Part shown: in pieces, positions 1 to 64,000 of the stretch
How the letters are laid out: each line of letters opens with the position of its first letter
Position numbering within the stretch: the stretch's first letter is position 1
Assembly: GCA_028868695.1 (NCBI GenBank)
Contig: JAGWTZ010000010.1
Location: 1 to 64,000, forward strand
Source of the DNA: Alphaproteobacteria bacterium
GTDB lineage: Bacteria; Pseudomonadota; Alphaproteobacteria; Rhizobiales; Aestuariivirgaceae
Length of the DNA: 64,000 nt
Direction: 5' to 3'
Notes under the pieces: model-generated
The model's input: the letters and a program-made list of their open reading frames with translations, nothing else
Database searches by the model: none
Told to the model about the DNA's origin: nothing
Position numbers and translations under genes: made by a program

Positions 1-203
1 GCCGCGGCAAGCTCATGGATGGCGAGCTTCATCCACAGTTCCGAAGTCTGGTGCTGGATGATGAACAGCATCTCGTCATGCGCCTGGCTCAGCGGCTTCT
101 GCGCCGTGACGATCTGGTCGAGGCACAGATAGTCGCCATAGGACATGCGGCCATCGAAGCTCATCAGCGCCCCGTCCCGGGCCGGGTTGTAGTCTTGGGT
201 CAT
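1..203 (-). CDS. kynA: Tryptophan 2,3-dioxygenase, N-terminal part (runs off the left edge)
   Basis: Reverse complement from 203 reads [65 protein letters not shown], matching the TDO N-terminal signature [19 protein letters not shown]. Confidence 0.9.
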
Positions 204-224
204 GCCTTGGCTTCCCTCAGGTTT

Positions 225-1841
225 TCAGTGGCTGCGTAGCCGGAAACGCTGGATCTTGCCCGTCTGGGTTTTCGGCAGGGCATCGATGAAGATAACGCGG
301 CGCGGATATTTGTAGGGCGCGATCACGGCCTTCACATGGTCTTGCAGCAGCTTCACCATCAGCGCGTCACCTGCCTTGCCCTTGGCCAGGACCACATGGG
401 CCTCAACGATCATGCCGCGTTCGTCGTCGGGCGCGCCCACCACGGCGCATTCAAGGACGGCCGGGTGGGAGAGCAGTGCTGCTTCCACCTCTGGCCCGGC
501 GATGTTGTAACCGGCGGAAACGATCATGTCGTCTGAACGCGCGGCGAAGTGAAAGCGCCCGTCCTCATCCTGCCAGAAACTGTCACCCGTCAGGTTCCAG
601 CCCTTCTGGACATATTTTTTCTGGCGTTCGTCGGCAAGATAGCGGCAGCCCGTGGGCCCGCGCACCGCAAGGCGGCCCACCTCGCCACGGGGTTTCTCAT
701 TGCCGTCATCATCAACAATGCGCGCTTCATAGCCGGTCACCGGCTTTCCCGTGCAGGCGGGGTGATGATCATCAAAGCGGTTGGAGATGAAGATGTGCAG
801 CATTTCCGTGGCGCCAATGCCGTCGAGCATCGGCTTGCCCGTCCGCTGCATCCATTCTTCATAGACCGGTGCAGGCAAGGTTTCGCCCGCTGAAACCGCG
901 GCCCGCAGGGAGGAAAGGTCCGCGCCCTCGGCCATGGCCTTCAGCATCGCGCGGTAGGCGGTTGGGGCGGTAAAGCAGATGGTGGCCTTGTATTGCTGGA
1001 TGATGTCGATCATGTTGGGCGGCGTTGCCTGCTCGAGAAGCGTGGCCGCCGCTCCAAAGCGCAAGGGGAAAATCGCCAGCCCGCCGAGGCCAAAGGTGAA
1101 AGCCAGCGGCGGTGAGCCGACGAACACATCCTCCGGCACCACATTTAGCACTTCCTTGGCATAGCCATCGGCGATGATCAGCAAATCGCGGTGAAAGGCC
1201 ATTGCACCCTTGGGCTCGCCCGTGGTGCCCGAGGTGAAGCCGATCAACGCCACATCATCGCGGCCGGTTTGGGCCGCCTTGAATTTGACGGGCTTGGTCA
1301 GGGCCACGCGGTCCAGCTCCGCGTCATGGTTCGCCGAACCGTCAAAGCCCACGATGGTCTTGAGATGGGTTGAGCTGTTCCCGCAGGTGACAAGGTCAGC
1401 CATCAGCCGCGTGTCGCACAACGCGATCTTCACCTCGCCGCGGTCCACGATCTGCGCCAGTTCACCCGCACGCAGCATGGGCATGGTGTTGATCACCACG
1501 GCACCTGCCTTGGTGGCCGCCAGCCAGCAGGCCACCATGGCCGGATTGTTGGCCGAGCGGATCAGGATGCGGTTGCCCGGTTTCAGGCCATAGTCATCCA
1601 CCAGCGCATTGGCGATGCGGTTTGACCAATCGGTGAGCTCCTTGTAGGTGCGCTGGCGGCCATTGCCGATCAGGGCCGTGTGATCGCCGAAGCCTTTTTC
1701 AACCATGCGGTCGGTCAATTCCACCGCCGCATTCAGCCATTCGGGATAGGCAAAGCCATCCAGCTTGATGTCAGGCCATTGATCAGGCGGCGGCAACCTG
1801 TCGCGGGTGAATGTATCAACATGACCGGATGGGCCCAGCAT
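225..1841 (-). CDS. 2-aminobenzoate-CoA ligase / benzoate-CoA ligase family AMP-dependent synthetase
   Basis: 538 aa; AMP-binding motif GFTSGTTGEPKGA, C-terminal PKTQTGKIQRF; next to a 2-aminobenzoyl-CoA monooxygenase/reductase-like gene. Confidence 0.85.
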   Translation of the reverse strand: MLGPSGHVDTFTRDRLPPPDQWPDIKLDGFAYPEWLNAAVELTDRMVEKGFGDHTALIGNGRQRTYKELTDWSNRIANALVDDYGLKPGNRILIRSANNPAMVACWLAATKAGAVVINTMPMLRAGELAQIVDRGEVKIALCDTRLMADLVTCGNSSTHLKTIVGFDGSANHDAELDRVALTKPVKFKAAQTGRDDVALIGFTSGTTGEPKGAMAFHRDLLIIADGYAKEVLNVVPEDVFVGSPPLAFTFGLGGLAIFPLRFGAAATLLEQATPPNMIDIIQQYKATICFTAPTAYRAMLKAMAEGADLSSLRAAVSAGETLPAPVYEEWMQRTGKPMLDGIGATEMLHIFISNRFDDHHPACTGKPVTGYEARIVDDDGNEKPRGEVGRLAVRGPTGCRYLADERQKKYVQKGWNLTGDSFWQDEDGRFHFAARSDDMIVSAGYNIAGPEVEAALLSHPAVLECAVVGAPDDERGMIVEAHVVLAKGKAGDALMVKLLQDHVKAVIAPYKYPRRVIFIDALPKTQTGKIQRFRLRSH

Positions 1842-1886
1842 GATTTCCTCCTTCGCAATGATTGGGCGCTTGCTTAACGCCTCTTG

Positions 1887-2291
1887 TCATTTCTGTTCCG
1901 GCACCACGGCCGTCGCTTCGATTTCCACTTTGGCGCGGTCCTCGACCAGCGCCACCACCTGCACCAGCGCCATGGCAGGATAATGCCTGCCAATGATTTC
2001 GCGGTAGGCAGCGCCAAGCTCCTTCAGCCGCGCCAGATATTCCTTCTTGTCGGTGACATACCAGGTGAGGCGCACGAGATGTTCCGGCCCCGCACCACCT
2101 TCGGCGAGAACCGCCACGATGTTGCGCAAGGTCTGGGCCACCTGGCCCAGGAAGTCATCGGTTTCAAACTCCTGCGCTGCATTCCAGCCGATCAAGCCAC
2201 CGCAAAACACCAGCCGCCCGGAAGCGGCAATGCCGTTGGCGTAACCTTTGGCCGGCCTCCAATTCTTCGGGTTCAGGATCTCGTGGCTCAT
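1887..2291 (-). CDS. RidA/YjgF family protein (imine/enamine deaminase-like)
   Basis: 134 aa; RidA-like fold pattern (GRLVFCGG...QVAQTLRNIVAVLAEGGAGPEHLVRLTWYVTD). Confidence 0.85.
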   Translation of the reverse strand: MSHEILNPKNWRPAKGYANGIAASGRLVFCGGLIGWNAAQEFETDDFLGQVAQTLRNIVAVLAEGGAGPEHLVRLTWYVTDKKEYLARLKELGAAYREIIGRHYPAMALVQVVALVEDRAKVEIEATAVVPEQK

Positions 2292-2698
2292 GACTTGGCC
2301 TCCATGAAGTGCAGCATTTTCTCACGCATCTCCTTGGGCCAGCTGTGGCTCTTCCAATTCTGCATCCACACGGTGACCATGTTGGCGGAAAGCCGCTCCG
2401 TGCCGCCGTGAAACGCCTTGATGAGAACCTTGAGGCTGGAGCGGCCCACCGCCTCGATCTCGAGCGTGAACTGGAGCACCTCATTCAGCCGTGTCGGGAT
2501 CGAGAACCGGGCATGGGCGTCAACAATTGGCGCGCCTGTGCCGGGTGTCTGGTGCATGTCATAGAAGGAAACCCCTGTGACATCGGCGAAGAAATTTTCA
2601 ATCACCGAATTGAACATTTCAAAGTAGCGCGGATAGAAAACGATGCCCGCAGGGTCACAGTGGTTGAATTCAACGCGGATGTGTTTCTCGTAGATCAT
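2288..2698 (-). CDS. Acyl-CoA thioesterase, 4-hydroxybenzoyl-CoA thioesterase-like hotdog fold
   Basis: 136 aa; VEFNHCDPAGIVFYPRYFEMFN motif. Confidence 0.88.
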   Translation of the reverse strand: MIYEKHIRVEFNHCDPAGIVFYPRYFEMFNSVIENFFADVTGVSFYDMHQTPGTGAPIVDAHARFSIPTRLNEVLQFTLEIEAVGRSSLKVLIKAFHGGTERLSANMVTVWMQNWKSHSWPKEMREKMLHFMEAKS

Positions 2699-2701
2699 GT
2701 T

Positions 2702-3841
2702 TCAGCTTCCCAGGGCGGCGCGGGCAATGATCACCCGTTGCACGTCAGATGCGCCCTCATAAATGCGCAGAGCGCGGATCTCGCGGTAAAGCCGTTCCAC
2801 CACCATGCCGCTCCTCACGCCATCGCCGCCGAACAGTTGCACGGCCATGTCGATCACCCGTTGGGCGGCCTCGGTGGCATGAAGCTTGGCCATCGCGGCC
2901 TCGCGGCTCACGCGCGCCGCGCCATTGTCCTTGGTCCAAGCCGCCCGGTATACCAGCAGCGCCGCGGCATCCACATCCAGTGCCATGTCGGCGATATGGC
3001 CCTGCACCATTTGCAGTTCAGCCAGGGCAGCGCCCTGGATCTTGCGCGCCTTCACGCGGGCCAGCGCTTCATCGAGTGCGCGCCGCGCCATGCCCAGCGC
3101 GGCGGCGCCAACAGTTGAGCGGAACACATCCAAAACCGACATGGCAACTTTGAAACCATCGCCGGACTTGCCGATCAGCGCGGAGCCCGGCAGCGCGACG
3201 TCGTCAAACTTGAGCCGCGCCAAGGGGTGTGGCGCAATCACCTCGATGCGCTCCACAACAGACAAACCCTCGGCATCCGCCGGAACCAGAAAAGCCGAAA
3301 GCCCCCTGGCACCGGGCGCATCCCCTGTTCGCGCAAACACTACATAGACATCGGCAATGCCGCCATTGGAGATATAGGTCTTCTCGCCATTCAGCAGGTA
3401 ACCATCGCCATGGCGCGCAGCCGTCATCGTGCTGGCGGCCACGTCTGAGCCAGAGGCGGGCTCGGTGAGTGCAAAGCCTGCAATGGCCTGGCCTTGCGTG
3501 GTCTTGGCCAGCCAGCCGCGCTGGGCGGCATCGCCAAACAGGGTCACCGGCCCCATGCCGAGGCCTTGCATGGCGAAGGAAAAATCGGCGAGCCCGTCAT
3601 GCCGCGCCAGTGTTTCACGGATCAGGCACAGGCTGCGCACATCTAGCGGCTTGGCAGCGTCACCAGTCGTGTAGATGAGGAAGCCCGCCTCGCCCAGCTT
3701 TCGCACAAGCATGCGGCAAGCGGCGTCCACGTCATGATGGTCAACCGGCAGGTTGGCGGCACACCAGCTTTCAAGCTCCGCCGCCAGCTTGCGGTGCCGG
3801 TTCTCAAAAAAGGGCCATTGGAGAAAGCTGGTGTCTGCCAT
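2702..3841 (-). CDS. Acyl-CoA dehydrogenase family protein
   Basis: Start trimmed to MADTSFLQW, adjacent to the upstream ORF end; [37 protein letters not shown] motifs. Confidence 0.88.
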
Positions 3842-3842
3842 G

Positions 3843-4655
3843 TCAGTTGCCCTCAAACACCGGCTTGGCCTTGGCCACAAATGCGCGGTAGGCGCGTTCA
3901 AAATCGCGGGTCTGCATGCAGATGGCTTGGGCCTGTGCTTCGGCTTCGATGGCCTGCTCAAGCCCCATCGTCCATTCCTGGTTAAGCTGCGTCTTGGTGA
4001 TGCCATGGGCGAAGGTGGGGCCGCTGCCAAGTTGCTGCGCCAGGTGCTGCGCCGCGCCATCCAGTTCGGCCGCGCCATGCAGGCTGTTCCAGAAGCCCCA
4101 GCGCTCGCCCTCTGCCGCTGTCATCACGCGGCCGGTGTAGAGCAATTCCGCCGCCCGGCCTTGGCCGATGATGCGCGGCAGCATGGCGCATGCCCCCATG
4201 TCGCAGCCCGCAAGGCCAACCCGCGTGAACAGGAAGGCCGCCTTGGCGTCATGGGTGGCCAGCCGCAAATCCGAAGCCATGGCCAGGATTGCGCCAGCGC
4301 CGACGCACACGCCATCTACAGCCGCGATGATGGGTTTGCCGCAACCAATCATCGCCTTGACCAGTTCGCCCGTCATGCGCGTGAAGGCCAAAAGCTCCTT
4401 CATGCTGCGGCCAATCAGCGGCCCGATGATCTCATGCACATCGCCGCCAGAGCAGAAATTGCCGCCATTGGAAGCGATCACCACCACATCCACATCATCC
4501 GCCGTGGCCAGTTTGCGGAACAGCGCGCCAAGCTCGGCATAGCTTTCGAAGGTCAGCGGGTTTTTCCGCTCTGGCCGGTTCAGCCGGAGGGTTGCCACCT
4601 TGCCTTCGACAGACCAAAGGAAATGCGCTGGCTTGTAGTCCTTCAAACTGGTCAT
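3843..4655 (-). CDS. Enoyl-CoA hydratase/isomerase family protein
   Basis: 270 aa; crotonase motifs [14 protein letters not shown] and [23 protein letters not shown]. Confidence 0.88.
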
Positions 4656-5104
4656 GGTTTGTCCTTCCGGCCCACGCGCTTGAGAATGGCGAGCAGCGCG
4701 TCCACGTCGCCTTCGCCAAGTTCGTTGAATTGGGCCGCCACTTCGCGCTCATGGTCACCGGCCCAGGCTTCAAAGGCCTTGAGGCCTTTCGGCGTCAGCG
4801 TCACCATCACGCTGCGGCGGTCCGTCCTGGGCACTTGCCGCCGCACCAGCCCTTCGGTGATCAGCCTGTCCACCACTGCCGTGGCATTGCCGTTTGAAAC
4901 CAGCAGCATGCGGCTCAGCTCCGTCATCATCAATCCGTCGGGGCGGCGGTAAAGTGCAGCCATCACGTCAAAGCGCGGCAATGTGGTTTCATGGTGCACG
5001 CGCAAATATTCGCGCAAATGGTTCTCCGCGCCGCGGGTGACGCGCAGCAGCTGGATCCATAGCCGCAGGCGTTGCTTCGAGGCTTCCTTGTCGCGCGCCA
5101 GCAT
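4652..5104 (-). CDS. MarR family transcriptional regulator
   Basis: Trimmed to MLARDKEAS; winged helix [48 protein letters not shown]. Confidence 0.88.
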
Positions 5105-5106
5105 GA

Positions 5107-5847
5107 TCACGCCTCTCCATCTGGCATGGCGATCGCCTCGCCGTTGACGCATTCGCTGTCCGGCCCGCAAAGCCACAGCGCCTTGGCCGTCACTTGGGCG
5201 GGCGAGATCAGGCGCTTTTGCTGATCCGCCGCCAGCAGCGCCTCCAGGGCGGCCTCCTGGCTGCGCCCGGTCTTGAGCACGATGTTGGCCACGCTGCGGG
5301 CGGTCATTTCCGTATCGAGAAAGCCGGGGCATATGGCGTTCACGGTGATGGGCTTCGCAACAATTTCCAGCGCAAGGCTGCGCGTGAGGCCCACCACGCC
5401 ATGTTTCGCGGCCGCATAGGGCGCCACATAGGGATAGCCTTTGAGCCCGGCCATGGAAGCAATGGCAATCAGCCGCCCCCAACCGCCCATCTGTGCAAGC
5501 CCTTCGCGGAAAGTGATGAATACGCCAGTCAGGTTGACCGCCAGCATGTGGTTCCAGTGTTCAAGCGAAGTGCGGGCAAAGGGCGCGCTTTCTGCCGCCC
5601 CGGCATTGGCAATGACAATGTCCACGGGGCCTGCAGCGGCAAACAGCTGTTTCACTTCCGCTTCCTGCGTTACATCAGCGGCTAAGGCGCGGATTGCCAC
5701 GCTCCCGGCGGCCACTTTCCTCAAGGCATCTGGCCGCCGCCCGGTGATCACCACTTCGGCACCGGCCGCCACGAAGCCACGCGCCATGTCAGCGCCAAGG
5801 CCACCGCCGCCGCCGGTGATCAACACGCGCTTGCCGGAGAGCATCAT
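5107..5847 (-). CDS. SDR family oxidoreductase
   Basis: Trimmed to [28 protein letters not shown] and YAAAKHG motifs; start overlaps the stop of the upstream gene. Confidence 0.88.
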
Positions 5848-8129
5848 GCGCGAATGGCCTCTTGGGCGCGCTGCCGCAAACGGAGCGCCTGGTCGCGCCC
5901 CGGAAGATAGGGCAGGGGCCAGGACACCGACTCCTCGCCCATCGCCATTGCGGCGTGCAATGTCCAATAAGGGTCTGCCAGATGCGGGCGCGCCAGACAG
6001 ACGAGATCAGCCCGGCCCGCCATCAGGATCGAGTTCACGTGATCCGGCTCATAGATGTTGCCCACAGCCATGGTGGCAATGCCCGCCTCATTGCGGATGC
6101 GGTCTGAGAACGGTGTCTGGAACATGCGGCCATAGACCGGCTTGGCCTCAGTGGAGGTTTGCCCGGCGGAGACGTCGATGATGTCGGCCCCTGCCTTTGA
6201 AAACATCTTGGCGACTTGCACGGCATCTTCCGGTGTCACGCCATCCTTGCCAACCCAGTCCGTGGCAGAGATGCGCACCGACATTGGCTTGCCCGGCCCC
6301 CAGGCCTTGCGCATGGCGCGGAACACTTCCAGCGGATAGCGCATGCGGTTTTCAAGCGGGCCGCCATATTCATCGGTGCGGATGTTGGATTTGGGCGAGA
6401 TGAAGGACGAGATGAGATAACCATGCGCCGCATGCAGCTCGATCATGTCGAAGCCCGCGCGCTTCGCCATCTTGGTGGCGGCCACAAATTGCGCGGTCAC
6501 CTTGTCCATGTCCTTGCGTGTCATCGCCTTGGGCACCTGGTTTCGCGCCGACCAGCGGATCGCTGAAGCGGACATCACCTTCCAGTTGCCGCGCTTGAGC
6601 GGCGCGTTGTCTTCCTCCCAACCCAGCTGGGTGGAGCCCTTGCGCCCGGAATGGCCGATCTGGCAGCAAATCTTGGCCGGCGTTTCCCGGTGCACGAAAT
6701 CAACCAGCCTTTTCCAGGTGGCCAAATGCGCGGGCTTGTAAAGCCCCGTGCAGCCGGGCGTGATGCGCCCTTCAGCTGAAACGCAGGTCATCTCGGTGTA
6801 AACCAGCCCCGCCCCGCCTTTGGCGCGCTCGGCATAGTGAACGAAATGCCAGTCATTCGGCGTGCCGTCCTTGGCCTTGTATTGCGCCATGGGTGAAACG
6901 ACCACGCGGTTGGCCAGCTTCATGCCGCGCAAGGTGTAGGGCGCGAACATCGGCGCATGGCCGGGCTTTCCGCCAGCCTGTTTCTGGAACCAGTCTTCCG
7001 CGCCGCGCAGCCATTCCGGATCACGCTTGCGCAAGTTTTCATGGCTGATGCGCTGGCTTCGGGTGAGCAGGGAATAGGCCAGTTGCTGCGGCGGCATGTC
7101 GAGGTAGCGTTCCACCTGCTCAAACCATTCGAGCGAATTGCGCGCCGCTGATTGCAGCCGCAAGACTTCAACGCGCCGCTCGTCCTGATAGCGCTGGAAG
7201 GCCTGCTCCATGGTCGGCTCGGAGTGGAGATAGCCCGCCAGCGCGATGGCGCTGTCAAAGGCAAGGCGCGAGCCGGAGCCGATGGAGTAGTGCCCGGTGG
7301 CCGCGGCATCACCCATCAGCACCACATTGCCATTGTACCATTTCTCACAAATGACCCGCGGGAACTGCATCCAAACGGCAGAGCCGCGCAGGTGCGCCGC
7401 GTTGGAGATCAGCTCATGCCCTCCGAGGTGCCTAGCAAAGATCTGCCGGCAGGTTTCCACTGTCTCTTCCTTGGACATTTGGGCAAAGCCCCACTTGTCC
7501 CAGGTGTCCGGCATGCAATCGACGATGAAGGTCGCGGTATCCTTGTCGAACTGGTAGACATGCGCCCACAGCCAGCCGTGCCTGGTTTTCTCAAAAATGA
7601 AGGTGAAGGCGTCATCAAACTTCTGCTTGGTGCCCAGCCAGATGAACTTCACCTGGCGCAGGTCAATGTCCGGCTTGAAGACGTCCGCATATTCCTTGCG
7701 CACCAGTGAATTGATGCCATCGCAGGCAACCACGAGATCATAGTCCTTGCGATAGTCTTCAGCCGATTTGAACTCGGTTTGGAATTGCAGGTTCACGCCC
7801 AGCTCGCGCGCCCGTTCTTGCAGCAGCAGCAGCATTTGCATGCGGCCGATGCCTGCAAAGCCATGGCCGCCGGAAACGATGCGTTTGCCCTTGTGAACAA
7901 CGGCGATGTCATCCCAATAGGCAAAGTGGCTGCGGATGGCGTTCGTGCTCACGGGATCATTCTTCTGCATGCGCGAGAGGGCGTCGTCCGAAAGCACAAC
8001 GCCCCAGCCGAAAGTGTCGTTGGCGCGGTTGCGCTCAAGAACCGTCACATCGTGGTTCGGATCGCGCAACTTCATCGAGATTGCGAAGTAAAGCCCGGCA
8101 GGGCCGCCGCCCAAACACAACACTTTCAT
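5844..8129 (-). CDS. Bifunctional flavin monooxygenase / old-yellow-enzyme-like reductase, 2-aminobenzoyl-CoA monooxygenase/reductase or salicylyl-CoA 5-hydroxylase type
   Basis: 761 aa; N-terminal [21 protein letters not shown] monooxygenase fused to C-terminal OYE-like domain ([29 protein letters not shown]...[16 protein letters not shown]). Confidence 0.88.
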
Positions 8130-8175
8130 GCGCGTCTCCTTGTGTCGAATAGCAGCCTGCGCCCGATTTCCGAAT

Positions 8176-8205
8176 ATTTCAAGTTTAAAATTTTGAACTT
8201 GAAAT
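8176..8205. promoter_or_regulatory. 30-bp near-perfect palindrome in the divergent promoter region, candidate MarR operator
   Basis: ATTTCAAGTT-T-AAAATTTT-G-AACTTGAAAT between start 8129 (-) and start 8234 (+). Confidence 0.65.
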
Positions 8206-8233
8206 AATTGCCCGGCTGGTGCACCATGCTCCT

Positions 8234-8992
8234 ATGGACGCGCTAATCATCGGTAGGCATGCGGGCTGGGCGGCTTTGACGCTGAACCGCCCTGAGGCCC
8301 GCAATGCGCTCAACACGGCGCTGCTCGGCCGCCTGGCTGATGAATTGGATGGCCTGGCCGCTGATGATTCCTGCCGCGCCGTGTTGCTTGCAGGCAGCGG
8401 CGGGCATTTTGCGGCGGGTGCCGACATTGGCGAGATCGAAAACAAGGGCAGTGCCGAAGGTGCTGCCGACCCACGCAAGGGGCATTGGGCGCGCATCCGG
8501 GCCTTCCCGAAGCCGCTGATTGCAGCTGTAGATGGCTTCTGCCTCGGTGGCGGCCTGGAACTTGCCCTGATGGCTGATGGCATTGTGGCGGGTGAAACGG
8601 CGCGTTTCGGCTTGCCGGAAACCAGCCTGGGTTTGATCCCCGGCGCAGGCGGCGGCCAGCGCCTGCTGGCGCTGGTGGGCCGCGCGCGCGCCTCGCGCAT
8701 GGTTCTGGGCGGTGAAATCATCGATGCGGCAACCGCTGAAGCCTGGGGCCTGGTGGCCTGGCGTGTGGAAGGTCCGGCCTTGGCCAAGGCCACGGATTTG
8801 GTGGCCTCCCTCGCGGCGCGCGCGCCCTTGGCCCTGCAGGCCGCAAAGCGTGCGCTGGTCATGGGTGAAGATGGTGCCCTGGCCTTGGCGGAAGAGCGCC
8901 AGCTGTTTGAAACGCTGCTGGACAGCGCCGACAAGCGGGAAGGCATTGCCGCCTTCCGGGAAAAGCGCAAACCGGATTTCAAGGGAAAATGA
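8234..8992 (+). CDS. Enoyl-CoA hydratase/isomerase family protein
   Basis: Crotonase motifs GSGGHFAAGADIGEI, AAVDGFCLGGGLELALMAD; ATG at 8234 (ORF opens with GTG 8219). Confidence 0.88.
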   Translation: MDALIIGRHAGWAALTLNRPEARNALNTALLGRLADELDGLAADDSCRAVLLAGSGGHFAAGADIGEIENKGSAEGAADPRKGHWARIRAFPKPLIAAVDGFCLGGGLELALMADGIVAGETARFGLPETSLGLIPGAGGGQRLLALVGRARASRMVLGGEIIDAATAEAWGLVAWRVEGPALAKATDLVASLAARAPLALQAAKRALVMGEDGALALAEERQLFETLLDSADKREGIAAFREKRKPDFKGK

Positions 8993-10119
8993 GCGGCCCG
9001 CCAGTCATCGGCGTGGCAGGGCTTGGGGCCATGGGGCTGGGGATTGCCCAGCTCTTCGCCCAAGCTGGCCACCCTGTGGTGGCGACAGACAGCCAGGCTT
9101 CGGCGCGCGAATCCGCTCTTCCCCGGCTGGCGTCGCAATTGGATGCCCGCGTGGCACAAGGCAAGCTCAGTGCGGCAGAGCGCGGCCAGATCCTTTCGCG
9201 GGTGACCATTGCCGATGATCTCGCGGCCTTTGCGCCCGCCGCCCTTGTCATCGAGGCAATCATTGAACAGCTGCAAGCCAAGCAGGCGCTGTTTGCCGCC
9301 CTTGAGAACGTGGTGGGCCAAACCTGCGTGCTGGCCAGCAACACCTCCTCACTATCAATATCGGCGATCACCCAGAACCTGCGCCACAGGGAGCGTGGCC
9401 TGGGCCTGCATTTCTTCAACCCGGTGCCGTCGATGAAGCTGGTGGAATTGGTGGCAACTGCGGCAACCAGCAACAATGCGCTGCAAACTGCCCGCAGTTT
9501 CACCGAAGCTGCAGGCAAGACAGTGATCTCCTGCGCTGACACGCCGGGCTTCATCGTCAACCGCTGCGCCAGGCCTTTTTATGGTGAGGCGCTGGCATTG
9601 CTCGAAGAGGGGCGCAGCGCATCCGACATTGATGCCGCCATGCTGCAGGCCGGTTATCGCATCGGCCCACTCTCGCTCATTGACCTTGTGGGCGCCGACA
9701 TCAACCTTGCCGCCACGCAAAGCCTCAGCGCCGCGATGGAGGATCACCCGCGCTATCATGTGTTTGATGTGCTGAAGGCGCAGGTTGCATCCGGCCGACT
9801 TGGCCGCAAGACGGGGCAGGGATTCCTGTTCCCGGCCCGGCCCGGCCCGCCACCGGCCGATGCCGCTTCGATTGCTGCGCGCATCGAAGCAACCCTTGCC
9901 AATGAAGCTGCCAGCCTGCTGGGCCAGGGCGGCCTTGCCATGGATGAAATTGACACCGCGCTCAAGCTCGGCCTCAATTTTCCACGCGGGCCATTTGAAG
10001 CGGCGCGGGCCCAAGGCTTTGCCGCCATCCGCGCCACCCTGGCTGCGCTTGAGGTGGCCGCGCCGCAACATCTGAAAGGCCGTTATGCCGTCACTGCCGG
10101 ATTGGAGCATTTGTCATGA
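8989..10119 (+). CDS. 3-hydroxyacyl-CoA dehydrogenase
   Basis: 376 aa; GVAGLGAMGLGIAQLFAQAGHPVVATD, NTSSLSISAI, HFFNPVPSMKLVE. Confidence 0.9.
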   Translation: MSGPPVIGVAGLGAMGLGIAQLFAQAGHPVVATDSQASARESALPRLASQLDARVAQGKLSAAERGQILSRVTIADDLAAFAPAALVIEAIIEQLQAKQALFAALENVVGQTCVLASNTSSLSISAITQNLRHRERGLGLHFFNPVPSMKLVELVATAATSNNALQTARSFTEAAGKTVISCADTPGFIVNRCARPFYGEALALLEEGRSASDIDAAMLQAGYRIGPLSLIDLVGADINLAATQSLSAAMEDHPRYHVFDVLKAQVASGRLGRKTGQGFLFPARPGPPPADAASIAARIEATLANEAASLLGQGGLAMDEIDTALKLGLNFPRGPFEAARAQGFAAIRATLAALEVAAPQHLKGRYAVTAGLEHLS

Positions 10120-11294
10120 CACCGGTTTACATCTGCCGCATGAAACGTACTGCGATCGGCCGCTATGGCGGCGCACTGGCCAATATGCGGCCGGACGACC
10201 TCGCCGCCCGCGTCATTGACGCGGTGTGCGGCGGGCAAGGCCTGCCCATTGATGAAGTGGTTTTGGGCTGCGCCAATCAAGCCGGCGAAGACAACCGCAA
10301 TGTGGCGCGCATGGCGGTGCTGCTTTCAAGCCTGCCGGAAACGGTGCCAGCGGTAACGCTCAACCGCCTTTGCGCCTCGGGCCTTGATGCCGTGATCCAT
10401 GGCGCGCGCAGCATCGCGGTGGGCGCCCAGGATTTGGTGATTGCCGGTGGCGTGGAAAGCATGAGCCGCGCGCCCTTTGTGATGCCCAAGGCCGGCGCGG
10501 CCTTCTCCCGCAACGCCGAGATCCATGACACCACGATTGGCTGGCGCTTCGTCAACGAGCAGATCGCCAAGCGCTGTGGCATCGAATCCATGCCGGAGAC
10601 GGCCGAAAACATTGCCGCGGAAAAAAACATCTCACGCGTGGATCAGGATGCCTTTGCCCTGCTCAGCCAGCAGCGCTATGACGCCGCCTGGCATGCGGCC
10701 GACATTGTGCCCGTCGCAGTAGGCGGCGCGAAGGGCCAGCCCGGAATGGTCAGCACCGATGAGCACCCGCGCTCCACCACGCTGGAAAAGCTGGCGGCCT
10801 TGCCAGCTCCTTTCCGGAAAGGGGGCACAGTGACAGCGGGCAATGCATCCGGCGTCAATGACGGAGCGGCGGCTTTGCTGCTGGCTTCTGACAAGGCAGT
10901 GAAACGCTTCAACCTCTCGCCACTGGCGCGCATCACCCACGCGGCCTCGGCTGGCGTTGCGCCGCGCCTGATGGGCCTGGGGCCCGTGGCTGCGCTGGAG
11001 CGCCTGCAGGCGCAAAACGGCCGCGAGGCGCGGGACTATGACGTGATTGAACTCAACGAAGCTTTCGCCGCGCAGGTTCTGGGCTGCACCCGTGCCTGGG
11101 GCCTGCCCGACGGTGCGGAAAACCTGAATGCAAAGGGCGGCGCCATCAGCATGGGCCACCCGTTGGGCATGTCTGGTGCGCGGATCGCCGGCACAGCCGC
11201 CCGCCGTCTGCATGAGTCTGGCGGCAAATCTGCGCTGGTGACACTCTGCGTTGGCGTGGGCCAAGGCGTCGCCATGTGCCTTGAACGGGCCTGA
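10116..11294 (+). CDS. Thiolase family protein (3-oxoadipyl-CoA thiolase-like acetyl-CoA acyltransferase)
   Basis: 392 aa; NRLCASGLDAV, GGVESMSRAP, NAKGGAISMGHPLGMSGAR, LCVGVGQG. Confidence 0.9.
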   Translation: MTPVYICRMKRTAIGRYGGALANMRPDDLAARVIDAVCGGQGLPIDEVVLGCANQAGEDNRNVARMAVLLSSLPETVPAVTLNRLCASGLDAVIHGARSIAVGAQDLVIAGGVESMSRAPFVMPKAGAAFSRNAEIHDTTIGWRFVNEQIAKRCGIESMPETAENIAAEKNISRVDQDAFALLSQQRYDAAWHAADIVPVAVGGAKGQPGMVSTDEHPRSTTLEKLAALPAPFRKGGTVTAGNASGVNDGAAALLLASDKAVKRFNLSPLARITHAASAGVAPRLMGLGPVAALERLQAQNGREARDYDVIELNEAFAAQVLGCTRAWGLPDGAENLNAKGGAISMGHPLGMSGARIAGTAARRLHESGGKSALVTLCVGVGQGVAMCLERA

Positions 11295-11386
11295 AGGCCA
11301 ACAAAGGCAGCTCTCATCCAAGCCTTTGCCTTTGGCGCTCAACTGCGCAAGACTTGCAGGCTCGGCAAATTAAAAGGGCGGGCCAC

Positions 11387-12184
11387 ATGGCATGCAAACA
11401 GAATATCGGCATCATCGGCGGCAATGGCTGGCTGGGCAGCGCGCTGGCGCAAGCCGCAGTTGCCGCCTCGGTGGTTGAACCAAATAAACTCATGCTGTCA
11501 TCCCGCTCGGGCAACAAGGGCGCGGCTGCCTCACTGGCCTGCCACTGGACGCGAGACAATGCCGAGCTGGCCGCTTTCTCGGATGTGGTGATCCTTTCAG
11601 TCAGGCCTGCCCAGTTCAAGGCCATGGCGGTTGATTTGAAAGACAAGCTTGTCATTTCAGTGATGGCGGGGGTGTCTTCTGCTGAAATCGCAACGCGAAC
11701 GCTGGCAACGCGCATTGTCCGCACCATGCCCAATGCCGCGGCCGCGATTGGCCGCTCCTTCACGCCCTGGTTTGCCAAGGCCGCCGTCACGGCCCAGGAT
11801 CGCACCTTGGTCCAAACCTTCTTTTCCGCAAGCGGTGAGGCGGCAGAACTCAGCGAAGAAGCGCATGTGGATTATTGCGCAGGCCTCACCGGCGCGGGCG
11901 CTGCCTTTCCCGCCCTGCTGGCCGAAGCCCTCAAATCTCACGCCGTGGCCCGTGGCCTGCCGCCGGAATTTGCCGTGCGCGCCGCCAAGGGCGTGGTGTG
12001 CGGCGCCAGCCAGCTTCTCGCCAGCCCAGATGCCAGCGCGGCGGCGATCGTGAAGGAAATGATTGACTATCGCGGCACTACCGCTGCGGCATTGGAAGCC
12101 ATGCTGGCGCGCGGTTTCGCCGAGGCCGTGGGGGCAGGGCTTGCGGCGGCGGAAGAAAGGGGTAAATCGGTCAGCTCAGGATGA
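11387..12184 (+). CDS. Pyrroline-5-carboxylate reductase family protein
   Basis: NIGIIGGNGWLGSALAQ Rossmann, RIVRTMPNAAAAIG, GLTGAGAAFPALLAEAL. Confidence 0.8.
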   Translation: MACKQNIGIIGGNGWLGSALAQAAVAASVVEPNKLMLSSRSGNKGAAASLACHWTRDNAELAAFSDVVILSVRPAQFKAMAVDLKDKLVISVMAGVSSAEIATRTLATRIVRTMPNAAAAIGRSFTPWFAKAAVTAQDRTLVQTFFSASGEAAELSEEAHVDYCAGLTGAGAAFPALLAEALKSHAVARGLPPEFAVRAAKGVVCGASQLLASPDASAAAIVKEMIDYRGTTAAALEAMLARGFAEAVGAGLAAAEERGKSVSSG

Positions 12185-12206
12185 AACCCAAAGCGGGAAC
12201 TTTCAG

Positions 12207-13226
12207 GTGGCCGTGAAAATTGCCAGGAAGCCAGCACCAGGCCAGGCGCCGCAGAAGCGGTTGCGCGTGGGTTTCCTGCTGGCCCGCAACTTCACGCTAA
12301 GTGCTTTCTCTCTATTCGTGGATACGCTGCGCCTCGCCAGCGATGAGCTTGATCGCTCCGGCCGGAAATATCTGGATTGGGAAGTGCTGAGCGATTCAAC
12401 GCAGCTGGTGAAATCAAGCTGTGGCGTGTTTGTGGCACCAACCGCGCGGCTGTCGGCCCGCGATGCCTTTGATTATCTCGTGGTTGTGGGCGGCCGGCTC
12501 AATGTTGAGGAGCCACTCAGCCACGCAGAGGTGCAATATATCCGGCAAACATCAGCCGCGGGCAAACCGGTGATCGGCCTGTGCACGGCCAGTTTCATTC
12601 TGGCCGATGCGGGCTTGATGGCCGGCAAGCCTGCTTGCGTCAGCTGGCTGCACCGCGCCGAATTCGAAGAGCGCCACCCCGGCATCAGCGTTGTCTCCGA
12701 CAAGCTCTTTGTCGAAGAGGGATTGATCACAACTTGCGCGGGCGGCACGGCGGCTGCCGATCTTGCGGGCCACATAGTGAAGAAACATTTGGGCACGGGA
12801 TCCGCCGCCAAGGCAATGCAGATCCTGCAGATTGAGCGGCAGAGAAGCGGCGCTGATTTTCAGGCGCGCGTTCCGCTCGGCAAGGCCCCGCCGAAGGACC
12901 AGCGCGTGCGCGAGGCGCTGGCGGTGATGGAACAACTGCTGGACCAGAAGTGGGATGTCGAATGGCTTGCGCTGCGGCTGGGCATCACGCGGCGGCATCT
13001 GGAGCGCCTGTTCAAGCAGGAATTTGGCACCGGCCCGCGCGGTGTTTTCACAAGGGTTCGCATGGAGCGCGGCCGGGTGATGCTGGTGAACACCGAGGAA
13101 GCCCTGGCCAGGATTGCCTTTGAATTGGGTTATGACAGCACGGCCCAGTTCAGCCGGCAATTCCGCGCCCACTTTGGCGCCTCTCCATTGGATGTGCGGG
13201 CCGAGGCGCGCGGGCGCGTGCAATAG
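12207..13226 (+). CDS. GlxA family transcriptional regulator (DJ-1/PfpI-like domain plus AraC HTH)
   Basis: LRVGFLLARNFTLSAFSLFVDTLRLASDE and C-terminal AraC HTH; GTG start assumed. Confidence 0.85.
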   Translation: MAVKIARKPAPGQAPQKRLRVGFLLARNFTLSAFSLFVDTLRLASDELDRSGRKYLDWEVLSDSTQLVKSSCGVFVAPTARLSARDAFDYLVVVGGRLNVEEPLSHAEVQYIRQTSAAGKPVIGLCTASFILADAGLMAGKPACVSWLHRAEFEERHPGISVVSDKLFVEEGLITTCAGGTAAADLAGHIVKKHLGTGSAAKAMQILQIERQRSGADFQARVPLGKAPPKDQRVREALAVMEQLLDQKWDVEWLALRLGITRRHLERLFKQEFGTGPRGVFTRVRMERGRVMLVNTEEALARIAFELGYDSTAQFSRQFRAHFGASPLDVRAEARGRVQ

Positions 13227-13321
13227 CCGCCCGTCACGGGCACTGCCGACTTTGCGCCAAATCAATGTCTATCGCCATCCTTTTCAGATAGACTGACCAT
13301 TCAACAGCATGGAGGATTTCC

Positions 13322-13600
13322 ATGACGACATTGAAGAAGCTGCGCGAGGAACTTGAGGCGCTGAAAGCCGAACTGCAGGCCCGGCTCGAAGCTTCGCCTG
13401 AAGCAAGCGCCGCAAAGGCCAAAGCTGGCGAGAAAGCCGAAGAGTTGAAAGATGCACTGGAAGGGCAGATGGCCGAACTCCACCGCCTGACAAAAGTCAT
13501 GCTGGAGGAAGCGGAGACAACTGTCGCCGATCATCCCATGGCAACGGTGGCCGGAGCGCTTGCGCTGGGCATTGTCATTGGCCGCATCACAGCACGCTGA
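13322..13600 (+). CDS. ElaB/YqjD/DUF883-like membrane-anchored protein
   Basis: 92 aa coiled coil, then VADHPMATVAGALALGIVIGRITAR anchor. Confidence 0.7.
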   Translation: MTTLKKLREELEALKAELQARLEASPEASAAKAKAGEKAEELKDALEGQMAELHRLTKVMLEEAETTVADHPMATVAGALALGIVIGRITAR

Positions 13601-13611
13601 GGGAGAGAACC

Positions 13612-14085
13612 ATGAACATCCCAAACATCGCCCGCACTGCGCGGATCTATGCCAGAAGCGAGGCCCTGGTGGCGAAAATCCAGGCGCGCGTCTATGCGCG
13701 CAAGGCCGCTTTTGCGGCGGTGGCGTTGCTGCTTGGTGCAATTGCGCTTGTGTTCCTGAACCTCGCCGCATTCGTCTATTTGCAGTCTATCTGGGGGCCA
13801 ATCTGGGCGCCACTGGTCATTGGCCTTGCCAATTTGGCCGCTGCTGCCTTGGCCGCGGTGATCGCCATTCTCACCCATCCGGGGCCAGACCTGGCGCTGG
13901 CGAGGGAACTGCGCGACAGTGCCGGCCGCGCGCTGGAAGAAGAATTCCACGCCTCCACCACCATGGGCACGCTCGCGGGCATGGTGGGCGGCAAGGCTGA
14001 TGCCGGCCTCAACAGCCTGTTGCTGCCGGTGATCATATCGATTGTCGGCGCCATCACCCGGCGCAAGGCGGCAGCAAAGAAATAA
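13612..14085 (+). CDS. YqjE/holin-superfamily-III-like membrane protein
   Basis: 157 aa, two hydrophobic helices, paired with the YqjD-like gene. Confidence 0.55.
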   Translation: MNIPNIARTARIYARSEALVAKIQARVYARKAAFAAVALLLGAIALVFLNLAAFVYLQSIWGPIWAPLVIGLANLAAAALAAVIAILTHPGPDLALARELRDSAGRALEEEFHASTTMGTLAGMVGGKADAGLNSLLLPVIISIVGAITRRKAAAKK

Positions 14086-14115
14086 CGGCCGCCGCTTGGC
14101 GGGGATAAGGTTGAT

Positions 14116-15213
14116 GTGATGCGTTGGTCAGTGACAATTGGTTATATTGGTGGAACCGCAATCCGCCTGCACATCACGTTCCTGCTTTTCCTGTTGTGGA
14201 TCGGCCTCAGCGGTTACCACTCTGATGGCCTGGCCTCGGCCCGCACCTCCGTGCTGTTCATGCTGCTGGTCTTCGCCTGTGTTGTAGCACACGAGTTTGG
14301 CCACATCCTCATGGCGCGGCGATTTGGCATTAAGACGCCGGATGTGACGCTGCTTCCCATCGGCGGCGTGGCCAATATGGAGCGCATCCCCGAGGAACCA
14401 TGGCAGGAGCTGCCGGTGGCGCTGGCCGGGCCAGCTGTGAACTTGGTGATTGCAACACTTCTGGCGCTTTTCGGACAATTGTCGCCAGCTGATTTCTCCA
14501 GCCTCGATTTGGCCAAGGCCGGTGTTTTCCACCAACTCGCCCTCGTCAATATTTCACTGCTGATTTTCAATTTGGTGCCGGCCTTTCCGATGGATGGTGG
14601 CCGTGTGCTGCGCGCCATTCTGGCCATGAACCTGGGCAGCAAGCGGGCCAATCCAATTGCCATGCATATTGGCCAGGCTTTCGCGTTTTTGTTCGTGGCA
14701 CTTGGATTTGTCTTCAATCCGATGCTGGTGTTGATCGGCATTTTCATCTTTGTTTCCGGCACGGCTGAATTGCAGGCGGGGCAGTCGCGCCTTGCCTTGG
14801 ATGGCTTGCGCGTATCAGACTGCATGGAAAATCAGGTGCGCAGCCTTCAAGCCACGCAAACGCTTTCTGATGTGGCCGACCTGCTCCTGCACAGTTCGCA
14901 GCACAGCTATCCTGTATTGGATGAGAGCGGCAGGCCCATTGGTATCATTGACCGCACCAGCCTGCCCGAAATCCTGAAAAGCGCCGATGCCACAACGCCT
15001 GTTTCGGCGATCATGCGCCCGCCGCGGATCTTGCCTGCCGCAACCCCCCTTGAAAGCGCGGTGAAGGACATGGACAAGCTGCGCGCGGAATCCGAAATCG
15101 TGGTCGATGGCCAGGGCCGGCTGGTGGGCATGCTGACGCTGCACAGCATCGCCGAAATGGTGCTGATCCGGACATTGAAGCCGCAATGGCCGGTGCGGGG
15201 CCGCAATGCCTGA
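14116..15213 (+). CDS. Site-2 protease family (M50) metalloprotease with CBS domains
   Basis: VVAHEFGHILMARRFG (HExxH), FPMDGGRVLRAIL, C-terminal CBS pair. Confidence 0.88.
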   Translation: MMRWSVTIGYIGGTAIRLHITFLLFLLWIGLSGYHSDGLASARTSVLFMLLVFACVVAHEFGHILMARRFGIKTPDVTLLPIGGVANMERIPEEPWQELPVALAGPAVNLVIATLLALFGQLSPADFSSLDLAKAGVFHQLALVNISLLIFNLVPAFPMDGGRVLRAILAMNLGSKRANPIAMHIGQAFAFLFVALGFVFNPMLVLIGIFIFVSGTAELQAGQSRLALDGLRVSDCMENQVRSLQATQTLSDVADLLLHSSQHSYPVLDESGRPIGIIDRTSLPEILKSADATTPVSAIMRPPRILPAATPLESAVKDMDKLRAESEIVVDGQGRLVGMLTLHSIAEMVLIRTLKPQWPVRGRNA

Positions 15214-16198
15214 GATGCGCGCCATGGTTCTGCGCCAGCCGCGCGCGGGGCTATCGCTTGAACGTGTTGAAAGGCCCGTGCCAGGGCCGGGGCAACTTCT
15301 CATCAAGGTTGAAGCCTGTGGCGTTTGCCGCACTGATTTGCACATTCTGGATGGTGAGTTGCAGCAGCCCAAGCTGCCGCTCATTCCCGGCCATGAGATT
15401 GTGGGGCGCGTGGCAGGTGCGGGGCCAGGCGTTGAGGGCCATGCGCTGGGGTTGCGCGTTGGCGTGCCCTGGCTGGCTTCAACCTGCGGAACCTGCCAAT
15501 TCTGCCGCGCCGGGCAGGAAAATCTTTGCGATGCAGCGGCGTTCACGGGCTACACCGTTGACGGCGGCTATGCGGAATATTGCGTGGCTGACGCACATTT
15601 CTGTTTTCCGCTGCCGGAAGAGCCGGAAGCGGCTTCGCTCGCTCCATTGCTTTGCGCCGGGCTGATTGGCTACCGCTCATTGCGCCTTGCAGGCCAAGGG
15701 CGCCGCCTTGGAATCTATGGCTTTGGCGCGGCCGCACATCTCATTGCCCAAGTTGCCAAGGCCCGGGGCCGCGAAGTGTTCGCCTTCACGCGGCCCGGCG
15801 ATGCCGCGGCCCAGAAAATGGCGATGGACCTTGGCTGTGTGTGGTCTTCCGGCTCGGATGAGCCGCCGCCCCGGGAACTCGATTCTGCGATCATCTTTGC
15901 GCCGCTGGGAGAGTTGGTTCCCGCAGCGCTCAAGGCCACGCGCAAGGGAGGATGTGTGGTATGCGGCGGCATTCACATGAGCAAGATTCCCGCCATTGAC
16001 TACAGCCTCTTGTGGGGCGAGCGCGTGCTGCGTTCAGTGGCCAACCTCACACGCCAAGATGCAACGGAGTTTCTGCAACTGGCCAAGGACATTCCCGTGC
16101 GCGCACAGACCACGCGCTTTGCCTTGCAGGAAGCCAATGAAGCCATTGCACTGTTGCGGCAAGGAAAGATCTCGGGCGCTGCTGTCCTTGTTCCCTGA
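15206..16198 (+). CDS. Zinc-dependent alcohol dehydrogenase family protein
   Basis: 330 aa; VEACGVCRTDLHILDGEL, PGHEIVG, structural Zn cysteines CGTCQFCRAGQENLC. Confidence 0.88.
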   Translation: MPEMRAMVLRQPRAGLSLERVERPVPGPGQLLIKVEACGVCRTDLHILDGELQQPKLPLIPGHEIVGRVAGAGPGVEGHALGLRVGVPWLASTCGTCQFCRAGQENLCDAAAFTGYTVDGGYAEYCVADAHFCFPLPEEPEAASLAPLLCAGLIGYRSLRLAGQGRRLGIYGFGAAAHLIAQVAKARGREVFAFTRPGDAAAQKMAMDLGCVWSSGSDEPPPRELDSAIIFAPLGELVPAALKATRKGGCVVCGGIHMSKIPAIDYSLLWGERVLRSVANLTRQDATEFLQLAKDIPVRAQTTRFALQEANEAIALLRQGKISGAAVLVP

Positions 16199-16213
16199 AG
16201 GGCAAGGTGCGGC

Positions 16214-16432
16214 TCAATCCTTGCGTTGAATCGGAACCCACATCTCGCCCGCCTTTTCATAGCTGCGTTTGACGGCAGACCAGGCGATGCGGTTGGCGAT
16301 CTCCTCCTGGCGCGGGTCGTTCTCATGCTGCTCGAAAGCATTGTTGAACGCAGCCCGGAAAATTTCCTGTGCATGTTCCGGCAAGTGCTTGCGCACTGGC
16401 AACGGCAGATCGCGGTTTGTGGCATAGGGCAT
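16214..16432 (-). CDS. ChaB family protein
   Basis: 72 aa; LPVRKHLPEHAQEIFRAAFNNAFEQH...RIAWSAVKRSYEK. Confidence 0.8.
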   Translation of the reverse strand: MPYATNRDLPLPVRKHLPEHAQEIFRAAFNNAFEQHENDPRQEEIANRIAWSAVKRSYEKAGEMWVPIQRKD

Positions 16433-16465
16433 GAAGTGCTCCTTCCCCCGCTGCCGCGCGGCGGC

Positions 16466-17260
16466 TCAATAATCCGCCAGGCACTCCGCAAACAGCTGCG
16501 CAATGGCTGCGGCATCTTTCTCCTTCACCATGTGGGCAAGGCTGGGCAGGCGGTTGTGGATGAGCTGGCCAACGATGGCGAGGAATTCGCTGTCAGTGAT
16601 CTCGGTGTTGGGCTTGCCTGCCTGCGCCAGCAGCAGCGCGAGGCATGCAGATGAAAACACCGCGATGTTGAGGTCCACTGATTTCAGGAATTCAAGCCCT
16701 GGCTTCAAGGCGCCGCAGCGGGCGATGGGCCGCGCGGCGGCAAGCGCCAGCAGCAGCTGCGCCAGCATCTCTGGAATGGGCTCCTTGAAATCCTGCGCCT
16801 TGGGCGCGAAATTCCGGCGCACCGCTTCAATGCGGTGTTCGAGAACCAGATGCGGCCTCTCCACCCATTGCTCCAGCGCGAGGCGCGCCGCACGGAAGAA
16901 ATACAGCGTGAATTCCGAACTCAGCGTGGCGTGCGTGTTGGTCAAGGCGCCTGCCAGCCTCTCGCGCATGGCAAGGTCAAAGGGCGAAGGAAGGCTGCGC
17001 CAGCGTGGGCTGAAGGCCTGCAGCGAAAGGTCCGCGGCGCGCGACATGCCGCCATCAACGGTGCGGGCCATGGCCGCCACGGCGCGCGAAAGGGCGGTGG
17101 GGCTGCTGTCGGGCGCGGTTTCCCCGCCATCGGCCCGCGTCATGTCGCGCGCGTAGAACTGCGCGGTGCGCAAGCCGTCTCTCAGGCCAGCGGCCATGCA
17201 GGCGGCGTGGGTGGCAATTTGGCTCATCGGTTTCGTCTCGAAATTCATATGGCTAGTCAA
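16466..17260 (-). CDS. Hypothetical protein
   Basis: 264-aa ORF, no family recognised; no competing plausible frame. Confidence 0.6.
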   Translation of the reverse strand: MTSHMNFETKPMSQIATHAACMAAGLRDGLRTAQFYARDMTRADGGETAPDSSPTALSRAVAAMARTVDGGMSRAADLSLQAFSPRWRSLPSPFDLAMRERLAGALTNTHATLSSEFTLYFFRAARLALEQWVERPHLVLEHRIEAVRRNFAPKAQDFKEPIPEMLAQLLLALAAARPIARCGALKPGLEFLKSVDLNIAVFSSACLALLLAQAGKPNTEITDSEFLAIVGQLIHNRLPSLAHMVKEKDAAAIAQLFAECLADY

Positions 17261-17299
17261 TTCCCAACTGTGTTAAAATTCAAGCAAGGAGTTTTCCCA

Positions 17300-17914
17300 A
17301 TGTTGACGTCCCTTGCGCAGGAGATGACGGGCATCAGCGATTTGTCGCATGAGGCGCGCCGCTTCCGCGTGGTTTTGGAAAGCTTCAACCGCAATGTTGA
17401 GTTGCTTTTTGGCCACAGCGCCATCAGCCCGCATGTGAATTCGGTGGCCCTTGCCGAGGCATTTTCCAATTGGAAATCGGCTTTCGAGGCGTCCCGACAG
17501 CTTGCGGCCTTCAACCGCGCGGACTTTGTCTTTTGTGCCGCCGGCCTGATGTTGAAGGAATTGTTCAAGGCCCACCCGCTGGCTGATTTGCACGGCGCAA
17601 CGCTGGAGGACATCCCCGCCGCGGCGGCGGATTGGCCAGAAGGCTATGCCTATGTCAATTTTTGCGCATCGATGGCCGAGGCCGTTCTCTCCGGCATGGG
17701 TGTTGAGCCGAAACTGCGCCAGGAACTGCTCGACAATCCGGAATTCTGGCAGTCTTTCCGTGAGAACGTGAAGGATAACGTGTCGACGGCGCCGGGCTTT
17801 CTTGATTTGCTTTTTGGCAATGAACCCAATTGGAACGGCCCGGATGTGCCCACCTTCCGGCCCGGCCTGCTTGCGGCCCTTGGCGGCCCGCAGCCCGCAA
17901 AAGCCATTGGCTGA
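17300..17914 (+). CDS. Hypothetical protein
   Basis: Start trimmed to MLTSLAQEMTGISDL, preceded by AAGGAG; no family recognised. Confidence 0.6.
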   Translation: MLTSLAQEMTGISDLSHEARRFRVVLESFNRNVELLFGHSAISPHVNSVALAEAFSNWKSAFEASRQLAAFNRADFVFCAAGLMLKELFKAHPLADLHGATLEDIPAAAADWPEGYAYVNFCASMAEAVLSGMGVEPKLRQELLDNPEFWQSFRENVKDNVSTAPGFLDLLFGNEPNWNGPDVPTFRPGLLAALGGPQPAKAIG

Positions 17915-17972
17915 AAATTCAACGCCACCAAACCGGGAGTTCATGCAAGGCTGTTCCGCTCTGGCGCCTGGT

Positions 17973-18968
17973 TCAATCCCGCTTGCCGCCGCGCCGTTCC
18001 AGCAATGCAGTGGCCGTCGCTTCGCTGGTGATCAGCACATTGGCCTTGACGAGCTTTAGGCCGCCCAGCAGCGCATCCACTTTTTCGAGCCCCCCCGAAA
18101 TCAGGACGCGACGCGGAACTGAAATCAGCCGCTCGATCGGCATCGACATCACGCGGTCGTTGATGGGGTGCTTCACCAGCCGGCCTTCAAGGTCAAAGAA
18201 ATTGTTGAGCATGTCGCCCACCGCTCCCTTTTCCTGCAGCGACCGGCGTTCCGCGTCACTCATGAAATTCATCCGGAAAGCGGTGGACTGCGCCGACATG
18301 TTGCCCACAGAGAGCAGCGCCATGTCCATTTTGGCGCTCTTTTCGAGAACCTCGTTCAGGCCGCACTTGTCGATCAAGGCCTGCCGGGTCTTGGGAGAAT
18401 CAACCAGCGCCGGCGCGGCCAGCAGATAGCAGTCAGCGCCAATCAGCGAAGAAAACTGCCAGGCAAATTCGGCCGGGTTGAACTGGCGCGCCTGGACGAT
18501 GCCGCCGAGAAGCGAAATCACCTCAACCCGCTCCAGCTGCCGCGGCGCCAGCGTCTGGAGAGACTCATAAAGCGTTGCGCCCCAGCCCACGCCAATGCAG
18601 GCGCCGTCCTTCAACTGGTCGGTGACATACATGCCAGCCGCAGCGCCAATGGCCTTGGTGATGGCCGCAGGCGAAGACGGCTCCGGCACCACCACACATT
18701 CATCAAGGCCAAAGGCCTCCTTGAGCGCTTTTTCAAGTTCAAGGCATTCAGCAACATGCCCGGTGATCCAGATGCGCACCTCATGCTGCTTGATCGCCTC
18801 ATTGATGTTGCGGATGACGGTGACACGGCCAATGCCCAATACATCGGCAATCTCGCCCTGCGTCAGGCCTTCGACATAATACATCCAGGCGATCCGCATG
18901 CGGTTGCGGGCGATGCGGCCCGAGGTGGCGTTCAGAACTTCGGCCTTTTTCTTCTTGCTGGGCGGCAT
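17973..18968 (-). CDS. SorC/DeoR-type sugar-binding transcriptional regulator
   Basis: 331 aa; HTH MYYVEGLTQGEIADVLGIGRVTVIRNINEA; C-terminal sugar-binding domain (IGVGWGATLYESLQTL). Confidence 0.88.
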   Translation of the reverse strand: MPPSKKKKAEVLNATSGRIARNRMRIAWMYYVEGLTQGEIADVLGIGRVTVIRNINEAIKQHEVRIWITGHVAECLELEKALKEAFGLDECVVVPEPSSPAAITKAIGAAAGMYVTDQLKDGACIGVGWGATLYESLQTLAPRQLERVEVISLLGGIVQARQFNPAEFAWQFSSLIGADCYLLAAPALVDSPKTRQALIDKCGLNEVLEKSAKMDMALLSVGNMSAQSTAFRMNFMSDAERRSLQEKGAVGDMLNNFFDLEGRLVKHPINDRVMSMPIERLISVPRRVLISGGLEKVDALLGGLKLVKANVLITSEATATALLERRGGKRD

Positions 18969-19044
18969 GTGCCGACGATTAGTTTAAATGTGGAAACAAG
19001 GCAATATTGTCCAGATGGCAAAAAATCGCTTCGCAGGCCTCAAT

Positions 19045-19078
19045 GATACATTTGCGCATCGGCAACATATAATGTATA
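19045..19078. promoter_or_regulatory. Candidate SorC operator site 1
   Basis: GATACAT-N20-ATGTATA. Confidence 0.55.
19068..19073 (+). promoter_or_regulatory. Candidate -10 element (TATAAT) for the sRNA
   Basis: Perfect TATAAT in the intergenic region; -35 not convincing. Confidence 0.45.
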
Positions 19079-19079
19079 G

Positions 19080-19224
19080 AAATGATGGGTCGCTGCCGTG
19101 ACCCCCTGGCATCCTTCCCGAGAGGGAGGGCATGTGCATTGGCGGCGATCCATGTTGTTTCCCGTGGCCGCAAGGTCACAAACTTGCGTCTGTCACTCCG
19201 CCGGGTTCGCCCGGCGGTTTTTTT
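19080..19224 (+). ncRNA. Candidate intergenic small RNA with four hairpins
   Basis: TATAAT just upstream; hairpins GGGTC-gctgccgt-GACCC (19087-19104), CCTTCCC-GAGA-GGGAGGG (19113-19130), GTGGCC-GCAA-GGTCAC (19164-19179), CCGCCGGG-TTCG-CCCGGCGG plus T7 (19198-19224); no plausible ORF. Confidence 0.6.
19198..19224 (+). terminator. Intrinsic terminator with UUCG loop
   Basis: 8-bp perfect GC stem CCGCCGGG/CCCGGCGG, TTCG loop, seven Ts. Confidence 0.85.
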
Positions 19225-19225
19225 G

Positions 19226-19951
19226 TTAACGGCCCTGCAGATGCGCCTTGGCTTCGGCCCAGCTGGAAAAAACCTCCGAAGCGCCCGCCTGCTTCAGTTT
19301 TGCAGCCTGATGCGGCCCGCAATGGCTTCCGCCGACATACCCATAAGCCGTCATTCCGGCTGCAACTGCGCCCTGCACACCGTAAACTGAATCTTCAAAA
19401 ACCGCGCAGGCGCTGGGCTGTGCCGAACATTGCGCCGCCGCGTGCAGAAACAGGTCCGGCGCCGGCTTGCCATGCTTCACCATCGCAGAGTTGAACATCC
19501 GCCCGGCCTTGAAATGCGCATCCACTCCGGTGATGTGCAGGCTGAGGACAATGCGCTCCAACGCGGAGGAAGAGGCCACACAACGGTGGTGAGGATCGCC
19601 GCCCAGGAAATCAATGATGCCCTTGGTGGGTTGAAGGGTTTCGTGCATCAGCCGCTGAACCTCGCGCCAGATGTTGGGAATGCTGTGGTCGGGCAGTTCG
19701 AAGCCGGTTTCCTTTGCGATGAGGGCTATGATGTCTTTCTGCTTCATGCCCACGCAGCGCGCCATCACCTCGTCACGCAACTCCACGCCGTGCTCGGCAT
19801 AGGCCGCCTTGTGCGCTGCGGCAGAGATGGGTTCCGAATCAACCAGAACCCCGTCACAATCAAAAATGAAAAGTTCGAATTTTCCCAAAGCCGTCCGTCC
19901 TGCCAATTGCGCGCTTGAACACCAATTTTGTTTGTCACTCACTAGAACCAT
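19226..19951 (-). CDS. HAD family hydrolase (beta-phosphoglucomutase-like phosphatase)
   Basis: FELFIFDCDGVLVDSEPISAAAHKAAYAEHG; start codon uncertain. Confidence 0.85.
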   Translation of the reverse strand: MVLVSDKQNWCSSAQLAGRTALGKFELFIFDCDGVLVDSEPISAAAHKAAYAEHGVELRDEVMARCVGMKQKDIIALIAKETGFELPDHSIPNIWREVQRLMHETLQPTKGIIDFLGGDPHHRCVASSSALERIVLSLHITGVDAHFKAGRMFNSAMVKHGKPAPDLFLHAAAQCSAQPSACAVFEDSVYGVQGAVAAGMTAYGYVGGSHCGPHQAAKLKQAGASEVFSSWAEAKAHLQGR

Positions 19952-20089
19952 TTGGCTTTTCAAGGCAAAGTCAAAATTGCCCCAAGCCCATGGCGGTGAC
20001 CAGGAAAACTGAATCCGGCAGCGCAGCCTGATTCAAGATTGTCTGGCGAAACCCTTGCCGGGTGCAACGGTTCCGTCAAATCAACTTGT

Positions 20090-20123
20090 GGAACATATTG
20101 ACATATAAAAATTCAAATGTACT
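20090..20123. promoter_or_regulatory. Candidate SorC operator site 2, overlapping the PTS promoter
   Basis: GGAACAT-N20-ATGTACT; contains TTGACA at 20098-20103. Confidence 0.5.
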
Positions 20124-20191
20124 ATATTTCGAATTGGTAGGGATGATCCCGAATGCAGCGGAAGACTGCACGGGGATTTCAGGGTTGGAAA

Positions 20192-20644
20192 ATGTCAGAG
20201 TTTTTTTCGTCATTCTCTCTTGAGAATCTGCTCATCGCGTTCGTCTTGCTTTGGGTGCTGCAAGGCGTTGGAGTCTGGTTCCAGTCCCGCCGCTACATCG
20301 GAGAAATGAAAACACTGCAGGACGGCGCTTCAGAGGGCTACCTCGGTGCCGGCCATTCGCGGCAGCGTTTTGGCGCCGGCTCCATCGTGATGCTCGTCAC
20401 CGATGCAAGCCTGAAAGTCACCAAATTCAAATTGATGCGCGGCCTGACCATTTTTGCACGCTTTGCCGACAGGCCTGATTTTGTCGGGCTTGACCTGGCA
20501 GAGCTGCAGGCGCGGCTGGAGCAGGAACCCAAGAAATCTTCGCTTCGCATCGCTGGCATCAGCGCCATCAACCAGATTCTTCGCGTCAAGCGGGATCGGG
20601 AGCAGCCGGACACTTCGGCCGCCCCCGGAATGACCCCGGCATAA
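20192..20644 (+). CDS. gutM: Glucitol operon activator-like protein GutM
   Basis: MSEFFSSFSLENLLIAFVLLWVLQGVGVWFQSRRY, upstream of glucitol PTS genes. Confidence 0.8.
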   Translation: MSEFFSSFSLENLLIAFVLLWVLQGVGVWFQSRRYIGEMKTLQDGASEGYLGAGHSRQRFGAGSIVMLVTDASLKVTKFKLMRGLTIFARFADRPDFVGLDLAELQARLEQEPKKSSLRIAGISAINQILRVKRDREQPDTSAAPGMTPA

Positions 20645-20683
20645 ACCGGGGCACTCAACACAAGAGCCAGGAGGAGACACTTA

Positions 20684-21430
20684 ATGGCAATGACAACACT
20701 GATCGGTCACATGGGGGATGCAATCCAGCACCTTCCTGCCGTGACCCAAACCGCTCTGCACCACCTTCAGGGCCTGGGTTCCCAGCTTCATGATGGCGCC
20801 CAGCTCATCCAGGTGGATGTGACCGCGGAAGACATCCAGAACAAGCTGAAGGATGTGAAACAGGAATCGCAGGGCGGCGCACTCGTTTGGCTGGCCACGC
20901 ACTTCATCGGCATGTTCCAGCAGGGCGGCCAGGTTTTCGTGGGCTTCGTCTCTGGCATCATTCCCACCCTGGTGGTTCTGATGACCGCTTTCTACGCCGT
21001 CACCGGCCTGATCGGCGAAGAACGCGTGCATGGCCTGGCGCAATGGGCCGGCAAGACCGGCTGGACGCGCTACACCATTCTGCCCATCATATCGGTCTTC
21101 TTCCTGACCAATCCGATGGCCTACACCTTCGGCTCGTTCCTCAAGGAACGCCACAAGCCTGCCTTCTATGACGCCGCGGTGTCCTATGTGCATCCGCCGC
21201 TCGGCCTCTTCCCGCACGTCAACCCCGGTGAATATTTCGTCTGGGGCGGCGTTCTCGTGGCTCTTCTGGAGCTTGAGAAGAACGGCAAGGTCTCGCCGAA
21301 CTATCACATCCAGGTTGCCGTCTGGTACGCCATCGTCGGCCTGCTTGTGATCCTGCTCAAGGGCTTCGTCACTGAGTGGATCACCAACATCATCGCGCGC
21401 CGCCAGGGCGTCGATCTTGAAAACCTCTAA
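20684..21430 (+). CDS. srlA: PTS glucitol/sorbitol transporter subunit IIC
   Basis: 248 aa; GEERVHGLAQWAGKTGWTRYTILPIISVFFLTNPMAYTFGSFL. Confidence 0.88.
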   Translation: MAMTTLIGHMGDAIQHLPAVTQTALHHLQGLGSQLHDGAQLIQVDVTAEDIQNKLKDVKQESQGGALVWLATHFIGMFQQGGQVFVGFVSGIIPTLVVLMTAFYAVTGLIGEERVHGLAQWAGKTGWTRYTILPIISVFFLTNPMAYTFGSFLKERHKPAFYDAAVSYVHPPLGLFPHVNPGEYFVWGGVLVALLELEKNGKVSPNYHIQVAVWYAIVGLLVILLKGFVTEWITNIIARRQGVDLENL

Positions 21431-21448
21431 GCGGCGGGAGATCGCATC

Positions 21449-22459
21449 ATGGCATCATACAAAGCCGTAAAAGTCTCCGCCGGCAAGGGCGGCTGGGGTG
21501 GCCCTCTCGTCATCCTGCCGACGGACCAGCGCAACAAGATCGCCTCCGTCACCGGTGGCGGCATCCATCCCGTCGCCAAGCGCCTCGCCGAACTGACGGG
21601 TTGTGAAGCCGTGGATGGCTTCCGCACCCCGCCGCCGGAAAGCGAAATGGCTGCTGTCGTCGTCGATTGCGGCGGCACCGCGCGCTGCGGTGTCTATCCG
21701 CGCAAGCGCATTCCCACCATCAACCTCAACCAGGTTGGTCAAGCAGGGCCCATGGCCCAATTCATCACCGAGGACATCTATGTCTCGGGCGTTACACCAA
21801 AGGACATGGCCATGGCTGACGGTTCTGCCACCCCCACACTCGCTGGCGCTGCCAGTTCTGCCGCCGGCGCGGCTTCTGCGGCGTCTTCCGCCGCGGCTTC
21901 CATCGCGCCGGACACCAGCGGCGGCGGCCTGATCGACCTGATCTCGTCGATTGGCCGTGTCATGGGCAAGGTGGTTGGCATCTTCTTCAGTGCCGGCCGC
22001 CGCACCATCGACCAGGTTGTGCGCAACGTGCTGCCCTTCATGGCCTTCGTGACCATGCTGATCGGCATCATCCTCTACACCGGTATCGGTGACTTCCTCG
22101 CCCACTGGATGGCGCCGCTGGCCAACAACATCGTTGGCTTGCTTGTCATCTCGGCCATCTGCGGCCTGCCGTTCCTGTCGCCCATCCTCGGGCCGGGCGC
22201 GGTCATCGCCCAGGTGATCGGCGTGGCCCTCATCGGCCCGCAGCTTGCCAACGGCGCGATCTCGCCGAAAATGGCCCTGCCGGCGCTCTTTGCCTACAAC
22301 ACGCAAGTCGGCTGCGACTTCGTGCCCGTGGGCTTGGCGCTGGGTGAGGCGAAACCGAAAACCATCGAAATCGGTGTGCCTGCGGTTCTCATGAGCCGCC
22401 AGATCATGGGGCCGGTCTCGGTGATCATCGCCTATCTGTTCAGCTTGGTTGTTCTCTAA
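21449..22459 (+). CDS. srlE: PTS glucitol/sorbitol transporter subunit IIBC
   Basis: 336 aa; KGGWGGPLVILPTDQRNKIASVTGGGIHPVAKRLAELTG and DFVPVGLALGEAKPKTIEIGVPAVLMSRQIMGP. Confidence 0.88.
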   Translation: MASYKAVKVSAGKGGWGGPLVILPTDQRNKIASVTGGGIHPVAKRLAELTGCEAVDGFRTPPPESEMAAVVVDCGGTARCGVYPRKRIPTINLNQVGQAGPMAQFITEDIYVSGVTPKDMAMADGSATPTLAGAASSAAGAASAASSAAASIAPDTSGGGLIDLISSIGRVMGKVVGIFFSAGRRTIDQVVRNVLPFMAFVTMLIGIILYTGIGDFLAHWMAPLANNIVGLLVISAICGLPFLSPILGPGAVIAQVIGVALIGPQLANGAISPKMALPALFAYNTQVGCDFVPVGLALGEAKPKTIEIGVPAVLMSRQIMGPVSVIIAYLFSLVVL

Positions 22460-22471
22460 GGAACCAGCCTT

Positions 22472-22507
22472 GGCCGGGGCGCTAGGCTTGCGCCCCGGCC
22501 TTTTTTT
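22472..22507 (+). terminator. Intra-operon terminator-like hairpin between IIBC and IIA
   Basis: GGCCGGGGCGC-taggctt-GCGCCCCGGCC, 11-bp perfect stem then T7. Confidence 0.85.
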
Positions 22508-22535
22508 ATCCGATGCCACCAAGGGAACTGATCAA

Positions 22536-22907
22536 ATGTATCTGCAAACCGTAATCACCGGAATTGGCCCCGAGGTTGCCGACATGGCTGAGGGAGGTGT
22601 TGTCATCCTGTTCGCTGATGGCGCGCCGCCGGAGCTGGCCGAAGTCTCGGTGCTGCACAAGACGGTTGAAGAACCCAGCGCCAAGCAGCCGCCTGTGGGT
22701 GCTGCCGTGCGCATCGGTTCCATCGCGGTGAAGATCACCGGCATCGGCCCCACCGCTTGGGCCAAAATGACCAGCATGGGCCACATTGTGTTTGCCTTTA
22801 ACGGCGGCGATGCGTCCGACCGCCCCGGCGAGATCTGCGTCACCGAAGTTCCGCTTGCAGAACTGCTGGGCCAGTTGAAGGCCGGCATCAGGATCACCGT
22901 TGGCTGA
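22536..22907 (+). CDS. srlB: PTS glucitol/sorbitol transporter subunit IIA
   Basis: MYLQTVITGIGPEVADMAEGGVVILFADGAPPELAEVSVLH. Confidence 0.85.
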   Translation: MYLQTVITGIGPEVADMAEGGVVILFADGAPPELAEVSVLHKTVEEPSAKQPPVGAAVRIGSIAVKITGIGPTAWAKMTSMGHIVFAFNGGDASDRPGEICVTEVPLAELLGQLKAGIRITVG

Positions 22908-24829
22908 TGGTTGAGAAATCCGTCATCGTGCGCGTCAAGGAAGGCCTGCATGCCAGGCCCGCCACGCGCTTTGTGCAACTGGCCAAGAGCTTCCCTTGCG
23001 ACGTTTCGCTTGGCTACAACGGCAAGAGTGCTTCCGCCAAGAGCAGCGTGAAAGTGATGCTGCTCAACGTCAAGGAAAACACCGAAGTCACCGTCATCAC
23101 GTCAGGTGAAGGCGAGGAAAAGGCGCTTCAGGAACTGGTTGGCTATCTGAGCGATCCGCTGGCCGGGCTCGATGCGCCTGAGGCGGCCCCGCCATCTGCG
23201 CCTGAGCAGCCCGCTGCTCACAAGGCCGTGGGTGTGTCAGAAGGCGTTGCAGTGGGCAGCGTATTCCCGTTTTTCCCTGAAACCATCACCATTGACGAGC
23301 GTCGCCGCGCCGCATCGGAAATTGACGCTGAGATGACCGCTCTCGTCGCCGCCTTTGACAGGGTTTCGGCGCGCATGAAGCTGGGCCTTGCCGATCAGTC
23401 GCTGGCGGCAGGCAACCGTGCCATCATCCACGCGCTGGCCGAACTCGCCAATGATGACGCCATGCGTGCCGACATGATGGAAGAGGTGCGTGGCGGCGCG
23501 GGTGCGGTGAAGGCCATTCTCACTGTGGCCGGCCGCAATGCCGAGGCCTTCCGCGGCATGGATGACCCTTATCAGCGGGCGCGGGCCGAAGACATCGACG
23601 CCATCGGCCGCCAGCTGGCGCTGGCCGCGCAGGACAAGCATGATATTGATTTGAGTGCCGTGCCCCAGGGTGCCATCATCATCGCCAATGACATTGGTGC
23701 CTTTGAATTGGCCAAGGCACCCATCAAGAACATCGCGGGGCTCGTTTGCGCCAAGGGTGCGATGACCAGCCACATCGCCATTATTGCGCGCGCCCATCAG
23801 ATTCCAGCCGTTCTCGCTTATGGTGATGGCGTTGCCGCCTTGCGTGATGCCCGCCTGCTTGCCATCGATGGCAAGACGGGCGAGGTGGTCAAGGACCCCG
23901 GCACCGACACGTTGAAGTCTTTCTCAGAGCGCGGTGGCGCGGTGAAGGCCGAACGTGCTGCGCTTGAACCGTTCAAGCATGTGGTGCCCCGCCTGAAGGA
24001 TGGGCAGGTGATCGAGGTCGCCGCCAATATCGGCACGCTGGAGGAAATCCCGGCCGCCTTGGAAGCAGGCGCCATGGGTGTTGGCTTGTTCCGAACCGAG
24101 CTGCTTTACATGGCGCACCGCCATCTCCCATCCGAGGATGAACAGACGGAAATCTACGGCAAGGCGCTGGCCGCCTTTGCGCCGCATCCTGTCATCATCC
24201 GCACGCTCGACATCGGTGGCGACAAGCCGGTGGCGGGCATCCAGTTCCCGCATGAGGAGAACCCTTTCCTCGGCTGGCGCGGCATCCGCATGTGCCTCGA
24301 CAGGCCGGAAATCTTCAAGCCGCAGCTGCGCGCCTTGTTGCGCGCGGCACCCAAGGGCAAGCTGAAGGTCATGCTGCCAATGATCGCCGATGTTTCCGAA
24401 CTGATCCGGACCAAGGAGCTCATTTCCCAATGCGCCGCGGAACTGGCTGCTGAGGGCAAGGCCCACGGCACTTTTGAACTTGGCATCATGGTGGAAACGC
24501 CGGCCGCGGTGTTCAATGCGGCAGAGCTTGCCAAACTTTCCGCCTTCTTCTCCATCGGCACCAATGATCTCACCCAATATGTAATGGCGGCTGACCGCAT
24601 GAATGCCCAAGTTGGAGCGTTGAATGACGTCACCAACCCGGCCGTGATGAACGCCATCGCCATGGTGGCCAAGGCCGGCAGGGAGGCAGGCATCATGGTT
24701 GGCATGTGTGGCGAGGCAGCGGGACGGGTGGACCTGGCAGCGCGCTTTGTCGCGATGGGCATCACCGAGCTCAGCATGAACCCAGGCCAGGTGGCCAAGA
24801 TCAAACGCGCCCTTGCCAGCTTGAATTGA
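22907..24829 (+). CDS. HPr-Enzyme I fusion phosphoenolpyruvate-protein phosphotransferase
   Basis: 640 aa; N-terminal HPr (VKEGLHARPATRFVQLAKSF) followed by EI (GAMTSHIAIIARAHQIPAV, MVETPAAVFNAAELA, IGTNDLTQYVMAADR). Confidence 0.92.
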   Translation: MVEKSVIVRVKEGLHARPATRFVQLAKSFPCDVSLGYNGKSASAKSSVKVMLLNVKENTEVTVITSGEGEEKALQELVGYLSDPLAGLDAPEAAPPSAPEQPAAHKAVGVSEGVAVGSVFPFFPETITIDERRRAASEIDAEMTALVAAFDRVSARMKLGLADQSLAAGNRAIIHALAELANDDAMRADMMEEVRGGAGAVKAILTVAGRNAEAFRGMDDPYQRARAEDIDAIGRQLALAAQDKHDIDLSAVPQGAIIIANDIGAFELAKAPIKNIAGLVCAKGAMTSHIAIIARAHQIPAVLAYGDGVAALRDARLLAIDGKTGEVVKDPGTDTLKSFSERGGAVKAERAALEPFKHVVPRLKDGQVIEVAANIGTLEEIPAALEAGAMGVGLFRTELLYMAHRHLPSEDEQTEIYGKALAAFAPHPVIIRTLDIGGDKPVAGIQFPHEENPFLGWRGIRMCLDRPEIFKPQLRALLRAAPKGKLKVMLPMIADVSELIRTKELISQCAAELAAEGKAHGTFELGIMVETPAAVFNAAELAKLSAFFSIGTNDLTQYVMAADRMNAQVGALNDVTNPAVMNAIAMVAKAGREAGIMVGMCGEAAGRVDLAARFVAMGITELSMNPGQVAKIKRALASLN

Positions 24830-24861
24830 TACATATGTATTGCATTATGTAATAATGTATC
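24828..24861. promoter_or_regulatory. Candidate SorC operator site 3
   Basis: GATACAT-N20-ATGTATC, with inner palindrome ATACATATGTAT (24829-24840). Confidence 0.55.
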
Positions 24862-24895
24862 TTAATGGATTTTCCAACGTGAGGAACTGAACGCC

Positions 24896-26215
24896 ATGTC
24901 AATCAACATATCGCCGACGGGCCTTGCCCGTGATCTTCAGAAGCGCGCGGAAGGTGGCAAGCCGATCCGGATTGGGCTTGTGGGCTCGGGCGAGATGGGC
25001 ACGGACATCGTGACGCGCGTGGCGCACATGCCGGGCATCGAGATCGGGGCGATCTCGGAACTTCGGCCCGCGGCAGCCGGCAAGGCAGTGGACATTGCCT
25101 ATCAGGAACAGGGCCACTGGCAGGAGACCAAATCCGCTGACGCGCTGAACGCGGCAATGGAGCAGGGCAAGGTTGCGGTGACCGACAATGTCGATCATTT
25201 GATCAACAGCGGCCTGATCGATGTGGTGATTGACGCCACGGGTGTGCCTGCGGTGGGGGCCGAGATCGGGCTTCGCGCCATGGAGCATGGCAAGCACCTG
25301 GTGATGATGAATGTGGAGGCCGATGTCACCATTGGCGCCTATCTGATGCATGAGGCCCAGCGCCTTGGCGTCACCTATTCGCTGGGGGCAGGCGATGAGC
25401 CCTCGTCCTGCATGGAGCTGATTGAGTTTGTCTCGGCCATGGGCCACCCGATCGTGGCGGCGGGCAAGGGCAAGAACAACCCGCTGAACATCGACGCGGT
25501 GCCGGACCAGTATGCCGAGGAGGCCAAGCGCCGGAACATGAATGTGCGCATGTTGGTGGAGTTCGTCGACGGCTCCAAGACCATGGTGGAGATGGCGGCG
25601 ATTGCCAATGCCACGGGCCTGGTGCCCGATTGCCCCGGCATGCATGGCCCCAAGGCGACGATTGACCAGCTGTCGAGCGTGCTGGTGCCGAAGAAGGATG
25701 GCGGCGTGCTCTCGAAGATGGGGGTTGTGGACTATTCGATCGGCAAGGGCGTCGCCCCCGGCGTGTTTGTGGTGGCGGAAATGAGCCACCCGCGGGTGAG
25801 GGAGCGCATGGAGGACCTGAAGATGGGCCATGGGCCCTACTTCACCTTCCACCGGCCCTATCACCTGACCTCGCTGGAAGTGCCGCTCACCTGTGCCCGC
25901 GTGGTGCTTTATGGCAAGGCGGACATGGTGCCGCTGGCCAAGCCCGTGGCGGAAGTCTGCGCGGTGGCCAAGAAGGACATGCAGCCGGGCGAGACGCTGG
26001 ATGCGATTGGCGAATATTGCTACCGCGCCTGGATCATGACCTCTGAAGAGGCCCGCGCCGCCAAGGCCATCCCTTGCGGCTTGCTGCACAAGGCCAAGGT
26101 CACCAAGCCCATCAAGAAGGGTGAGTTGATCACGGCGGCCAATACCGAAGTGCCGGCTGATTCCAAGATCGCCGCCCTGCGCGCCAGGCAGGACAAGCTG
26201 GTTTACGCAAACTGA
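24896..26215 (+). CDS. NAD(P)-binding homoserine-dehydrogenase-like oxidoreductase with SAF domain
   Basis: 439 aa; [36 protein letters not shown]-terminal SAF-like segment ([14 protein letters not shown].., [13 protein letters not shown]). Confidence 0.82.
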
Positions 26216-26225
26216 GGACAAGCCG

Positions 26226-27254
26226 ATGAGCGCCACCGCCAAGAAAGCCGCTGCCGGAGCGGCCAACGTGCCCTTCGCCTTCCGCGCCTATACGCCGGAC
26301 CAGCTGCGCGGGGTGCTGCACAAGATGCACCTGATCCGCAAGTTCGAGGAGGGGGCGGAGGACTCTTACACGCGCGGCCTGATCCATGGCACCATGCATC
26401 TGTCGATCGGCCAGGAGGCCAGTGCGCTGGGCATTTGCGCGCCGCTGAAGGCCGATGACCAGATCACCTCGACGCATCGCGGCCATGGCCATTGCATCGC
26501 CAAGGGCGCGCAGGTGGACCGCATGTTCGCCGAGTTCTTCGGCAAGACAACGGGCTATTGCAAGGGCCGCGGCGGCTCGATGCACATTGCCGATGTGAGT
26601 GCGGGCAACCTGGGCGCCAATGGCATCGTGGCGGGCGGCATCCCCATTGCAGTGGGGGCGGCGCTTTCAGCCAAGATGCAGAAGAACGGCAAGGTGGTGG
26701 TGTGCTTCTTCGGCGACGGCGCCAACAACGAGGGCGCCTTCCATGAATCACTCAACATGGCGGCGATCTGGAAGCTGCCGGTGGTGTTTGTCTGCGAGAA
26801 CAACGGCTATGGCATGTCGACATCGACGGCGCGCTCGACGGCGGTGGAGCGCATTGCCGACCGGGCGGCGGCCTATGCCATGCCGGGTGTCACCGTGAAC
26901 GGCAATGACTTCTCGGCGGTGGCCGAGGCCTCCACCACGGCGGTGGAGCGGGCCCGTCGCGGCGAGGGCCCCAGCCTCATCGAGACCAAGACCTACCGCC
27001 ACCGCGGCCATTCCAAGAGCGACCGCAACCGCTATCGCACCAAGGAGGAGATCGAGGAATGGAAGGCGATGCGCGACCCGATCAACCTGTTCGAGGCCGA
27101 GCTGCAGCAGTTCGGGGTGATAGACGAGGCAGGAATTGCCGCGGTGCGCGCCGCCGTCGAGGCAGAAATTGCCGCCGGCATTGAGTTTGCCAAGACAAGC
27201 CCAGCACCCGCCGCCGCGGAAGGCCTCAACTTTGTGTACACGGAGCTGCAGTGA
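26226..27254 (+). CDS. Thiamine diphosphate-dependent dehydrogenase E1 alpha (acetoin/pyruvate dehydrogenase-like)
   Basis: 342 aa; [54 protein letters not shown]. Confidence 0.88.
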
Positions 27255-28252
27255 TGGACGCCAAGGTGAGAGAGCTGAGCTATTCGCAGGCCGTCCAGGA
27301 AGCCATGGCCATTGCCTTGGAGAGTGATCCGCGCGTGTTCCTGATGGGCGAGGACATCGGCGTCTATGGCGGCGCCTTCCAGGTGACGGGCGATCTTGTG
27401 GAGCGCTTCGGGCCTGAGCGGGTAATCGACATGCCCATCTCGGAGCTGGGCGGGGCGGGCGTTGCGGTGGGTGCGGCCGTCACCGGCATGCGGCCGATCT
27501 TTGAGTTCCAGTTCTCGGATTTTGCCACGCTGGCCATGGAGCAGATCGTCAACCAGGCGGCCAAGATGCGCTTCATGCTGGGTGGCGAAGTGTCGGTTCC
27601 GCTGGTGATGCGCTTTCCTGCCGGTTCGGGCACGGGCGCTGCCGCCCAGCACAGCCAAAGCCTTGAGGCCTGGCTGGCCCATGTGCCGGGCCTGAAGGTG
27701 ATCCAGCCTGCCACCCCGCATGACGCCAAGGGCATGCTGCTGGCAGCGCTGGAGGATCCTGATCCGGTGATGATCTTCGAGCACAAGCTGCTCTACAAGA
27801 TGAAGGGTGCGGTGCCGGAGGGGCATTACACGGTGCCGATCGGCAAGGCCGATATTGCCCGCCCCGGCAAGGACGCCACCATCGTTGCCACCTCGATCAT
27901 GGTGCACAAGGCGCTGGAAGCGGCTGCGGCGCTGGCCGGCGAAGGCATCGACCTTGAAGTGATCGACCTTCGCACCATCCGCCCGATTGACCGCGAGACG
28001 GTGATTGAGAGTGTCAAGAAGACCTCGCGCCTGCTCTGCGTCTATGAGGCGGTGAAGACGCTGGGCATCGGCGCCGAGATCAGCGCCATGATCGCCGAGA
28101 GCGAGGCCTTTGACTATCTCGATGCGCCGATTGTGCGTTTGGGCGGGGCCGACAGCCCCATTCCCTATAACCCCGATTTGGAGAAGGCCGCCGTGCCGCA
28201 GGTGCCGGACATCATCGCCAGTGCCCGCGCCCTGGTGCAGGGAAGACGCTGA
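27254..28252 (+). CDS. Thiamine diphosphate-dependent dehydrogenase E1 beta
   Basis: [48 protein letters not shown]. Confidence 0.9.
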
Positions 28253-28253
28253 G

Positions 28254-29513
28254 ATGGCCACCGAAGTCATTCTGCCCAAGGTCGACATGGACATGGCCAC
28301 GGGCCGCATCTCGCGCTGGCTGGTGGCCGAAGGGGCCACGGTGAAGCAGGGCGATCCGCTCTTCGAGATGGAGACCGACAAGGCCGCCATGGAAGTGGAA
28401 GCTCCGGCCGGCGGCGTGCTGGGTGGCATTGCCGCCAAGGAGGGCGTGGATGTGCCGGTGGGCCAGCCGGTGGCCTTCATCTATGCCGAAGGCGAGAAGC
28501 CCACAGTCGCGCCGCAAGCTGCGGCTCCTGCCGTGCTGGCCGCAAAGGTAGAAGCGCCTCCCGCGCAAACAGCAGCCACACCCGCCGCAGCGCCAACAGC
28601 ATCTTCCGTTCCCGGCGCCCTTCGCGCCACGCCGCTCGCCCGCCGCCTGGCGCGTGAGGCTGGTGTCAATCTCGCCGCCATCGCTGGCAGCGGACCGCAT
28701 GGCCGCATTGTCAGCGCCGATATCGAAAAAGCCAAGGCTGCGCCCAAGCCAGCCGCTGCACCCGTGGCTGCAGCGCCCAGCGATGCCGACACGCTCAAGC
28801 TCTTCGCGCCCGGCTCCTACAGCGAAGTGCCGCATGACAACATGCGCCGCACCATCGCGCGCCGCCTGCAGGAATCCAAGCAGCATGTGCCGCACTTCTA
28901 TGTCTCGGCCGATTGCCGCCTTGACGCACTCCTGAAGCTGCGCGCCGATCTCAATGCCGCCGCCCCCGTGAAGGACGGCGCCCCCGCCTTCAAGCTCTCC
29001 ATCAATGACCTCGTAATCAAAGCCTGGGCGCTGGCGCTGCGCGATGTGCCGGCCGCCAATGTCTCCTGGACCGAGGCCGCGATGCTGAGCCACGCCCATG
29101 CCGACATCGGCGTGGCCGTCTCGGTGCCCGGCGGCCTCATCACCCCGATCATCCGCGCCGCTGAAAACAAAAGCCTCTCGGCCATCTCAGCCGAAATGAA
29201 GGATCTCGCAGCCCGCGCCAAGGCCCGCAAGCTCAAGCCTGAGGAATACAATGGCGGCACCTCCGCCATCTCCAACCTCGGCATGTTTGGCGTGAAAGAG
29301 TTCGCCGCCATCGTCAACCCGCCGCATGCCACCATCTTGGCTGTCGGCGCCGGGCAAGAGCGGGCGCTTTCTGAAAACGGCAAGCTCTTCTCCGCGCAAG
29401 CGATGACCGTGACGCTTTCGACCGACCACCGGGCCGTCGACGGCGCCCTCGGTGCTGAAGTCCTCGCCGCCTTCAAGAACTATATCGAAATGCCACTCGC
29501 CATGCTGATCTGA
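28254..29513 (+). CDS. Dihydrolipoamide acyltransferase E2
   Basis: Lipoyl motif [12 protein letters not shown], subunit-binding domain [28 protein letters not shown], catalytic [10 protein letters not shown]. Confidence 0.9.
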
Positions 29514-29558
29514 GGCAGTGCACGCTACAGAAACGACCCTGCTGGCTTAAAACGGCCA

Positions 29559-30905
29559 CTAGTCGTTTGTGGCGAGATGTTCTTTCCAGCGCAGGTAAAG
29601 ATTGGCGCCGATGGTGGAGAGCGGCGGCGGCGGCAGCTTGCTGGGCTCTGCTTCGGCAGTGAAATGACGGGTGATGGCGCTGTCATGACCGCAAGCCAGC
29701 TCCGCCGCACCGATGCCCGTGAGCGTGCCACGCACTGTGCCCAGCCCATTTTGCACGCAGGCAGAGAAGAGGCCGCGGTCAAGTTCGCGCATCACGGAAA
29801 CACTGTTGCGCGACAAGCACAAGTGGCCCGCCCAGGAATATTCCATCGGCACATCCGCAAGCGCGGGAAAACGGTCATCAAATTTCTTGCGGTGGGTGCG
29901 CGCCGTGCGCTGCAGGCTCGCCTCGCTCACCTCCATGCCAGGGCTGAACACCGCGCAAGTGCGCGTGATGATGCGGTTCCCGCCAAGCGGAGTGTCAATC
30001 TTCCGCATGGTCGTGCCCATGGGGTCGGATGGCGTGATGCCCCAGCGCGGCTGGCCGCCTAGCTTTTGCAGCGCCTCGCGGCCGAGGTCCACGGTCATTG
30101 AAGCAAAGAGGAAAATGTGCATCAGCCGTTGTGTGGCGAAACCGAAACTTTCCAGGTGGCCATTGTTGGCAAGAATGACCTTGCCAGCAGAGATGCGATG
30201 GCCTTGCGCCGAAACGTCCCACGAAGCGCCACGGCTTTCAATCTTGACCACCGGCGCGTTTTCAAAGATCGCCACGCCTTCGCGGCGCAAGCCTTCTGTG
30301 AGCCCACGCACGTAGCCGGCAGGCTGGATCATCGTCGTTCCCGGCGTGTACAGCCCTGAAATGTAGTGGCGGCTGCCCGTCATCTCATGCATGGACTTGG
30401 CGTCCAGCATTTCGCTTTTTTCCCCGAGTTGGGACAAATGCCGCGCATAGGCGTGGTTGAGACCGTCTGCCTTGGCGCTGACTGCGCCATTCACCTTGCC
30501 GGCAGGATCAAAGAACGCCTTGTTGATGGCGAAGCGTTCCACCGCCTGGCCCGCAAATGCGATGGCTTGGCGGTTGAGGTCAATGATCTCGCGGTCACTG
30601 CCAAGGGCAGCGCCGGCATAGTCTTCCCCCTGGATTTCATGCGGAAGGTCAATCATGAAGCCAGAATTTCGGCCCTGTGTTCCTTCCGCGATGCGCCCAG
30701 CTTCGAGCACCACGATTTTGGCGCCCGGTGCAAGCTGGCGCAAACGCAAAGCCGCCGACAGCCCGGCAAATCCTGCCCCAATGATCGCAAAATCGGCGGA
30801 GACATTGCCGCTGAGAGCCACTGGCGGCGGCTGGCCCGGCAAGATGGCGTTCCATCCTGCCGTGCCGCGAAGCGCTGGCTTGCGCCTGGCTTCATAAACA
30901 CTCAT
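29559..30905 (-). CDS. FAD-binding oxidoreductase (DadA/gamma-glutamylputrescine oxidase-like)
   Basis: 448 aa; FAIIGAGFAGLSAALRL, GRNSGFMIDLPHE. Confidence 0.85.
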   Translation of the reverse strand: MSVYEARRKPALRGTAGWNAILPGQPPPVALSGNVSADFAIIGAGFAGLSAALRLRQLAPGAKIVVLEAGRIAEGTQGRNSGFMIDLPHEIQGEDYAGAALGSDREIIDLNRQAIAFAGQAVERFAINKAFFDPAGKVNGAVSAKADGLNHAYARHLSQLGEKSEMLDAKSMHEMTGSRHYISGLYTPGTTMIQPAGYVRGLTEGLRREGVAIFENAPVVKIESRGASWDVSAQGHRISAGKVILANNGHLESFGFATQRLMHIFLFASMTVDLGREALQKLGGQPRWGITPSDPMGTTMRKIDTPLGGNRIITRTCAVFSPGMEVSEASLQRTARTHRKKFDDRFPALADVPMEYSWAGHLCLSRNSVSVMRELDRGLFSACVQNGLGTVRGTLTGIGAAELACGHDSAITRHFTAEAEPSKLPPPPLSTIGANLYLRWKEHLATND

Positions 30906-32401
30906 GCAACCGCCTGGTCCGCATCGTCTGTCAGGTCAACCCAGATGGTTTTGAGCTCGGTGTACTGGTCATGCGCATGAATGCCATTGTCGCGCCCGCC
31001 GAAGCCGGAGGCCTTGTAGCCGCCGAAGGGTGTTGAAATATCGCCTTCGCCAAAGCTGTTCACTGTCACCGTGCCGGCCTTGATGGCGCGTGCGCCGCGC
31101 AAGGCCCGCTTGACGTTTGAGGTGAAGATCGAAGCCGCCAAGCCATATTCGGTGTCATTGGCAAGTGCGATGGCCTCATCGAAGCTTTCCACCGTGAGCA
31201 CGCAGAGAACTGGGCCGAAAATCTCCTCGCGCACCTGCGGGGCATTGCGGTCCGCCACGTCAAGGATGGTAGGCTCGACAAAACCATCCTTGGCCTTGCC
31301 TCCCATCAGCACCTTTGGGCCTTTGGCCAGATAGGCAGCGACCTTCTCAAAATGCTGCAGCGAAACCAGCGCGCCCACGCGGTTGAGGGGATCAAGCGGG
31401 TTGCCCATCGGCCATTCGCGGGCATGAGCGAGGATGAGCTTCAGGAGTTTGTCCTTCACGCCCTTTTGCACGATGAGGCGCGACGAGGCCGAGCAATTCT
31501 CGCCCATGTTCCAGAAGGCGCCATTGACGATATGGGCCGCCACACGGTCAAGGTTTTCGGCATCATCCAGCACAACGGCAGGGTTCTTGCCGCCCATTTC
31601 CAGCGTCACCTTCTTGAGGTTGGACTCGGCGGCATAACGCAGGAAGCGCCGGCCCGTCTCGGTGGAGCCGGTGAAGGAAACGGCGTCCACATCCATGTGG
31701 CGGCCCAGTGGTTCGCCCACATCCGGGCCGGAGCCTGGCACCACGTTGAATACGCCGGCCGGAATGCCGGCCTCCATCGAAAGCTCCGCCACGCGCAGGG
31801 TGGTGAGCGAGGTCTCCTCGGCCGGCTTCACGATCACCGAGCAGCCCGCCGCAAGGGCAGGGCCAATTTTCCACGCCAGCATCAGAAGCGGAAAGTTCCA
31901 CGGCAGCACCAGCCCCACAACCCCAATCGGCTCACGCACGATCATGGCGATATGATTGTCGGAGGCAGGAGAGACCTGGTCATAGATCTTGTCGATCAAT
32001 TCGGCATGCCAAGTGAGGCAGTTGATGGTCTCGGGAACGTCAACAGTCTCGCAATCGAAAATCGTCTTGCCGCTGTCCAGGCTTTCCAGCACCGCAAGCT
32101 CGCGGGCGTTGCGCTTGATCAGCTTGGCGAGGCGCAGCAGCGCTTCCTTGCGCTCTTTTGGATGCAGCTTTGACCAGCGGCCATCATCAAAAGCCGCGCG
32201 CGCCTTGGTGACGGCGAGGTTGACATCTTCCGCATTGCAGGCCGCAACCTGGGCCAGAACCTTGCTGGTGGCCGGGTTGTGCGTGTCGAACGTCTTGCCG
32301 GATTTTGCCGGGCGGAAGGCGCCGTCAATGAAGGCCTGTGTGGGAAAGGAAAGGCCCTTGGCAATTGCGGCATATTCTTCGGTCGTGAGCAGTCCGGTCA
32401 T
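30902..32401 (-). CDS. Aldehyde dehydrogenase family protein
   Basis: 499 aa; VTLEMGGKNPAVV, NMGENCSASSR, FGGYKASGFGGRDNG. Confidence 0.9.
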   Translation of the reverse strand: MTGLLTTEEYAAIAKGLSFPTQAFIDGAFRPAKSGKTFDTHNPATSKVLAQVAACNAEDVNLAVTKARAAFDDGRWSKLHPKERKEALLRLAKLIKRNARELAVLESLDSGKTIFDCETVDVPETINCLTWHAELIDKIYDQVSPASDNHIAMIVREPIGVVGLVLPWNFPLLMLAWKIGPALAAGCSVIVKPAEETSLTTLRVAELSMEAGIPAGVFNVVPGSGPDVGEPLGRHMDVDAVSFTGSTETGRRFLRYAAESNLKKVTLEMGGKNPAVVLDDAENLDRVAAHIVNGAFWNMGENCSASSRLIVQKGVKDKLLKLILAHAREWPMGNPLDPLNRVGALVSLQHFEKVAAYLAKGPKVLMGGKAKDGFVEPTILDVADRNAPQVREEIFGPVLCVLTVESFDEAIALANDTEYGLAASIFTSNVKRALRGARAIKAGTVTVNSFGEGDISTPFGGYKASGFGGRDNGIHAHDQYTELKTIWVDLTDDADQAVA

Positions 32402-32403
32402 GT

Positions 32404-33321
32404 TCAGGCCTCGGCTTCAATGTCGGCGATGGTGGATTTGAGAACGCGCACCACTTGTTCCAGCTGGCGCTTTTCATCCTTGTTGAGGGCCTTGAGCGGC
32501 GGGCGCGGCGGGCCGGCGCGCAGACCGGCGATTTCAGCGCCATGCTTGATGCATTGCACGAACTTGCCGCCCTGTTCCAGCACGGCCATGAGCGGCAACA
32601 GCGCCGACATAATGCGGCGGCCCTTGTTGAAATCACCCTTCACCGCACAGGCCTGATAGAGCGCCATATGCTCCTTTGGCAGGAAGTTGGAGCCGCCACA
32701 CACCCAGGAACGCGCGCCCCAGGCAAAGAATTCCAGCGCCTGGTCATCCATGCCGCAGGAAAGCTGGATATGAGGATAATCCCGCGCCAGCAGGTGCACG
32801 CGGTTGATGTCGCCAGAGCTTTCCTTGATGGCGCAGAAATTGCGGCTGCGGCCCACACGGTCGAGGAACTCCTCGCCCATGTTGATGCCCATGCGCCCGG
32901 GATAGTTATAAAGCATGATGGGAAGATCAGCGGCGCGGTCTATCGCCAAGGCGTTCAGCGCATTCTCGCGCTCGGTGGGAACGGCATAGGGTGGCGAGCC
33001 GACCAGGATTGCATCTGCGCCGAGCTTTGCAGCCTCTTCGGCCACATGCTGGGAATCAGCCAGACGGATGGCCCCCGTGCCGATGATCAGCGCTGTGCGC
33101 TTGCCGATCACGTCCTTGGCAAGCTTGGCCAGTTCAACGCGTTCTTCCATCGATTGCGCATAATATTCGCCAGTTGAGCCGCCATTGATGATGCCGTTGA
33201 CGCCGGACACCACCAGATAGTCAATCACGGCGCAAAAGCCGTCGCGGTCAATTGAACCGTCTTCATGGTGCGGCGTGATGACCGGCGTGTAAATGCCTTC
33301 AAACTTCATGACATTGCTCAT
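32404..33321 (-). CDS. Dihydrodipicolinate synthase (DapA) family protein
   Basis: 305 aa; NGIINGGSTGEYYAQS, YNYPGRMGINM, AIKESSGD. Confidence 0.88.
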   Translation of the reverse strand: MSNVMKFEGIYTPVITPHHEDGSIDRDGFCAVIDYLVVSGVNGIINGGSTGEYYAQSMEERVELAKLAKDVIGKRTALIIGTGAIRLADSQHVAEEAAKLGADAILVGSPPYAVPTERENALNALAIDRAADLPIMLYNYPGRMGINMGEEFLDRVGRSRNFCAIKESSGDINRVHLLARDYPHIQLSCGMDDQALEFFAWGARSWVCGGSNFLPKEHMALYQACAVKGDFNKGRRIMSALLPLMAVLEQGGKFVQCIKHGAEIAGLRAGPPRPPLKALNKDEKRQLEQVVRVLKSTIADIEAEA

Positions 33322-34079
33322 TGGCTGCGCCCCGGGGGTGTGCCGAGAGGCACCTGGATGCTTTCTGGTGAAACGAAATTCTCGATCTGGGCGCGCGAAA
33401 GCTCCCAGTGTTCCACGGCCAATGCGGCCGCGGCATCGGCGTCGCCCTTCTCGATCAGCGCGATGAACTGGTCATGCTGGTCGGCGGCGATTGCTTGTTG
33501 GCTGGCCATGTTGGTCTTGCGCGGGCTGTAGAATGTGACGCCGATGCGCGTGTGATCAATCAGCAGGCGCCGCAGGCTGGGCAGCAGATATTCATTGTCG
33601 GCCAATTCGCCCATCACCGCATGGAAGCGCTCATTCAGGATGGCGCGCTCAATGCCGTCACCACTCTTGATCGCCTGCCGGAACTGCCGCTGCACGTCTT
33701 TCAACCGTTCGATTTGCGCTGGCGTGGCATTGGCTGCGGCAAGCCGTGCCACCGCGGCATATATCATTGGCGCGGCAATGAAGAAATTGCGCAGCGTCTT
33801 GTGCGACATGGGCGCCACCTGCGCGCCGCGATTTTCGTGCAGCACCACATAGCCTTCGCCCGCCAGCTGGCGCAAAACCTCGCGCACAGGCGGGCGCGAA
33901 ATGCCATATTCACCGGCAATTTCCAGCTCATCCAGATAAATGCCCGGCTCCAGCTCCTGCGTGAGGATGCGGCGCTTGAGTGAATCGACAAACAGCGACT
34001 TCTTGCCGCCCGCGGCAGCTTCCGGCGGCTTTTTCACGGCAAACCGTGTGGTTTTGCTTTTTGATGGAGCAGTGCGCAT
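33318..34079 (-). CDS. GntR family transcriptional regulator (FCD type)
   Basis: 253 aa; ISRPPVREVLRQLAGEGYVVLHENRGAQVAP, all-alpha C-terminal domain. Confidence 0.88.
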   Translation of the reverse strand: MRTAPSKSKTTRFAVKKPPEAAAGGKKSLFVDSLKRRILTQELEPGIYLDELEIAGEYGISRPPVREVLRQLAGEGYVVLHENRGAQVAPMSHKTLRNFFIAAPMIYAAVARLAAANATPAQIERLKDVQRQFRQAIKSGDGIERAILNERFHAVMGELADNEYLLPSLRRLLIDHTRIGVTFYSPRKTNMASQQAIAADQHDQFIALIEKGDADAAAALAVEHWELSRAQIENFVSPESIQVPLGTPPGRSQ

Positions 34080-34119
34080 GCGCTCTTGGGTCCGCGGAAA
34101 GTGTGGCGTCAGATACAGA

Positions 34120-34132
34120 ATACAATATGTAT
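34120..34132. promoter_or_regulatory. Candidate GntR operator palindrome
   Basis: ATACA-ATA-TGTAT, just upstream of the GntR gene in the GntR/ProX divergent region. Confidence 0.4.
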
Positions 34133-34485
34133 AATAAATCCGTTGTCAAGCGATGCGTTGGGTTTTGCGCAAGGTGCGGACAGATTTTCCATGGCTTCGC
34201 GCGAATCCGCGCATGCCGTTCCGCCCGCGCAGTTACAGCGGATTGCCGCGTTCCGTGCAAGCTGGCTCTAAACATATAACAAAACGTCATTCTATCATAA
34301 TACAAAAATAATACATTTTTCTTGACGGCGTATTCTCGGCATGCAAGTCTCCCATGCATGTGGCGGGAAAGGCGTGCATGGCATCGCTTTCGCAGGCTGT
34401 TTCCGCGCTGGGCCGGTAGCTTCACCGAAACGCACGGGTTCGGTGCCGGTCAGTCCAAGGCCCGTGCACAATGGGAGGAATTCAA

Positions 34486-35475
34486 ATGAGGAAGTTTCTG
34501 TTTTCAGCCGTGGCTGCCTGCGCCCTGATGGGCAGCAGCCACGCTTTTGCGGCCTGTGGCGACATTTCGCTTTCGGTGTTCAGCTGGCAATCGGCCGAAG
34601 CCATGGCAGATGTAGACCAGTTCATCCTGAACAACGGCTATGGCTGCAAGGCCACCACTGTTGCCGGCGACACGGTGCCCACCATCACCGCCATGATCGA
34701 AAAGGGCCAGCCTGACCTGGCCTCAGAAGCAACGCCCAGCCTTCTTGGCGCTGTTTACACCAAGGGTGTTGAAGACAAGCGCATCAGCCAGATCGGCACT
34801 GCCATCAGCGATGGCGAACAGTCGGGCTGGTTCATTCCAAAATACCTGGCCGACGCGCATCCTGAAATCAAGACGGTTGAAGACGCCATCAAGCATCCGG
34901 AACTGTTCCCGGCTCCTGAAGATGCCAAGAAGGGCGCTGTGATCCAGGGTCCGCAGGGTTGGGGCGACACGGTTGTGACCGCTCAGCTCTATAAGGCGCT
35001 TGATCTCGACAAGAAGGGCTTCACGCTGGTGCCCACTGGTTCGGCTGCTGCTCTCGATGGCGTGATCTCCAAGGCCTACGAAGCCAAGAAGGGCATCCTG
35101 ACGCAATACTGGTCGCCCACCTCGCTGCTCGCCAAGTATCCGATGGTGATGCTCACCATGGCCCATGACGATGCCGAATGGGCACGTTGCACCTCCAAGC
35201 AGGATTGCCCCGATCCGAAGCCCAATTACTGGGGCAAGGCCGAGATGGTGACCCTGGGCAGCAAGGGCGCTGCCGACAAGCTCGGCAAGGATGCCGCTGA
35301 CTATATTGCCAAGCGCAGCTGGACCCAGGCCGAAGTTGGCAAGGTCATGCTGTGGATGACCGAGAACCAGGCCAATGGCGCCGACGGCGCCAAGTGGTTC
35401 CTCAAGAACATGCCCGACGTGTGGACCAAGTGGGTTCCCGCTGACGTGGCCGCCAAGGTCAAGGCTGCCCTCTAA
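34486..35475 (+). CDS. ABC transporter substrate-binding protein, glycine betaine/ProX type
   Basis: Signal peptide MRKFLFSAVAACALMGSSHAFAA; upstream of ProW/ProV-like genes. Confidence 0.85.
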   Translation: MRKFLFSAVAACALMGSSHAFAACGDISLSVFSWQSAEAMADVDQFILNNGYGCKATTVAGDTVPTITAMIEKGQPDLASEATPSLLGAVYTKGVEDKRISQIGTAISDGEQSGWFIPKYLADAHPEIKTVEDAIKHPELFPAPEDAKKGAVIQGPQGWGDTVVTAQLYKALDLDKKGFTLVPTGSAAALDGVISKAYEAKKGILTQYWSPTSLLAKYPMVMLTMAHDDAEWARCTSKQDCPDPKPNYWGKAEMVTLGSKGAADKLGKDAADYIAKRSWTQAEVGKVMLWMTENQANGADGAKWFLKNMPDVWTKWVPADVAAKVKAAL

Positions 35476-35494
35476 ACCTTCAGGCAAACCGATG

Positions 35495-35525
35495 TGGAGG
35501 CTCCGGCTAAACCCCGGAGCCTCCA
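35495..35525 (+). other. Stable hairpin after the substrate-binding protein gene
   Basis: TGGAGGCTCCGG-ctaaacc-CCGGAGCCTCCA, 12-bp perfect stem, no proper U-tract. Confidence 0.75.
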
Positions 35526-35675
35526 TTTCAAGATAGGGCGCCGCAAAACTGGCTGCACTTTCACTTGCCTTGTGACGCAGAGCGGGTGCTTGATGGCGTT
35601 GTTTGACGTGGCGGCAAGAAGTGAACCCGGTTTGGCCGGCAAGCGTGGATGGCGAATGCACGGGGGTGAGGCAAG

Positions 35676-36563
35676 ATGGATTGGCTTTTCAAGTTCCCAC
35701 AGATTGACCCGGATAGCCTGCTGGCCGTCAAACGACTGACTGACGGCTCGCTGCGCGCGCTTACGCGCAACTACGGCGATGCAATCGAGAATTTCTTCTA
35801 TCCGTTGCAACAGGTTCTCATTTTCTTTGAGGATGTGATGACCGGCGCGCCCTGGCCGCTGGTCATTTTGGTTTTGGCAGTTATTGCCTGGTTCGCGGCG
35901 CACCGATGGTCGGTGGTTTCGGCTGTGGCGGGCACTCTGATCGCCATTGGCCTCATTGGCCTGTGGAACGACGCGATGAAAACCATCTCGCTGGTGTTTA
36001 CTGCCACCATTTTCTCCATCGCCATTGGCATTCCGCTGGGCATCCTCATGAACCGCTACAAGCGGGTGGGGCGCGTCATGCAGTCGGTGCTGGACGTGAT
36101 GCAGACCATGCCGCCCTTTGTCTATCTCATTCCGGTTGTCATGCTCTTGGGCATCGGCCGCGTGCCGGGCTTCATCGCCGTGGTGATTTACGCCATCCCG
36201 CCCATCATCCGCCTCACTGACCTCGGCATCCGCCTGGTTGACAAGGAAGTACTGGAAGCCGCCGATGCCTATGGCTGCTCGCGTTCGCAGAAGCTGTGGA
36301 AGGTACAGATCCCGCTGGCCATGCCCACGATCATGGCCGGCATCAACCAGACCATCATGATGGCGTTGGGCATGGTGGTCATTGCCTCGATGATTGGCGT
36401 GCAGGGCCTCGGCCTCAATGTGCTGCAAGCCATCGCCAACCAGTATTTCACGCAAGGCATCTTCAACGGCTTTGCCATTGTCGGCATCGCGATCATCTTT
36501 GACCGCATCAGCCAGGCCTATGGTGACCGCCTTCAGAAACACCGGGGTGCCACCCATGACTAA
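35676..36563 (+). CDS. Proline/glycine betaine-type ABC transporter permease (ProW-like)
   Basis: 295 aa; QTMPPFVYLIPVVMLLGIGRVPGFIAVVIYAIPPIIRLTDLGIR. Confidence 0.88.
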   Translation: MDWLFKFPQIDPDSLLAVKRLTDGSLRALTRNYGDAIENFFYPLQQVLIFFEDVMTGAPWPLVILVLAVIAWFAAHRWSVVSAVAGTLIAIGLIGLWNDAMKTISLVFTATIFSIAIGIPLGILMNRYKRVGRVMQSVLDVMQTMPPFVYLIPVVMLLGIGRVPGFIAVVIYAIPPIIRLTDLGIRLVDKEVLEAADAYGCSRSQKLWKVQIPLAMPTIMAGINQTIMMALGMVVIASMIGVQGLGLNVLQAIANQYFTQGIFNGFAIVGIAIIFDRISQAYGDRLQKHRGATHD

Positions 36564-37605
36564 GAGCGACACCACCATCGAGATCCGCGATCTCTACAAG
36601 ATCTTCGGCGCCACCCCGGCCAAATTCGTGGGCGCTGTCAAAAGTGGCATGTCCAAGGCCGAGCTGGGCAAGGACCATGGCCACATCCTGGGCCTCAACA
36701 ACATCAACATATCCATGCCGGCGGGCAAGATCCAGGTGGTGATGGGGCTTTCAGGCTCCGGCAAATCCACGCTCATCCGCCACATCAACCGGTTGATTGA
36801 GCCCACCTCGGGCTCGATCATGATTGACGGGCGCAACATCCTCGAGATGCCGCCGCTGGAGCTGCGCGATTTTCGCCGCCAGCACACTGCCATGGTGTTC
36901 CAGCGCTTTGCCTTGCTGCCGCACCGCACGGTGATCGACAATGTCACCTTCGGCCTCGAAATCCGCGGCGTGGAGAAAGCCAAGGCGCGCGAATCCGGCA
37001 TGCGCTGGATCGAGCGCGTGGGGCTGCAAGGCTTTGAAAACCGCTATCCCAGCGAATTGTCCGGCGGCATGCAGCAGCGCGTGGGCCTGGCCCGGGCGCT
37101 GAGCAATGATGCATCAATCCTGCTGATGGACGAGGCCTATTCGGCGCTGGACCCGCTCATCCGCACCGACATGCAAAGCATGTTGCTGGACCTGCAGGCG
37201 GAATTGAAAAAGACCATCGTCTTCATCACCCATGACCTCGATGAGGCCCTGCGCCTGGGAGACAAGATCGTCATCCTGCGCGATGGCTCGATCATCCAGC
37301 AGGGCAACAGCCAGGACATCCTGCTCAACCCCGCTGATGACTACATCCAGCGCTTCATCAAGGATGTGAACCGTGGCCGCTTCCTCAAGGTCGAGGCCGT
37401 CATGGAAGCTTTGCCGGCAACGGGCCTGGGTTCCCTGCCCAGCGTGAAATCCGGCACGACGCTGGAAGTTGCGGCCAAGGAATTGACGGCTTCACCGCAT
37501 GATTCCGCCATCGTGGCTGATGCTGCCGGAAAGCCGCTGGGCCTGATTTCGCTGCGCCAGATCACCGCCGCCCTTTCCTCGGCGGTGGAAGCCAGCGCTC
37601 CATGA
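36556..37605 (+). CDS. Quaternary amine ABC transporter ATP-binding protein (ProV-like) with CBS-like C-terminus
   Basis: GLSGSGKSTLIRHINRLIEPTSG, ELSGGMQQRVGLARAL. Confidence 0.9.
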   Translation: MTKSDTTIEIRDLYKIFGATPAKFVGAVKSGMSKAELGKDHGHILGLNNINISMPAGKIQVVMGLSGSGKSTLIRHINRLIEPTSGSIMIDGRNILEMPPLELRDFRRQHTAMVFQRFALLPHRTVIDNVTFGLEIRGVEKAKARESGMRWIERVGLQGFENRYPSELSGGMQQRVGLARALSNDASILLMDEAYSALDPLIRTDMQSMLLDLQAELKKTIVFITHDLDEALRLGDKIVILRDGSIIQQGNSQDILLNPADDYIQRFIKDVNRGRFLKVEAVMEALPATGLGSLPSVKSGTTLEVAAKELTASPHDSAIVADAAGKPLGLISLRQITAALSSAVEASAP

Positions 37606-37617
37606 GAGGTGCCTGAA

Positions 37618-37800
37618 ATGCACAGATTTATTGGCAAGGCAGCCTTGGTGACAGGTGCAGCCGGCGGCATCGGCGCTGCTATTGTCCTCAGGGTTTCAGA
37701 AGGCCGTGGCGCCGTCGCCGAGACTGTTTCGGGCTGCGGCTTGCGCCCTGGCGGGAACCATCCGGTCTGTTCCCAGACCATGCAAAGTTTGCCGCTATGA
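37618..37800 (+). pseudogene. Truncated short-chain dehydrogenase remnant
   Basis: MHRFIGKAALVTGAAGGIGAAIVLR matches the SDR N-terminus, then diverges and stops; catalytic half absent. Confidence 0.6.
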
Positions 37801-38420
37801 CACAGACACGGGACGCAGCGCTTCAGGATTTCCTCACCTGCCTGCAGGAAGCTTTTGCGGTGTCAGCCGCGCCACCACAGTCGCGCGATTTTGCTACGGA
37901 ATTGTTTTCGGCGCTTGCAACACCCACGCCTGCGGGCACAGCCCTGCCGCAACAACTGCCGGTCTTGCAGCACCTTCCGGCGGCCTGCGCAATGGCGCAG
38001 GCGGCGCCGCCCGCCGTGGCCAAACTTGCGTCAGCCCTGGAGCGCCTCGCCCCCCGGCTGGCCTGGAAGGTGCGCGCCTCAGGCGGGCCGAAGGCAAGCG
38101 CCAATTGGCCGGAGGGCCATACCAATGCTGTGATTGTCGGCAGTGGTGGGCTTGAGGAAAGAACAGATGTGGCCATAGGCGCTTCATTGCTTGCACCGCA
38201 GGTGCGCTATCCCGATCACACCCACCCGCCGGAAGAGCTGTATATGATCCTGTCACAGAGCCGCTTCCAGCATGGCGAAGATGCGTGGATTGAACCCGGC
38301 CCCGGCGGAACCTTCCACAACGCGCCTGGCATCAAGCACGCCATGGCTTCAGGCGATGCGCCGCTGCTGGCGGTTTGGACCATGATCATCCGCCCTGACG
38401 CGAACACGGCCCGGTCATGA
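37797..38420 (+). CDS. Cupin protein of the dimethylsulfoniopropionate lyase (DddQ-like) family
   Basis: 207 aa; VRYPDHTHPPEELYMILS and GGTFHNAPGIKHAM cupin motifs resembling DddQ-type DMSP lyases; beside a betaine ABC transporter. Confidence 0.72.
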   Translation: MTQTRDAALQDFLTCLQEAFAVSAAPPQSRDFATELFSALATPTPAGTALPQQLPVLQHLPAACAMAQAAPPAVAKLASALERLAPRLAWKVRASGGPKASANWPEGHTNAVIVGSGGLEERTDVAIGASLLAPQVRYPDHTHPPEELYMILSQSRFQHGEDAWIEPGPGGTFHNAPGIKHAMASGDAPLLAVWTMIIRPDANTARS

Positions 38421-38465
38421 CCGAACATCCCACCCATATCAACAAAGTTGCAAAGGCCAAACTCA

Positions 38466-39353
38466 ATGTCTGACTTTCCATTCCCGGGCCTGAACCTGGC
38501 GCTCGCCACGCCCTTCGATGCCCAGGGCCAAATTGATTTCAAAAGGCTTGAGCAGAATATCGAACGGCATCTTGCAGCAGGTGTGCGGGGCTTCGTCATC
38601 AGTTCCGGAACGGGCATGCATGTCTATCTCTCGCAAGAGGAATCACGGCAGCTGGTGGAGCGCAGCGCAAAACTCATCAACGGCCGCGCCAAGCTCATCG
38701 TGCAAACTTCCGCGCTGATGCAGGATGAAGTGGTGGAGCGCACGCGCCATGCCAAGGGCTGCGGGGCAGATGGCGTGATGGTGCTGCCACCCTTCTTTGA
38801 AGGCCCCACAAGCGATGACGAGATCGTCGCCTTCTATGCCGGCGTCGCCAAGGGTGGCCTGCCGATCATCGGCTATAATGTGCCGCAGGTTGTGGGCGTG
38901 GCGATCACGCCGGGATTGCTCGGCAAGTTGTCGGCCATTCCGGAATTCTGCGGCGTCAAGGATTCAAGCGGTGATTTCGCCGCCCAGGCCAGCCTGGTTC
39001 GCACAGGCCTCGGAGTGATGAACGGCGCTGATCCGCTTGCGCTCTATGCGCTCTATGCCGGGGTCGGCGGCCTGATCTGGGGCGGTGCAAATTTCGCACC
39101 GCGCAGCTGTGTGGCGTTGGTGGAAGCCGCCGCCGCCAAGCGCTGGGAAGATGCGCGTGAAATCTGGCGCACATTGGAACCGTCCATGTCACTCATCTGG
39201 GCGGGCGACTATGTGAAGACAGTCTATGCCGCCGCCGATCTTATGGGCTATGGCGCTGGAGTTCCGCGCCGTCCGCTCTCCGGCTTGGCGCCGGAACGGC
39301 TGGACGCGTTGCGCGCCGCCTTGGCGCCAGTCAAGGCCCGCGAAGCTGCCTGA
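38466..39353 (+). CDS. Dihydrodipicolinate synthase (DapA) family protein
   Basis: GLNLALATPFDAQGQIDFKRLEQNIERHLAAGVRGFVISSGTGMHVYLS; GYNVPQVVGVAI; GVKDSSGD. Confidence 0.85.
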   Translation: MSDFPFPGLNLALATPFDAQGQIDFKRLEQNIERHLAAGVRGFVISSGTGMHVYLSQEESRQLVERSAKLINGRAKLIVQTSALMQDEVVERTRHAKGCGADGVMVLPPFFEGPTSDDEIVAFYAGVAKGGLPIIGYNVPQVVGVAITPGLLGKLSAIPEFCGVKDSSGDFAAQASLVRTGLGVMNGADPLALYALYAGVGGLIWGGANFAPRSCVALVEAAAAKRWEDAREIWRTLEPSMSLIWAGDYVKTVYAAADLMGYGAGVPRRPLSGLAPERLDALRAALAPVKAREAA

Positions 39354-39362
39354 GAACGGGAC

Positions 39363-40697
39363 ATGATGTTCAAAGCCCGCAAGCTGCCGCAGCACCTGAA
39401 GCCTTCGGGGTGGCTGGCCATGCTGCCCCCGAGGCCGGAAGCACCGCCGCTGGAAGGCGAAGTGTCTGCCGATGTCACCATCATCGGCGGCGGTTTTGCC
39501 GGGCTGGCCGCGGCGCGGCGCCTTGCGCAGCTTGATCCCGCCTTGCGCATCGTTCTGCTGGAAGCGCTGGCCATCGGCGAAGGGGCATGCGGCCGCAATT
39601 CCGGCTTCATCATTGATCTGCCGCATGAGGTTTCATCCGAGAGCTATGGCAGTGACTCCGCCACGAAAGCCCGCAACGAAATCACCATGAACCGCACAGC
39701 CATCGCCCTGGCGCGGGGCATGGCCGAGGAGCAAGGTTGGGGCAGGGAGATCTTCGACCCATGTGGCAAATACGCCATCGCGATGGGTGCGGATGGAGAC
39801 CGCCATCTCGCAGAGTATGCCCGCCAGTTGCAGGGCCTGGGCGAGGCCCACAAGCTTTTGAACGCCGCCGGAATACAGGCTGTCACCGGCAGCCCCGCCT
39901 TCACCTCAGGCCTGTTCACGCCGGGCTGCATCATGATTCAGCCAGCCGCTTACGTGCGCGCCTTTGCAGATGCTTTGAGGCCTACGGTTAAGCTGCATGA
40001 ACGCACGCCGGCCCTTTCCTTTGAGCGCCAGCCATCCGGCTGGTGCATCACAACGCCCAAGGGCAAGGTGAACAGCGGCAAGATCATTCTCGCCAACAAT
40101 GGCCATGCCGAGAGCTTTGGCTTCTTCCCCGGCCAGCTGTTGCACATCTTCACCTTTGCATCACTCAGCGCGCCGCTTGATCCCGCCCGCCTCGGTGGCC
40201 AGCGCAATTGGGCCGCAACGCCCGCCCACCCGATGGGAACCTCCCTGCGCCGTGTGCAAGGGCAGGAGCAGGAGGGAGACCGCATCCTTGTGCGTTCGCG
40301 CTACACCTATCAGCCTGATCTGGAAGTCTCGGACGCCACCATCGCTAGCGCTGGCAGGCTGCATGACGCCAAGTTCAAGGCGCGCTTTCCAATGCTTCAG
40401 GGCCTTGAGATGCAATACCGCTGGGGTGGCGCCATGGCGCTCACCTGGAATGCAGTGCCTGCCTTTGGTGAAATTGAGCCCGGCCTCTTTGCTGCCATTG
40501 CCTGCAACGGTGTGGGCGCAACAAAGGCCACGGCCTCCGGCATTGCCGCCGCGGAACAGGTGCTGGGCCACAAGAGCGCGCTGACCGCGATATTCGAAGC
40601 GATGGAAAAACCCAAGCCCTTGCCGCCGCAGCCTTTCACGGCATTGGGTGTAAAAGCCAGCCTCGCCTGGCGGCACTGGCGGGCAGGCGCGGAATGA
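39363..40697 (+). CDS. FAD-binding oxidoreductase, paralogue of 29559-30905
   Basis: VTIIGGGFAGLAAARRL, GRNSGFIIDLPHE; side-by-side similarity to the 448-aa protein over much of its length. Confidence 0.87.
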   Translation: MMFKARKLPQHLKPSGWLAMLPPRPEAPPLEGEVSADVTIIGGGFAGLAAARRLAQLDPALRIVLLEALAIGEGACGRNSGFIIDLPHEVSSESYGSDSATKARNEITMNRTAIALARGMAEEQGWGREIFDPCGKYAIAMGADGDRHLAEYARQLQGLGEAHKLLNAAGIQAVTGSPAFTSGLFTPGCIMIQPAAYVRAFADALRPTVKLHERTPALSFERQPSGWCITTPKGKVNSGKIILANNGHAESFGFFPGQLLHIFTFASLSAPLDPARLGGQRNWAATPAHPMGTSLRRVQGQEQEGDRILVRSRYTYQPDLEVSDATIASAGRLHDAKFKARFPMLQGLEMQYRWGGAMALTWNAVPAFGEIEPGLFAAIACNGVGATKATASGIAAAEQVLGHKSALTAIFEAMEKPKPLPPQPFTALGVKASLAWRHWRAGAE

Positions 40698-40725
40698 CAG
40701 GCGGGCTGTTTCGCGGCCTCCGTTA

Positions 40726-41910
40726 TTAAGGCGTGGCCGTCACCTGTGTTCCATTCGCAACCGTATCGCCGGGATGCAGGATCACCCGCTCACCTTCCTC
40801 AAGGCCGGAAGCCACCACAGCCCATTCATCATTCCGTTCGCCGAGCGTGACGGGCTTGAGCTGTGCGACGCCGTCCTTCACCACATAGACAGTCCAATCC
40901 GGCCCGGTGCGGAACAAGGCCCCCACCGGAACCGTAAGCAGCTTCCCGCCGTGCCACACCACGATGTGCACCAGCACCCGGAAGCCGTGACCAAGCCTTG
41001 GCCCGCTGCTGCTGCCATTCAGCAATTTGAGAGTCACGCTGACGCGTTGTTCTTCAATGCCAAGGGCGGAAACCTTGGTGGCGGCGGCAGGAGACACGCT
41101 GACAACCTCGGCCATCAGCGGCCCACCGCCCCAGCCGTCAATCCGCGCCTTGGCGCCAGGCGCCACCCGCACGGCATCGCGAGACAGCAGGTCCGCCGTG
41201 ATTTCAATGTCCCGCGTATCACCGATTTCAACCAGCGGCGTGCCGGGCTGCACCACCTGCTCGCTTTCAGTCATCACGCGCAGCACCTCGCCGGAGACGG
41301 GCGCAACCACATCCACGCAGCATGCGCCATTGCCCGCCTCCGCGGCATCCTGCGAGAGCACAGCCTCAGCGCTCTCCAATTGCTGCTGCTGCACCGCAAG
41401 GTTGGCCTTGGCCCTTTCAAGGTCTGATCCCGCCACGGCTGAATCCAGCACCGCCTTGTCATAGGCCCTTTCGGCAATGGCACCCCGGTGCACCAGGTTT
41501 TCAGCGCGGTCGAGCTCTGCCTTCAGGAAGCTGGCCTGCGCTTCCGATTGGCGAAGCTGTGCGGTTGCAAGGTCCACCGAGGCCTTGGCGGCATCCACAG
41601 CCGTCTCCGCAATGCGGCGCGACCGCTTGTCAAGAAGCGGCGGCGCCACTGGCCGTATGGATGCAACCACCGAGGATTTTCCTGTAACTGCATCCCCGGC
41701 ATGAAGATTGATGCGCGCCAGTGCCCCCGCAATGGGCGCGGACACGGCAAATACGTCGCGCACCCGGCTCTTGCCTTCATCATCGATGGTGATGTCCACG
41801 TCATGGCGGCCGATGGCCACGGCCTCAACTGGAACCGGTTTCGGCCAAAGCGCCCAGGCAAGGCCCGCCACCAGGGCCCCGGCAACCACGAAGGCAAGTA
41901 ACCAGCGCAT
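40726..41910 (-). CDS. HlyD/MFP family efflux periplasmic adaptor
   Basis: 394 aa; single N-terminal TM, coiled-coil hairpin, VVDVVAPVSGEVLRVMTESEQVVQPGTPL. Confidence 0.85.
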   Translation of the reverse strand: MRWLLAFVVAGALVAGLAWALWPKPVPVEAVAIGRHDVDITIDDEGKSRVRDVFAVSAPIAGALARINLHAGDAVTGKSSVVASIRPVAPPLLDKRSRRIAETAVDAAKASVDLATAQLRQSEAQASFLKAELDRAENLVHRGAIAERAYDKAVLDSAVAGSDLERAKANLAVQQQQLESAEAVLSQDAAEAGNGACCVDVVAPVSGEVLRVMTESEQVVQPGTPLVEIGDTRDIEITADLLSRDAVRVAPGAKARIDGWGGGPLMAEVVSVSPAAATKVSALGIEEQRVSVTLKLLNGSSSGPRLGHGFRVLVHIVVWHGGKLLTVPVGALFRTGPDWTVYVVKDGVAQLKPVTLGERNDEWAVVASGLEEGERVILHPGDTVANGTQVTATP

Positions 41911-41913
41911 GTT

Positions 41914-44277
41914 TCACTCCCTTGTCTTCAAAACCGCCACCATGTCCAGCCTGTCCACGCGGCGGCGCACGATCAGTGCAGAAACACCCGCCGCCAGGCA
42001 AACAACAATGCTGGCATAGGCATAGACCTCACGGCCAACAATGGCGGGGATGCGGTAAAGCTCTGTCTCGAAAGCGCTCGCCATCGCCTGGGCAAAGCCA
42101 TAGCCCACGATCCAGCCCAGGGGCTGGGCGAGCAGAACCACAATGGCAAGCTCGGTGATCAGCAGCGCCGAAACTTCGGCCCGTGTGAAGCCCAGCACGC
42201 GCAGGCTGGCCATTTCCCGGCCCTGTTCGGAAAGCGAAATCCGCGCAAAATTGTAGACAACGCCGAAGGCAATGATCGCCGCGAAAGAGATGTAGACGGA
42301 CAGCATGGTGTAGATGTTTTCCGCCATGGTGGAGCGGAATTTCTGCATGGCAATTTTCTGGAACGTGACAAACCGCGTGGAAGGCATCTGCTTCAGCTGC
42401 GCATAGAGTTCAGCCCGCTGCGAGCTGTCGATGTCGAGATTGACCCCCGATATCGCCGCATCTTCTCCCAGCTTGGCATTCAGTGCGTTGATCTCCATGT
42501 AGGCCGAGAGGCCGAAATACCCTTCAACGATGGAGGAGACTGGCAGCGAAATGGTTTTGCTCTCGCCTTCAAGCAGCTTCACTTCAACAATATCTCCGCG
42601 CGCCGCGCCCAATATGCCTGCAAGTGCCTTGGAAAGCACAACGCCCTCCCCGGGCAGCGGAACCGGCTTCAGGTTCACATCGAGAACCTGCGACAAGCTT
42701 GTTCCAACGGGCCGCCCGGTGAGTGCAACACGCCGTTTCTTGCTGCCGAAGCTCATCTCTACCGCAATGGAACGGAACGGTTCCACCTTCAACACGCCCG
42801 GCAGCCGCGCCACCGAAAAGGCGGCCGCCATGGGTTTGGCCGTGGGAAAGTAGATCGAGGCTTCCTGCCTGTCGGAGCGGTTGAAGGTCACGTCGATCAG
42901 ATAGCGGATTGAGCCGAACGACCAGAGCGAACCCACAAGCACCGCAACCGCCAGCGCCACGCCGAGAATGGCCCCCGCCGTGCGCCATGGCCAATGCGCG
43001 AGGTGGCGCAGGTTGATGAGGGTGGATTGCGGGAAGATCCGCGCCACATCAAACAGGCCAGTGACCAGCTTGTGATATCGCGCCGGCAGGGGCGGGGCCA
43101 TGGCGATGGCTGGCGGCAGCCGCGCCGCGGAAATGGTGGATTGCAGCGCCCCTGCCAGCGCTGCGGTAAGGGCCGCGGCTGCGGCAATGGCATAAGTCTG
43201 CAAGTCGCGGGCAAACACCAGGCTGGGAAAGCGGTAGAAACGGGCATAGAGCTCAGCCAGCCCGGACCCCAGCCAGGCGCCCAGCGCCATGCCGATCAGC
43301 GTTCCAAGGATGGCGATGACGGTGACGAATTCAAGGTAGTGCCGCGCCACCGCCCAGGACGAATAGCCAAGGGCCTTGAGCAGGCCGATCTGTTCCTGCT
43401 CCAGCGCGATGAGGCGTGAAAGCGTCATGTTGACCAGAAAGGCCGAAACCAGCAGGAAGATCGGCGGCAGGATCAGGCTCATCGCCTTCAATTGCAGAAG
43501 CTCGGCATCAAGGAAGGCATGTGAGGTTTGGTATTTCCGGCCAAAGGCGCCTTGCCCGCCATAGGCCTTGAGCGCGGTGTCGATGCCCTCGATGATCTTG
43601 CTCTCCGAACTGCCGGGCACAAGCTTGACCAGCAGGCTGGAAAATGCCCCATTCAGATTATAGGCCGCGGCCAATTCACGCTCCGGCATCCAGACAACGC
43701 CGAAGCGCCGCTCATCAGGCATCAGCTCGCCGGGGCCGATGGTGTAAACATATTCAGGCGAAAGCGCCCAGCCCGCCACTTTCAGGCTGCGGCTCACGCC
43801 ATTCAAGAGCACGTCGAATTGCGCGCCCGGTTCAAATCCATTGGCTTTGGCAAAGCTTTCGCTGATCAACACCTCATCGAAGCTGCCAGGCCCGGGCATG
43901 GCGCCCTTGCGCAGCACCACGCGGTTGAGCCGCTGCGGCCCATTGTCTGGAATCGAAATCATCATCACCGATGCAGGCTCGGCCACGCCGGGCAGGTCCG
44001 CGAGAGCAAGCGCAGTGATGCGCGGCTCGGCGATGGCCACGCCGTCCATTCGCGCAATGTCCGCCGCCACGTCTTTGGGCGCGCGGGTGGCGGTGGCGAA
44101 GATGTCGGCAAAGCGGCTGTTTTCATAGTAGGTGGCGCGCGTTTCAAAGAGCGAGAGGTACGCGCCATTGGCCAGAACCATGGTGCCAACACCGGTGGCC
44201 AGAACCAGCGCAATCGCCAGCGCCTGCGGCCAGAGCCGGATAAGATCGCGCAACAGTTTTCGGCGCAGCGCGCTCAT
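41914..44277 (-). CDS. FtsX-like ABC transporter permease
   Basis: 787 aa; ALEQEQIGLLKALGYSSWAVARHYLEF and SEQGREMASLRVLGFTRAEVSALLITEL. Confidence 0.87.
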   Translation of the reverse strand: MSALRRKLLRDLIRLWPQALAIALVLATGVGTMVLANGAYLSLFETRATYYENSRFADIFATATRAPKDVAADIARMDGVAIAEPRITALALADLPGVAEPASVMMISIPDNGPQRLNRVVLRKGAMPGPGSFDEVLISESFAKANGFEPGAQFDVLLNGVSRSLKVAGWALSPEYVYTIGPGELMPDERRFGVVWMPERELAAAYNLNGAFSSLLVKLVPGSSESKIIEGIDTALKAYGGQGAFGRKYQTSHAFLDAELLQLKAMSLILPPIFLLVSAFLVNMTLSRLIALEQEQIGLLKALGYSSWAVARHYLEFVTVIAILGTLIGMALGAWLGSGLAELYARFYRFPSLVFARDLQTYAIAAAAALTAALAGALQSTISAARLPPAIAMAPPLPARYHKLVTGLFDVARIFPQSTLINLRHLAHWPWRTAGAILGVALAVAVLVGSLWSFGSIRYLIDVTFNRSDRQEASIYFPTAKPMAAAFSVARLPGVLKVEPFRSIAVEMSFGSKKRRVALTGRPVGTSLSQVLDVNLKPVPLPGEGVVLSKALAGILGAARGDIVEVKLLEGESKTISLPVSSIVEGYFGLSAYMEINALNAKLGEDAAISGVNLDIDSSQRAELYAQLKQMPSTRFVTFQKIAMQKFRSTMAENIYTMLSVYISFAAIIAFGVVYNFARISLSEQGREMASLRVLGFTRAEVSALLITELAIVVLLAQPLGWIVGYGFAQAMASAFETELYRIPAIVGREVYAYASIVVCLAAGVSALIVRRRVDRLDMVAVLKTRE

Positions 44278-44279
44278 GG

Positions 44280-45017
<738 letters not shown>

Positions 45018-45158
45018 GTCGCTGCCACCATGGCCACAGCCTGGCTCATATCGGGTCTCGTTGCTGCAAAGCTGGCGGCATTGGCCAGCCTCCCAAACAG
45101 GCTATAGCACGGCTTTCCCCGGCTGTTTGATCTTGATCAACCGCTCCGCCGCGGCCCC

Positions 45159-45764
45159 TCACTCCGGGCCATGCGGCCGTGAACTGAACAGGCGGCCCCA
45201 ATCCACTTGCACAGCAAGCGCGAGCAGGATGAGCATCACCAGCTGTGAGGCGAGGCCATAAGGGCTGGTCAGCGCAGTCTGGAAGGATTCGCCGATTGTC
45301 GTTTCCCTGATGCTTTTCACCGTCAGCGCATAAACCGAATAGGCCACGGTGCGGCCCAGAAAGAACGCCGCCGTGAACTGGAACAGGCGCACCCCCGCCA
45401 GCCCTGCTGCCTCAAACAACTGCGCGGAGGGGATGGGCGAAAGCGCAAACAGCCCCAGGGCCAGAAGCGTGCTTCGCCTGCGCTGCTCAATGGCCTCGCG
45501 CGCGCCCTTGAGATTGCGCCGCATGTTCTCCGGCAAATAGCCGCCAAGGTGGCGGAAAACCCGCGCGAGTATGTAACGGCCGGATGCGGCGGCAAGGGCG
45601 CCCACCGCCACTGTTGCAGGCACGGGCTGGTTGCTGTTGAAAACATAAAGGGCGATGATGGTCCATGTTGGCGGGCCAAAGGCGGGCATGAGGTTCACGC
45701 CAAACACGATCAGAAACAGGATCAGGTAATCCGTCACGGCAATCCTTGCTGGGGGCCGGCCCAA
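45159..45764 (-). CDS. Integral membrane protein, possibly DedA/SNARE-associated-like
   Basis: 201 aa, several hydrophobic segments; family assignment weak; start possibly internal GTG. Confidence 0.55.
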   Translation of the reverse strand: MGRPPARIAVTDYLILFLIVFGVNLMPAFGPPTWTIIALYVFNSNQPVPATVAVGALAAASGRYILARVFRHLGGYLPENMRRNLKGAREAIEQRRRSTLLALGLFALSPIPSAQLFEAAGLAGVRLFQFTAAFFLGRTVAYSVYALTVKSIRETTIGESFQTALTSPYGLASQLVMLILLALAVQVDWGRLFSSRPHGPE

Positions 45765-45891
45765 GCTGCCCGGCCATCATATTCATGCTCTGGCCTGCGG
45801 AAGCAAGCGGCGATTTCGCGCCAGCGCGAAGCTCCGCCGGGAGGGCAACACTGTTCAGCAACATTGACCTGCGGCGCGCGAATGACCAGAC

Positions 45892-48471
45892 TTGGTCCCC
45901 AACATGCACAAGATCCCGATGGCATCGGAAAAACGCATCACACTGGAAGGCCTGAGTGAAGAGCAGGCGGCCGCGCTGTTGCGCAGCGATGGTCCTAATG
46001 AGTTGCCCCGGCCAGGCCAGCGCACGGCCCTGCGCATTTTCCTGGAAGTGATGCGTGAACCGATGCTGGCGCTCCTGCTGGGCAGCGGGGCTGTCTATCT
46101 CCTGCTCGGTGAATTGCAGGATGCGCTGATCCTTCTTGCCTTTGCCATGATGTCCATTGTGATTACCGTGGTCCAGGAAGCACGAACCGAGCGTGTGCTG
46201 GAAGCCTTGCGTGACCTGACAAGCCCGCGCGCCACAGTGACCCGCGATGGCGAGCGCCGGCGTATCCCCGGCCGCGAGGTTGTGTGCGGTGATCTCTTGC
46301 TCTTGGCGGAGGGAGACCGTGTTCCCGCTGATGCCATCATGCGCGAAGGCCATGACCTGCAGATCGACGAGTCATTGTTGACGGGTGAATCGGTGCCTGT
46401 CCACAAAGTGCCAGCCACGGAAGGAATCCATCAAGCCATGGGCAAGCCGGGCGGGGATGGGCAGCCATTTGTTTTCTCTGGCACGCTGGTGGTGCGCGGC
46501 CAGGCCCAGTGCCGCGTGCTCGCCACCGGCATTCGCAGCGAGATCGGCAAGATCGGCCATTCGCTCAGCAAGCTGGAAACCGAGCCCCCGCGCCTTCAGG
46601 CCCAGACGCGAAGGCTCGTTAAAATCTTTGCCTTGGCGGGCGGCTTGGTCAGCCTTGGCGCGGTGCTCCTCTATGTGACGCTGCGGGGCGGCTGGCTTGA
46701 TGGCCTGCTGGCGGGCATCGCGCTTGGCATGTCGATGTTGCCGGAGGAATTCCCGGTTGTGCTGGTGGTATTCATGGCCATGGGCGCCTGGCGCATTTCC
46801 AAGGTCCGCGTGCTCACCCGCCGGGCCTCGGCCATTGAAACCCTGGGCTCGGCCACTGTCCTGTGCACTGACAAGACAGGCACGCTCACGGAGAACCGCA
46901 TGGCGATTGCTGAGCTGCGCCTGGCTGGATTCAAATCCCGTTGGCGGCAGAATGAAGCCGTGGCCCTTCCAAAGGCTTTTGCGGAGCTTGCCGAAACAGG
47001 GCTGCTCGCCAGCGCCACTCAGCCCACAGACCCCATGGACAAGGCCTTCCATGATCTGTGGCGCCAGCGAGGCCCGCAAGCCGCGCAATGGCCAACCGAT
47101 GAGTTGAACCTGCTCCGCGCCTATGGGCTGCGGCCAGAGCTGCTTGCCGTCACGCAAGTCTGGCAGGGCGGGCGCGGGGCGAAGATCATTGCGGCCAAGG
47201 GCGCGCCGGAGGCCATCGCGGCGCTGTGCAAATGCGACGGCAAGACGAAGGCGGCCATCACCGCCGCCGTCAATGAGATGGCGGCCTCGGGGCTCAGGGT
47301 GCTCGGCGTGGCCAGGGCCAGCCATGCGGGAAAAAGCCTGCCCGAAACGCAGCGCGCCTTTGCCTTCACGTTTCTCGGCCTGGTGGGGCTGGCAGATCCC
47401 CTGCGCGCCAGCGTGCCCGCCGCGGTGGCGCAATGCCGCTCAGCCGGAATCAGGGTTGTGATGATCACGGGCGATTATCCAGCCACCGCCAGCGCCATTG
47501 CGGCCCAGGCCGGCCTGAATGCAAGCCATGTGGCGGCAGGCGCGGAACTGGAAAGCCTGGATGATCAGGCCTTGGCGGAACTGGCGGGCAAGGCTGCGGT
47601 TTTCGCCCGTGTCATGCCGGACCAAAAGCTGCGCATCGTCAATGTGCTGAAAGTCAATGGCGAGATCGTCGCCATGACGGGCGATGGCGTGAATGACGCG
47701 CCCTCGCTCAAGGCGGCGCATATCGGCATTGCCATGGGCGGGCGCGGAACTGATGTCGCCCGCGAGGCTTCATCCATTGTGCTGCTGGATGATGATTTTG
47801 GCTCCATCGTGCAAGCCATCAGGCAAGGGCGGCGCATCTACGACAATCTGCGCAAGGCCATGAGCTTCATCTTCGCGGTGCATGTTCCCATCGCCGGGCT
47901 GGCCTTGCTGCCGCTGGTGATGGGGCTTCCCATCCTGCTTGGCCCCATTCACATCGCCATTCTCGAAATGGTGATTGATCCTGTCTGCTCGCTGGTTTTT
48001 GAAGCCGAGCCGGAGGAGAGCGATGTGATGTCGCGCCCGCCCCGCCCGCCGGCCGAGCCATTGTTTTCACGCCACATGATCTTCTGGAGCCTTCTGCAAG
48101 GGGCCGTGGCCCTTGCCTTTGTGGCGGGCATTTATCTTCTCGCGCTTTCACAGGGCCTGCCTGTTGAGGATGTTCGCGCCCTGGCTTTCTTCTCGCTCAT
48201 CATGGCTGTCCTCGCGCTGATTTTCGTCAACCGCACATTCAGCGCCTCGCTCGCCACAGCACTTGGCCGCAACAACACCGCATTGGTGGGCGTGCTTGCC
48301 GCTCTGTTTGCTTTCATGGCGTCCACCTTGCTTTGGCCCTTCGCGCGAAACCTGCTGCACTTTGGGCCCCTGCATGGTGATGATCTCGCGATCTCGGTGG
48401 CCACCGGCGCCGTCGTGCTCGCCAGCCTTCAGCTTGCGAAATTGCCCTTGGCCAAATGGCTGAAAAGTTGA
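45892..48471 (+). CDS. Cation-translocating P-type ATPase (calcium-type, P2-like)
   Basis: 859 aa; TVLCTDKTGTLTENRMAIAEL, MTGDGVNDAPSLKAAHIGIAMG, MLPEEFPVVLVVFMAMGAWR. Confidence 0.92.
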   Translation: MVPNMHKIPMASEKRITLEGLSEEQAAALLRSDGPNELPRPGQRTALRIFLEVMREPMLALLLGSGAVYLLLGELQDALILLAFAMMSIVITVVQEARTERVLEALRDLTSPRATVTRDGERRRIPGREVVCGDLLLLAEGDRVPADAIMREGHDLQIDESLLTGESVPVHKVPATEGIHQAMGKPGGDGQPFVFSGTLVVRGQAQCRVLATGIRSEIGKIGHSLSKLETEPPRLQAQTRRLVKIFALAGGLVSLGAVLLYVTLRGGWLDGLLAGIALGMSMLPEEFPVVLVVFMAMGAWRISKVRVLTRRASAIETLGSATVLCTDKTGTLTENRMAIAELRLAGFKSRWRQNEAVALPKAFAELAETGLLASATQPTDPMDKAFHDLWRQRGPQAAQWPTDELNLLRAYGLRPELLAVTQVWQGGRGAKIIAAKGAPEAIAALCKCDGKTKAAITAAVNEMAASGLRVLGVARASHAGKSLPETQRAFAFTFLGLVGLADPLRASVPAAVAQCRSAGIRVVMITGDYPATASAIAAQAGLNASHVAAGAELESLDDQALAELAGKAAVFARVMPDQKLRIVNVLKVNGEIVAMTGDGVNDAPSLKAAHIGIAMGGRGTDVAREASSIVLLDDDFGSIVQAIRQGRRIYDNLRKAMSFIFAVHVPIAGLALLPLVMGLPILLGPIHIAILEMVIDPVCSLVFEAEPEESDVMSRPPRPPAEPLFSRHMIFWSLLQGAVALAFVAGIYLLALSQGLPVEDVRALAFFSLIMAVLALIFVNRTFSASLATALGRNNTALVGVLAALFAFMASTLLWPFARNLLHFGPLHGDDLAISVATGAVVLASLQLAKLPLAKWLKS

Positions 48472-48625
48472 AACTGGCTGAAACCTTACGGGCGTGAAAT
48501 TTACCATGCTGCGGCAGCACAAGGCGGCGGACAGCAGCCACCATGAACGAAATGAGAGAGTCCTATACGAAAGGCTTAGGTAGTCATACGGATCACAAGC
48601 CCGGCCAAGTTGCTATGTTGCGCCC

Positions 48626-48751
48626 ATGGATTTCTCGATGTTGAATTTGGACGTTGTGGCAATGGGCACCATCTCAGTGTTCCTCATTGGCGTGTGCTTT
48701 GGCATCATCATTGTCGAGCTGTTTCATTCGCACACCTCAACTTGGCATTGA
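48626..48751 (+). CDS. Candidate 41-aa single-pass membrane protein (not in the supplied ORF track)
   Basis: Reads MDFSMLNLDVVAMGTISVFLIGVCFGIIIVELFHSHTSTWH; weak ribosome-binding site. Confidence 0.4.
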   Translation: MDFSMLNLDVVAMGTISVFLIGVCFGIIIVELFHSHTSTWH

Positions 48752-48796
48752 TGCCACGCCGGTAAGGCGGCGCAGTTTGCTCCGCCTTGTGAATGG

Positions 48797-49432
48797 TTAG
48801 TTGCTGCCCGGAAGCTTGGCCAGCACCGCGAGGCGCACCAGGGCCGCGGTGTTTTTGATATGCAGCTTCGCCAAGATGTTGCTGCGGTGAGATTCAATGG
48901 TGCGCGGGCTCGTGCCAAATTTCGTGGCAATCTGGCGGCTGGTGAAGCCGCTGGCCAGATCTTGCACTACGCTCCGCTCGCGGAGGCTGAGTTGCTCCAG
49001 CGCGTGGCGTGCCTCTTCGATGAGGCCCTGAAGTTCGGCGCTGGCCTTGGAACCCTCCACGGCCGAAACGATGGCCTGCATCAGCGCTTCCGGGGTGACA
49101 GGCTTTTCAAGAAAGTCCATGGCCCCTGAATGCAGGGCCTTCACCGCCGTCGGCACGCCGCCATGGCCGGTGAGCATGACGATTGGTGTCGCTTGGGCGA
49201 TGGCGCGGAATTCCGGGAAGAGGTCAATCCCGTTCACATTGCCAAGCTGATAGTCGCAAATGATGCAGTCATAGGCCTTGTTGCGCAGCATGAACTTGGC
49301 ATCCGCCGGCGTCTGGGCGGTGCGCGCCTCGACATCCATGCGCGAAAGGGCCGCGATGAGGGACTCGCTGAAATCCGCGTCATCATCAACAATCAAGACT
49401 TCATATTTTTCCACGCCACACCTCCGGTTCAA
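48797..49432 (-). CDS. Response regulator, FixJ/LuxR-type
   Basis: VLIVDDDADFSESLIAAL, VMLTGHGGVPTAVKALHSGAMDFLEKPV, LuxR HTH SLRERSVVQDLASGFTSRQIATKFGTSPRTIESHRSNILAKL. Confidence 0.9.
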   Translation of the reverse strand: MNRRCGVEKYEVLIVDDDADFSESLIAALSRMDVEARTAQTPADAKFMLRNKAYDCIICDYQLGNVNGIDLFPEFRAIAQATPIVMLTGHGGVPTAVKALHSGAMDFLEKPVTPEALMQAIVSAVEGSKASAELQGLIEEARHALEQLSLRERSVVQDLASGFTSRQIATKFGTSPRTIESHRSNILAKLHIKNTAALVRLAVLAKLPGSN

Positions 49433-51165
49433 GCATAGACAGGCTGGGCGATGGGCAGGCGCACTTCAAATGTCGTGCCGCCTGCGGCATTTGTGTGACA
49501 GCTCAGCGTGCCGGAATGGAGTTGGGTAAGGTGCCGCGAAATTGCAAGGCCAAGGCCGAGGCCTCCCGGCTTTTTGGAGCGGACCGGCTCAAAGATGCTT
49601 TCCATGATTTCGGGCGGAATGCCGCCGCCGGCATCTGATATCCCGGTGACGGAAAGGTCCCCCTCGCGGCGGACATCAACTGTCACCTTGAGGCCAGGCC
49701 CCTTCTTGTCTGATGCTTCAAGCGCGTTGCGGATGAGGTTGACGAACACCTGTGTCAGCTGGATCGCCGAGCCGCGGCACAACAGCGGCTCGCTGGCGTG
49801 GATTTCAATCTGGGTCTGGAACAGGTCGCCTGCGTCGATGGTCTCGCGCGCCTCGTCCAGCAGGGTTTGTACCCCAAGGACTTCCCAGCTAGATTTGTCG
49901 GCGGGAATGAGCGAACGCATCTGCCGCGAAATCTGCTGGACGCGGAACAGCATATCCTTGCTGCGCTCAATGAGATAGGGAAGGCTGTCGAGGCCTTCCT
50001 CGGTTGAAATGTTGTCAGACGCGACATAGAGAAAGTTGGAGGCAGCCGCCAAAGGCTGGCGGATCTCATGCACCACGGCCGCGGCGGCCTCGCCGATGAA
50101 GCGCCATTGTTCGGCGTCCGAAAGCTTCACCAGAAGCTCGCGGCTGGTCTTTGCGCTTTCCGTCCTGTCCGTCACATCGGTGACGCGCAGCAGAACCGAG
50201 TGTTCCTTCTGCCCGATCTTCAGCTTGCCCAGGCTGAAACGTGAAACATTGTAGAACCTGTTGTGGACCTTGAAATTGTCCAAATTTGCGTTGACGTCCT
50301 TGAACTGCTCAAGCGCGCTGATCATGGGCGCCAAGGCTTCCGCCAGTGCCTCATTTGATCCAAATGCGGCCAAGGCCGCCGCGTTGCTGAATTGGATTGA
50401 ATCTGCCCCGGCAAATGGAACTGCCACTATGATCAGCGGCACGCCAGCCTGTTCCCATATCTTGAGCAATGCTTCACCCTGGTCATTGACCGCCGCAACC
50501 GCCTTCTCAAGTTTGCGGATGTACCCATATTGGATCGTGCCAAGGATCAAGGCTGTCACGGACAACAACATCACCAAGCCGATTGTTCTGGAAATCAGGC
50601 CCTCAAGCGTGGCTCTTCTTTGAACCACTTCGGCTCTCACCTGCTGGTCGATGTCCAGTCCAATTTGGGTGAATATCGGTTCAGCCTGGTTCAGCCTCGC
50701 GATCAAATCGCCAATTTCATTCTCTGAACTGAAGTTGGAGGCCGCTTGCAGCAAGGGTTCAGTCTGCTGGAAGAAAGCGTCAAGCCGCGTGCTCAGCTTG
50801 CCTTTGCGAATATTCTCGAAGATCGCGTCATACTTGAGAATGTTCACACGGCTGCTGAGAATTTGGCCTCTCAACCTGATTGCGGCCGGTGCCTGATGTT
50901 CGAGCAGGGAAACTTTCAGGCGCTGTAATTCCTTGTCCAGCTGATAGACGCTCCAGTTGAGATCGTCGTGGGCCACACGGGCTGTGTTATACACAAGCCA
51001 TGTCTGGTTGCTGACCACTGTCACCGCCAGCAACTCAAGCAAGAAAATTGCGATCAGTGCCATCCGGTGGAAACGGCTGGTGCCGATCCGCCCAGCCACC
51101 TTCAAGGCGTTTGCACGCCAGCTCCAGGCGGCTGGCATGTCCGCGGTGGTAAACACTTGGCTCAA
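49429..51165 (-). CDS. Membrane sensor histidine kinase
   Basis: H-box AAAAVVHEIRQPLAAASN, N-box FVNLIRNALEAS, G-box GGLGLGLAISRHL. Confidence 0.9.
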   Translation of the reverse strand: MSQVFTTADMPAAWSWRANALKVAGRIGTSRFHRMALIAIFLLELLAVTVVSNQTWLVYNTARVAHDDLNWSVYQLDKELQRLKVSLLEHQAPAAIRLRGQILSSRVNILKYDAIFENIRKGKLSTRLDAFFQQTEPLLQAASNFSSENEIGDLIARLNQAEPIFTQIGLDIDQQVRAEVVQRRATLEGLISRTIGLVMLLSVTALILGTIQYGYIRKLEKAVAAVNDQGEALLKIWEQAGVPLIIVAVPFAGADSIQFSNAAALAAFGSNEALAEALAPMISALEQFKDVNANLDNFKVHNRFYNVSRFSLGKLKIGQKEHSVLLRVTDVTDRTESAKTSRELLVKLSDAEQWRFIGEAAAAVVHEIRQPLAAASNFLYVASDNISTEEGLDSLPYLIERSKDMLFRVQQISRQMRSLIPADKSSWEVLGVQTLLDEARETIDAGDLFQTQIEIHASEPLLCRGSAIQLTQVFVNLIRNALEASDKKGPGLKVTVDVRREGDLSVTGISDAGGGIPPEIMESIFEPVRSKKPGGLGLGLAISRHLTQLHSGTLSCHTNAAGGTTFEVRLPIAQPVYA

Positions 51166-51662
51166 TCCCCGATCTCTATGTCAGCCAGCTGCCAAACACA
51201 TTTTGCAAACACTTCCTCGTTCCAAAGTTCTGGTTTCTGGGTGAACGGGTAAACGATGAACAGCGGGCCCTTTTCGGCAATGGGCATCAGCTTGCCGTTG
51301 CGCTCCCAAGCCATGAGTGGGTTGAATTGTTTGAGATCGCTGACAGGAATGGTGGACTTGAAGTCATTCAGCGCAGCCAGACGCAAAATGCTGCCAAAGC
51401 CGCCAACATAATGGTAGAGGGTCTGCAGGCTGATGCCGGCATAGGCGGTCTCGTCCCCATCCCATGGCGTTTTGGTTTGCAGCTCCTCGCGTCCGATCGC
51501 CTGCAATTCGGCCAGCTTGAACTTCCATGCTTCATTGTTGCGCTTGGACGTGGCGCCATGCACGGAAAGAATTGTCCCTTCGCCATCAGCGCGTGCGGCG
51601 GGCACGCCAGCAAGCGACGCGCTGGCCGCAATGATGAAATTTCTCCTGCTCAGATTCGACAT
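51162..51662 (-). CDS. Molybdopterin-dependent-oxidoreductase-like periplasmic protein (apparently degenerate)
   Basis: 166 aa; signal-like SRRNFIIAASASLAG; SUOX-like fold pattern (AYAGISLQTLYHYVGG...). Confidence 0.65.
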   Translation of the reverse strand: MSNLSRRNFIIAASASLAGVPAARADGEGTILSVHGATSKRNNEAWKFKLAELQAIGREELQTKTPWDGDETAYAGISLQTLYHYVGGFGSILRLAALNDFKSTIPVSDLKQFNPLMAWERNGKLMPIAEKGPLFIVYPFTQKPELWNEEVFAKCVWQLADIEIGD

Positions 51663-51961
51663 TCGCGATCCTCAATTCTTCCTGTCAATTTGCTTTGGTG
51701 AGTTGCAACGTTGGCGGGGTGCTCAGCGCTTGTCGATCTTCCCGGCTTCAGCCAAAAAATCACGGCATGGCGATGTGTTTCAACTCGGTTCTGGGCGTGA
51801 ATTTCATTGCCCCTGGTTCCGTTGCCAATGGTAGTATTCATGATCAAATTAAATTCATGACAAACTATACCTTTGGATAGGCCGCTCTCCCATTGAACCC
51901 AATTTCATACAACTTGCAGTTTACGATCTTCGTCACGACATGACCCTGATTCTTCAGTTTT

Positions 51962-51978
51962 GTTCGAAATATTCGAAC
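51962..51978. repeat. Intergenic palindrome
   Basis: GTTCGAA-ATA-TTCGAAC. Confidence 0.7.
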
Positions 51979-52131
51979 AATTTGTGCACAATAGCGATCA
52001 CCATGCACTCTTGCTCCAAACTCGCAGAAAGCAACCAGTTGAGAGTAAGGCCAGGCGCAAGCATTGCGCCACCGATGAATACATCAAATGCAACAACCGA
52101 ATAAAACGTAGAAATACGGATGTGCGGTAGC

Positions 52132-52153
52132 TCAACTGATTATACTCAGTTGA
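52132..52153. repeat. Intergenic inverted repeat
   Basis: TCAACTGA-ttatac-TCAGTTGA. Confidence 0.7.
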
Positions 52154-52198
52154 TTGTGGAACTTTGAGCCCCCCGGCCGGTTCCATGACTTGCCACCA

Positions 52199-52234
52199 GG
52201 CGGTACCGCATATGCCCATATGCGGTACTCCGCC
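52199..52234. repeat. Long intergenic inverted repeat
   Basis: GGCGG-TACCGCATATG-cc-CATATGCGGTA-ct-CCGCC. Confidence 0.8.
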
Positions 52235-52512
52235 AGGCTTGCGCCACGCTGCTAGTGATCGCGCACGCGCTTGTTTAGCCCGCGCATCGTTCGTTTGCCT
52301 TTCATAGCAATCTAAATCGGCCAGTGCTGAATTCTGTGCAACGAAGCTGTTATTGAGTTTGCAAGCGGCCGGACTTAGCAATTTGTGTGGGAATTGTTCC
52401 GCACTCAGTAGAAATGCTGATGCGCGGTCCCCCGTAAACTGACATTCTTACTCTTGGCGTCCTGTTCAGTTGCCCCCAACTGGCAGGAAGCCGAGACTCT
52501 TGTTACAGCACA

Positions 52513-52556
52513 AACTTCCGGTGCGCTGCGTTTCACGCAAACGTGCCGGAAGTTTT
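52513..52556. repeat. Intergenic inverted repeat / terminator-like hairpin
   Basis: AAACTTCCGG ... CCGGAAGTTT arms around 24 nt, followed by T-rich sequence. Confidence 0.65.
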
Positions 52557-52675
52557 ATTGTTTGCGCGAAGCCTTCTGCCGCTTGCCATCAAGCAATCAT
52601 TAAGCGCCACCGCAAAACACGCTCCTGCTTATTCGCAACACAGCTGGCCCAGCTTCAAAATGGCTTTCAAATATT

Positions 52676-53239
52676 TTGAAAGGCATTGCCATGTTTCATT
52701 CCATCAATTTCTGGCCAGACACCGGAATCATGCACGCCAACAACATGGAAATGTTCGGCTGGTGGAACCGCTTGCGGGGAAAGGGCAAACTGGTCAATCG
52801 GTCCGAAATCAATGTGCGGCAATTCGCCCAGCACATGCCGTGGATGATCATCGTGGGCGGCTCTGAAGAGCAGGGGCCCGCCATGGGCTGGCGCTATTCC
52901 GGCAGCCGGCTTGAGAACGTCTTCCAACCGGCCTCATTCCGCCACCCCTTTGAATTGTTCTGGGCCTCCGGTTCGCGCAGCCTCGCCAACGGCGCAGTGG
53001 ACATGGCGCAGATTCTGAACTGGCCGTTCCTCTTGCGCTTCCAGTCGCGCGTCATCGGATCGGGCCTGCCTGTGATGCTGGAAATGATTGGCCTGCCAAT
53101 GATGCCCAAGGGCCCAGGCCCGGCGCATTTCATCGGCGCCATTCAAGTCTGCGGCAAGCCGTTGCAGAAGGAGAACAAGGTGCAGCTTGGCAGCTCCATC
53201 ATCAAGGCGGCACTCATCGAACCACAACCCATCCACTGA
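52676..53239 (+). CDS. PAS-domain-like protein of unknown function
   Basis: 187 aa; resembles the short alphaproteobacterial PAS_5-type proteins; assignment tentative. Confidence 0.5.
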   Translation: MKGIAMFHSINFWPDTGIMHANNMEMFGWWNRLRGKGKLVNRSEINVRQFAQHMPWMIIVGGSEEQGPAMGWRYSGSRLENVFQPASFRHPFELFWASGSRSLANGAVDMAQILNWPFLLRFQSRVIGSGLPVMLEMIGLPMMPKGPGPAHFIGAIQVCGKPLQKENKVQLGSSIIKAALIEPQPIH

Positions 53240-53430
53240 ACCCGCACCTGCAGATCGCAATACTTCGTTGACCACGGGCGGCAATTTTCCGCGTGTTGTG
53301 TAGTTCTACGGATTCGCGCCGCAACACCAAAGTTAGACTGCAAGCACGTCGGCGCGGATTGCCAGGCAGGTTCCTGCTGCAATCCGGCCGGCTTCAACGG
53401 CGCCATGAAGATGGCAACTGAGGAGAGAAG

Positions 53431-54369
53431 TTGTTGCAGTCTTTTGGGCGGCTGAGTTTTGACACCATCAATGCGGTCTCGCAGGTGCTTACCTTGCGCA
53501 ACCTGTCGCAGGCTGCTGACCGCATCGGCATAACCCAGTCCGGCGTTTCGTTTCACGTTTCGCGGTTTGAAAAATCGATGGGCATGAGGCTGCTTGTCCG
53601 TTCCGGCAACAATCTCGTGCCAACCCCTGCGGCCGAACGGCTGCTGCCGATCTGCAACCGCATTGTCAGCGATTGGGAACGCATGGCGAGGATTTCGGAG
53701 GACCGCGAGCTTTTCAAGCGCGCCCTCGGCCTTTCATCCGATGTCTTCGCCTACATGCAGCAGACCCACAATGAGGTGTTGACTGAGCTGGGCCGGGACT
53801 TCCGCCTGATCATCGCTGACCCGGACAATTTGAAGACGCTCTTTGACCGTGGCGAGATTGACCTGTGGGCTGCCCCCACGGCCACTGCCGAAGAGACATC
53901 CGACTTCAAGAAGCCGCTTGAGTTCGTCTGGGCAAAGGGGCTGCTTCGCCAGCCGGAAGAGCAAGGCCATGACGGCGCGCAAATCCTGGGCGGCCCGAGG
54001 GGCTCTTTCCAGGCAACGCTCAATGCACGGTTCTTTGATGAGTTGAACCGCGACTACAACGTGGTGGCCGAGGCGCTGTCCTTCTCCGATATCACGGCTC
54101 TGCTCTCAAAGATGGATTGCTATTGCCTGGTTCCCTCCTTCGCGGCGGGTGCCAACGCCATGGGGCTTGCGAGGCCAGACAGGCGCGTGGCCCCCGGCAT
54201 GTTCTCCAAAACTGTCGGCTGCTTCTTCTCCTGCCGCTACCGCCGTGAGGTGTTCAGCAACCGCGAGGCCGAGGCTGTCTTCGAGAAGTTGTGCCTGAAT
54301 ATCGGGCTGGACAATCCGGGCCATGAACAAGACCAGGCGGCCGCGGAACTTGGGGAGAAGGTGAATTGA
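53431..54369 (+). CDS. LysR family transcriptional regulator
   Basis: TINAVSQVLTLRNLSQAADRIGITQSGVSFHVSRFEKSMGMRLLVRSGNNLVPTPAAERLLP. Confidence 0.85.
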   Translation: MLQSFGRLSFDTINAVSQVLTLRNLSQAADRIGITQSGVSFHVSRFEKSMGMRLLVRSGNNLVPTPAAERLLPICNRIVSDWERMARISEDRELFKRALGLSSDVFAYMQQTHNEVLTELGRDFRLIIADPDNLKTLFDRGEIDLWAAPTATAEETSDFKKPLEFVWAKGLLRQPEEQGHDGAQILGGPRGSFQATLNARFFDELNRDYNVVAEALSFSDITALLSKMDCYCLVPSFAAGANAMGLARPDRRVAPGMFSKTVGCFFSCRYRREVFSNREAEAVFEKLCLNIGLDNPGHEQDQAAAELGEKVN

Positions 54370-54468
54370 TCAACTTCAACTGCAAGGCCGCGGCCAGCAG
54401 TCATCCAAGCGCAGTGACATGCGCCTCCCGGCCAATGTTGTTTTCAATTTTGACGAAGTAGTGCGGCG

Positions 54469-54948
54469 ATGCAGGACACGATGAATCATTGGATTGGACA
54501 CGCGGTGCCGGATGCGGCGGGTCCGCAGGCCGGGCCGGCGCGCCCCAGCATGAAGTCTCTGGCCCGCAAGATCAGTGAGACAAAGTCCAGCTTGCGCCAC
54601 GCCCAGGTGCGCGCCGAAGTGATGCGCTCGCGCCTTTCCGAACTTGAGCAGATGATGGAGCAAAGCCGGACATCGCCTGTCGCCGATTTCCGCACCAAGC
54701 TGCATCTTGGAAACCAGTGGCTCAATCTCATCAAGTCTGGCGATGCGCAGGCCGTTGATGCGCGCAACCGCTTGCTCAATTGCTGCACAGGATTTGCCCG
54801 CGAATTGATCTGCGCTGAACACCTGAATTCGCCCAAGGATGAACTCAACAGGGCGCACATGCTGGGCCGCTTGTTGTACGACAACAAGAATAGCCACCCC
54901 GCCGCCCGGCGCCTGTTTTCCAGGCTGAGCGACAAGGTTGAAGCCTGA
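54469..54948 (+). CDS. Hypothetical protein
   Basis: 159 aa, no family recognised. Confidence 0.5.
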   Translation: MQDTMNHWIGHAVPDAAGPQAGPARPSMKSLARKISETKSSLRHAQVRAEVMRSRLSELEQMMEQSRTSPVADFRTKLHLGNQWLNLIKSGDAQAVDARNRLLNCCTGFARELICAEHLNSPKDELNRAHMLGRLLYDNKNSHPAARRLFSRLSDKVEA

Positions 54949-55170
54949 GACGGACTTTCGGCCCACGATGCGCCAACGGGATGGACTGGAACGTTACGCA
55001 AACGTAGTGTTTCAACCGGATAGAGTGCAACGTTAAATGAAGTTCATGAAGATTTGCACATTCAGGATTGCCAAATTGCCTGAACAATTGCCCTTGCCCT
55101 GAGCCAATTCTCTACTTGCATTTGCGGCGGTTTGAAGCCTATTTGCGACATCACTGGCAAGGATCAACTG

Positions 55171-55812
55171 ATGTCCGTCAAACTCGCTAAAATGGCTCCG
55201 GAAGATGTTCGCACCGCTTACCGGCGCTGGGCCCCATTCTATGATGCCACCTTCGGCAAGCTGGTGGAGGCCGGCGTCAAGCAGACCGTGTCGCGCGCCA
55301 ACGAGTTTTCCGGCAAGCTTCTCGAAGTTGGCGTGGGCACGGGCCTCGCCCTTCCGCACTATTCAGAGCGCCTTGCGATCACCGGGATTGACCTGTCCAG
55401 CGACATGCTGGAACGCGCCCGCAAGCGCGTGCACCGCAGCCACAAGGGCAACATCGAAGCATTGATTGAGATGGACGCGACTGCCCTGCAATTTCCCGAT
55501 GCGCATTTCGACGTGACTGTCGCCATGTATGTTCTCACCGTTGTGCCAGACCCTGCCAAGGTGGTGGAAGAGTTGGCGCGCGTCACCAAGCCAGGCGGAA
55601 CCGTTCTCATCGCCAACCATTTCAGTGTAGAGAATGGGCTGCGCGGCATTGTCGAAAAGAAAATGTCGAAACACGCAGCCAAGCTGGGCTGGCGGCCAGA
55701 ATTTCCGGTGAACACCGTCTTGTCCAGTGAGAAGCTGCGTGTGTGCGGCATCCGCCAATTGAAGCCTTGGGGCTTTTTCACCCTGCTCGAGTTCCGGCGC
55801 CTGGCCGGCTGA
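55171..55812 (+). CDS. Class I SAM-dependent methyltransferase (PmtA-like)
   Basis: VRTAYRRWAPFYDATFGKLVEAG, LLEVGVGTGLALPHYSERLAITGIDLSSDML. Confidence 0.8.
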   Translation: MSVKLAKMAPEDVRTAYRRWAPFYDATFGKLVEAGVKQTVSRANEFSGKLLEVGVGTGLALPHYSERLAITGIDLSSDMLERARKRVHRSHKGNIEALIEMDATALQFPDAHFDVTVAMYVLTVVPDPAKVVEELARVTKPGGTVLIANHFSVENGLRGIVEKKMSKHAAKLGWRPEFPVNTVLSSEKLRVCGIRQLKPWGFFTLLEFRRLAG

Positions 55813-55937
55813 TATCAATTCCTCGAACCGGAGCTTCTGATGACAAGGCTTTCCGCCGGCGCAATAGGCATGCATTGTTTGCCCCCTTTGACGCGGGAAA
55901 TAACTCCGCCTGCGGTTCCTTCACCTGTATCGCGTTC

Positions 55938-56678
55938 TCAAGCGCGCAGGTATTTGCCCAGCAACATTTTCGCAAGTGCCATGATCACCGCATAGAACAG
56001 CATGGCCAGCAGGGTGAGGGCCAGCAGCGCTGCAAACATCAGGTCGGTGTGTGCGCGGCCATTGGCAAACAGCATAAGGTAGCCAAGCCCCCGTGAAGCG
56101 CCAACCCACTCGCCGAGAACGGCGCCAATCGGGGCATAGATCAGCGCAAGGCGCAGGCCCGTGACGAAGGATGGGATGGCAGCTGGCACGCGCAGGAGCA
56201 ACAGGCTGCGCGCTGGAGTTGCCGCCGCATTTGCAGCCAGATCCAGCCACTCCCGTCGCGTTTGCATCAGCCCATCAAAAAACGCCGATGCCACCGGAAA
56301 GAAGATGACAAGCACCGCCATCACCACCTTCGGCCCAAAGCCATAGCCCAGCCACAGCGTGAGCAGCGGCGCCACGGCAAAAACCGGAATGATCTGGCTG
56401 AACAGCAACAAAGGCGCAAGCAGCCCGCGCAACGGCTTGGAGGCCGCCATGGCCAGAGCCGTGGCCGCACCCAGCGCCACACCGAGGAATGTGCCGGCAG
56501 CAATTTCCCCCAGCGTGATGATGCTGTGCCAGGTGAGAAGCGCGGCATTGTCCGCAGCCGCACGGGCCACGGCCAAAGGGCCGGGCAGGATGAAAGGCGG
56601 CAAGGCAAACAGCACAACAATACCCTGCCACAGGCCCAGCAGCACGGCAGCGATTAATGCCAAGCGCAAGCTGTTCAT
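55938..56678 (-). CDS. thiX: ABC transporter permease, thiamine-precursor type (ThiX-like)
   Basis: 246 aa BPD permease co-operonic with thi genes. Confidence 0.75.
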   Translation of the reverse strand: MNSLRLALIAAVLLGLWQGIVVLFALPPFILPGPLAVARAAADNAALLTWHSIITLGEIAAGTFLGVALGAATALAMAASKPLRGLLAPLLLFSQIIPVFAVAPLLTLWLGYGFGPKVVMAVLVIFFPVASAFFDGLMQTRREWLDLAANAAATPARSLLLLRVPAAIPSFVTGLRLALIYAPIGAVLGEWVGASRGLGYLMLFANGRAHTDLMFAALLALTLLAMLFYAVIMALAKMLLGKYLRA

Positions 56679-57400
56679 GCTGCCTCCCGCATCATGGCAG
56701 CCGTCAATTGTGCGGCAAAGGCGATTGTATCGGCACCGTCGGTGGGCCTCGGCGTTGGGCTTGCGGGCGCGGAAATCATTTTCACGCCCGCCACGCCCAT
56801 GATGGCAACATCATCCGCCAGCCGCGCCGCCTCGCCGGGGTCATGTGTCACCAGCAGCACGGTTTTGCCCGCGAGAATGCGCAAGGCCAATGCTTGCATG
56901 CCGTGGCGCGTCTTGATGTCGAGCGCCGAGAATGGCTCATCAAGCAGCACAATCGGCCGTTCTTCCATCAGCGTGCGGGCCAGCGCCACGCGCTGCCGCT
57001 GCCCACCCGAAAGCGTGTTGGGAAAGCGGTGTTCAAAACCGGAAAGGCCCACCTCGGCCAAAAGGCCCTGGGCCTTCTCGGTGTCGGCCTTCTCCCCGCG
57101 CAGGCGCTTGCCGATGGTGACATTGGCCAGCACATCCGCCCAGGGCAGCAGCATGTCCGATTGCTGGATGAAGCTGGCGCGTGGCGCGGCCTGTTCACCG
57201 TCGCCACAGGTAATGCGGCCGTCAAACGAGACATAAGGCGCCAGCCCGGCAATCAGGCGCAGCAGTGTGGATTTGCCAACGCCCGAAGGCCCGAGGAGGC
57301 ACGTGACGCCGCCGCCCCTCGCGTCAAGCGAGAGCGGGCCGAAGACCGCCTCACCATCAATTGCGGCCCGCCCCTCGATATGCAGCGACGGCCCCTTCAC
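56675..57400 (-). CDS. thiZ: ABC transporter ATP-binding protein (ThiZ-like)
   Basis: LGPSGVGKSTLLRLIAGL, LSGGQRQRVALARTLMEERPIVLLDEPFSALD. Confidence 0.78.
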   Translation of the reverse strand: MKGPSLHIEGRAAIDGEAVFGPLSLDARGGGVTCLLGPSGVGKSTLLRLIAGLAPYVSFDGRITCGDGEQAAPRASFIQQSDMLLPWADVLANVTIGKRLRGEKADTEKAQGLLAEVGLSGFEHRFPNTLSGGQRQRVALARTLMEERPIVLLDEPFSALDIKTRHGMQALALRILAGKTVLLVTHDPGEAARLADDVAIMGVAGVKMISAPASPTPRPTDGADTIAFAAQLTAAMMREAA

Positions 57401-58338
57401 TCCTTGCCCAGATCAATGGCAAGCCCCGCAGGCAGGGCCGCATCCTTCACCAGCCCGTTGTCCTTGAGGAAAGCCTGGAACTTTGCGTAGCGGTCCTTGT
57501 CCAGCGCCACGGGGTCGGCGGCCAAATGGGGAAGGGTGTCGCCCCAGGCCCGCTTGTTCAGCTCATCCTGCAATTCCTTGGCGGTGGCCGAAAACACTTT
57601 CCAGCTCTCGTCCTTGTTGGCGTTGATATAGGCAACGGCCTTCTTGGTGGCGGCCAGGAAGCGCTTGATCACATCCCTGTTCAGCGTGTCCTTGTTGGCG
57701 ATGTAAACCAGCTCGTCATAGGCTGGCACGCCTTCGTCTTCGACATTGAAACAATGCCCCTTGTTGCCCTGGATGGCCATCTGGTTCAGTTCGAAATTGC
57801 GGTAGGCGCCGATCACCGCGTCCACTTGCTTGGACATCAGCGATGGCGCTATGGAGAAGTTGACGTTCACAACCTCCACATCCTTCATCTCAAGGCCATT
57901 GTGCTTCAGCATGGTGGAAAGCAGGGCCTCTTCAAAGCCGGGAAGCGAGTCCCCCACCTTCTTGCCTTTGAGGTCTGCGATGGTCTTGACTGAGCCATCA
58001 TCGCGCACCAGCAGGCAATTGAGCGGCGAAGACACCAGCGTGCCAACCCGCACGATGGGCAGCCCGCCATCAGCCAGCATGTGCAGCTGCGGTTCATAGG
58101 AAATTCCGATGTCGGCCTTGCCGGCCGCCACCATCTTGGGCGGGTCAGAAGGGTCGGCCGGCGGCACAACGTCAACGTCGAGGCCCTGTTCGGCAAAGAA
58201 CCCCTTTTCCCGGGCGATGATGATCGGGGCATGGTCGGGGTTCACAAACCAGTCCAGCATCAGCGTTACCTTGTCATTGGCCTGGGCAACACCGGGCAAC
58301 GCGGTTGCCAGCAACAGGATGGGGAGAAGTTTTTTCAT
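57397..58338 (-). CDS. thiY: Pyrimidine-precursor substrate-binding protein (ThiY-like)
   Basis: VTLMLDWFVNPDHAPIIIAREKGFFAEQGLDVDVVPPADPSDPPKMVAAGKADIGISYEPQ. Confidence 0.82.
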   Translation of the reverse strand: MKKLLPILLLATALPGVAQANDKVTLMLDWFVNPDHAPIIIAREKGFFAEQGLDVDVVPPADPSDPPKMVAAGKADIGISYEPQLHMLADGGLPIVRVGTLVSSPLNCLLVRDDGSVKTIADLKGKKVGDSLPGFEEALLSTMLKHNGLEMKDVEVVNVNFSIAPSLMSKQVDAVIGAYRNFELNQMAIQGNKGHCFNVEDEGVPAYDELVYIANKDTLNRDVIKRFLAATKKAVAYINANKDESWKVFSATAKELQDELNKRAWGDTLPHLAADPVALDKDRYAKFQAFLKDNGLVKDAALPAGLAIDLGKE

Positions 58339-58355
58339 CTGTGGGTCCTTTCAAA

Positions 58356-58952
58356 TCACCGGGTGGCCGCCAGCCATTGGCGGATTTTCAATTCAGGGTC
58401 GGGGTTGAGGGTGATGTCCGTGACAACGGAGACAACGTCCGCCCCGGCGGCGAACACGCCGGGCGCCCGCTCAAGCATCATGCCGCCAATGCCAACAAGC
58501 GGCGTGGCGCCCACCAGCTTGCGCCACTCGCGCAGGCGCTCAAGCCCCTGTTCATGCCATTTCATCTTTTTCAGGATGGTGGGATAGATCGGGCCAAGGG
58601 CCACATAATCCGGCTTCAATGCCATGGCGCGGTTGAGTTCCGCTTGGTCATGCGTGCTAATGCCAAGCTTGATGCCTGCCGCGCGGATGGCGGGAATGTC
58701 GGCGCTGTCCAGATCCTCCTGCCCAAGGTGAACCCAGCCGCAGCCAAGCTCAATCGCCTCGCGCCAGTAGTCATTGACCACCAGCACAATGCCGTGTGCC
58801 CGGCAGATGTCGCGCGCCTTGGCGATATGGGCGCGGGTGTCTTCAGCCGTCTTGTTCTTGATGCGCAGTTGCACCAGCTTGATGCCCAGCGGCGCCATGC
58901 GCGCAATCCAGTCCGCGTCTTCGAAGATGGGATACAAGCGGTCGAGACTCAT
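58356..58952 (-). CDS. thiE: Thiamine phosphate synthase
   Basis: [41 protein letters not shown]. Confidence 0.88.
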
Positions 58953-59722
58953 GAGAGGAATGCCTTTCCGATGAGGGGCGTTGAAGGGCTTGCCATGTTG
59001 CGCGGTTCCATCGGGTCTGCGGCGCGCGCCAGCTTTCCAGCCTGAAGTGCCTTGGCGAAGGCCTCGGCCATGGCGGCAGGGTCTCCCGCCTTGGCAACGG
59101 CGGTGTTGAGCAGCACCGCATCAAACCCCATCTCCATGGCCATGGCGGCATGGCTGGGCAGGCCGAGCCCGGCGTCAATCACCATCGGCACCTCCGGAAA
59201 TTGGGCGCGCAAAGTCTTGAGGCCGTGGATGTTGGTGAGGCCAAGGCCGGAGCCGATGGGCGCACCCCAGGGCATCAACACCTCGCAGCCGGCATCAAGC
59301 AGCTTCTCCGCCACGATCAGGTCTTCCGTCGTGTAGGGAAAAACCTTGAAGCCATCTGCCACCAGAACTTTCGCCGCCTCGACCAGCGCAAAGGGGTCTG
59401 GCTGCAGCGTGTCCGTGTGGCCGATCACTTCAAGTTTGATCCAATCTGTCTCAAACAGTTCGCGCGCCATCTGCGCGGTGGTGATGGCCTCGCGCGCGCT
59501 GTGGCAGCCAGCTGTGTTGGGCAGGACGCGCACGCCCAGCTGGCGGATGAGGCTCCAGAAATCTTCCCCCGCCGTGCCCGAGGCAGCCTCGCGGCGGATG
59601 GAGACGGTGGCGACTGAGGCACCCGAGCGGCGGAAGGCCTCGGCCATCACCGCAGGCGAGGGGTAAAGCGATGTTCCCAGCATGAGGGCGGTGGGCAGGT
59701 CCGTTCCGTAGAAACGCGCCAT
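58949..59722 (-). CDS. thiG: Thiazole synthase
   Basis: [53 protein letters not shown]. Confidence 0.9.
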
Positions 59723-59723
59723 G

Positions 59724-59921
59724 TCAGCCTCCATGCCGTGGCGTGAGAATTTCAACGCGGTCGCCCTCGCCAAGCTGAAGGGCCTCGCGTTCGCGGATCG
59801 GCACAAACCGCCCGTTCACCGCCGTGGCGATGCGCTTTTCGCCATAGCCAAGCTCGGTCACCGTGGCGGCCAAGGTGCCACCGGCAATTTCCGCTGGCTT
59901 GCCGTTAAGGATGATATTCAT
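59724..59921 (-). CDS. thiS: Sulfur carrier protein ThiS
   Basis: 65 aa, ends in GG. Confidence 0.88.
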
Positions 59922-60894
59922 GGAAAAGCTCCGGCCTTGCGCCGTTCAAGACGTGATCTGCCACCATGCCGGCCAGCGCCGGCGCCAACAGGAAGCCATG
60001 GCGGAACAGGCCATTGGCATGAACCACGCCACCCTGGCGGATGACGCGCGGCACATTGTCAGGAAAGGCCGGCCGCGCATCCACGCCCACTTCCAGGATT
60101 TCCGCTTCGCCGAAGGCAGGATGCAGCGCATAGGCGGCCGACAGCAATTCCAGCACCGAACGCACGGTGGCGCGGTTCCTGTCGTTGCTCTCAATCTGGG
60201 TGGCCCCCAGCATGTAAACGCCATCGCCGCGCGGCACGAGATAGATGGGAATGCGCGGGTGGAGCAGCCGCACCGGTCTCTTGAGGTCAATTTGCGGGCA
60301 GCGCAGGATCAGCATTTCACCCTTCACGCCACGCAGGTCCCTCAAACTGTCACGCGCCGCAAGGCCGCGGCAGTCTATGTGGCTGGCGGAAGGAGGTGCT
60401 GCGTCTGTGTTTATGGCCACACCGTTTTGCGCCAGCCTGGCAGCCAGCACGGAAAGCGCCTCACGCGGTGCAAGATGCGCCTCCCCGGCATAGAAAAGCG
60501 CGGTGGAGAAGCGCTCTCCAAGGTCAGGCTCCAGCGCTGCGATGGCCGGGGCATCAAGCCTGCTGTGGTCCTTGGTGCGGCGGGCGAAGCGGTCAAGTTC
60601 CTGCCTGTCGCGGCCCAGGGCGATGACCAGCGTGCCGTTGTGAGTGACCGGCACGCCATGGCCCTGCCACCAGCCTGCAGCAGCGCGGCCAAGGCGCACG
60701 ACGGCCTCGGGCGCTGCCTCGCCTTCACAGAAGGGGGCGAGCATGCCCCCCGCCCACCAGGAGCAGGAGGCCGGGCCGGGCAGGCCTTGTGTGTCATGCA
60801 GGGCCACCTTCGCGCCGCGCGAAACCAGTTCCGTGGCCACGCACAGGCCCGCAACGCCAGCGCCAATGATTGTGAATTCCCTGCTCATGGCCAC
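59905..60894 (-). CDS. thiO: Glycine oxidase ThiO
   Basis: FTIIGAGVAGLCVATELVSRGAKVALHD, within the thi operon. Confidence 0.85.
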   Translation of the reverse strand: MAMSREFTIIGAGVAGLCVATELVSRGAKVALHDTQGLPGPASCSWWAGGMLAPFCEGEAAPEAVVRLGRAAAGWWQGHGVPVTHNGTLVIALGRDRQELDRFARRTKDHSRLDAPAIAALEPDLGERFSTALFYAGEAHLAPREALSVLAARLAQNGVAINTDAAPPSASHIDCRGLAARDSLRDLRGVKGEMLILRCPQIDLKRPVRLLHPRIPIYLVPRGDGVYMLGATQIESNDRNRATVRSVLELLSAAYALHPAFGEAEILEVGVDARPAFPDNVPRVIRQGGVVHANGLFRHGFLLAPALAGMVADHVLNGARPELFHEYHP

Positions 60895-61685
60895 ACCGCG
60901 TGGAAGTGGTGAACCGGCCCATGCCCTTTGCCAATCTGCAGCCGGTCAGCCGCGGCGATGGCTTGATGCAGCCACTGGTGCGCGCGCAAGACGGCACTTT
61001 GCAAATCAGCACCCTTGGCCAGTTCGGCGGCAATGGCGGACGAAAGTGAACAGCCCGTTCCATGCGTGTTGCGCGTGGCCAGGCGCGGGGCTTCAAAGAC
61101 TTTATCACCTGAAGCTGTGATCAGGTGATCGCGGCACGTCTCGCCTGCGCCATGGCCGCCCTTCATCAACACGGCAGCTGCGCCGCGGGCAATCAGCGCC
61201 TTGCCTTGGGCCGGAACCTCGGCATCAGTCCGGGCCTCGGCGCAGCCAAGAAGCTGGGCCGCTTCCGGCAGGTTGGGGGTGATCAGCGTGGCACGGGGCA
61301 CGAGATGCTTGCGCAAGGCGCTGATCGCTTCTTGCTGCAGGAGAATGTCGCCGGATTTGGCCACCATCACGGGGTCCAGAACCACCGCGCCGCCAAAGCC
61401 CTTGATTGCCCCGGCCACGGCCTCGATGATCCCGGCTGTCGCCAGCATGCCGATCTTGATGGCCTGCACGTCGATGTCGGAAAGCACCGCACGGATTTGC
61501 TCCGTGACGATCTCCACCGGAATGGCGTGGATTGCCGTGACAGCACAAGTGTTCTGCGCGGTGACCGCCGTGATGGCACTGGCGCCATAAACGCCCAGCG
61601 CTGAAAACGTTTTGAGATCAGCCTGGATGCCCGCGCCGCCGCCGCTGTCAGAGCCTGCTATGGTAAGTGCAACTGGTGTTGCCAC
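60885..61685 (-). CDS. thiD: Hydroxymethylpyrimidine/phosphomethylpyrimidine kinase
   Basis: [43 protein letters not shown]. Confidence 0.92.
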
Positions 61686-61744
61686 GTTTCATTCCCTTCC
61701 CGGCGATGGGAATGGAAAAGACGAACTGAATGGAAGCCCGCGCA

Positions 61745-61835
61745 AAATCCGTTCCCTCCGCCGGCATTATCCGGATCAGGTGCGATGGGTTGGCGCTTTT
61801 GCCTCTCAGCCTTGTTCAGGCACCCCAACAGATGC
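61745..61835 (-). promoter_or_regulatory. TPP riboswitch (THI element)
   Basis: Minus strand reads TTGGGGTGCCTGAACAAGGCTGAGAGGCAAAAGCGCCAACCCATCGCACCTGATCCGGATAATGCCGGCGGAGGGAACGG, containing CTGAGA and ACCTGATCCGGATAATGCCGGCGGAGGGA. Confidence 0.95.
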
Positions 61836-61975
61836 CGCCCTTCTAGGATTGCGCGGGCCAAAGCTCAAGCGCGCGCACCTAAATAAAATGTCACGGAAGG
61901 GCAGGCTGGTTTGCGGCGGAGTTGAAGTGGAGTTTGATAAAGCAGGCTTCGCAACTTTGGCGCTGGTGGCCGCGC

Positions 61976-62395
61976 TCAGCTCGCGTAAACCACCACATTG
62001 ACCGAGGTCGAATAGTTGTAGGTGTAGGTGCCAACGAGTGGGATGGTGAAGCTGAGGGGATAGGTGGCGGCCGCCGTGTCAATCTGCGCGCCGTTGACAA
62101 CGGCGCCCGGTGTCAAAGTCACCGTCACGCCAGAGCCGCCGCTCAACCCTTTGACCCTGCTTGAAACCATGGTTTGCAACTGGTCCTGCGTCAGCTTGGG
62201 GTTCAGCTGCAAGGCGCGGCCAGCGTCAACCACCGCGAAATGCACGGTGTTCATGTCCAGCGCTGTCCACCCGGCATAGAAGATTGCAAATGCCAGCGCA
62301 AAGAACGCTGGCGCCACCAACGCGAATTCAACAGATGCGCTGCCGCGGTCATCGAATGTGCGGCGTTTAGCGGATGCGGATGGTTTCGCTTTCAT
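61976..62395 (-). CDS. TadE-like pilus assembly protein
   Basis: [29 protein letters not shown]. Confidence 0.8.
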
Positions 62396-62816
62396 TCAAT
62401 GCCAGGCCATTTGGAAAGATGTTGGATGAATAGGGATCAACCCAGTTGCTCTGCGCGGAAACCAGCACGGCAACCTGCGGGATGGATTTGTCGGAACAGA
62501 TGACGCCAGTGCCGCAGGCCACGCTGGCCCCGGCGCAAGAGCAGCTGCGCGTCACATTCATGGTGCCGCCCTTTGGAACAACGCTCCAGGCGGCTTGGGC
62601 AATGGCCAGGGCCTGGCTGTCGCTTGAGCCGCCCTGCACATAATATTTGGCCGCGGCTTCAACCGCATCACGCATGTTGCTGTCCTGGCGCATGTAGGAC
62701 CAGGCCGAAATCACGCCGAGGAACATCACGCCTATCACGGGCGCAATCAGGCCAAACTCAATGGCCCCAACGCCCGCCTCGTCCCTAATGAAGTTTTTCT
62801 TCATGCCCACTTTCAC
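62367..62816 (-). CDS. TadE-like pilus assembly protein
   Basis: RDEAGVGAIEFGLIAPVIGVMFLGVISAWSYMRQD. Confidence 0.8.
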   Translation of the reverse strand: MKVGMKKNFIRDEAGVGAIEFGLIAPVIGVMFLGVISAWSYMRQDSNMRDAVEAAAKYYVQGGSSDSQALAIAQAAWSVVPKGGTMNVTRSCSCAGASVACGTGVICSDKSIPQVAVLVSAQSNWVDPYSSNIFPNGLALNESETIRIR

Positions 62817-64000
62817 TCCACCAGCTTGACCACTTCAACGGAGGGGATGTTCGACATGCCATAGGCGGTGCAGTTCTGGCTGATGGCAGCGCTGCCAGAC
62901 CAGGACACCGTGCTGGCAACCACATGCGTGCAGCCGCCATTGCCGGAGAAGTTGCCGTTGTAGGAGATATTCTGGTTGGGAAAATAAATTGTGCCCGTCA
63001 ACAGGGAAGACGCCGTGCCATTCAGGGTGACAGAGCCAGTGCCATCGCGTGCGCCAAAAAACAGCACGCCGGAATAGGGGCCACTGGTGGGCGCTGACAG
63101 GTTGACATAGCCATTGGCATTCATGCTGACGTTGACGCCATTGGCAATATAGAAGGTCACGCCGCTGCCCGTGATGTTGGCGTTGGCGCCAACATTGAAG
63201 CTTCCGCCCGTGATGATGTAGACGCCCGGCTGCAGCACTTTCGTGCCCGTCAGGTTGAGGCCATTGGGATAGACGCCCGGCTGCAAAATAGAACCGCTGG
63301 AGTTCATCCAGGTTGTCGATGAGGTGGGAATTTGCAGGCCGGCAAGCGGATCCGCCACAGGTGGTGTATCCACGATCGGATTGGCACAAACCGTGCTGGT
63401 GGAGCCAGCGGCAAGGTCAACGCCGCCAACTGTCAGGATGCAATCGGCCTTCAGGCTGGACGATCCATAGGTCTTGATTGAATCGCCGGCCACCGAATTT
63501 GAATCGACATTGCAGCCCGTCAGGCTGATCGCGGCATTGCCGCCAACGCTGACGGCCTGAGAGGCGGTCGTGCTCAGCGCCAGCACACAGGCGTTTGACG
63601 CCGTTTGAATGAGTGCCACGGACCTGAGGGTTTCAGCCACCGGCGCGCTCAGGAACAGGGAGGAGAACGTCAGCGGCACAAACTTCTGGATGATCACCTG
63701 CACGGCATTGGGGTTGCCCACATAGGCGCCGGTGACTGGTGGAATGTCGACGGTCAGCGTGTCCTGTCCGCCGCCTGTTGATGGCGATGGCCCTGAGGCG
63801 GGCTGAGTGGGAGATGTGGAAGGGATGAAGCCGTTGGCGGCCGCAACATTCAGGGCGGCGGCATTGATGGCACTGCTGCTGGAGCCGGCCCTTAACTCAA
63901 TCCCCGCGGCAAATGCTGATCTGTCAGCCGTCTGCTGAAGCTGGTCGTCCTCATGGTACCAATAGGCAACCTCGGTGCCGAAGCCCACAGCGCCAATCAG
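62813..64000 (-). CDS. TadG-like protein (start beyond the right edge)
   Basis: LIGAVGFGTEVAYWYHEDDQLQQTADRSAFAAGIEL; open to 64000. Confidence 0.75.
   Translation of the reverse strand: MIGAVGFGTEVAYWYHEDDQLQQTADRSAFAAGIELRAGSSSSAINAAALNVAAANGFIPSTSPTQPASGPSPSTGGGQDTLTVDIPPVTGAYVGNPNAVQVIIQKFVPLTFSSLFLSAPVAETLRSVALIQTASNACVLALSTTASQAVSVGGNAAISLTGCNVDSNSVAGDSIKTYGSSSLKADCILTVGGVDLAAGSTSTVCANPIVDTPPVADPLAGLQIPTSSTTWMNSSGSILQPGVYPNGLNLTGTKVLQPGVYIITGGSFNVGANANITGSGVTFYIANGVNVSMNANGYVNLSAPTSGPYSGVLFFGARDGTGSVTLNGTASSLLTGTIYFPNQNISYNGNFSGNGGCTHVVASTVSWSGSAAISQNCTAYGMSNIPSVEVVKLVE

Follow-up and report, generated by a model that had tools for sequence, protein, structure and literature searches.

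What compound is taken up and broken down by a glucitol-type PTS whose genes run directly into those for an oxidoreductase and a dehydrogenase complex? This question is raised by a locus in the stretch of DNA analyzed here (the window; 64,000 nucleotides of contig JAGWTZ010000010.1, from an alphaproteobacterium of the Aestuariivirgaceae). Pfam and NCBIfam profile searches, together with the translations, revealed that all of the genes named in the original prediction for this locus (gutM, IIC, IIBC, IIA, an HPr-EI fusion, E1alpha, E1beta and E2) are present. The SorC and HAD genes it had placed alongside were also found, with the SorC gene lying just outside the start it had given to the region. 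The features are as follows:

17973-18968, minus strand: SorC/DeoR-family sugar-phosphate-sensing regulator (Pfam Sugar-bind, 216 bits)
19226-19963, minus strand: HAD phosphatase, 6-phosphogluconate/hexitol-phosphatase-like, start codon uncertain (Pfam HAD_2; NCBIfam PRK10563, 107 bits, below cut-off)
20010-20035, no strand: imperfect palindrome TGAATCCGGCAGC/GCAGCCTGATTCA 5' of gutM, a candidate operator (repeat search)
20153-20644, plus strand: GutM-like protein; the ATG at 20192 may be the true start (Pfam GutM, 80 bits)
20684-21430, plus strand: glucitol-type PTS IIC, SrlA (Pfam EII-GUT, 214 bits; NCBIfam SrlA, above cut-off)
21449-22459, plus strand: glucitol-type PTS IIBC, SrlE (Pfam EIIBC-GUT_N/_C; NCBIfam SrlE, above cut-off)
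22449-22907, plus strand: glucitol-type PTS IIA, SrlB, start codon uncertain (Pfam PTSIIA_gutA, 87 bits)
22907-24829, plus strand: HPr-Enzyme I fusion, a dedicated PTS phosphate relay (Pfam PTS-HPr and PEP-utilizers; TIGR01417, above cut-off)
24896-26215, plus strand: DRL/DXR-II, predicted MEP <-> DXP oxidoreductase-isomerase (DRL_cat, 232 bits)
26226-27254, plus strand: E1alpha of a proposed DXP-cleaving dehydrogenase complex (Pfam E1_dh, 311 bits)
27251-28252, plus strand: E1beta of the same proposed complex (Pfam Transket_pyr/_C)
28254-29513, plus strand: E2 with lipoyl, E3-binding and acyltransferase (2-oxoacid_dh) domains (Pfam)

The nine genes from GutM to E2 (20153-29513) form one series on the same strand, in which neighbors overlap slightly or are separated by no more than 67 bp, and the HAD and SorC genes lie upstream and divergent from it. 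Gut-family IIC, IIBC and IIA are accompanied by their own phosphate relay, the HPr-EI fusion, in whose translation the motifs LHARPA and TSHIAIIAR are visible. E1alpha, E1beta and a lipoyl E2 with an E3-binding domain give the architecture of a 2-oxoacid dehydrogenase complex, for which the cluster itself contains no E3 gene. The gap between the SorC and HAD genes had no Rfam match to a riboswitch. A contaminant contig was rejected as an explanation, as the operon and the flanks of the window match other contigs of the same genome in GC content and tetranucleotide usage (correlation 0.96-0.97).

The protein at the center of the operon had been described as SAF homoserine-dehydrogenase-like, and it is here that our reading departs most from that description. 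The Pfam SAF match was below threshold, the top domain was DRL_cat, and a homoserine dehydrogenase identity was rejected based on a weak NAD-domain (NAD_binding_3) match against a decisive DRL match. The protein matched Brucella abortus DRL, for which structures are solved (3upl/3upy), over its whole length (E=2e-202). It retains K191, K193, T229, R320, E174, F178 and Y322, as well as the sites that separate DXR-II from DLO (G121, H250, V351 etc.), so that every diagnostic residue checked against the list in PMC3847144 is intact. By its sequence, then, the oxidoreductase is a member of the DRL/DXR-II family with predicted MEP <-> DXP activity. Eleven members of the DXR-II clade are reported to rescue E. 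coli defective in DXR by complementation (PMC3847144), and the DXR reaction has been described as reversible (PMC13001223). In the published accounts consulted here, DRL is treated as biosynthetic only.

The known reaction of DRL (DXP <-> MEP) points to 2-C-methyl-D-erythritol (ME) as the substrate of the operon and to DXP as an intermediate, and we think it probable that the operon is for the catabolism of ME. The PTS would take up ME as MEP, and DRL, running backward, would convert MEP to DXP. The ThDP-dependent E1 would handle DXP (CH3-CO-CHOH-R) as acetoin dehydrogenase handles acetoin, splitting it at C2-C3 with release of glyceraldehyde 3-phosphate. The two-carbon unit would pass via lipoyl-E2 to acetyl-CoA and NADH, using an E3 encoded outside the cluster at another place in the genome, and both acetyl-CoA and glyceraldehyde 3-phosphate would feed central metabolism. 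MEP or DXP is probably the signal sensed by the SorC regulator, and the HAD enzyme, which we take to be accessory, probably relieves sugar-phosphate overload; the dephosphorylation step originally assigned to it is not needed in the proposed main route. In this scheme we infer the substrate, the direction of DRL in its operon setting, the specificity of E1 and the ligand of the regulator. DXP and MEP are intermediates shared with the MEP pathway (DXS, DXR, IspD-H), from which the scheme differs in that flux would be reversed, ending in acetyl-CoA and glyceraldehyde 3-phosphate, and E1/E2 would replace DXS. No published account of ME or DXP catabolism was found in our literature search.

The sorbitol PTS of Salmonella has been reported to carry ME into the cell (Testa et al. 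2004 J Bacteriol 186:473, cited in PMC3994034), and the GutM, IIC, IIBC and IIA of the window are homologues of the proteins of glucitol/sorbitol operons (gutM-srlAEB plus srlD). Unlike those operons, that of the window has its own HPr-EI fusion and SorC regulator, and its PTS is joined to DRL and E1/E2. SrlD had been said to be absent and this held: no SrlD-type SDR is among the genes at 17973-29513, which are thus unlike a classical sorbitol operon, nor was one recognized in the near neighbors. The claim that complete sugar PTSs are uncommon in alphaproteobacteria also agreed with our data, as a glucitol IIBC occurred in 1 of 387 sampled Alphaproteobacteria genomes, namely the source genome.

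To what extent the arrangement recurs was analyzed in loci sampled by DRL similarity, with Bacillota sampled through plasmids only. Among the 98 DRL loci for which 4 kb or more of downstream sequence was available, E1alpha/beta were present in 62, and E1alpha lay within 500 bp of DRL in 59. DRL followed directly by E1alpha-E1beta-E2 was observed in Rhizobiales, Rhodobacterales, Acetobacteraceae and others, and in Priestia (Bacillota) the same gene set occurs in one cluster, with a DRL identity of 43%. A SorC homologue was in view at 43 of the 62 E1-linked loci and a glucitol IIBC at 20. HAD phosphatase genes were also found beside PTS-type loci (e.g., L042, L049, L060, L065, L082, L087 and L093). 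In the other direction, all 16 alphaproteobacterial plasmids with an IIBC at least 70% identical had a DRL within 14 kb. Co-occurrence of DRL/E1/E2 with the PTS elsewhere, which had been set as a check beforehand, was thus observed in many families, and because of this recurrence the arrangement of genes is not due to chance.

These linkage data bear on the most mundane explanation of the locus, that a sorbitol PTS happens to lie beside a pyruvate- or acetoin-dehydrogenase paralogue with which it has no functional relation. The PTS subunits do score as SrlA/SrlE, and E1beta scores as PDH beta. However, the cluster recurs across phyla with its gene order shuffled, the SDR is lacking, a genuine SDR-type operon (Priestia megaterium NCT-2) has a more distant IIBC (49.6%), and the genome has a separate PDH, so we regard this explanation as very improbable.

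The E1 proteins provide additional data on the reaction. In trees including acetoin dehydrogenase and PDH E1s, the DRL-linked E1alpha and E1beta each formed a separate clade (support 99/99 and 100/100, respectively), so the acetoin-dehydrogenase-like label given earlier needs revision: the E1 is neither a plain acetoin dehydrogenase nor a PDH. A plain acetoin dehydrogenase was rejected as the E1s did not group with those of genuine aco operons (L155, L157 and L163-L165). A housekeeping PDH was likewise rejected based on the separate clade and the separate PDH of the genome at C88, whose E1alpha scored 508 bits with TIGR03182, above cut-off, in comparison to 378, below cut-off, for the operon E1alpha. 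The window has T56 in E1alpha and Q87 in E1beta where acetoin dehydrogenase and PDH have Phe and Met, and both changes (Phe61alpha to Thr and Met81beta to Gln, human numbering) were present in 19 of 19 sampled DRL-linked E1s. As judged from sequence, these residues show altered specificity without singling out DXP. The proposed complex shares with AcoABC-L its E1alpha/E1beta/E2 architecture and, if our scheme is right, the conversion of an alpha-hydroxy methyl ketone to acetyl-CoA and an aldehyde. It differs from AcoABC-L in the separate E1 clade, in the two changes at substrate-contacting sites, and in an operon without acoX, butanediol dehydrogenase or a sigma-54 regulator. A mutant PDH E1 (aceE) has been reported to enable DXP production in E. 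coli (PMC3424233). A DXS-like phosphate-binding Arg in E1beta was also considered; in alignment with the genome's own DXS the Arg of "RYPRG" was not conserved, which gives no support for DXS-like phosphate binding there.

That the substrate is another branched polyol handled by the same logic, such as an apiitol-like 2-C-hydroxymethyl-tetritol or a 2-methylthreitol isomer, with DRL yielding the matching ketose phosphate for cleavage by E1/E2 or other enzymes, we consider unlikely. The uptake module does vary, with a PTS in 18 loci, a PfkB kinase in 25 and both in 2; an ABC transporter was annotated or detected in most of the PfkB loci examined, and an FGGY kinase adjoins some DRLs. In Ligilactobacillus, DRL is paired with a transaldolase-like enzyme and a transketolase in place of E1/E2. 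Against this are the complementation by DXR-II members, the intact diagnostic residues of the window DRL, and an acetoin-type E1 that suits a methyl ketone (DXP) better than xylulose 5-phosphate. As the uptake module is interchangeable, a phosphorylated substrate is what these loci have in common, which speaks for our main scheme; those with ABC/PfkB could nevertheless have a related but different substrate. Overall, the original prediction is partly supported: its core idea, a self-contained PTS-fed pathway from an unusual branched polyol to an acyl-CoA, appears right, with ME as our candidate substrate.

Analysis of the isoprenoid genes suggests a second role for DRL. The source genome has one DXS, IspG and a single DRL, that of the operon, and lacks DXR-I and HMG-CoA reductase, so the operon DRL probably doubles as the only MEP synthase of the cell, working forward for isoprenoids and, in our scheme, backward for catabolism. 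In this likely role it would resemble the DRL of Brucella abortus, to which it is homologous over the full length and with which it shares the checked residues; the window DRL differs in its PTS and E1/E2 operon and in the proposed MEP to DXP direction. The lack of another DXR, with the likely essential role it implies, had been overlooked in the original prediction.

The same gene complement would fit salvage, in which PTS-imported ME supplies MEP for isoprenoids, or DXP via DRL for thiamine/PLP, with DRL serving biosynthesis alone and only incidentally located in the operon. In Listeria, DRL and a PTS occur without E1/E2, and a thi operon adjoins one copy. Such loci, which in Listeria and Ligilactobacillus have a glucitol PTS, also weigh against our main scheme, as DXP would need another fate there. 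Salvage of MEP does not need DRL, however, and leaves unexplained why E1/E2 and E3 are almost always adjacent, why the E1s form a clade of their own, and why genomes with DXR-I have DRL plus E1. DRL was E1-linked in all 17 genomes that have DXR-I and in 20 of the 33 that lack it (Fisher p=0.002, kinship ignored). We therefore regard salvage as distinctly unlikely.

We put at somewhat better than even the wider hypothesis that ME catabolism by reverse DXR-II and a new DXP dehydrogenase (E1/E2), yielding acetyl-CoA and glyceraldehyde 3-phosphate, is widespread and undescribed, that it explains the scattered distribution of DXR-II, and that the catabolic enzyme became the only MEP synthase in some lineages, including the source. 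DXR-II has been described as having no defining pattern of distribution so far (2026 review, PMC13001223), and a 2013 survey (PMC3847144) listed Finegoldia and Anaerococcus as having DXR-II but neither MVA genes nor further genes of the MEP pathway. A catabolic role, if true, would explain both that scatter and these DXR-II-only species. It would also extend the 2-oxoacid-dehydrogenase-type enzymes by a new kind, assign a function to the operons of rhizobia, Priestia and marine Rhodobacterales, and point to a possible one for the DRL-PTS loci of Listeria and lactobacilli. Such catabolism may also act as a biological sink for methylerythritol. This compound is found in plants and, as 2-methyltetrols, is reported from isoprene-derived aerosol. 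Where the sole DXR lies inside such an operon, a catabolic promoter would control the supply of isoprenoids, a point of relevance to fosmidomycin-type drugs.

Two minor observations were made in the course of these comparisons. In C. difficile, a related E1/E2 accompanies a galactitol-type PTS and no DRL was in view, which weighs against our scheme. In the source genome, the 420-aa ORF beside DXS (L172:8574-9836) was considered as a third MEP synthase and rejected: it had no NCBIfam or PDB match, and its sequence looks like that of a secreted or pilus-type protein.

The oxidoreductase of the cluster lies in a run of nine genes on one strand, with adjacent genes either overlapping slightly or separated by no more than 67 bp. 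The cluster and its upstream neighbors are as follows.

17973-18968, divergent, upstream of the operon: SorC-type regulator
19226-19963, divergent, upstream of the operon: HAD phosphatase
20153-29513, one strand: gutM-IIC-IIBC-IIA-HPr/EI-DRL-E1alpha-E1beta-E2

All the genes of the original prediction were thus present, and SrlD was absent as it had stated: neither an SrlD-type SDR nor an E3 gene was found in the window cluster. The protein it described as a SAF homoserine-dehydrogenase-like oxidoreductase has to be reassigned; by its sequence it is DRL (DXR-II), the type II reductoisomerase that interconverts DXP and MEP. It matched Pfam DRL_cat at 232 bits, and among solved structures its sole relatives were 3upl/3upy, which are of the DRL from Brucella abortus (full-length match, E=2e-202). 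Complementation has verified 11 members of the DXR-II clade, and the residues named as important in that work (K191, K193, T229, R320, E174, F178, and Y322; PMC3847144) are kept in the window DRL, as is every DXR-II-versus-DLO site checked.

The window genome assembly (3.09 Mb, 99.67% complete) encodes DXS, IspG, and exactly one DRL, that of the operon. HMG-CoA reductase was not found in it, nor was canonical DXR (DXR-I), in a search that was positive in 10 of 14 control genomes; DXR-I was likewise found in none of the nine same-genus genomes tested. The DRL of sibling genome G168 (L137:9616-11022) is in a biosynthetic setting, flanked by a carboxyltransferase gene on one side and EamA-DXS on the other. 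At the corresponding syntenic position of the window genome (L172:7521-7626) there is no DRL, just a gap of ~105 bp, which suggests that the dxs-linked DRL was lost from the window genome or gained in G168. With a single DRL, no canonical DXR, and no DRL at the dxs place, the cell probably depends on the operon DRL alone for MEP synthesis. This DRL clusters with E1-linked DRLs (those with adjoining E1alpha/E1beta) of other families and not with those of its own genus, as would be expected of horizontal acquisition. Sibling G095 (L176, G095:C71:24000-40000) has kept SorC, HAD, and the glucitol PTS, with fragmentary DRL and E2; neither DXR-I nor an intact DRL was found in that genome. A second DRL type in the genus (L131/G188 and L138/G122; 55-58% identical) occurs with an ABC transporter and similarity to FGGY kinase and SorC, and at L131 also with an Fe-alcohol dehydrogenase.

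A comparison of 50 genomes argues for a role of DRL other than MEP synthesis in DXR-I-positive genomes, because a second MEP synthase would be needless there. DRL adjoined E1 in all 17 genomes with a clear DXR-I versus 20 of the 33 without (Fisher p=0.002, ignoring phylogeny). In Bartonella and Brucella, DRL, a biosynthetic enzyme, typically stands alone. A catabolic role, if true, would explain both the presence of DXR-II in Finegoldia and Anaerococcus without other MEP or MVA genes (PMC3847144) and a DXR-II distribution with no defining pattern (PMC13001223).

A PTS of this type is very rare in alphaproteobacteria: glucitol IIBC was found in 1 of 387 sampled genomes, that of the window. It was present at 20 of 62 E1-linked DRL loci. 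DRL lay within 14 kb of IIBC in 16/16 alphaproteobacterial plasmids with an IIBC at least 70% identical and in eight more distant Bacillota records (Bacillota were sampled as plasmids only). One exception was a Pandoraea IIBC (58%), with no DRL annotation within 8 kb; beside the more distant IIBC of Priestia megaterium NCT-2 (49.6%), the neighbors were an SDR and a transaldolase instead.

The neighborhood check proposed with the original prediction showed that DRL and E1/E2 co-occur with this PTS elsewhere. Annotated plasmids of Nitratireductor, Terrarubrum, Pseudoroseomonas, and Rhizobium L51/94 carry the same genes in shuffled order, and Priestia, which belongs to the Bacillota, has the PTS, E1alpha, E1beta, E2, E3, SorC, DRL, and an FGGY kinase together. 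Downstream sequence of 4 kb or more was available for 98 DRL loci; 62 of these had E1alpha/E1beta, with E1alpha within 500 bp at 59. Uptake genes at the 62 were PTS (18), PfkB (25), both (2), or neither in view (17); Sinorhizobium meliloti Rm41 and R. sophoriradicis, for example, have an ABC transporter and PfkB kinase instead of the PTS. The uptake module therefore varies, and both versions hand a phosphorylated substrate to DRL and E1/E2. Listeria has SorC-DRL-gutM-IIC-IIB-IIA without E1/E2, and Ligilactobacillus combines DRL and the glucitol PTS with an FSA-like enzyme and transketolase; PTS-plus-DRL loci lacking E1/E2 would need another fate for DXP.

The PDH of the window genome is encoded elsewhere. 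Alphaproteobacterial DRL-linked E1s form one clade (support 99/99 for E1alpha, 100/100 for E1beta), apart from PDH and genuine acetoin-operon E1s and nearest to E1s of Priestia and C. difficile. In human PDH E1, Phe61alpha sits in the catalytic site (PMC6168537), and residues including Phe61alpha, Met200alpha, Met81beta, and Phe85beta bind docked pyruvate analogues at their phosphono-ester group (PMC12655727). Phe61alpha aligns with Thr56 and Met81beta with Gln87 of the window E1 (beta numbers derived from alignment offsets). Thr and Gln occur in 19/19 DRL-linked E1s sampled, and Phe and Met in every acetoin-DH and PDH E1 sampled. These changes show an altered E1 specificity, and they give the pocket a greater polarity, which would suit a sugar phosphate; they do not name the E1 substrate. 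The compound imported could also be a branched polyol related to 2-C-methyl-D-erythritol (ME), the substrate proposed below. On the C. difficile plasmid (L154:9001-20570), E1alpha-E1beta-E2-E3 occur with a galactitol-type PTS and a SorC-type regulator, and no DRL is in view. The E1 of this locus is closest to the Priestia DRL-linked E1, so labeling it an acetoin dehydrogenase may be wrong.

DXP (CH3-CO-CHOH-R) is acetoin-like. With ME as the substrate, we infer a pathway assembled from known reactions. The PTS would import ME, which is reported to enter Salmonella by a sorbitol PTS (Testa et al. 2004, as cited in PMC3994034), with MEP as the expected product. Conversion of MEP to DXP would fall to DRL, whose reaction is listed as reversible (PMC13001223). 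The acetoin-type E1/E2 would split DXP into acetyl-CoA and glyceraldehyde 3-phosphate, and the irreversible acyl-CoA formation would pull DRL in reverse. That a mutant PDH E1 forms DXP in E. coli shows that a pyruvate dehydrogenase E1 is able to handle the bond of DXP (PMC3424233). No account of ME/DXP catabolism was found in the open-licence literature; subscription journals may differ.

Several further associations were noted. A second, galactitol-type PTS adjoins DRL-E1-E2-glucitol PTS in Pseudoroseomonas (L160:14815-17013) and Rhizobium L51/94 (L170:679-2939), perhaps for a second related substrate. In the latter, a thiamine operon (thiC, thiO, thiS, thiG, thiE, thiD; L170:16817-21311) is next to the DRL operon; DXP is the ThiG substrate and ThDP the E1 cofactor. 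DRL clusters, with or without a PTS, often have a GlpD-like FAD oxidoreductase and a Zn-alcohol dehydrogenase as neighbors (L041:20741-23445, L082, L085, L087, L092, L098, and L100), possibly as a branch for an isomer or other tetritol. Between SorC and HAD in the window, a putative small RNA (19068-19226, +) has a TATAAT-like box, strong folding (z -4.1), and a 3' end with a perfect terminator hairpin and T run; it had no Rfam match, and no similar DNA was found in the 30 further genomes sampled from the genus. The next cluster (29559-36578) encodes a FAD amine-oxidase-type (DAO) protein, an aldehyde dehydrogenase, a DHDPS-like protein, a GntR regulator, and ABC transport genes; it is separate from the DRL operon and looks like one for hydroxyproline or betaine catabolism.
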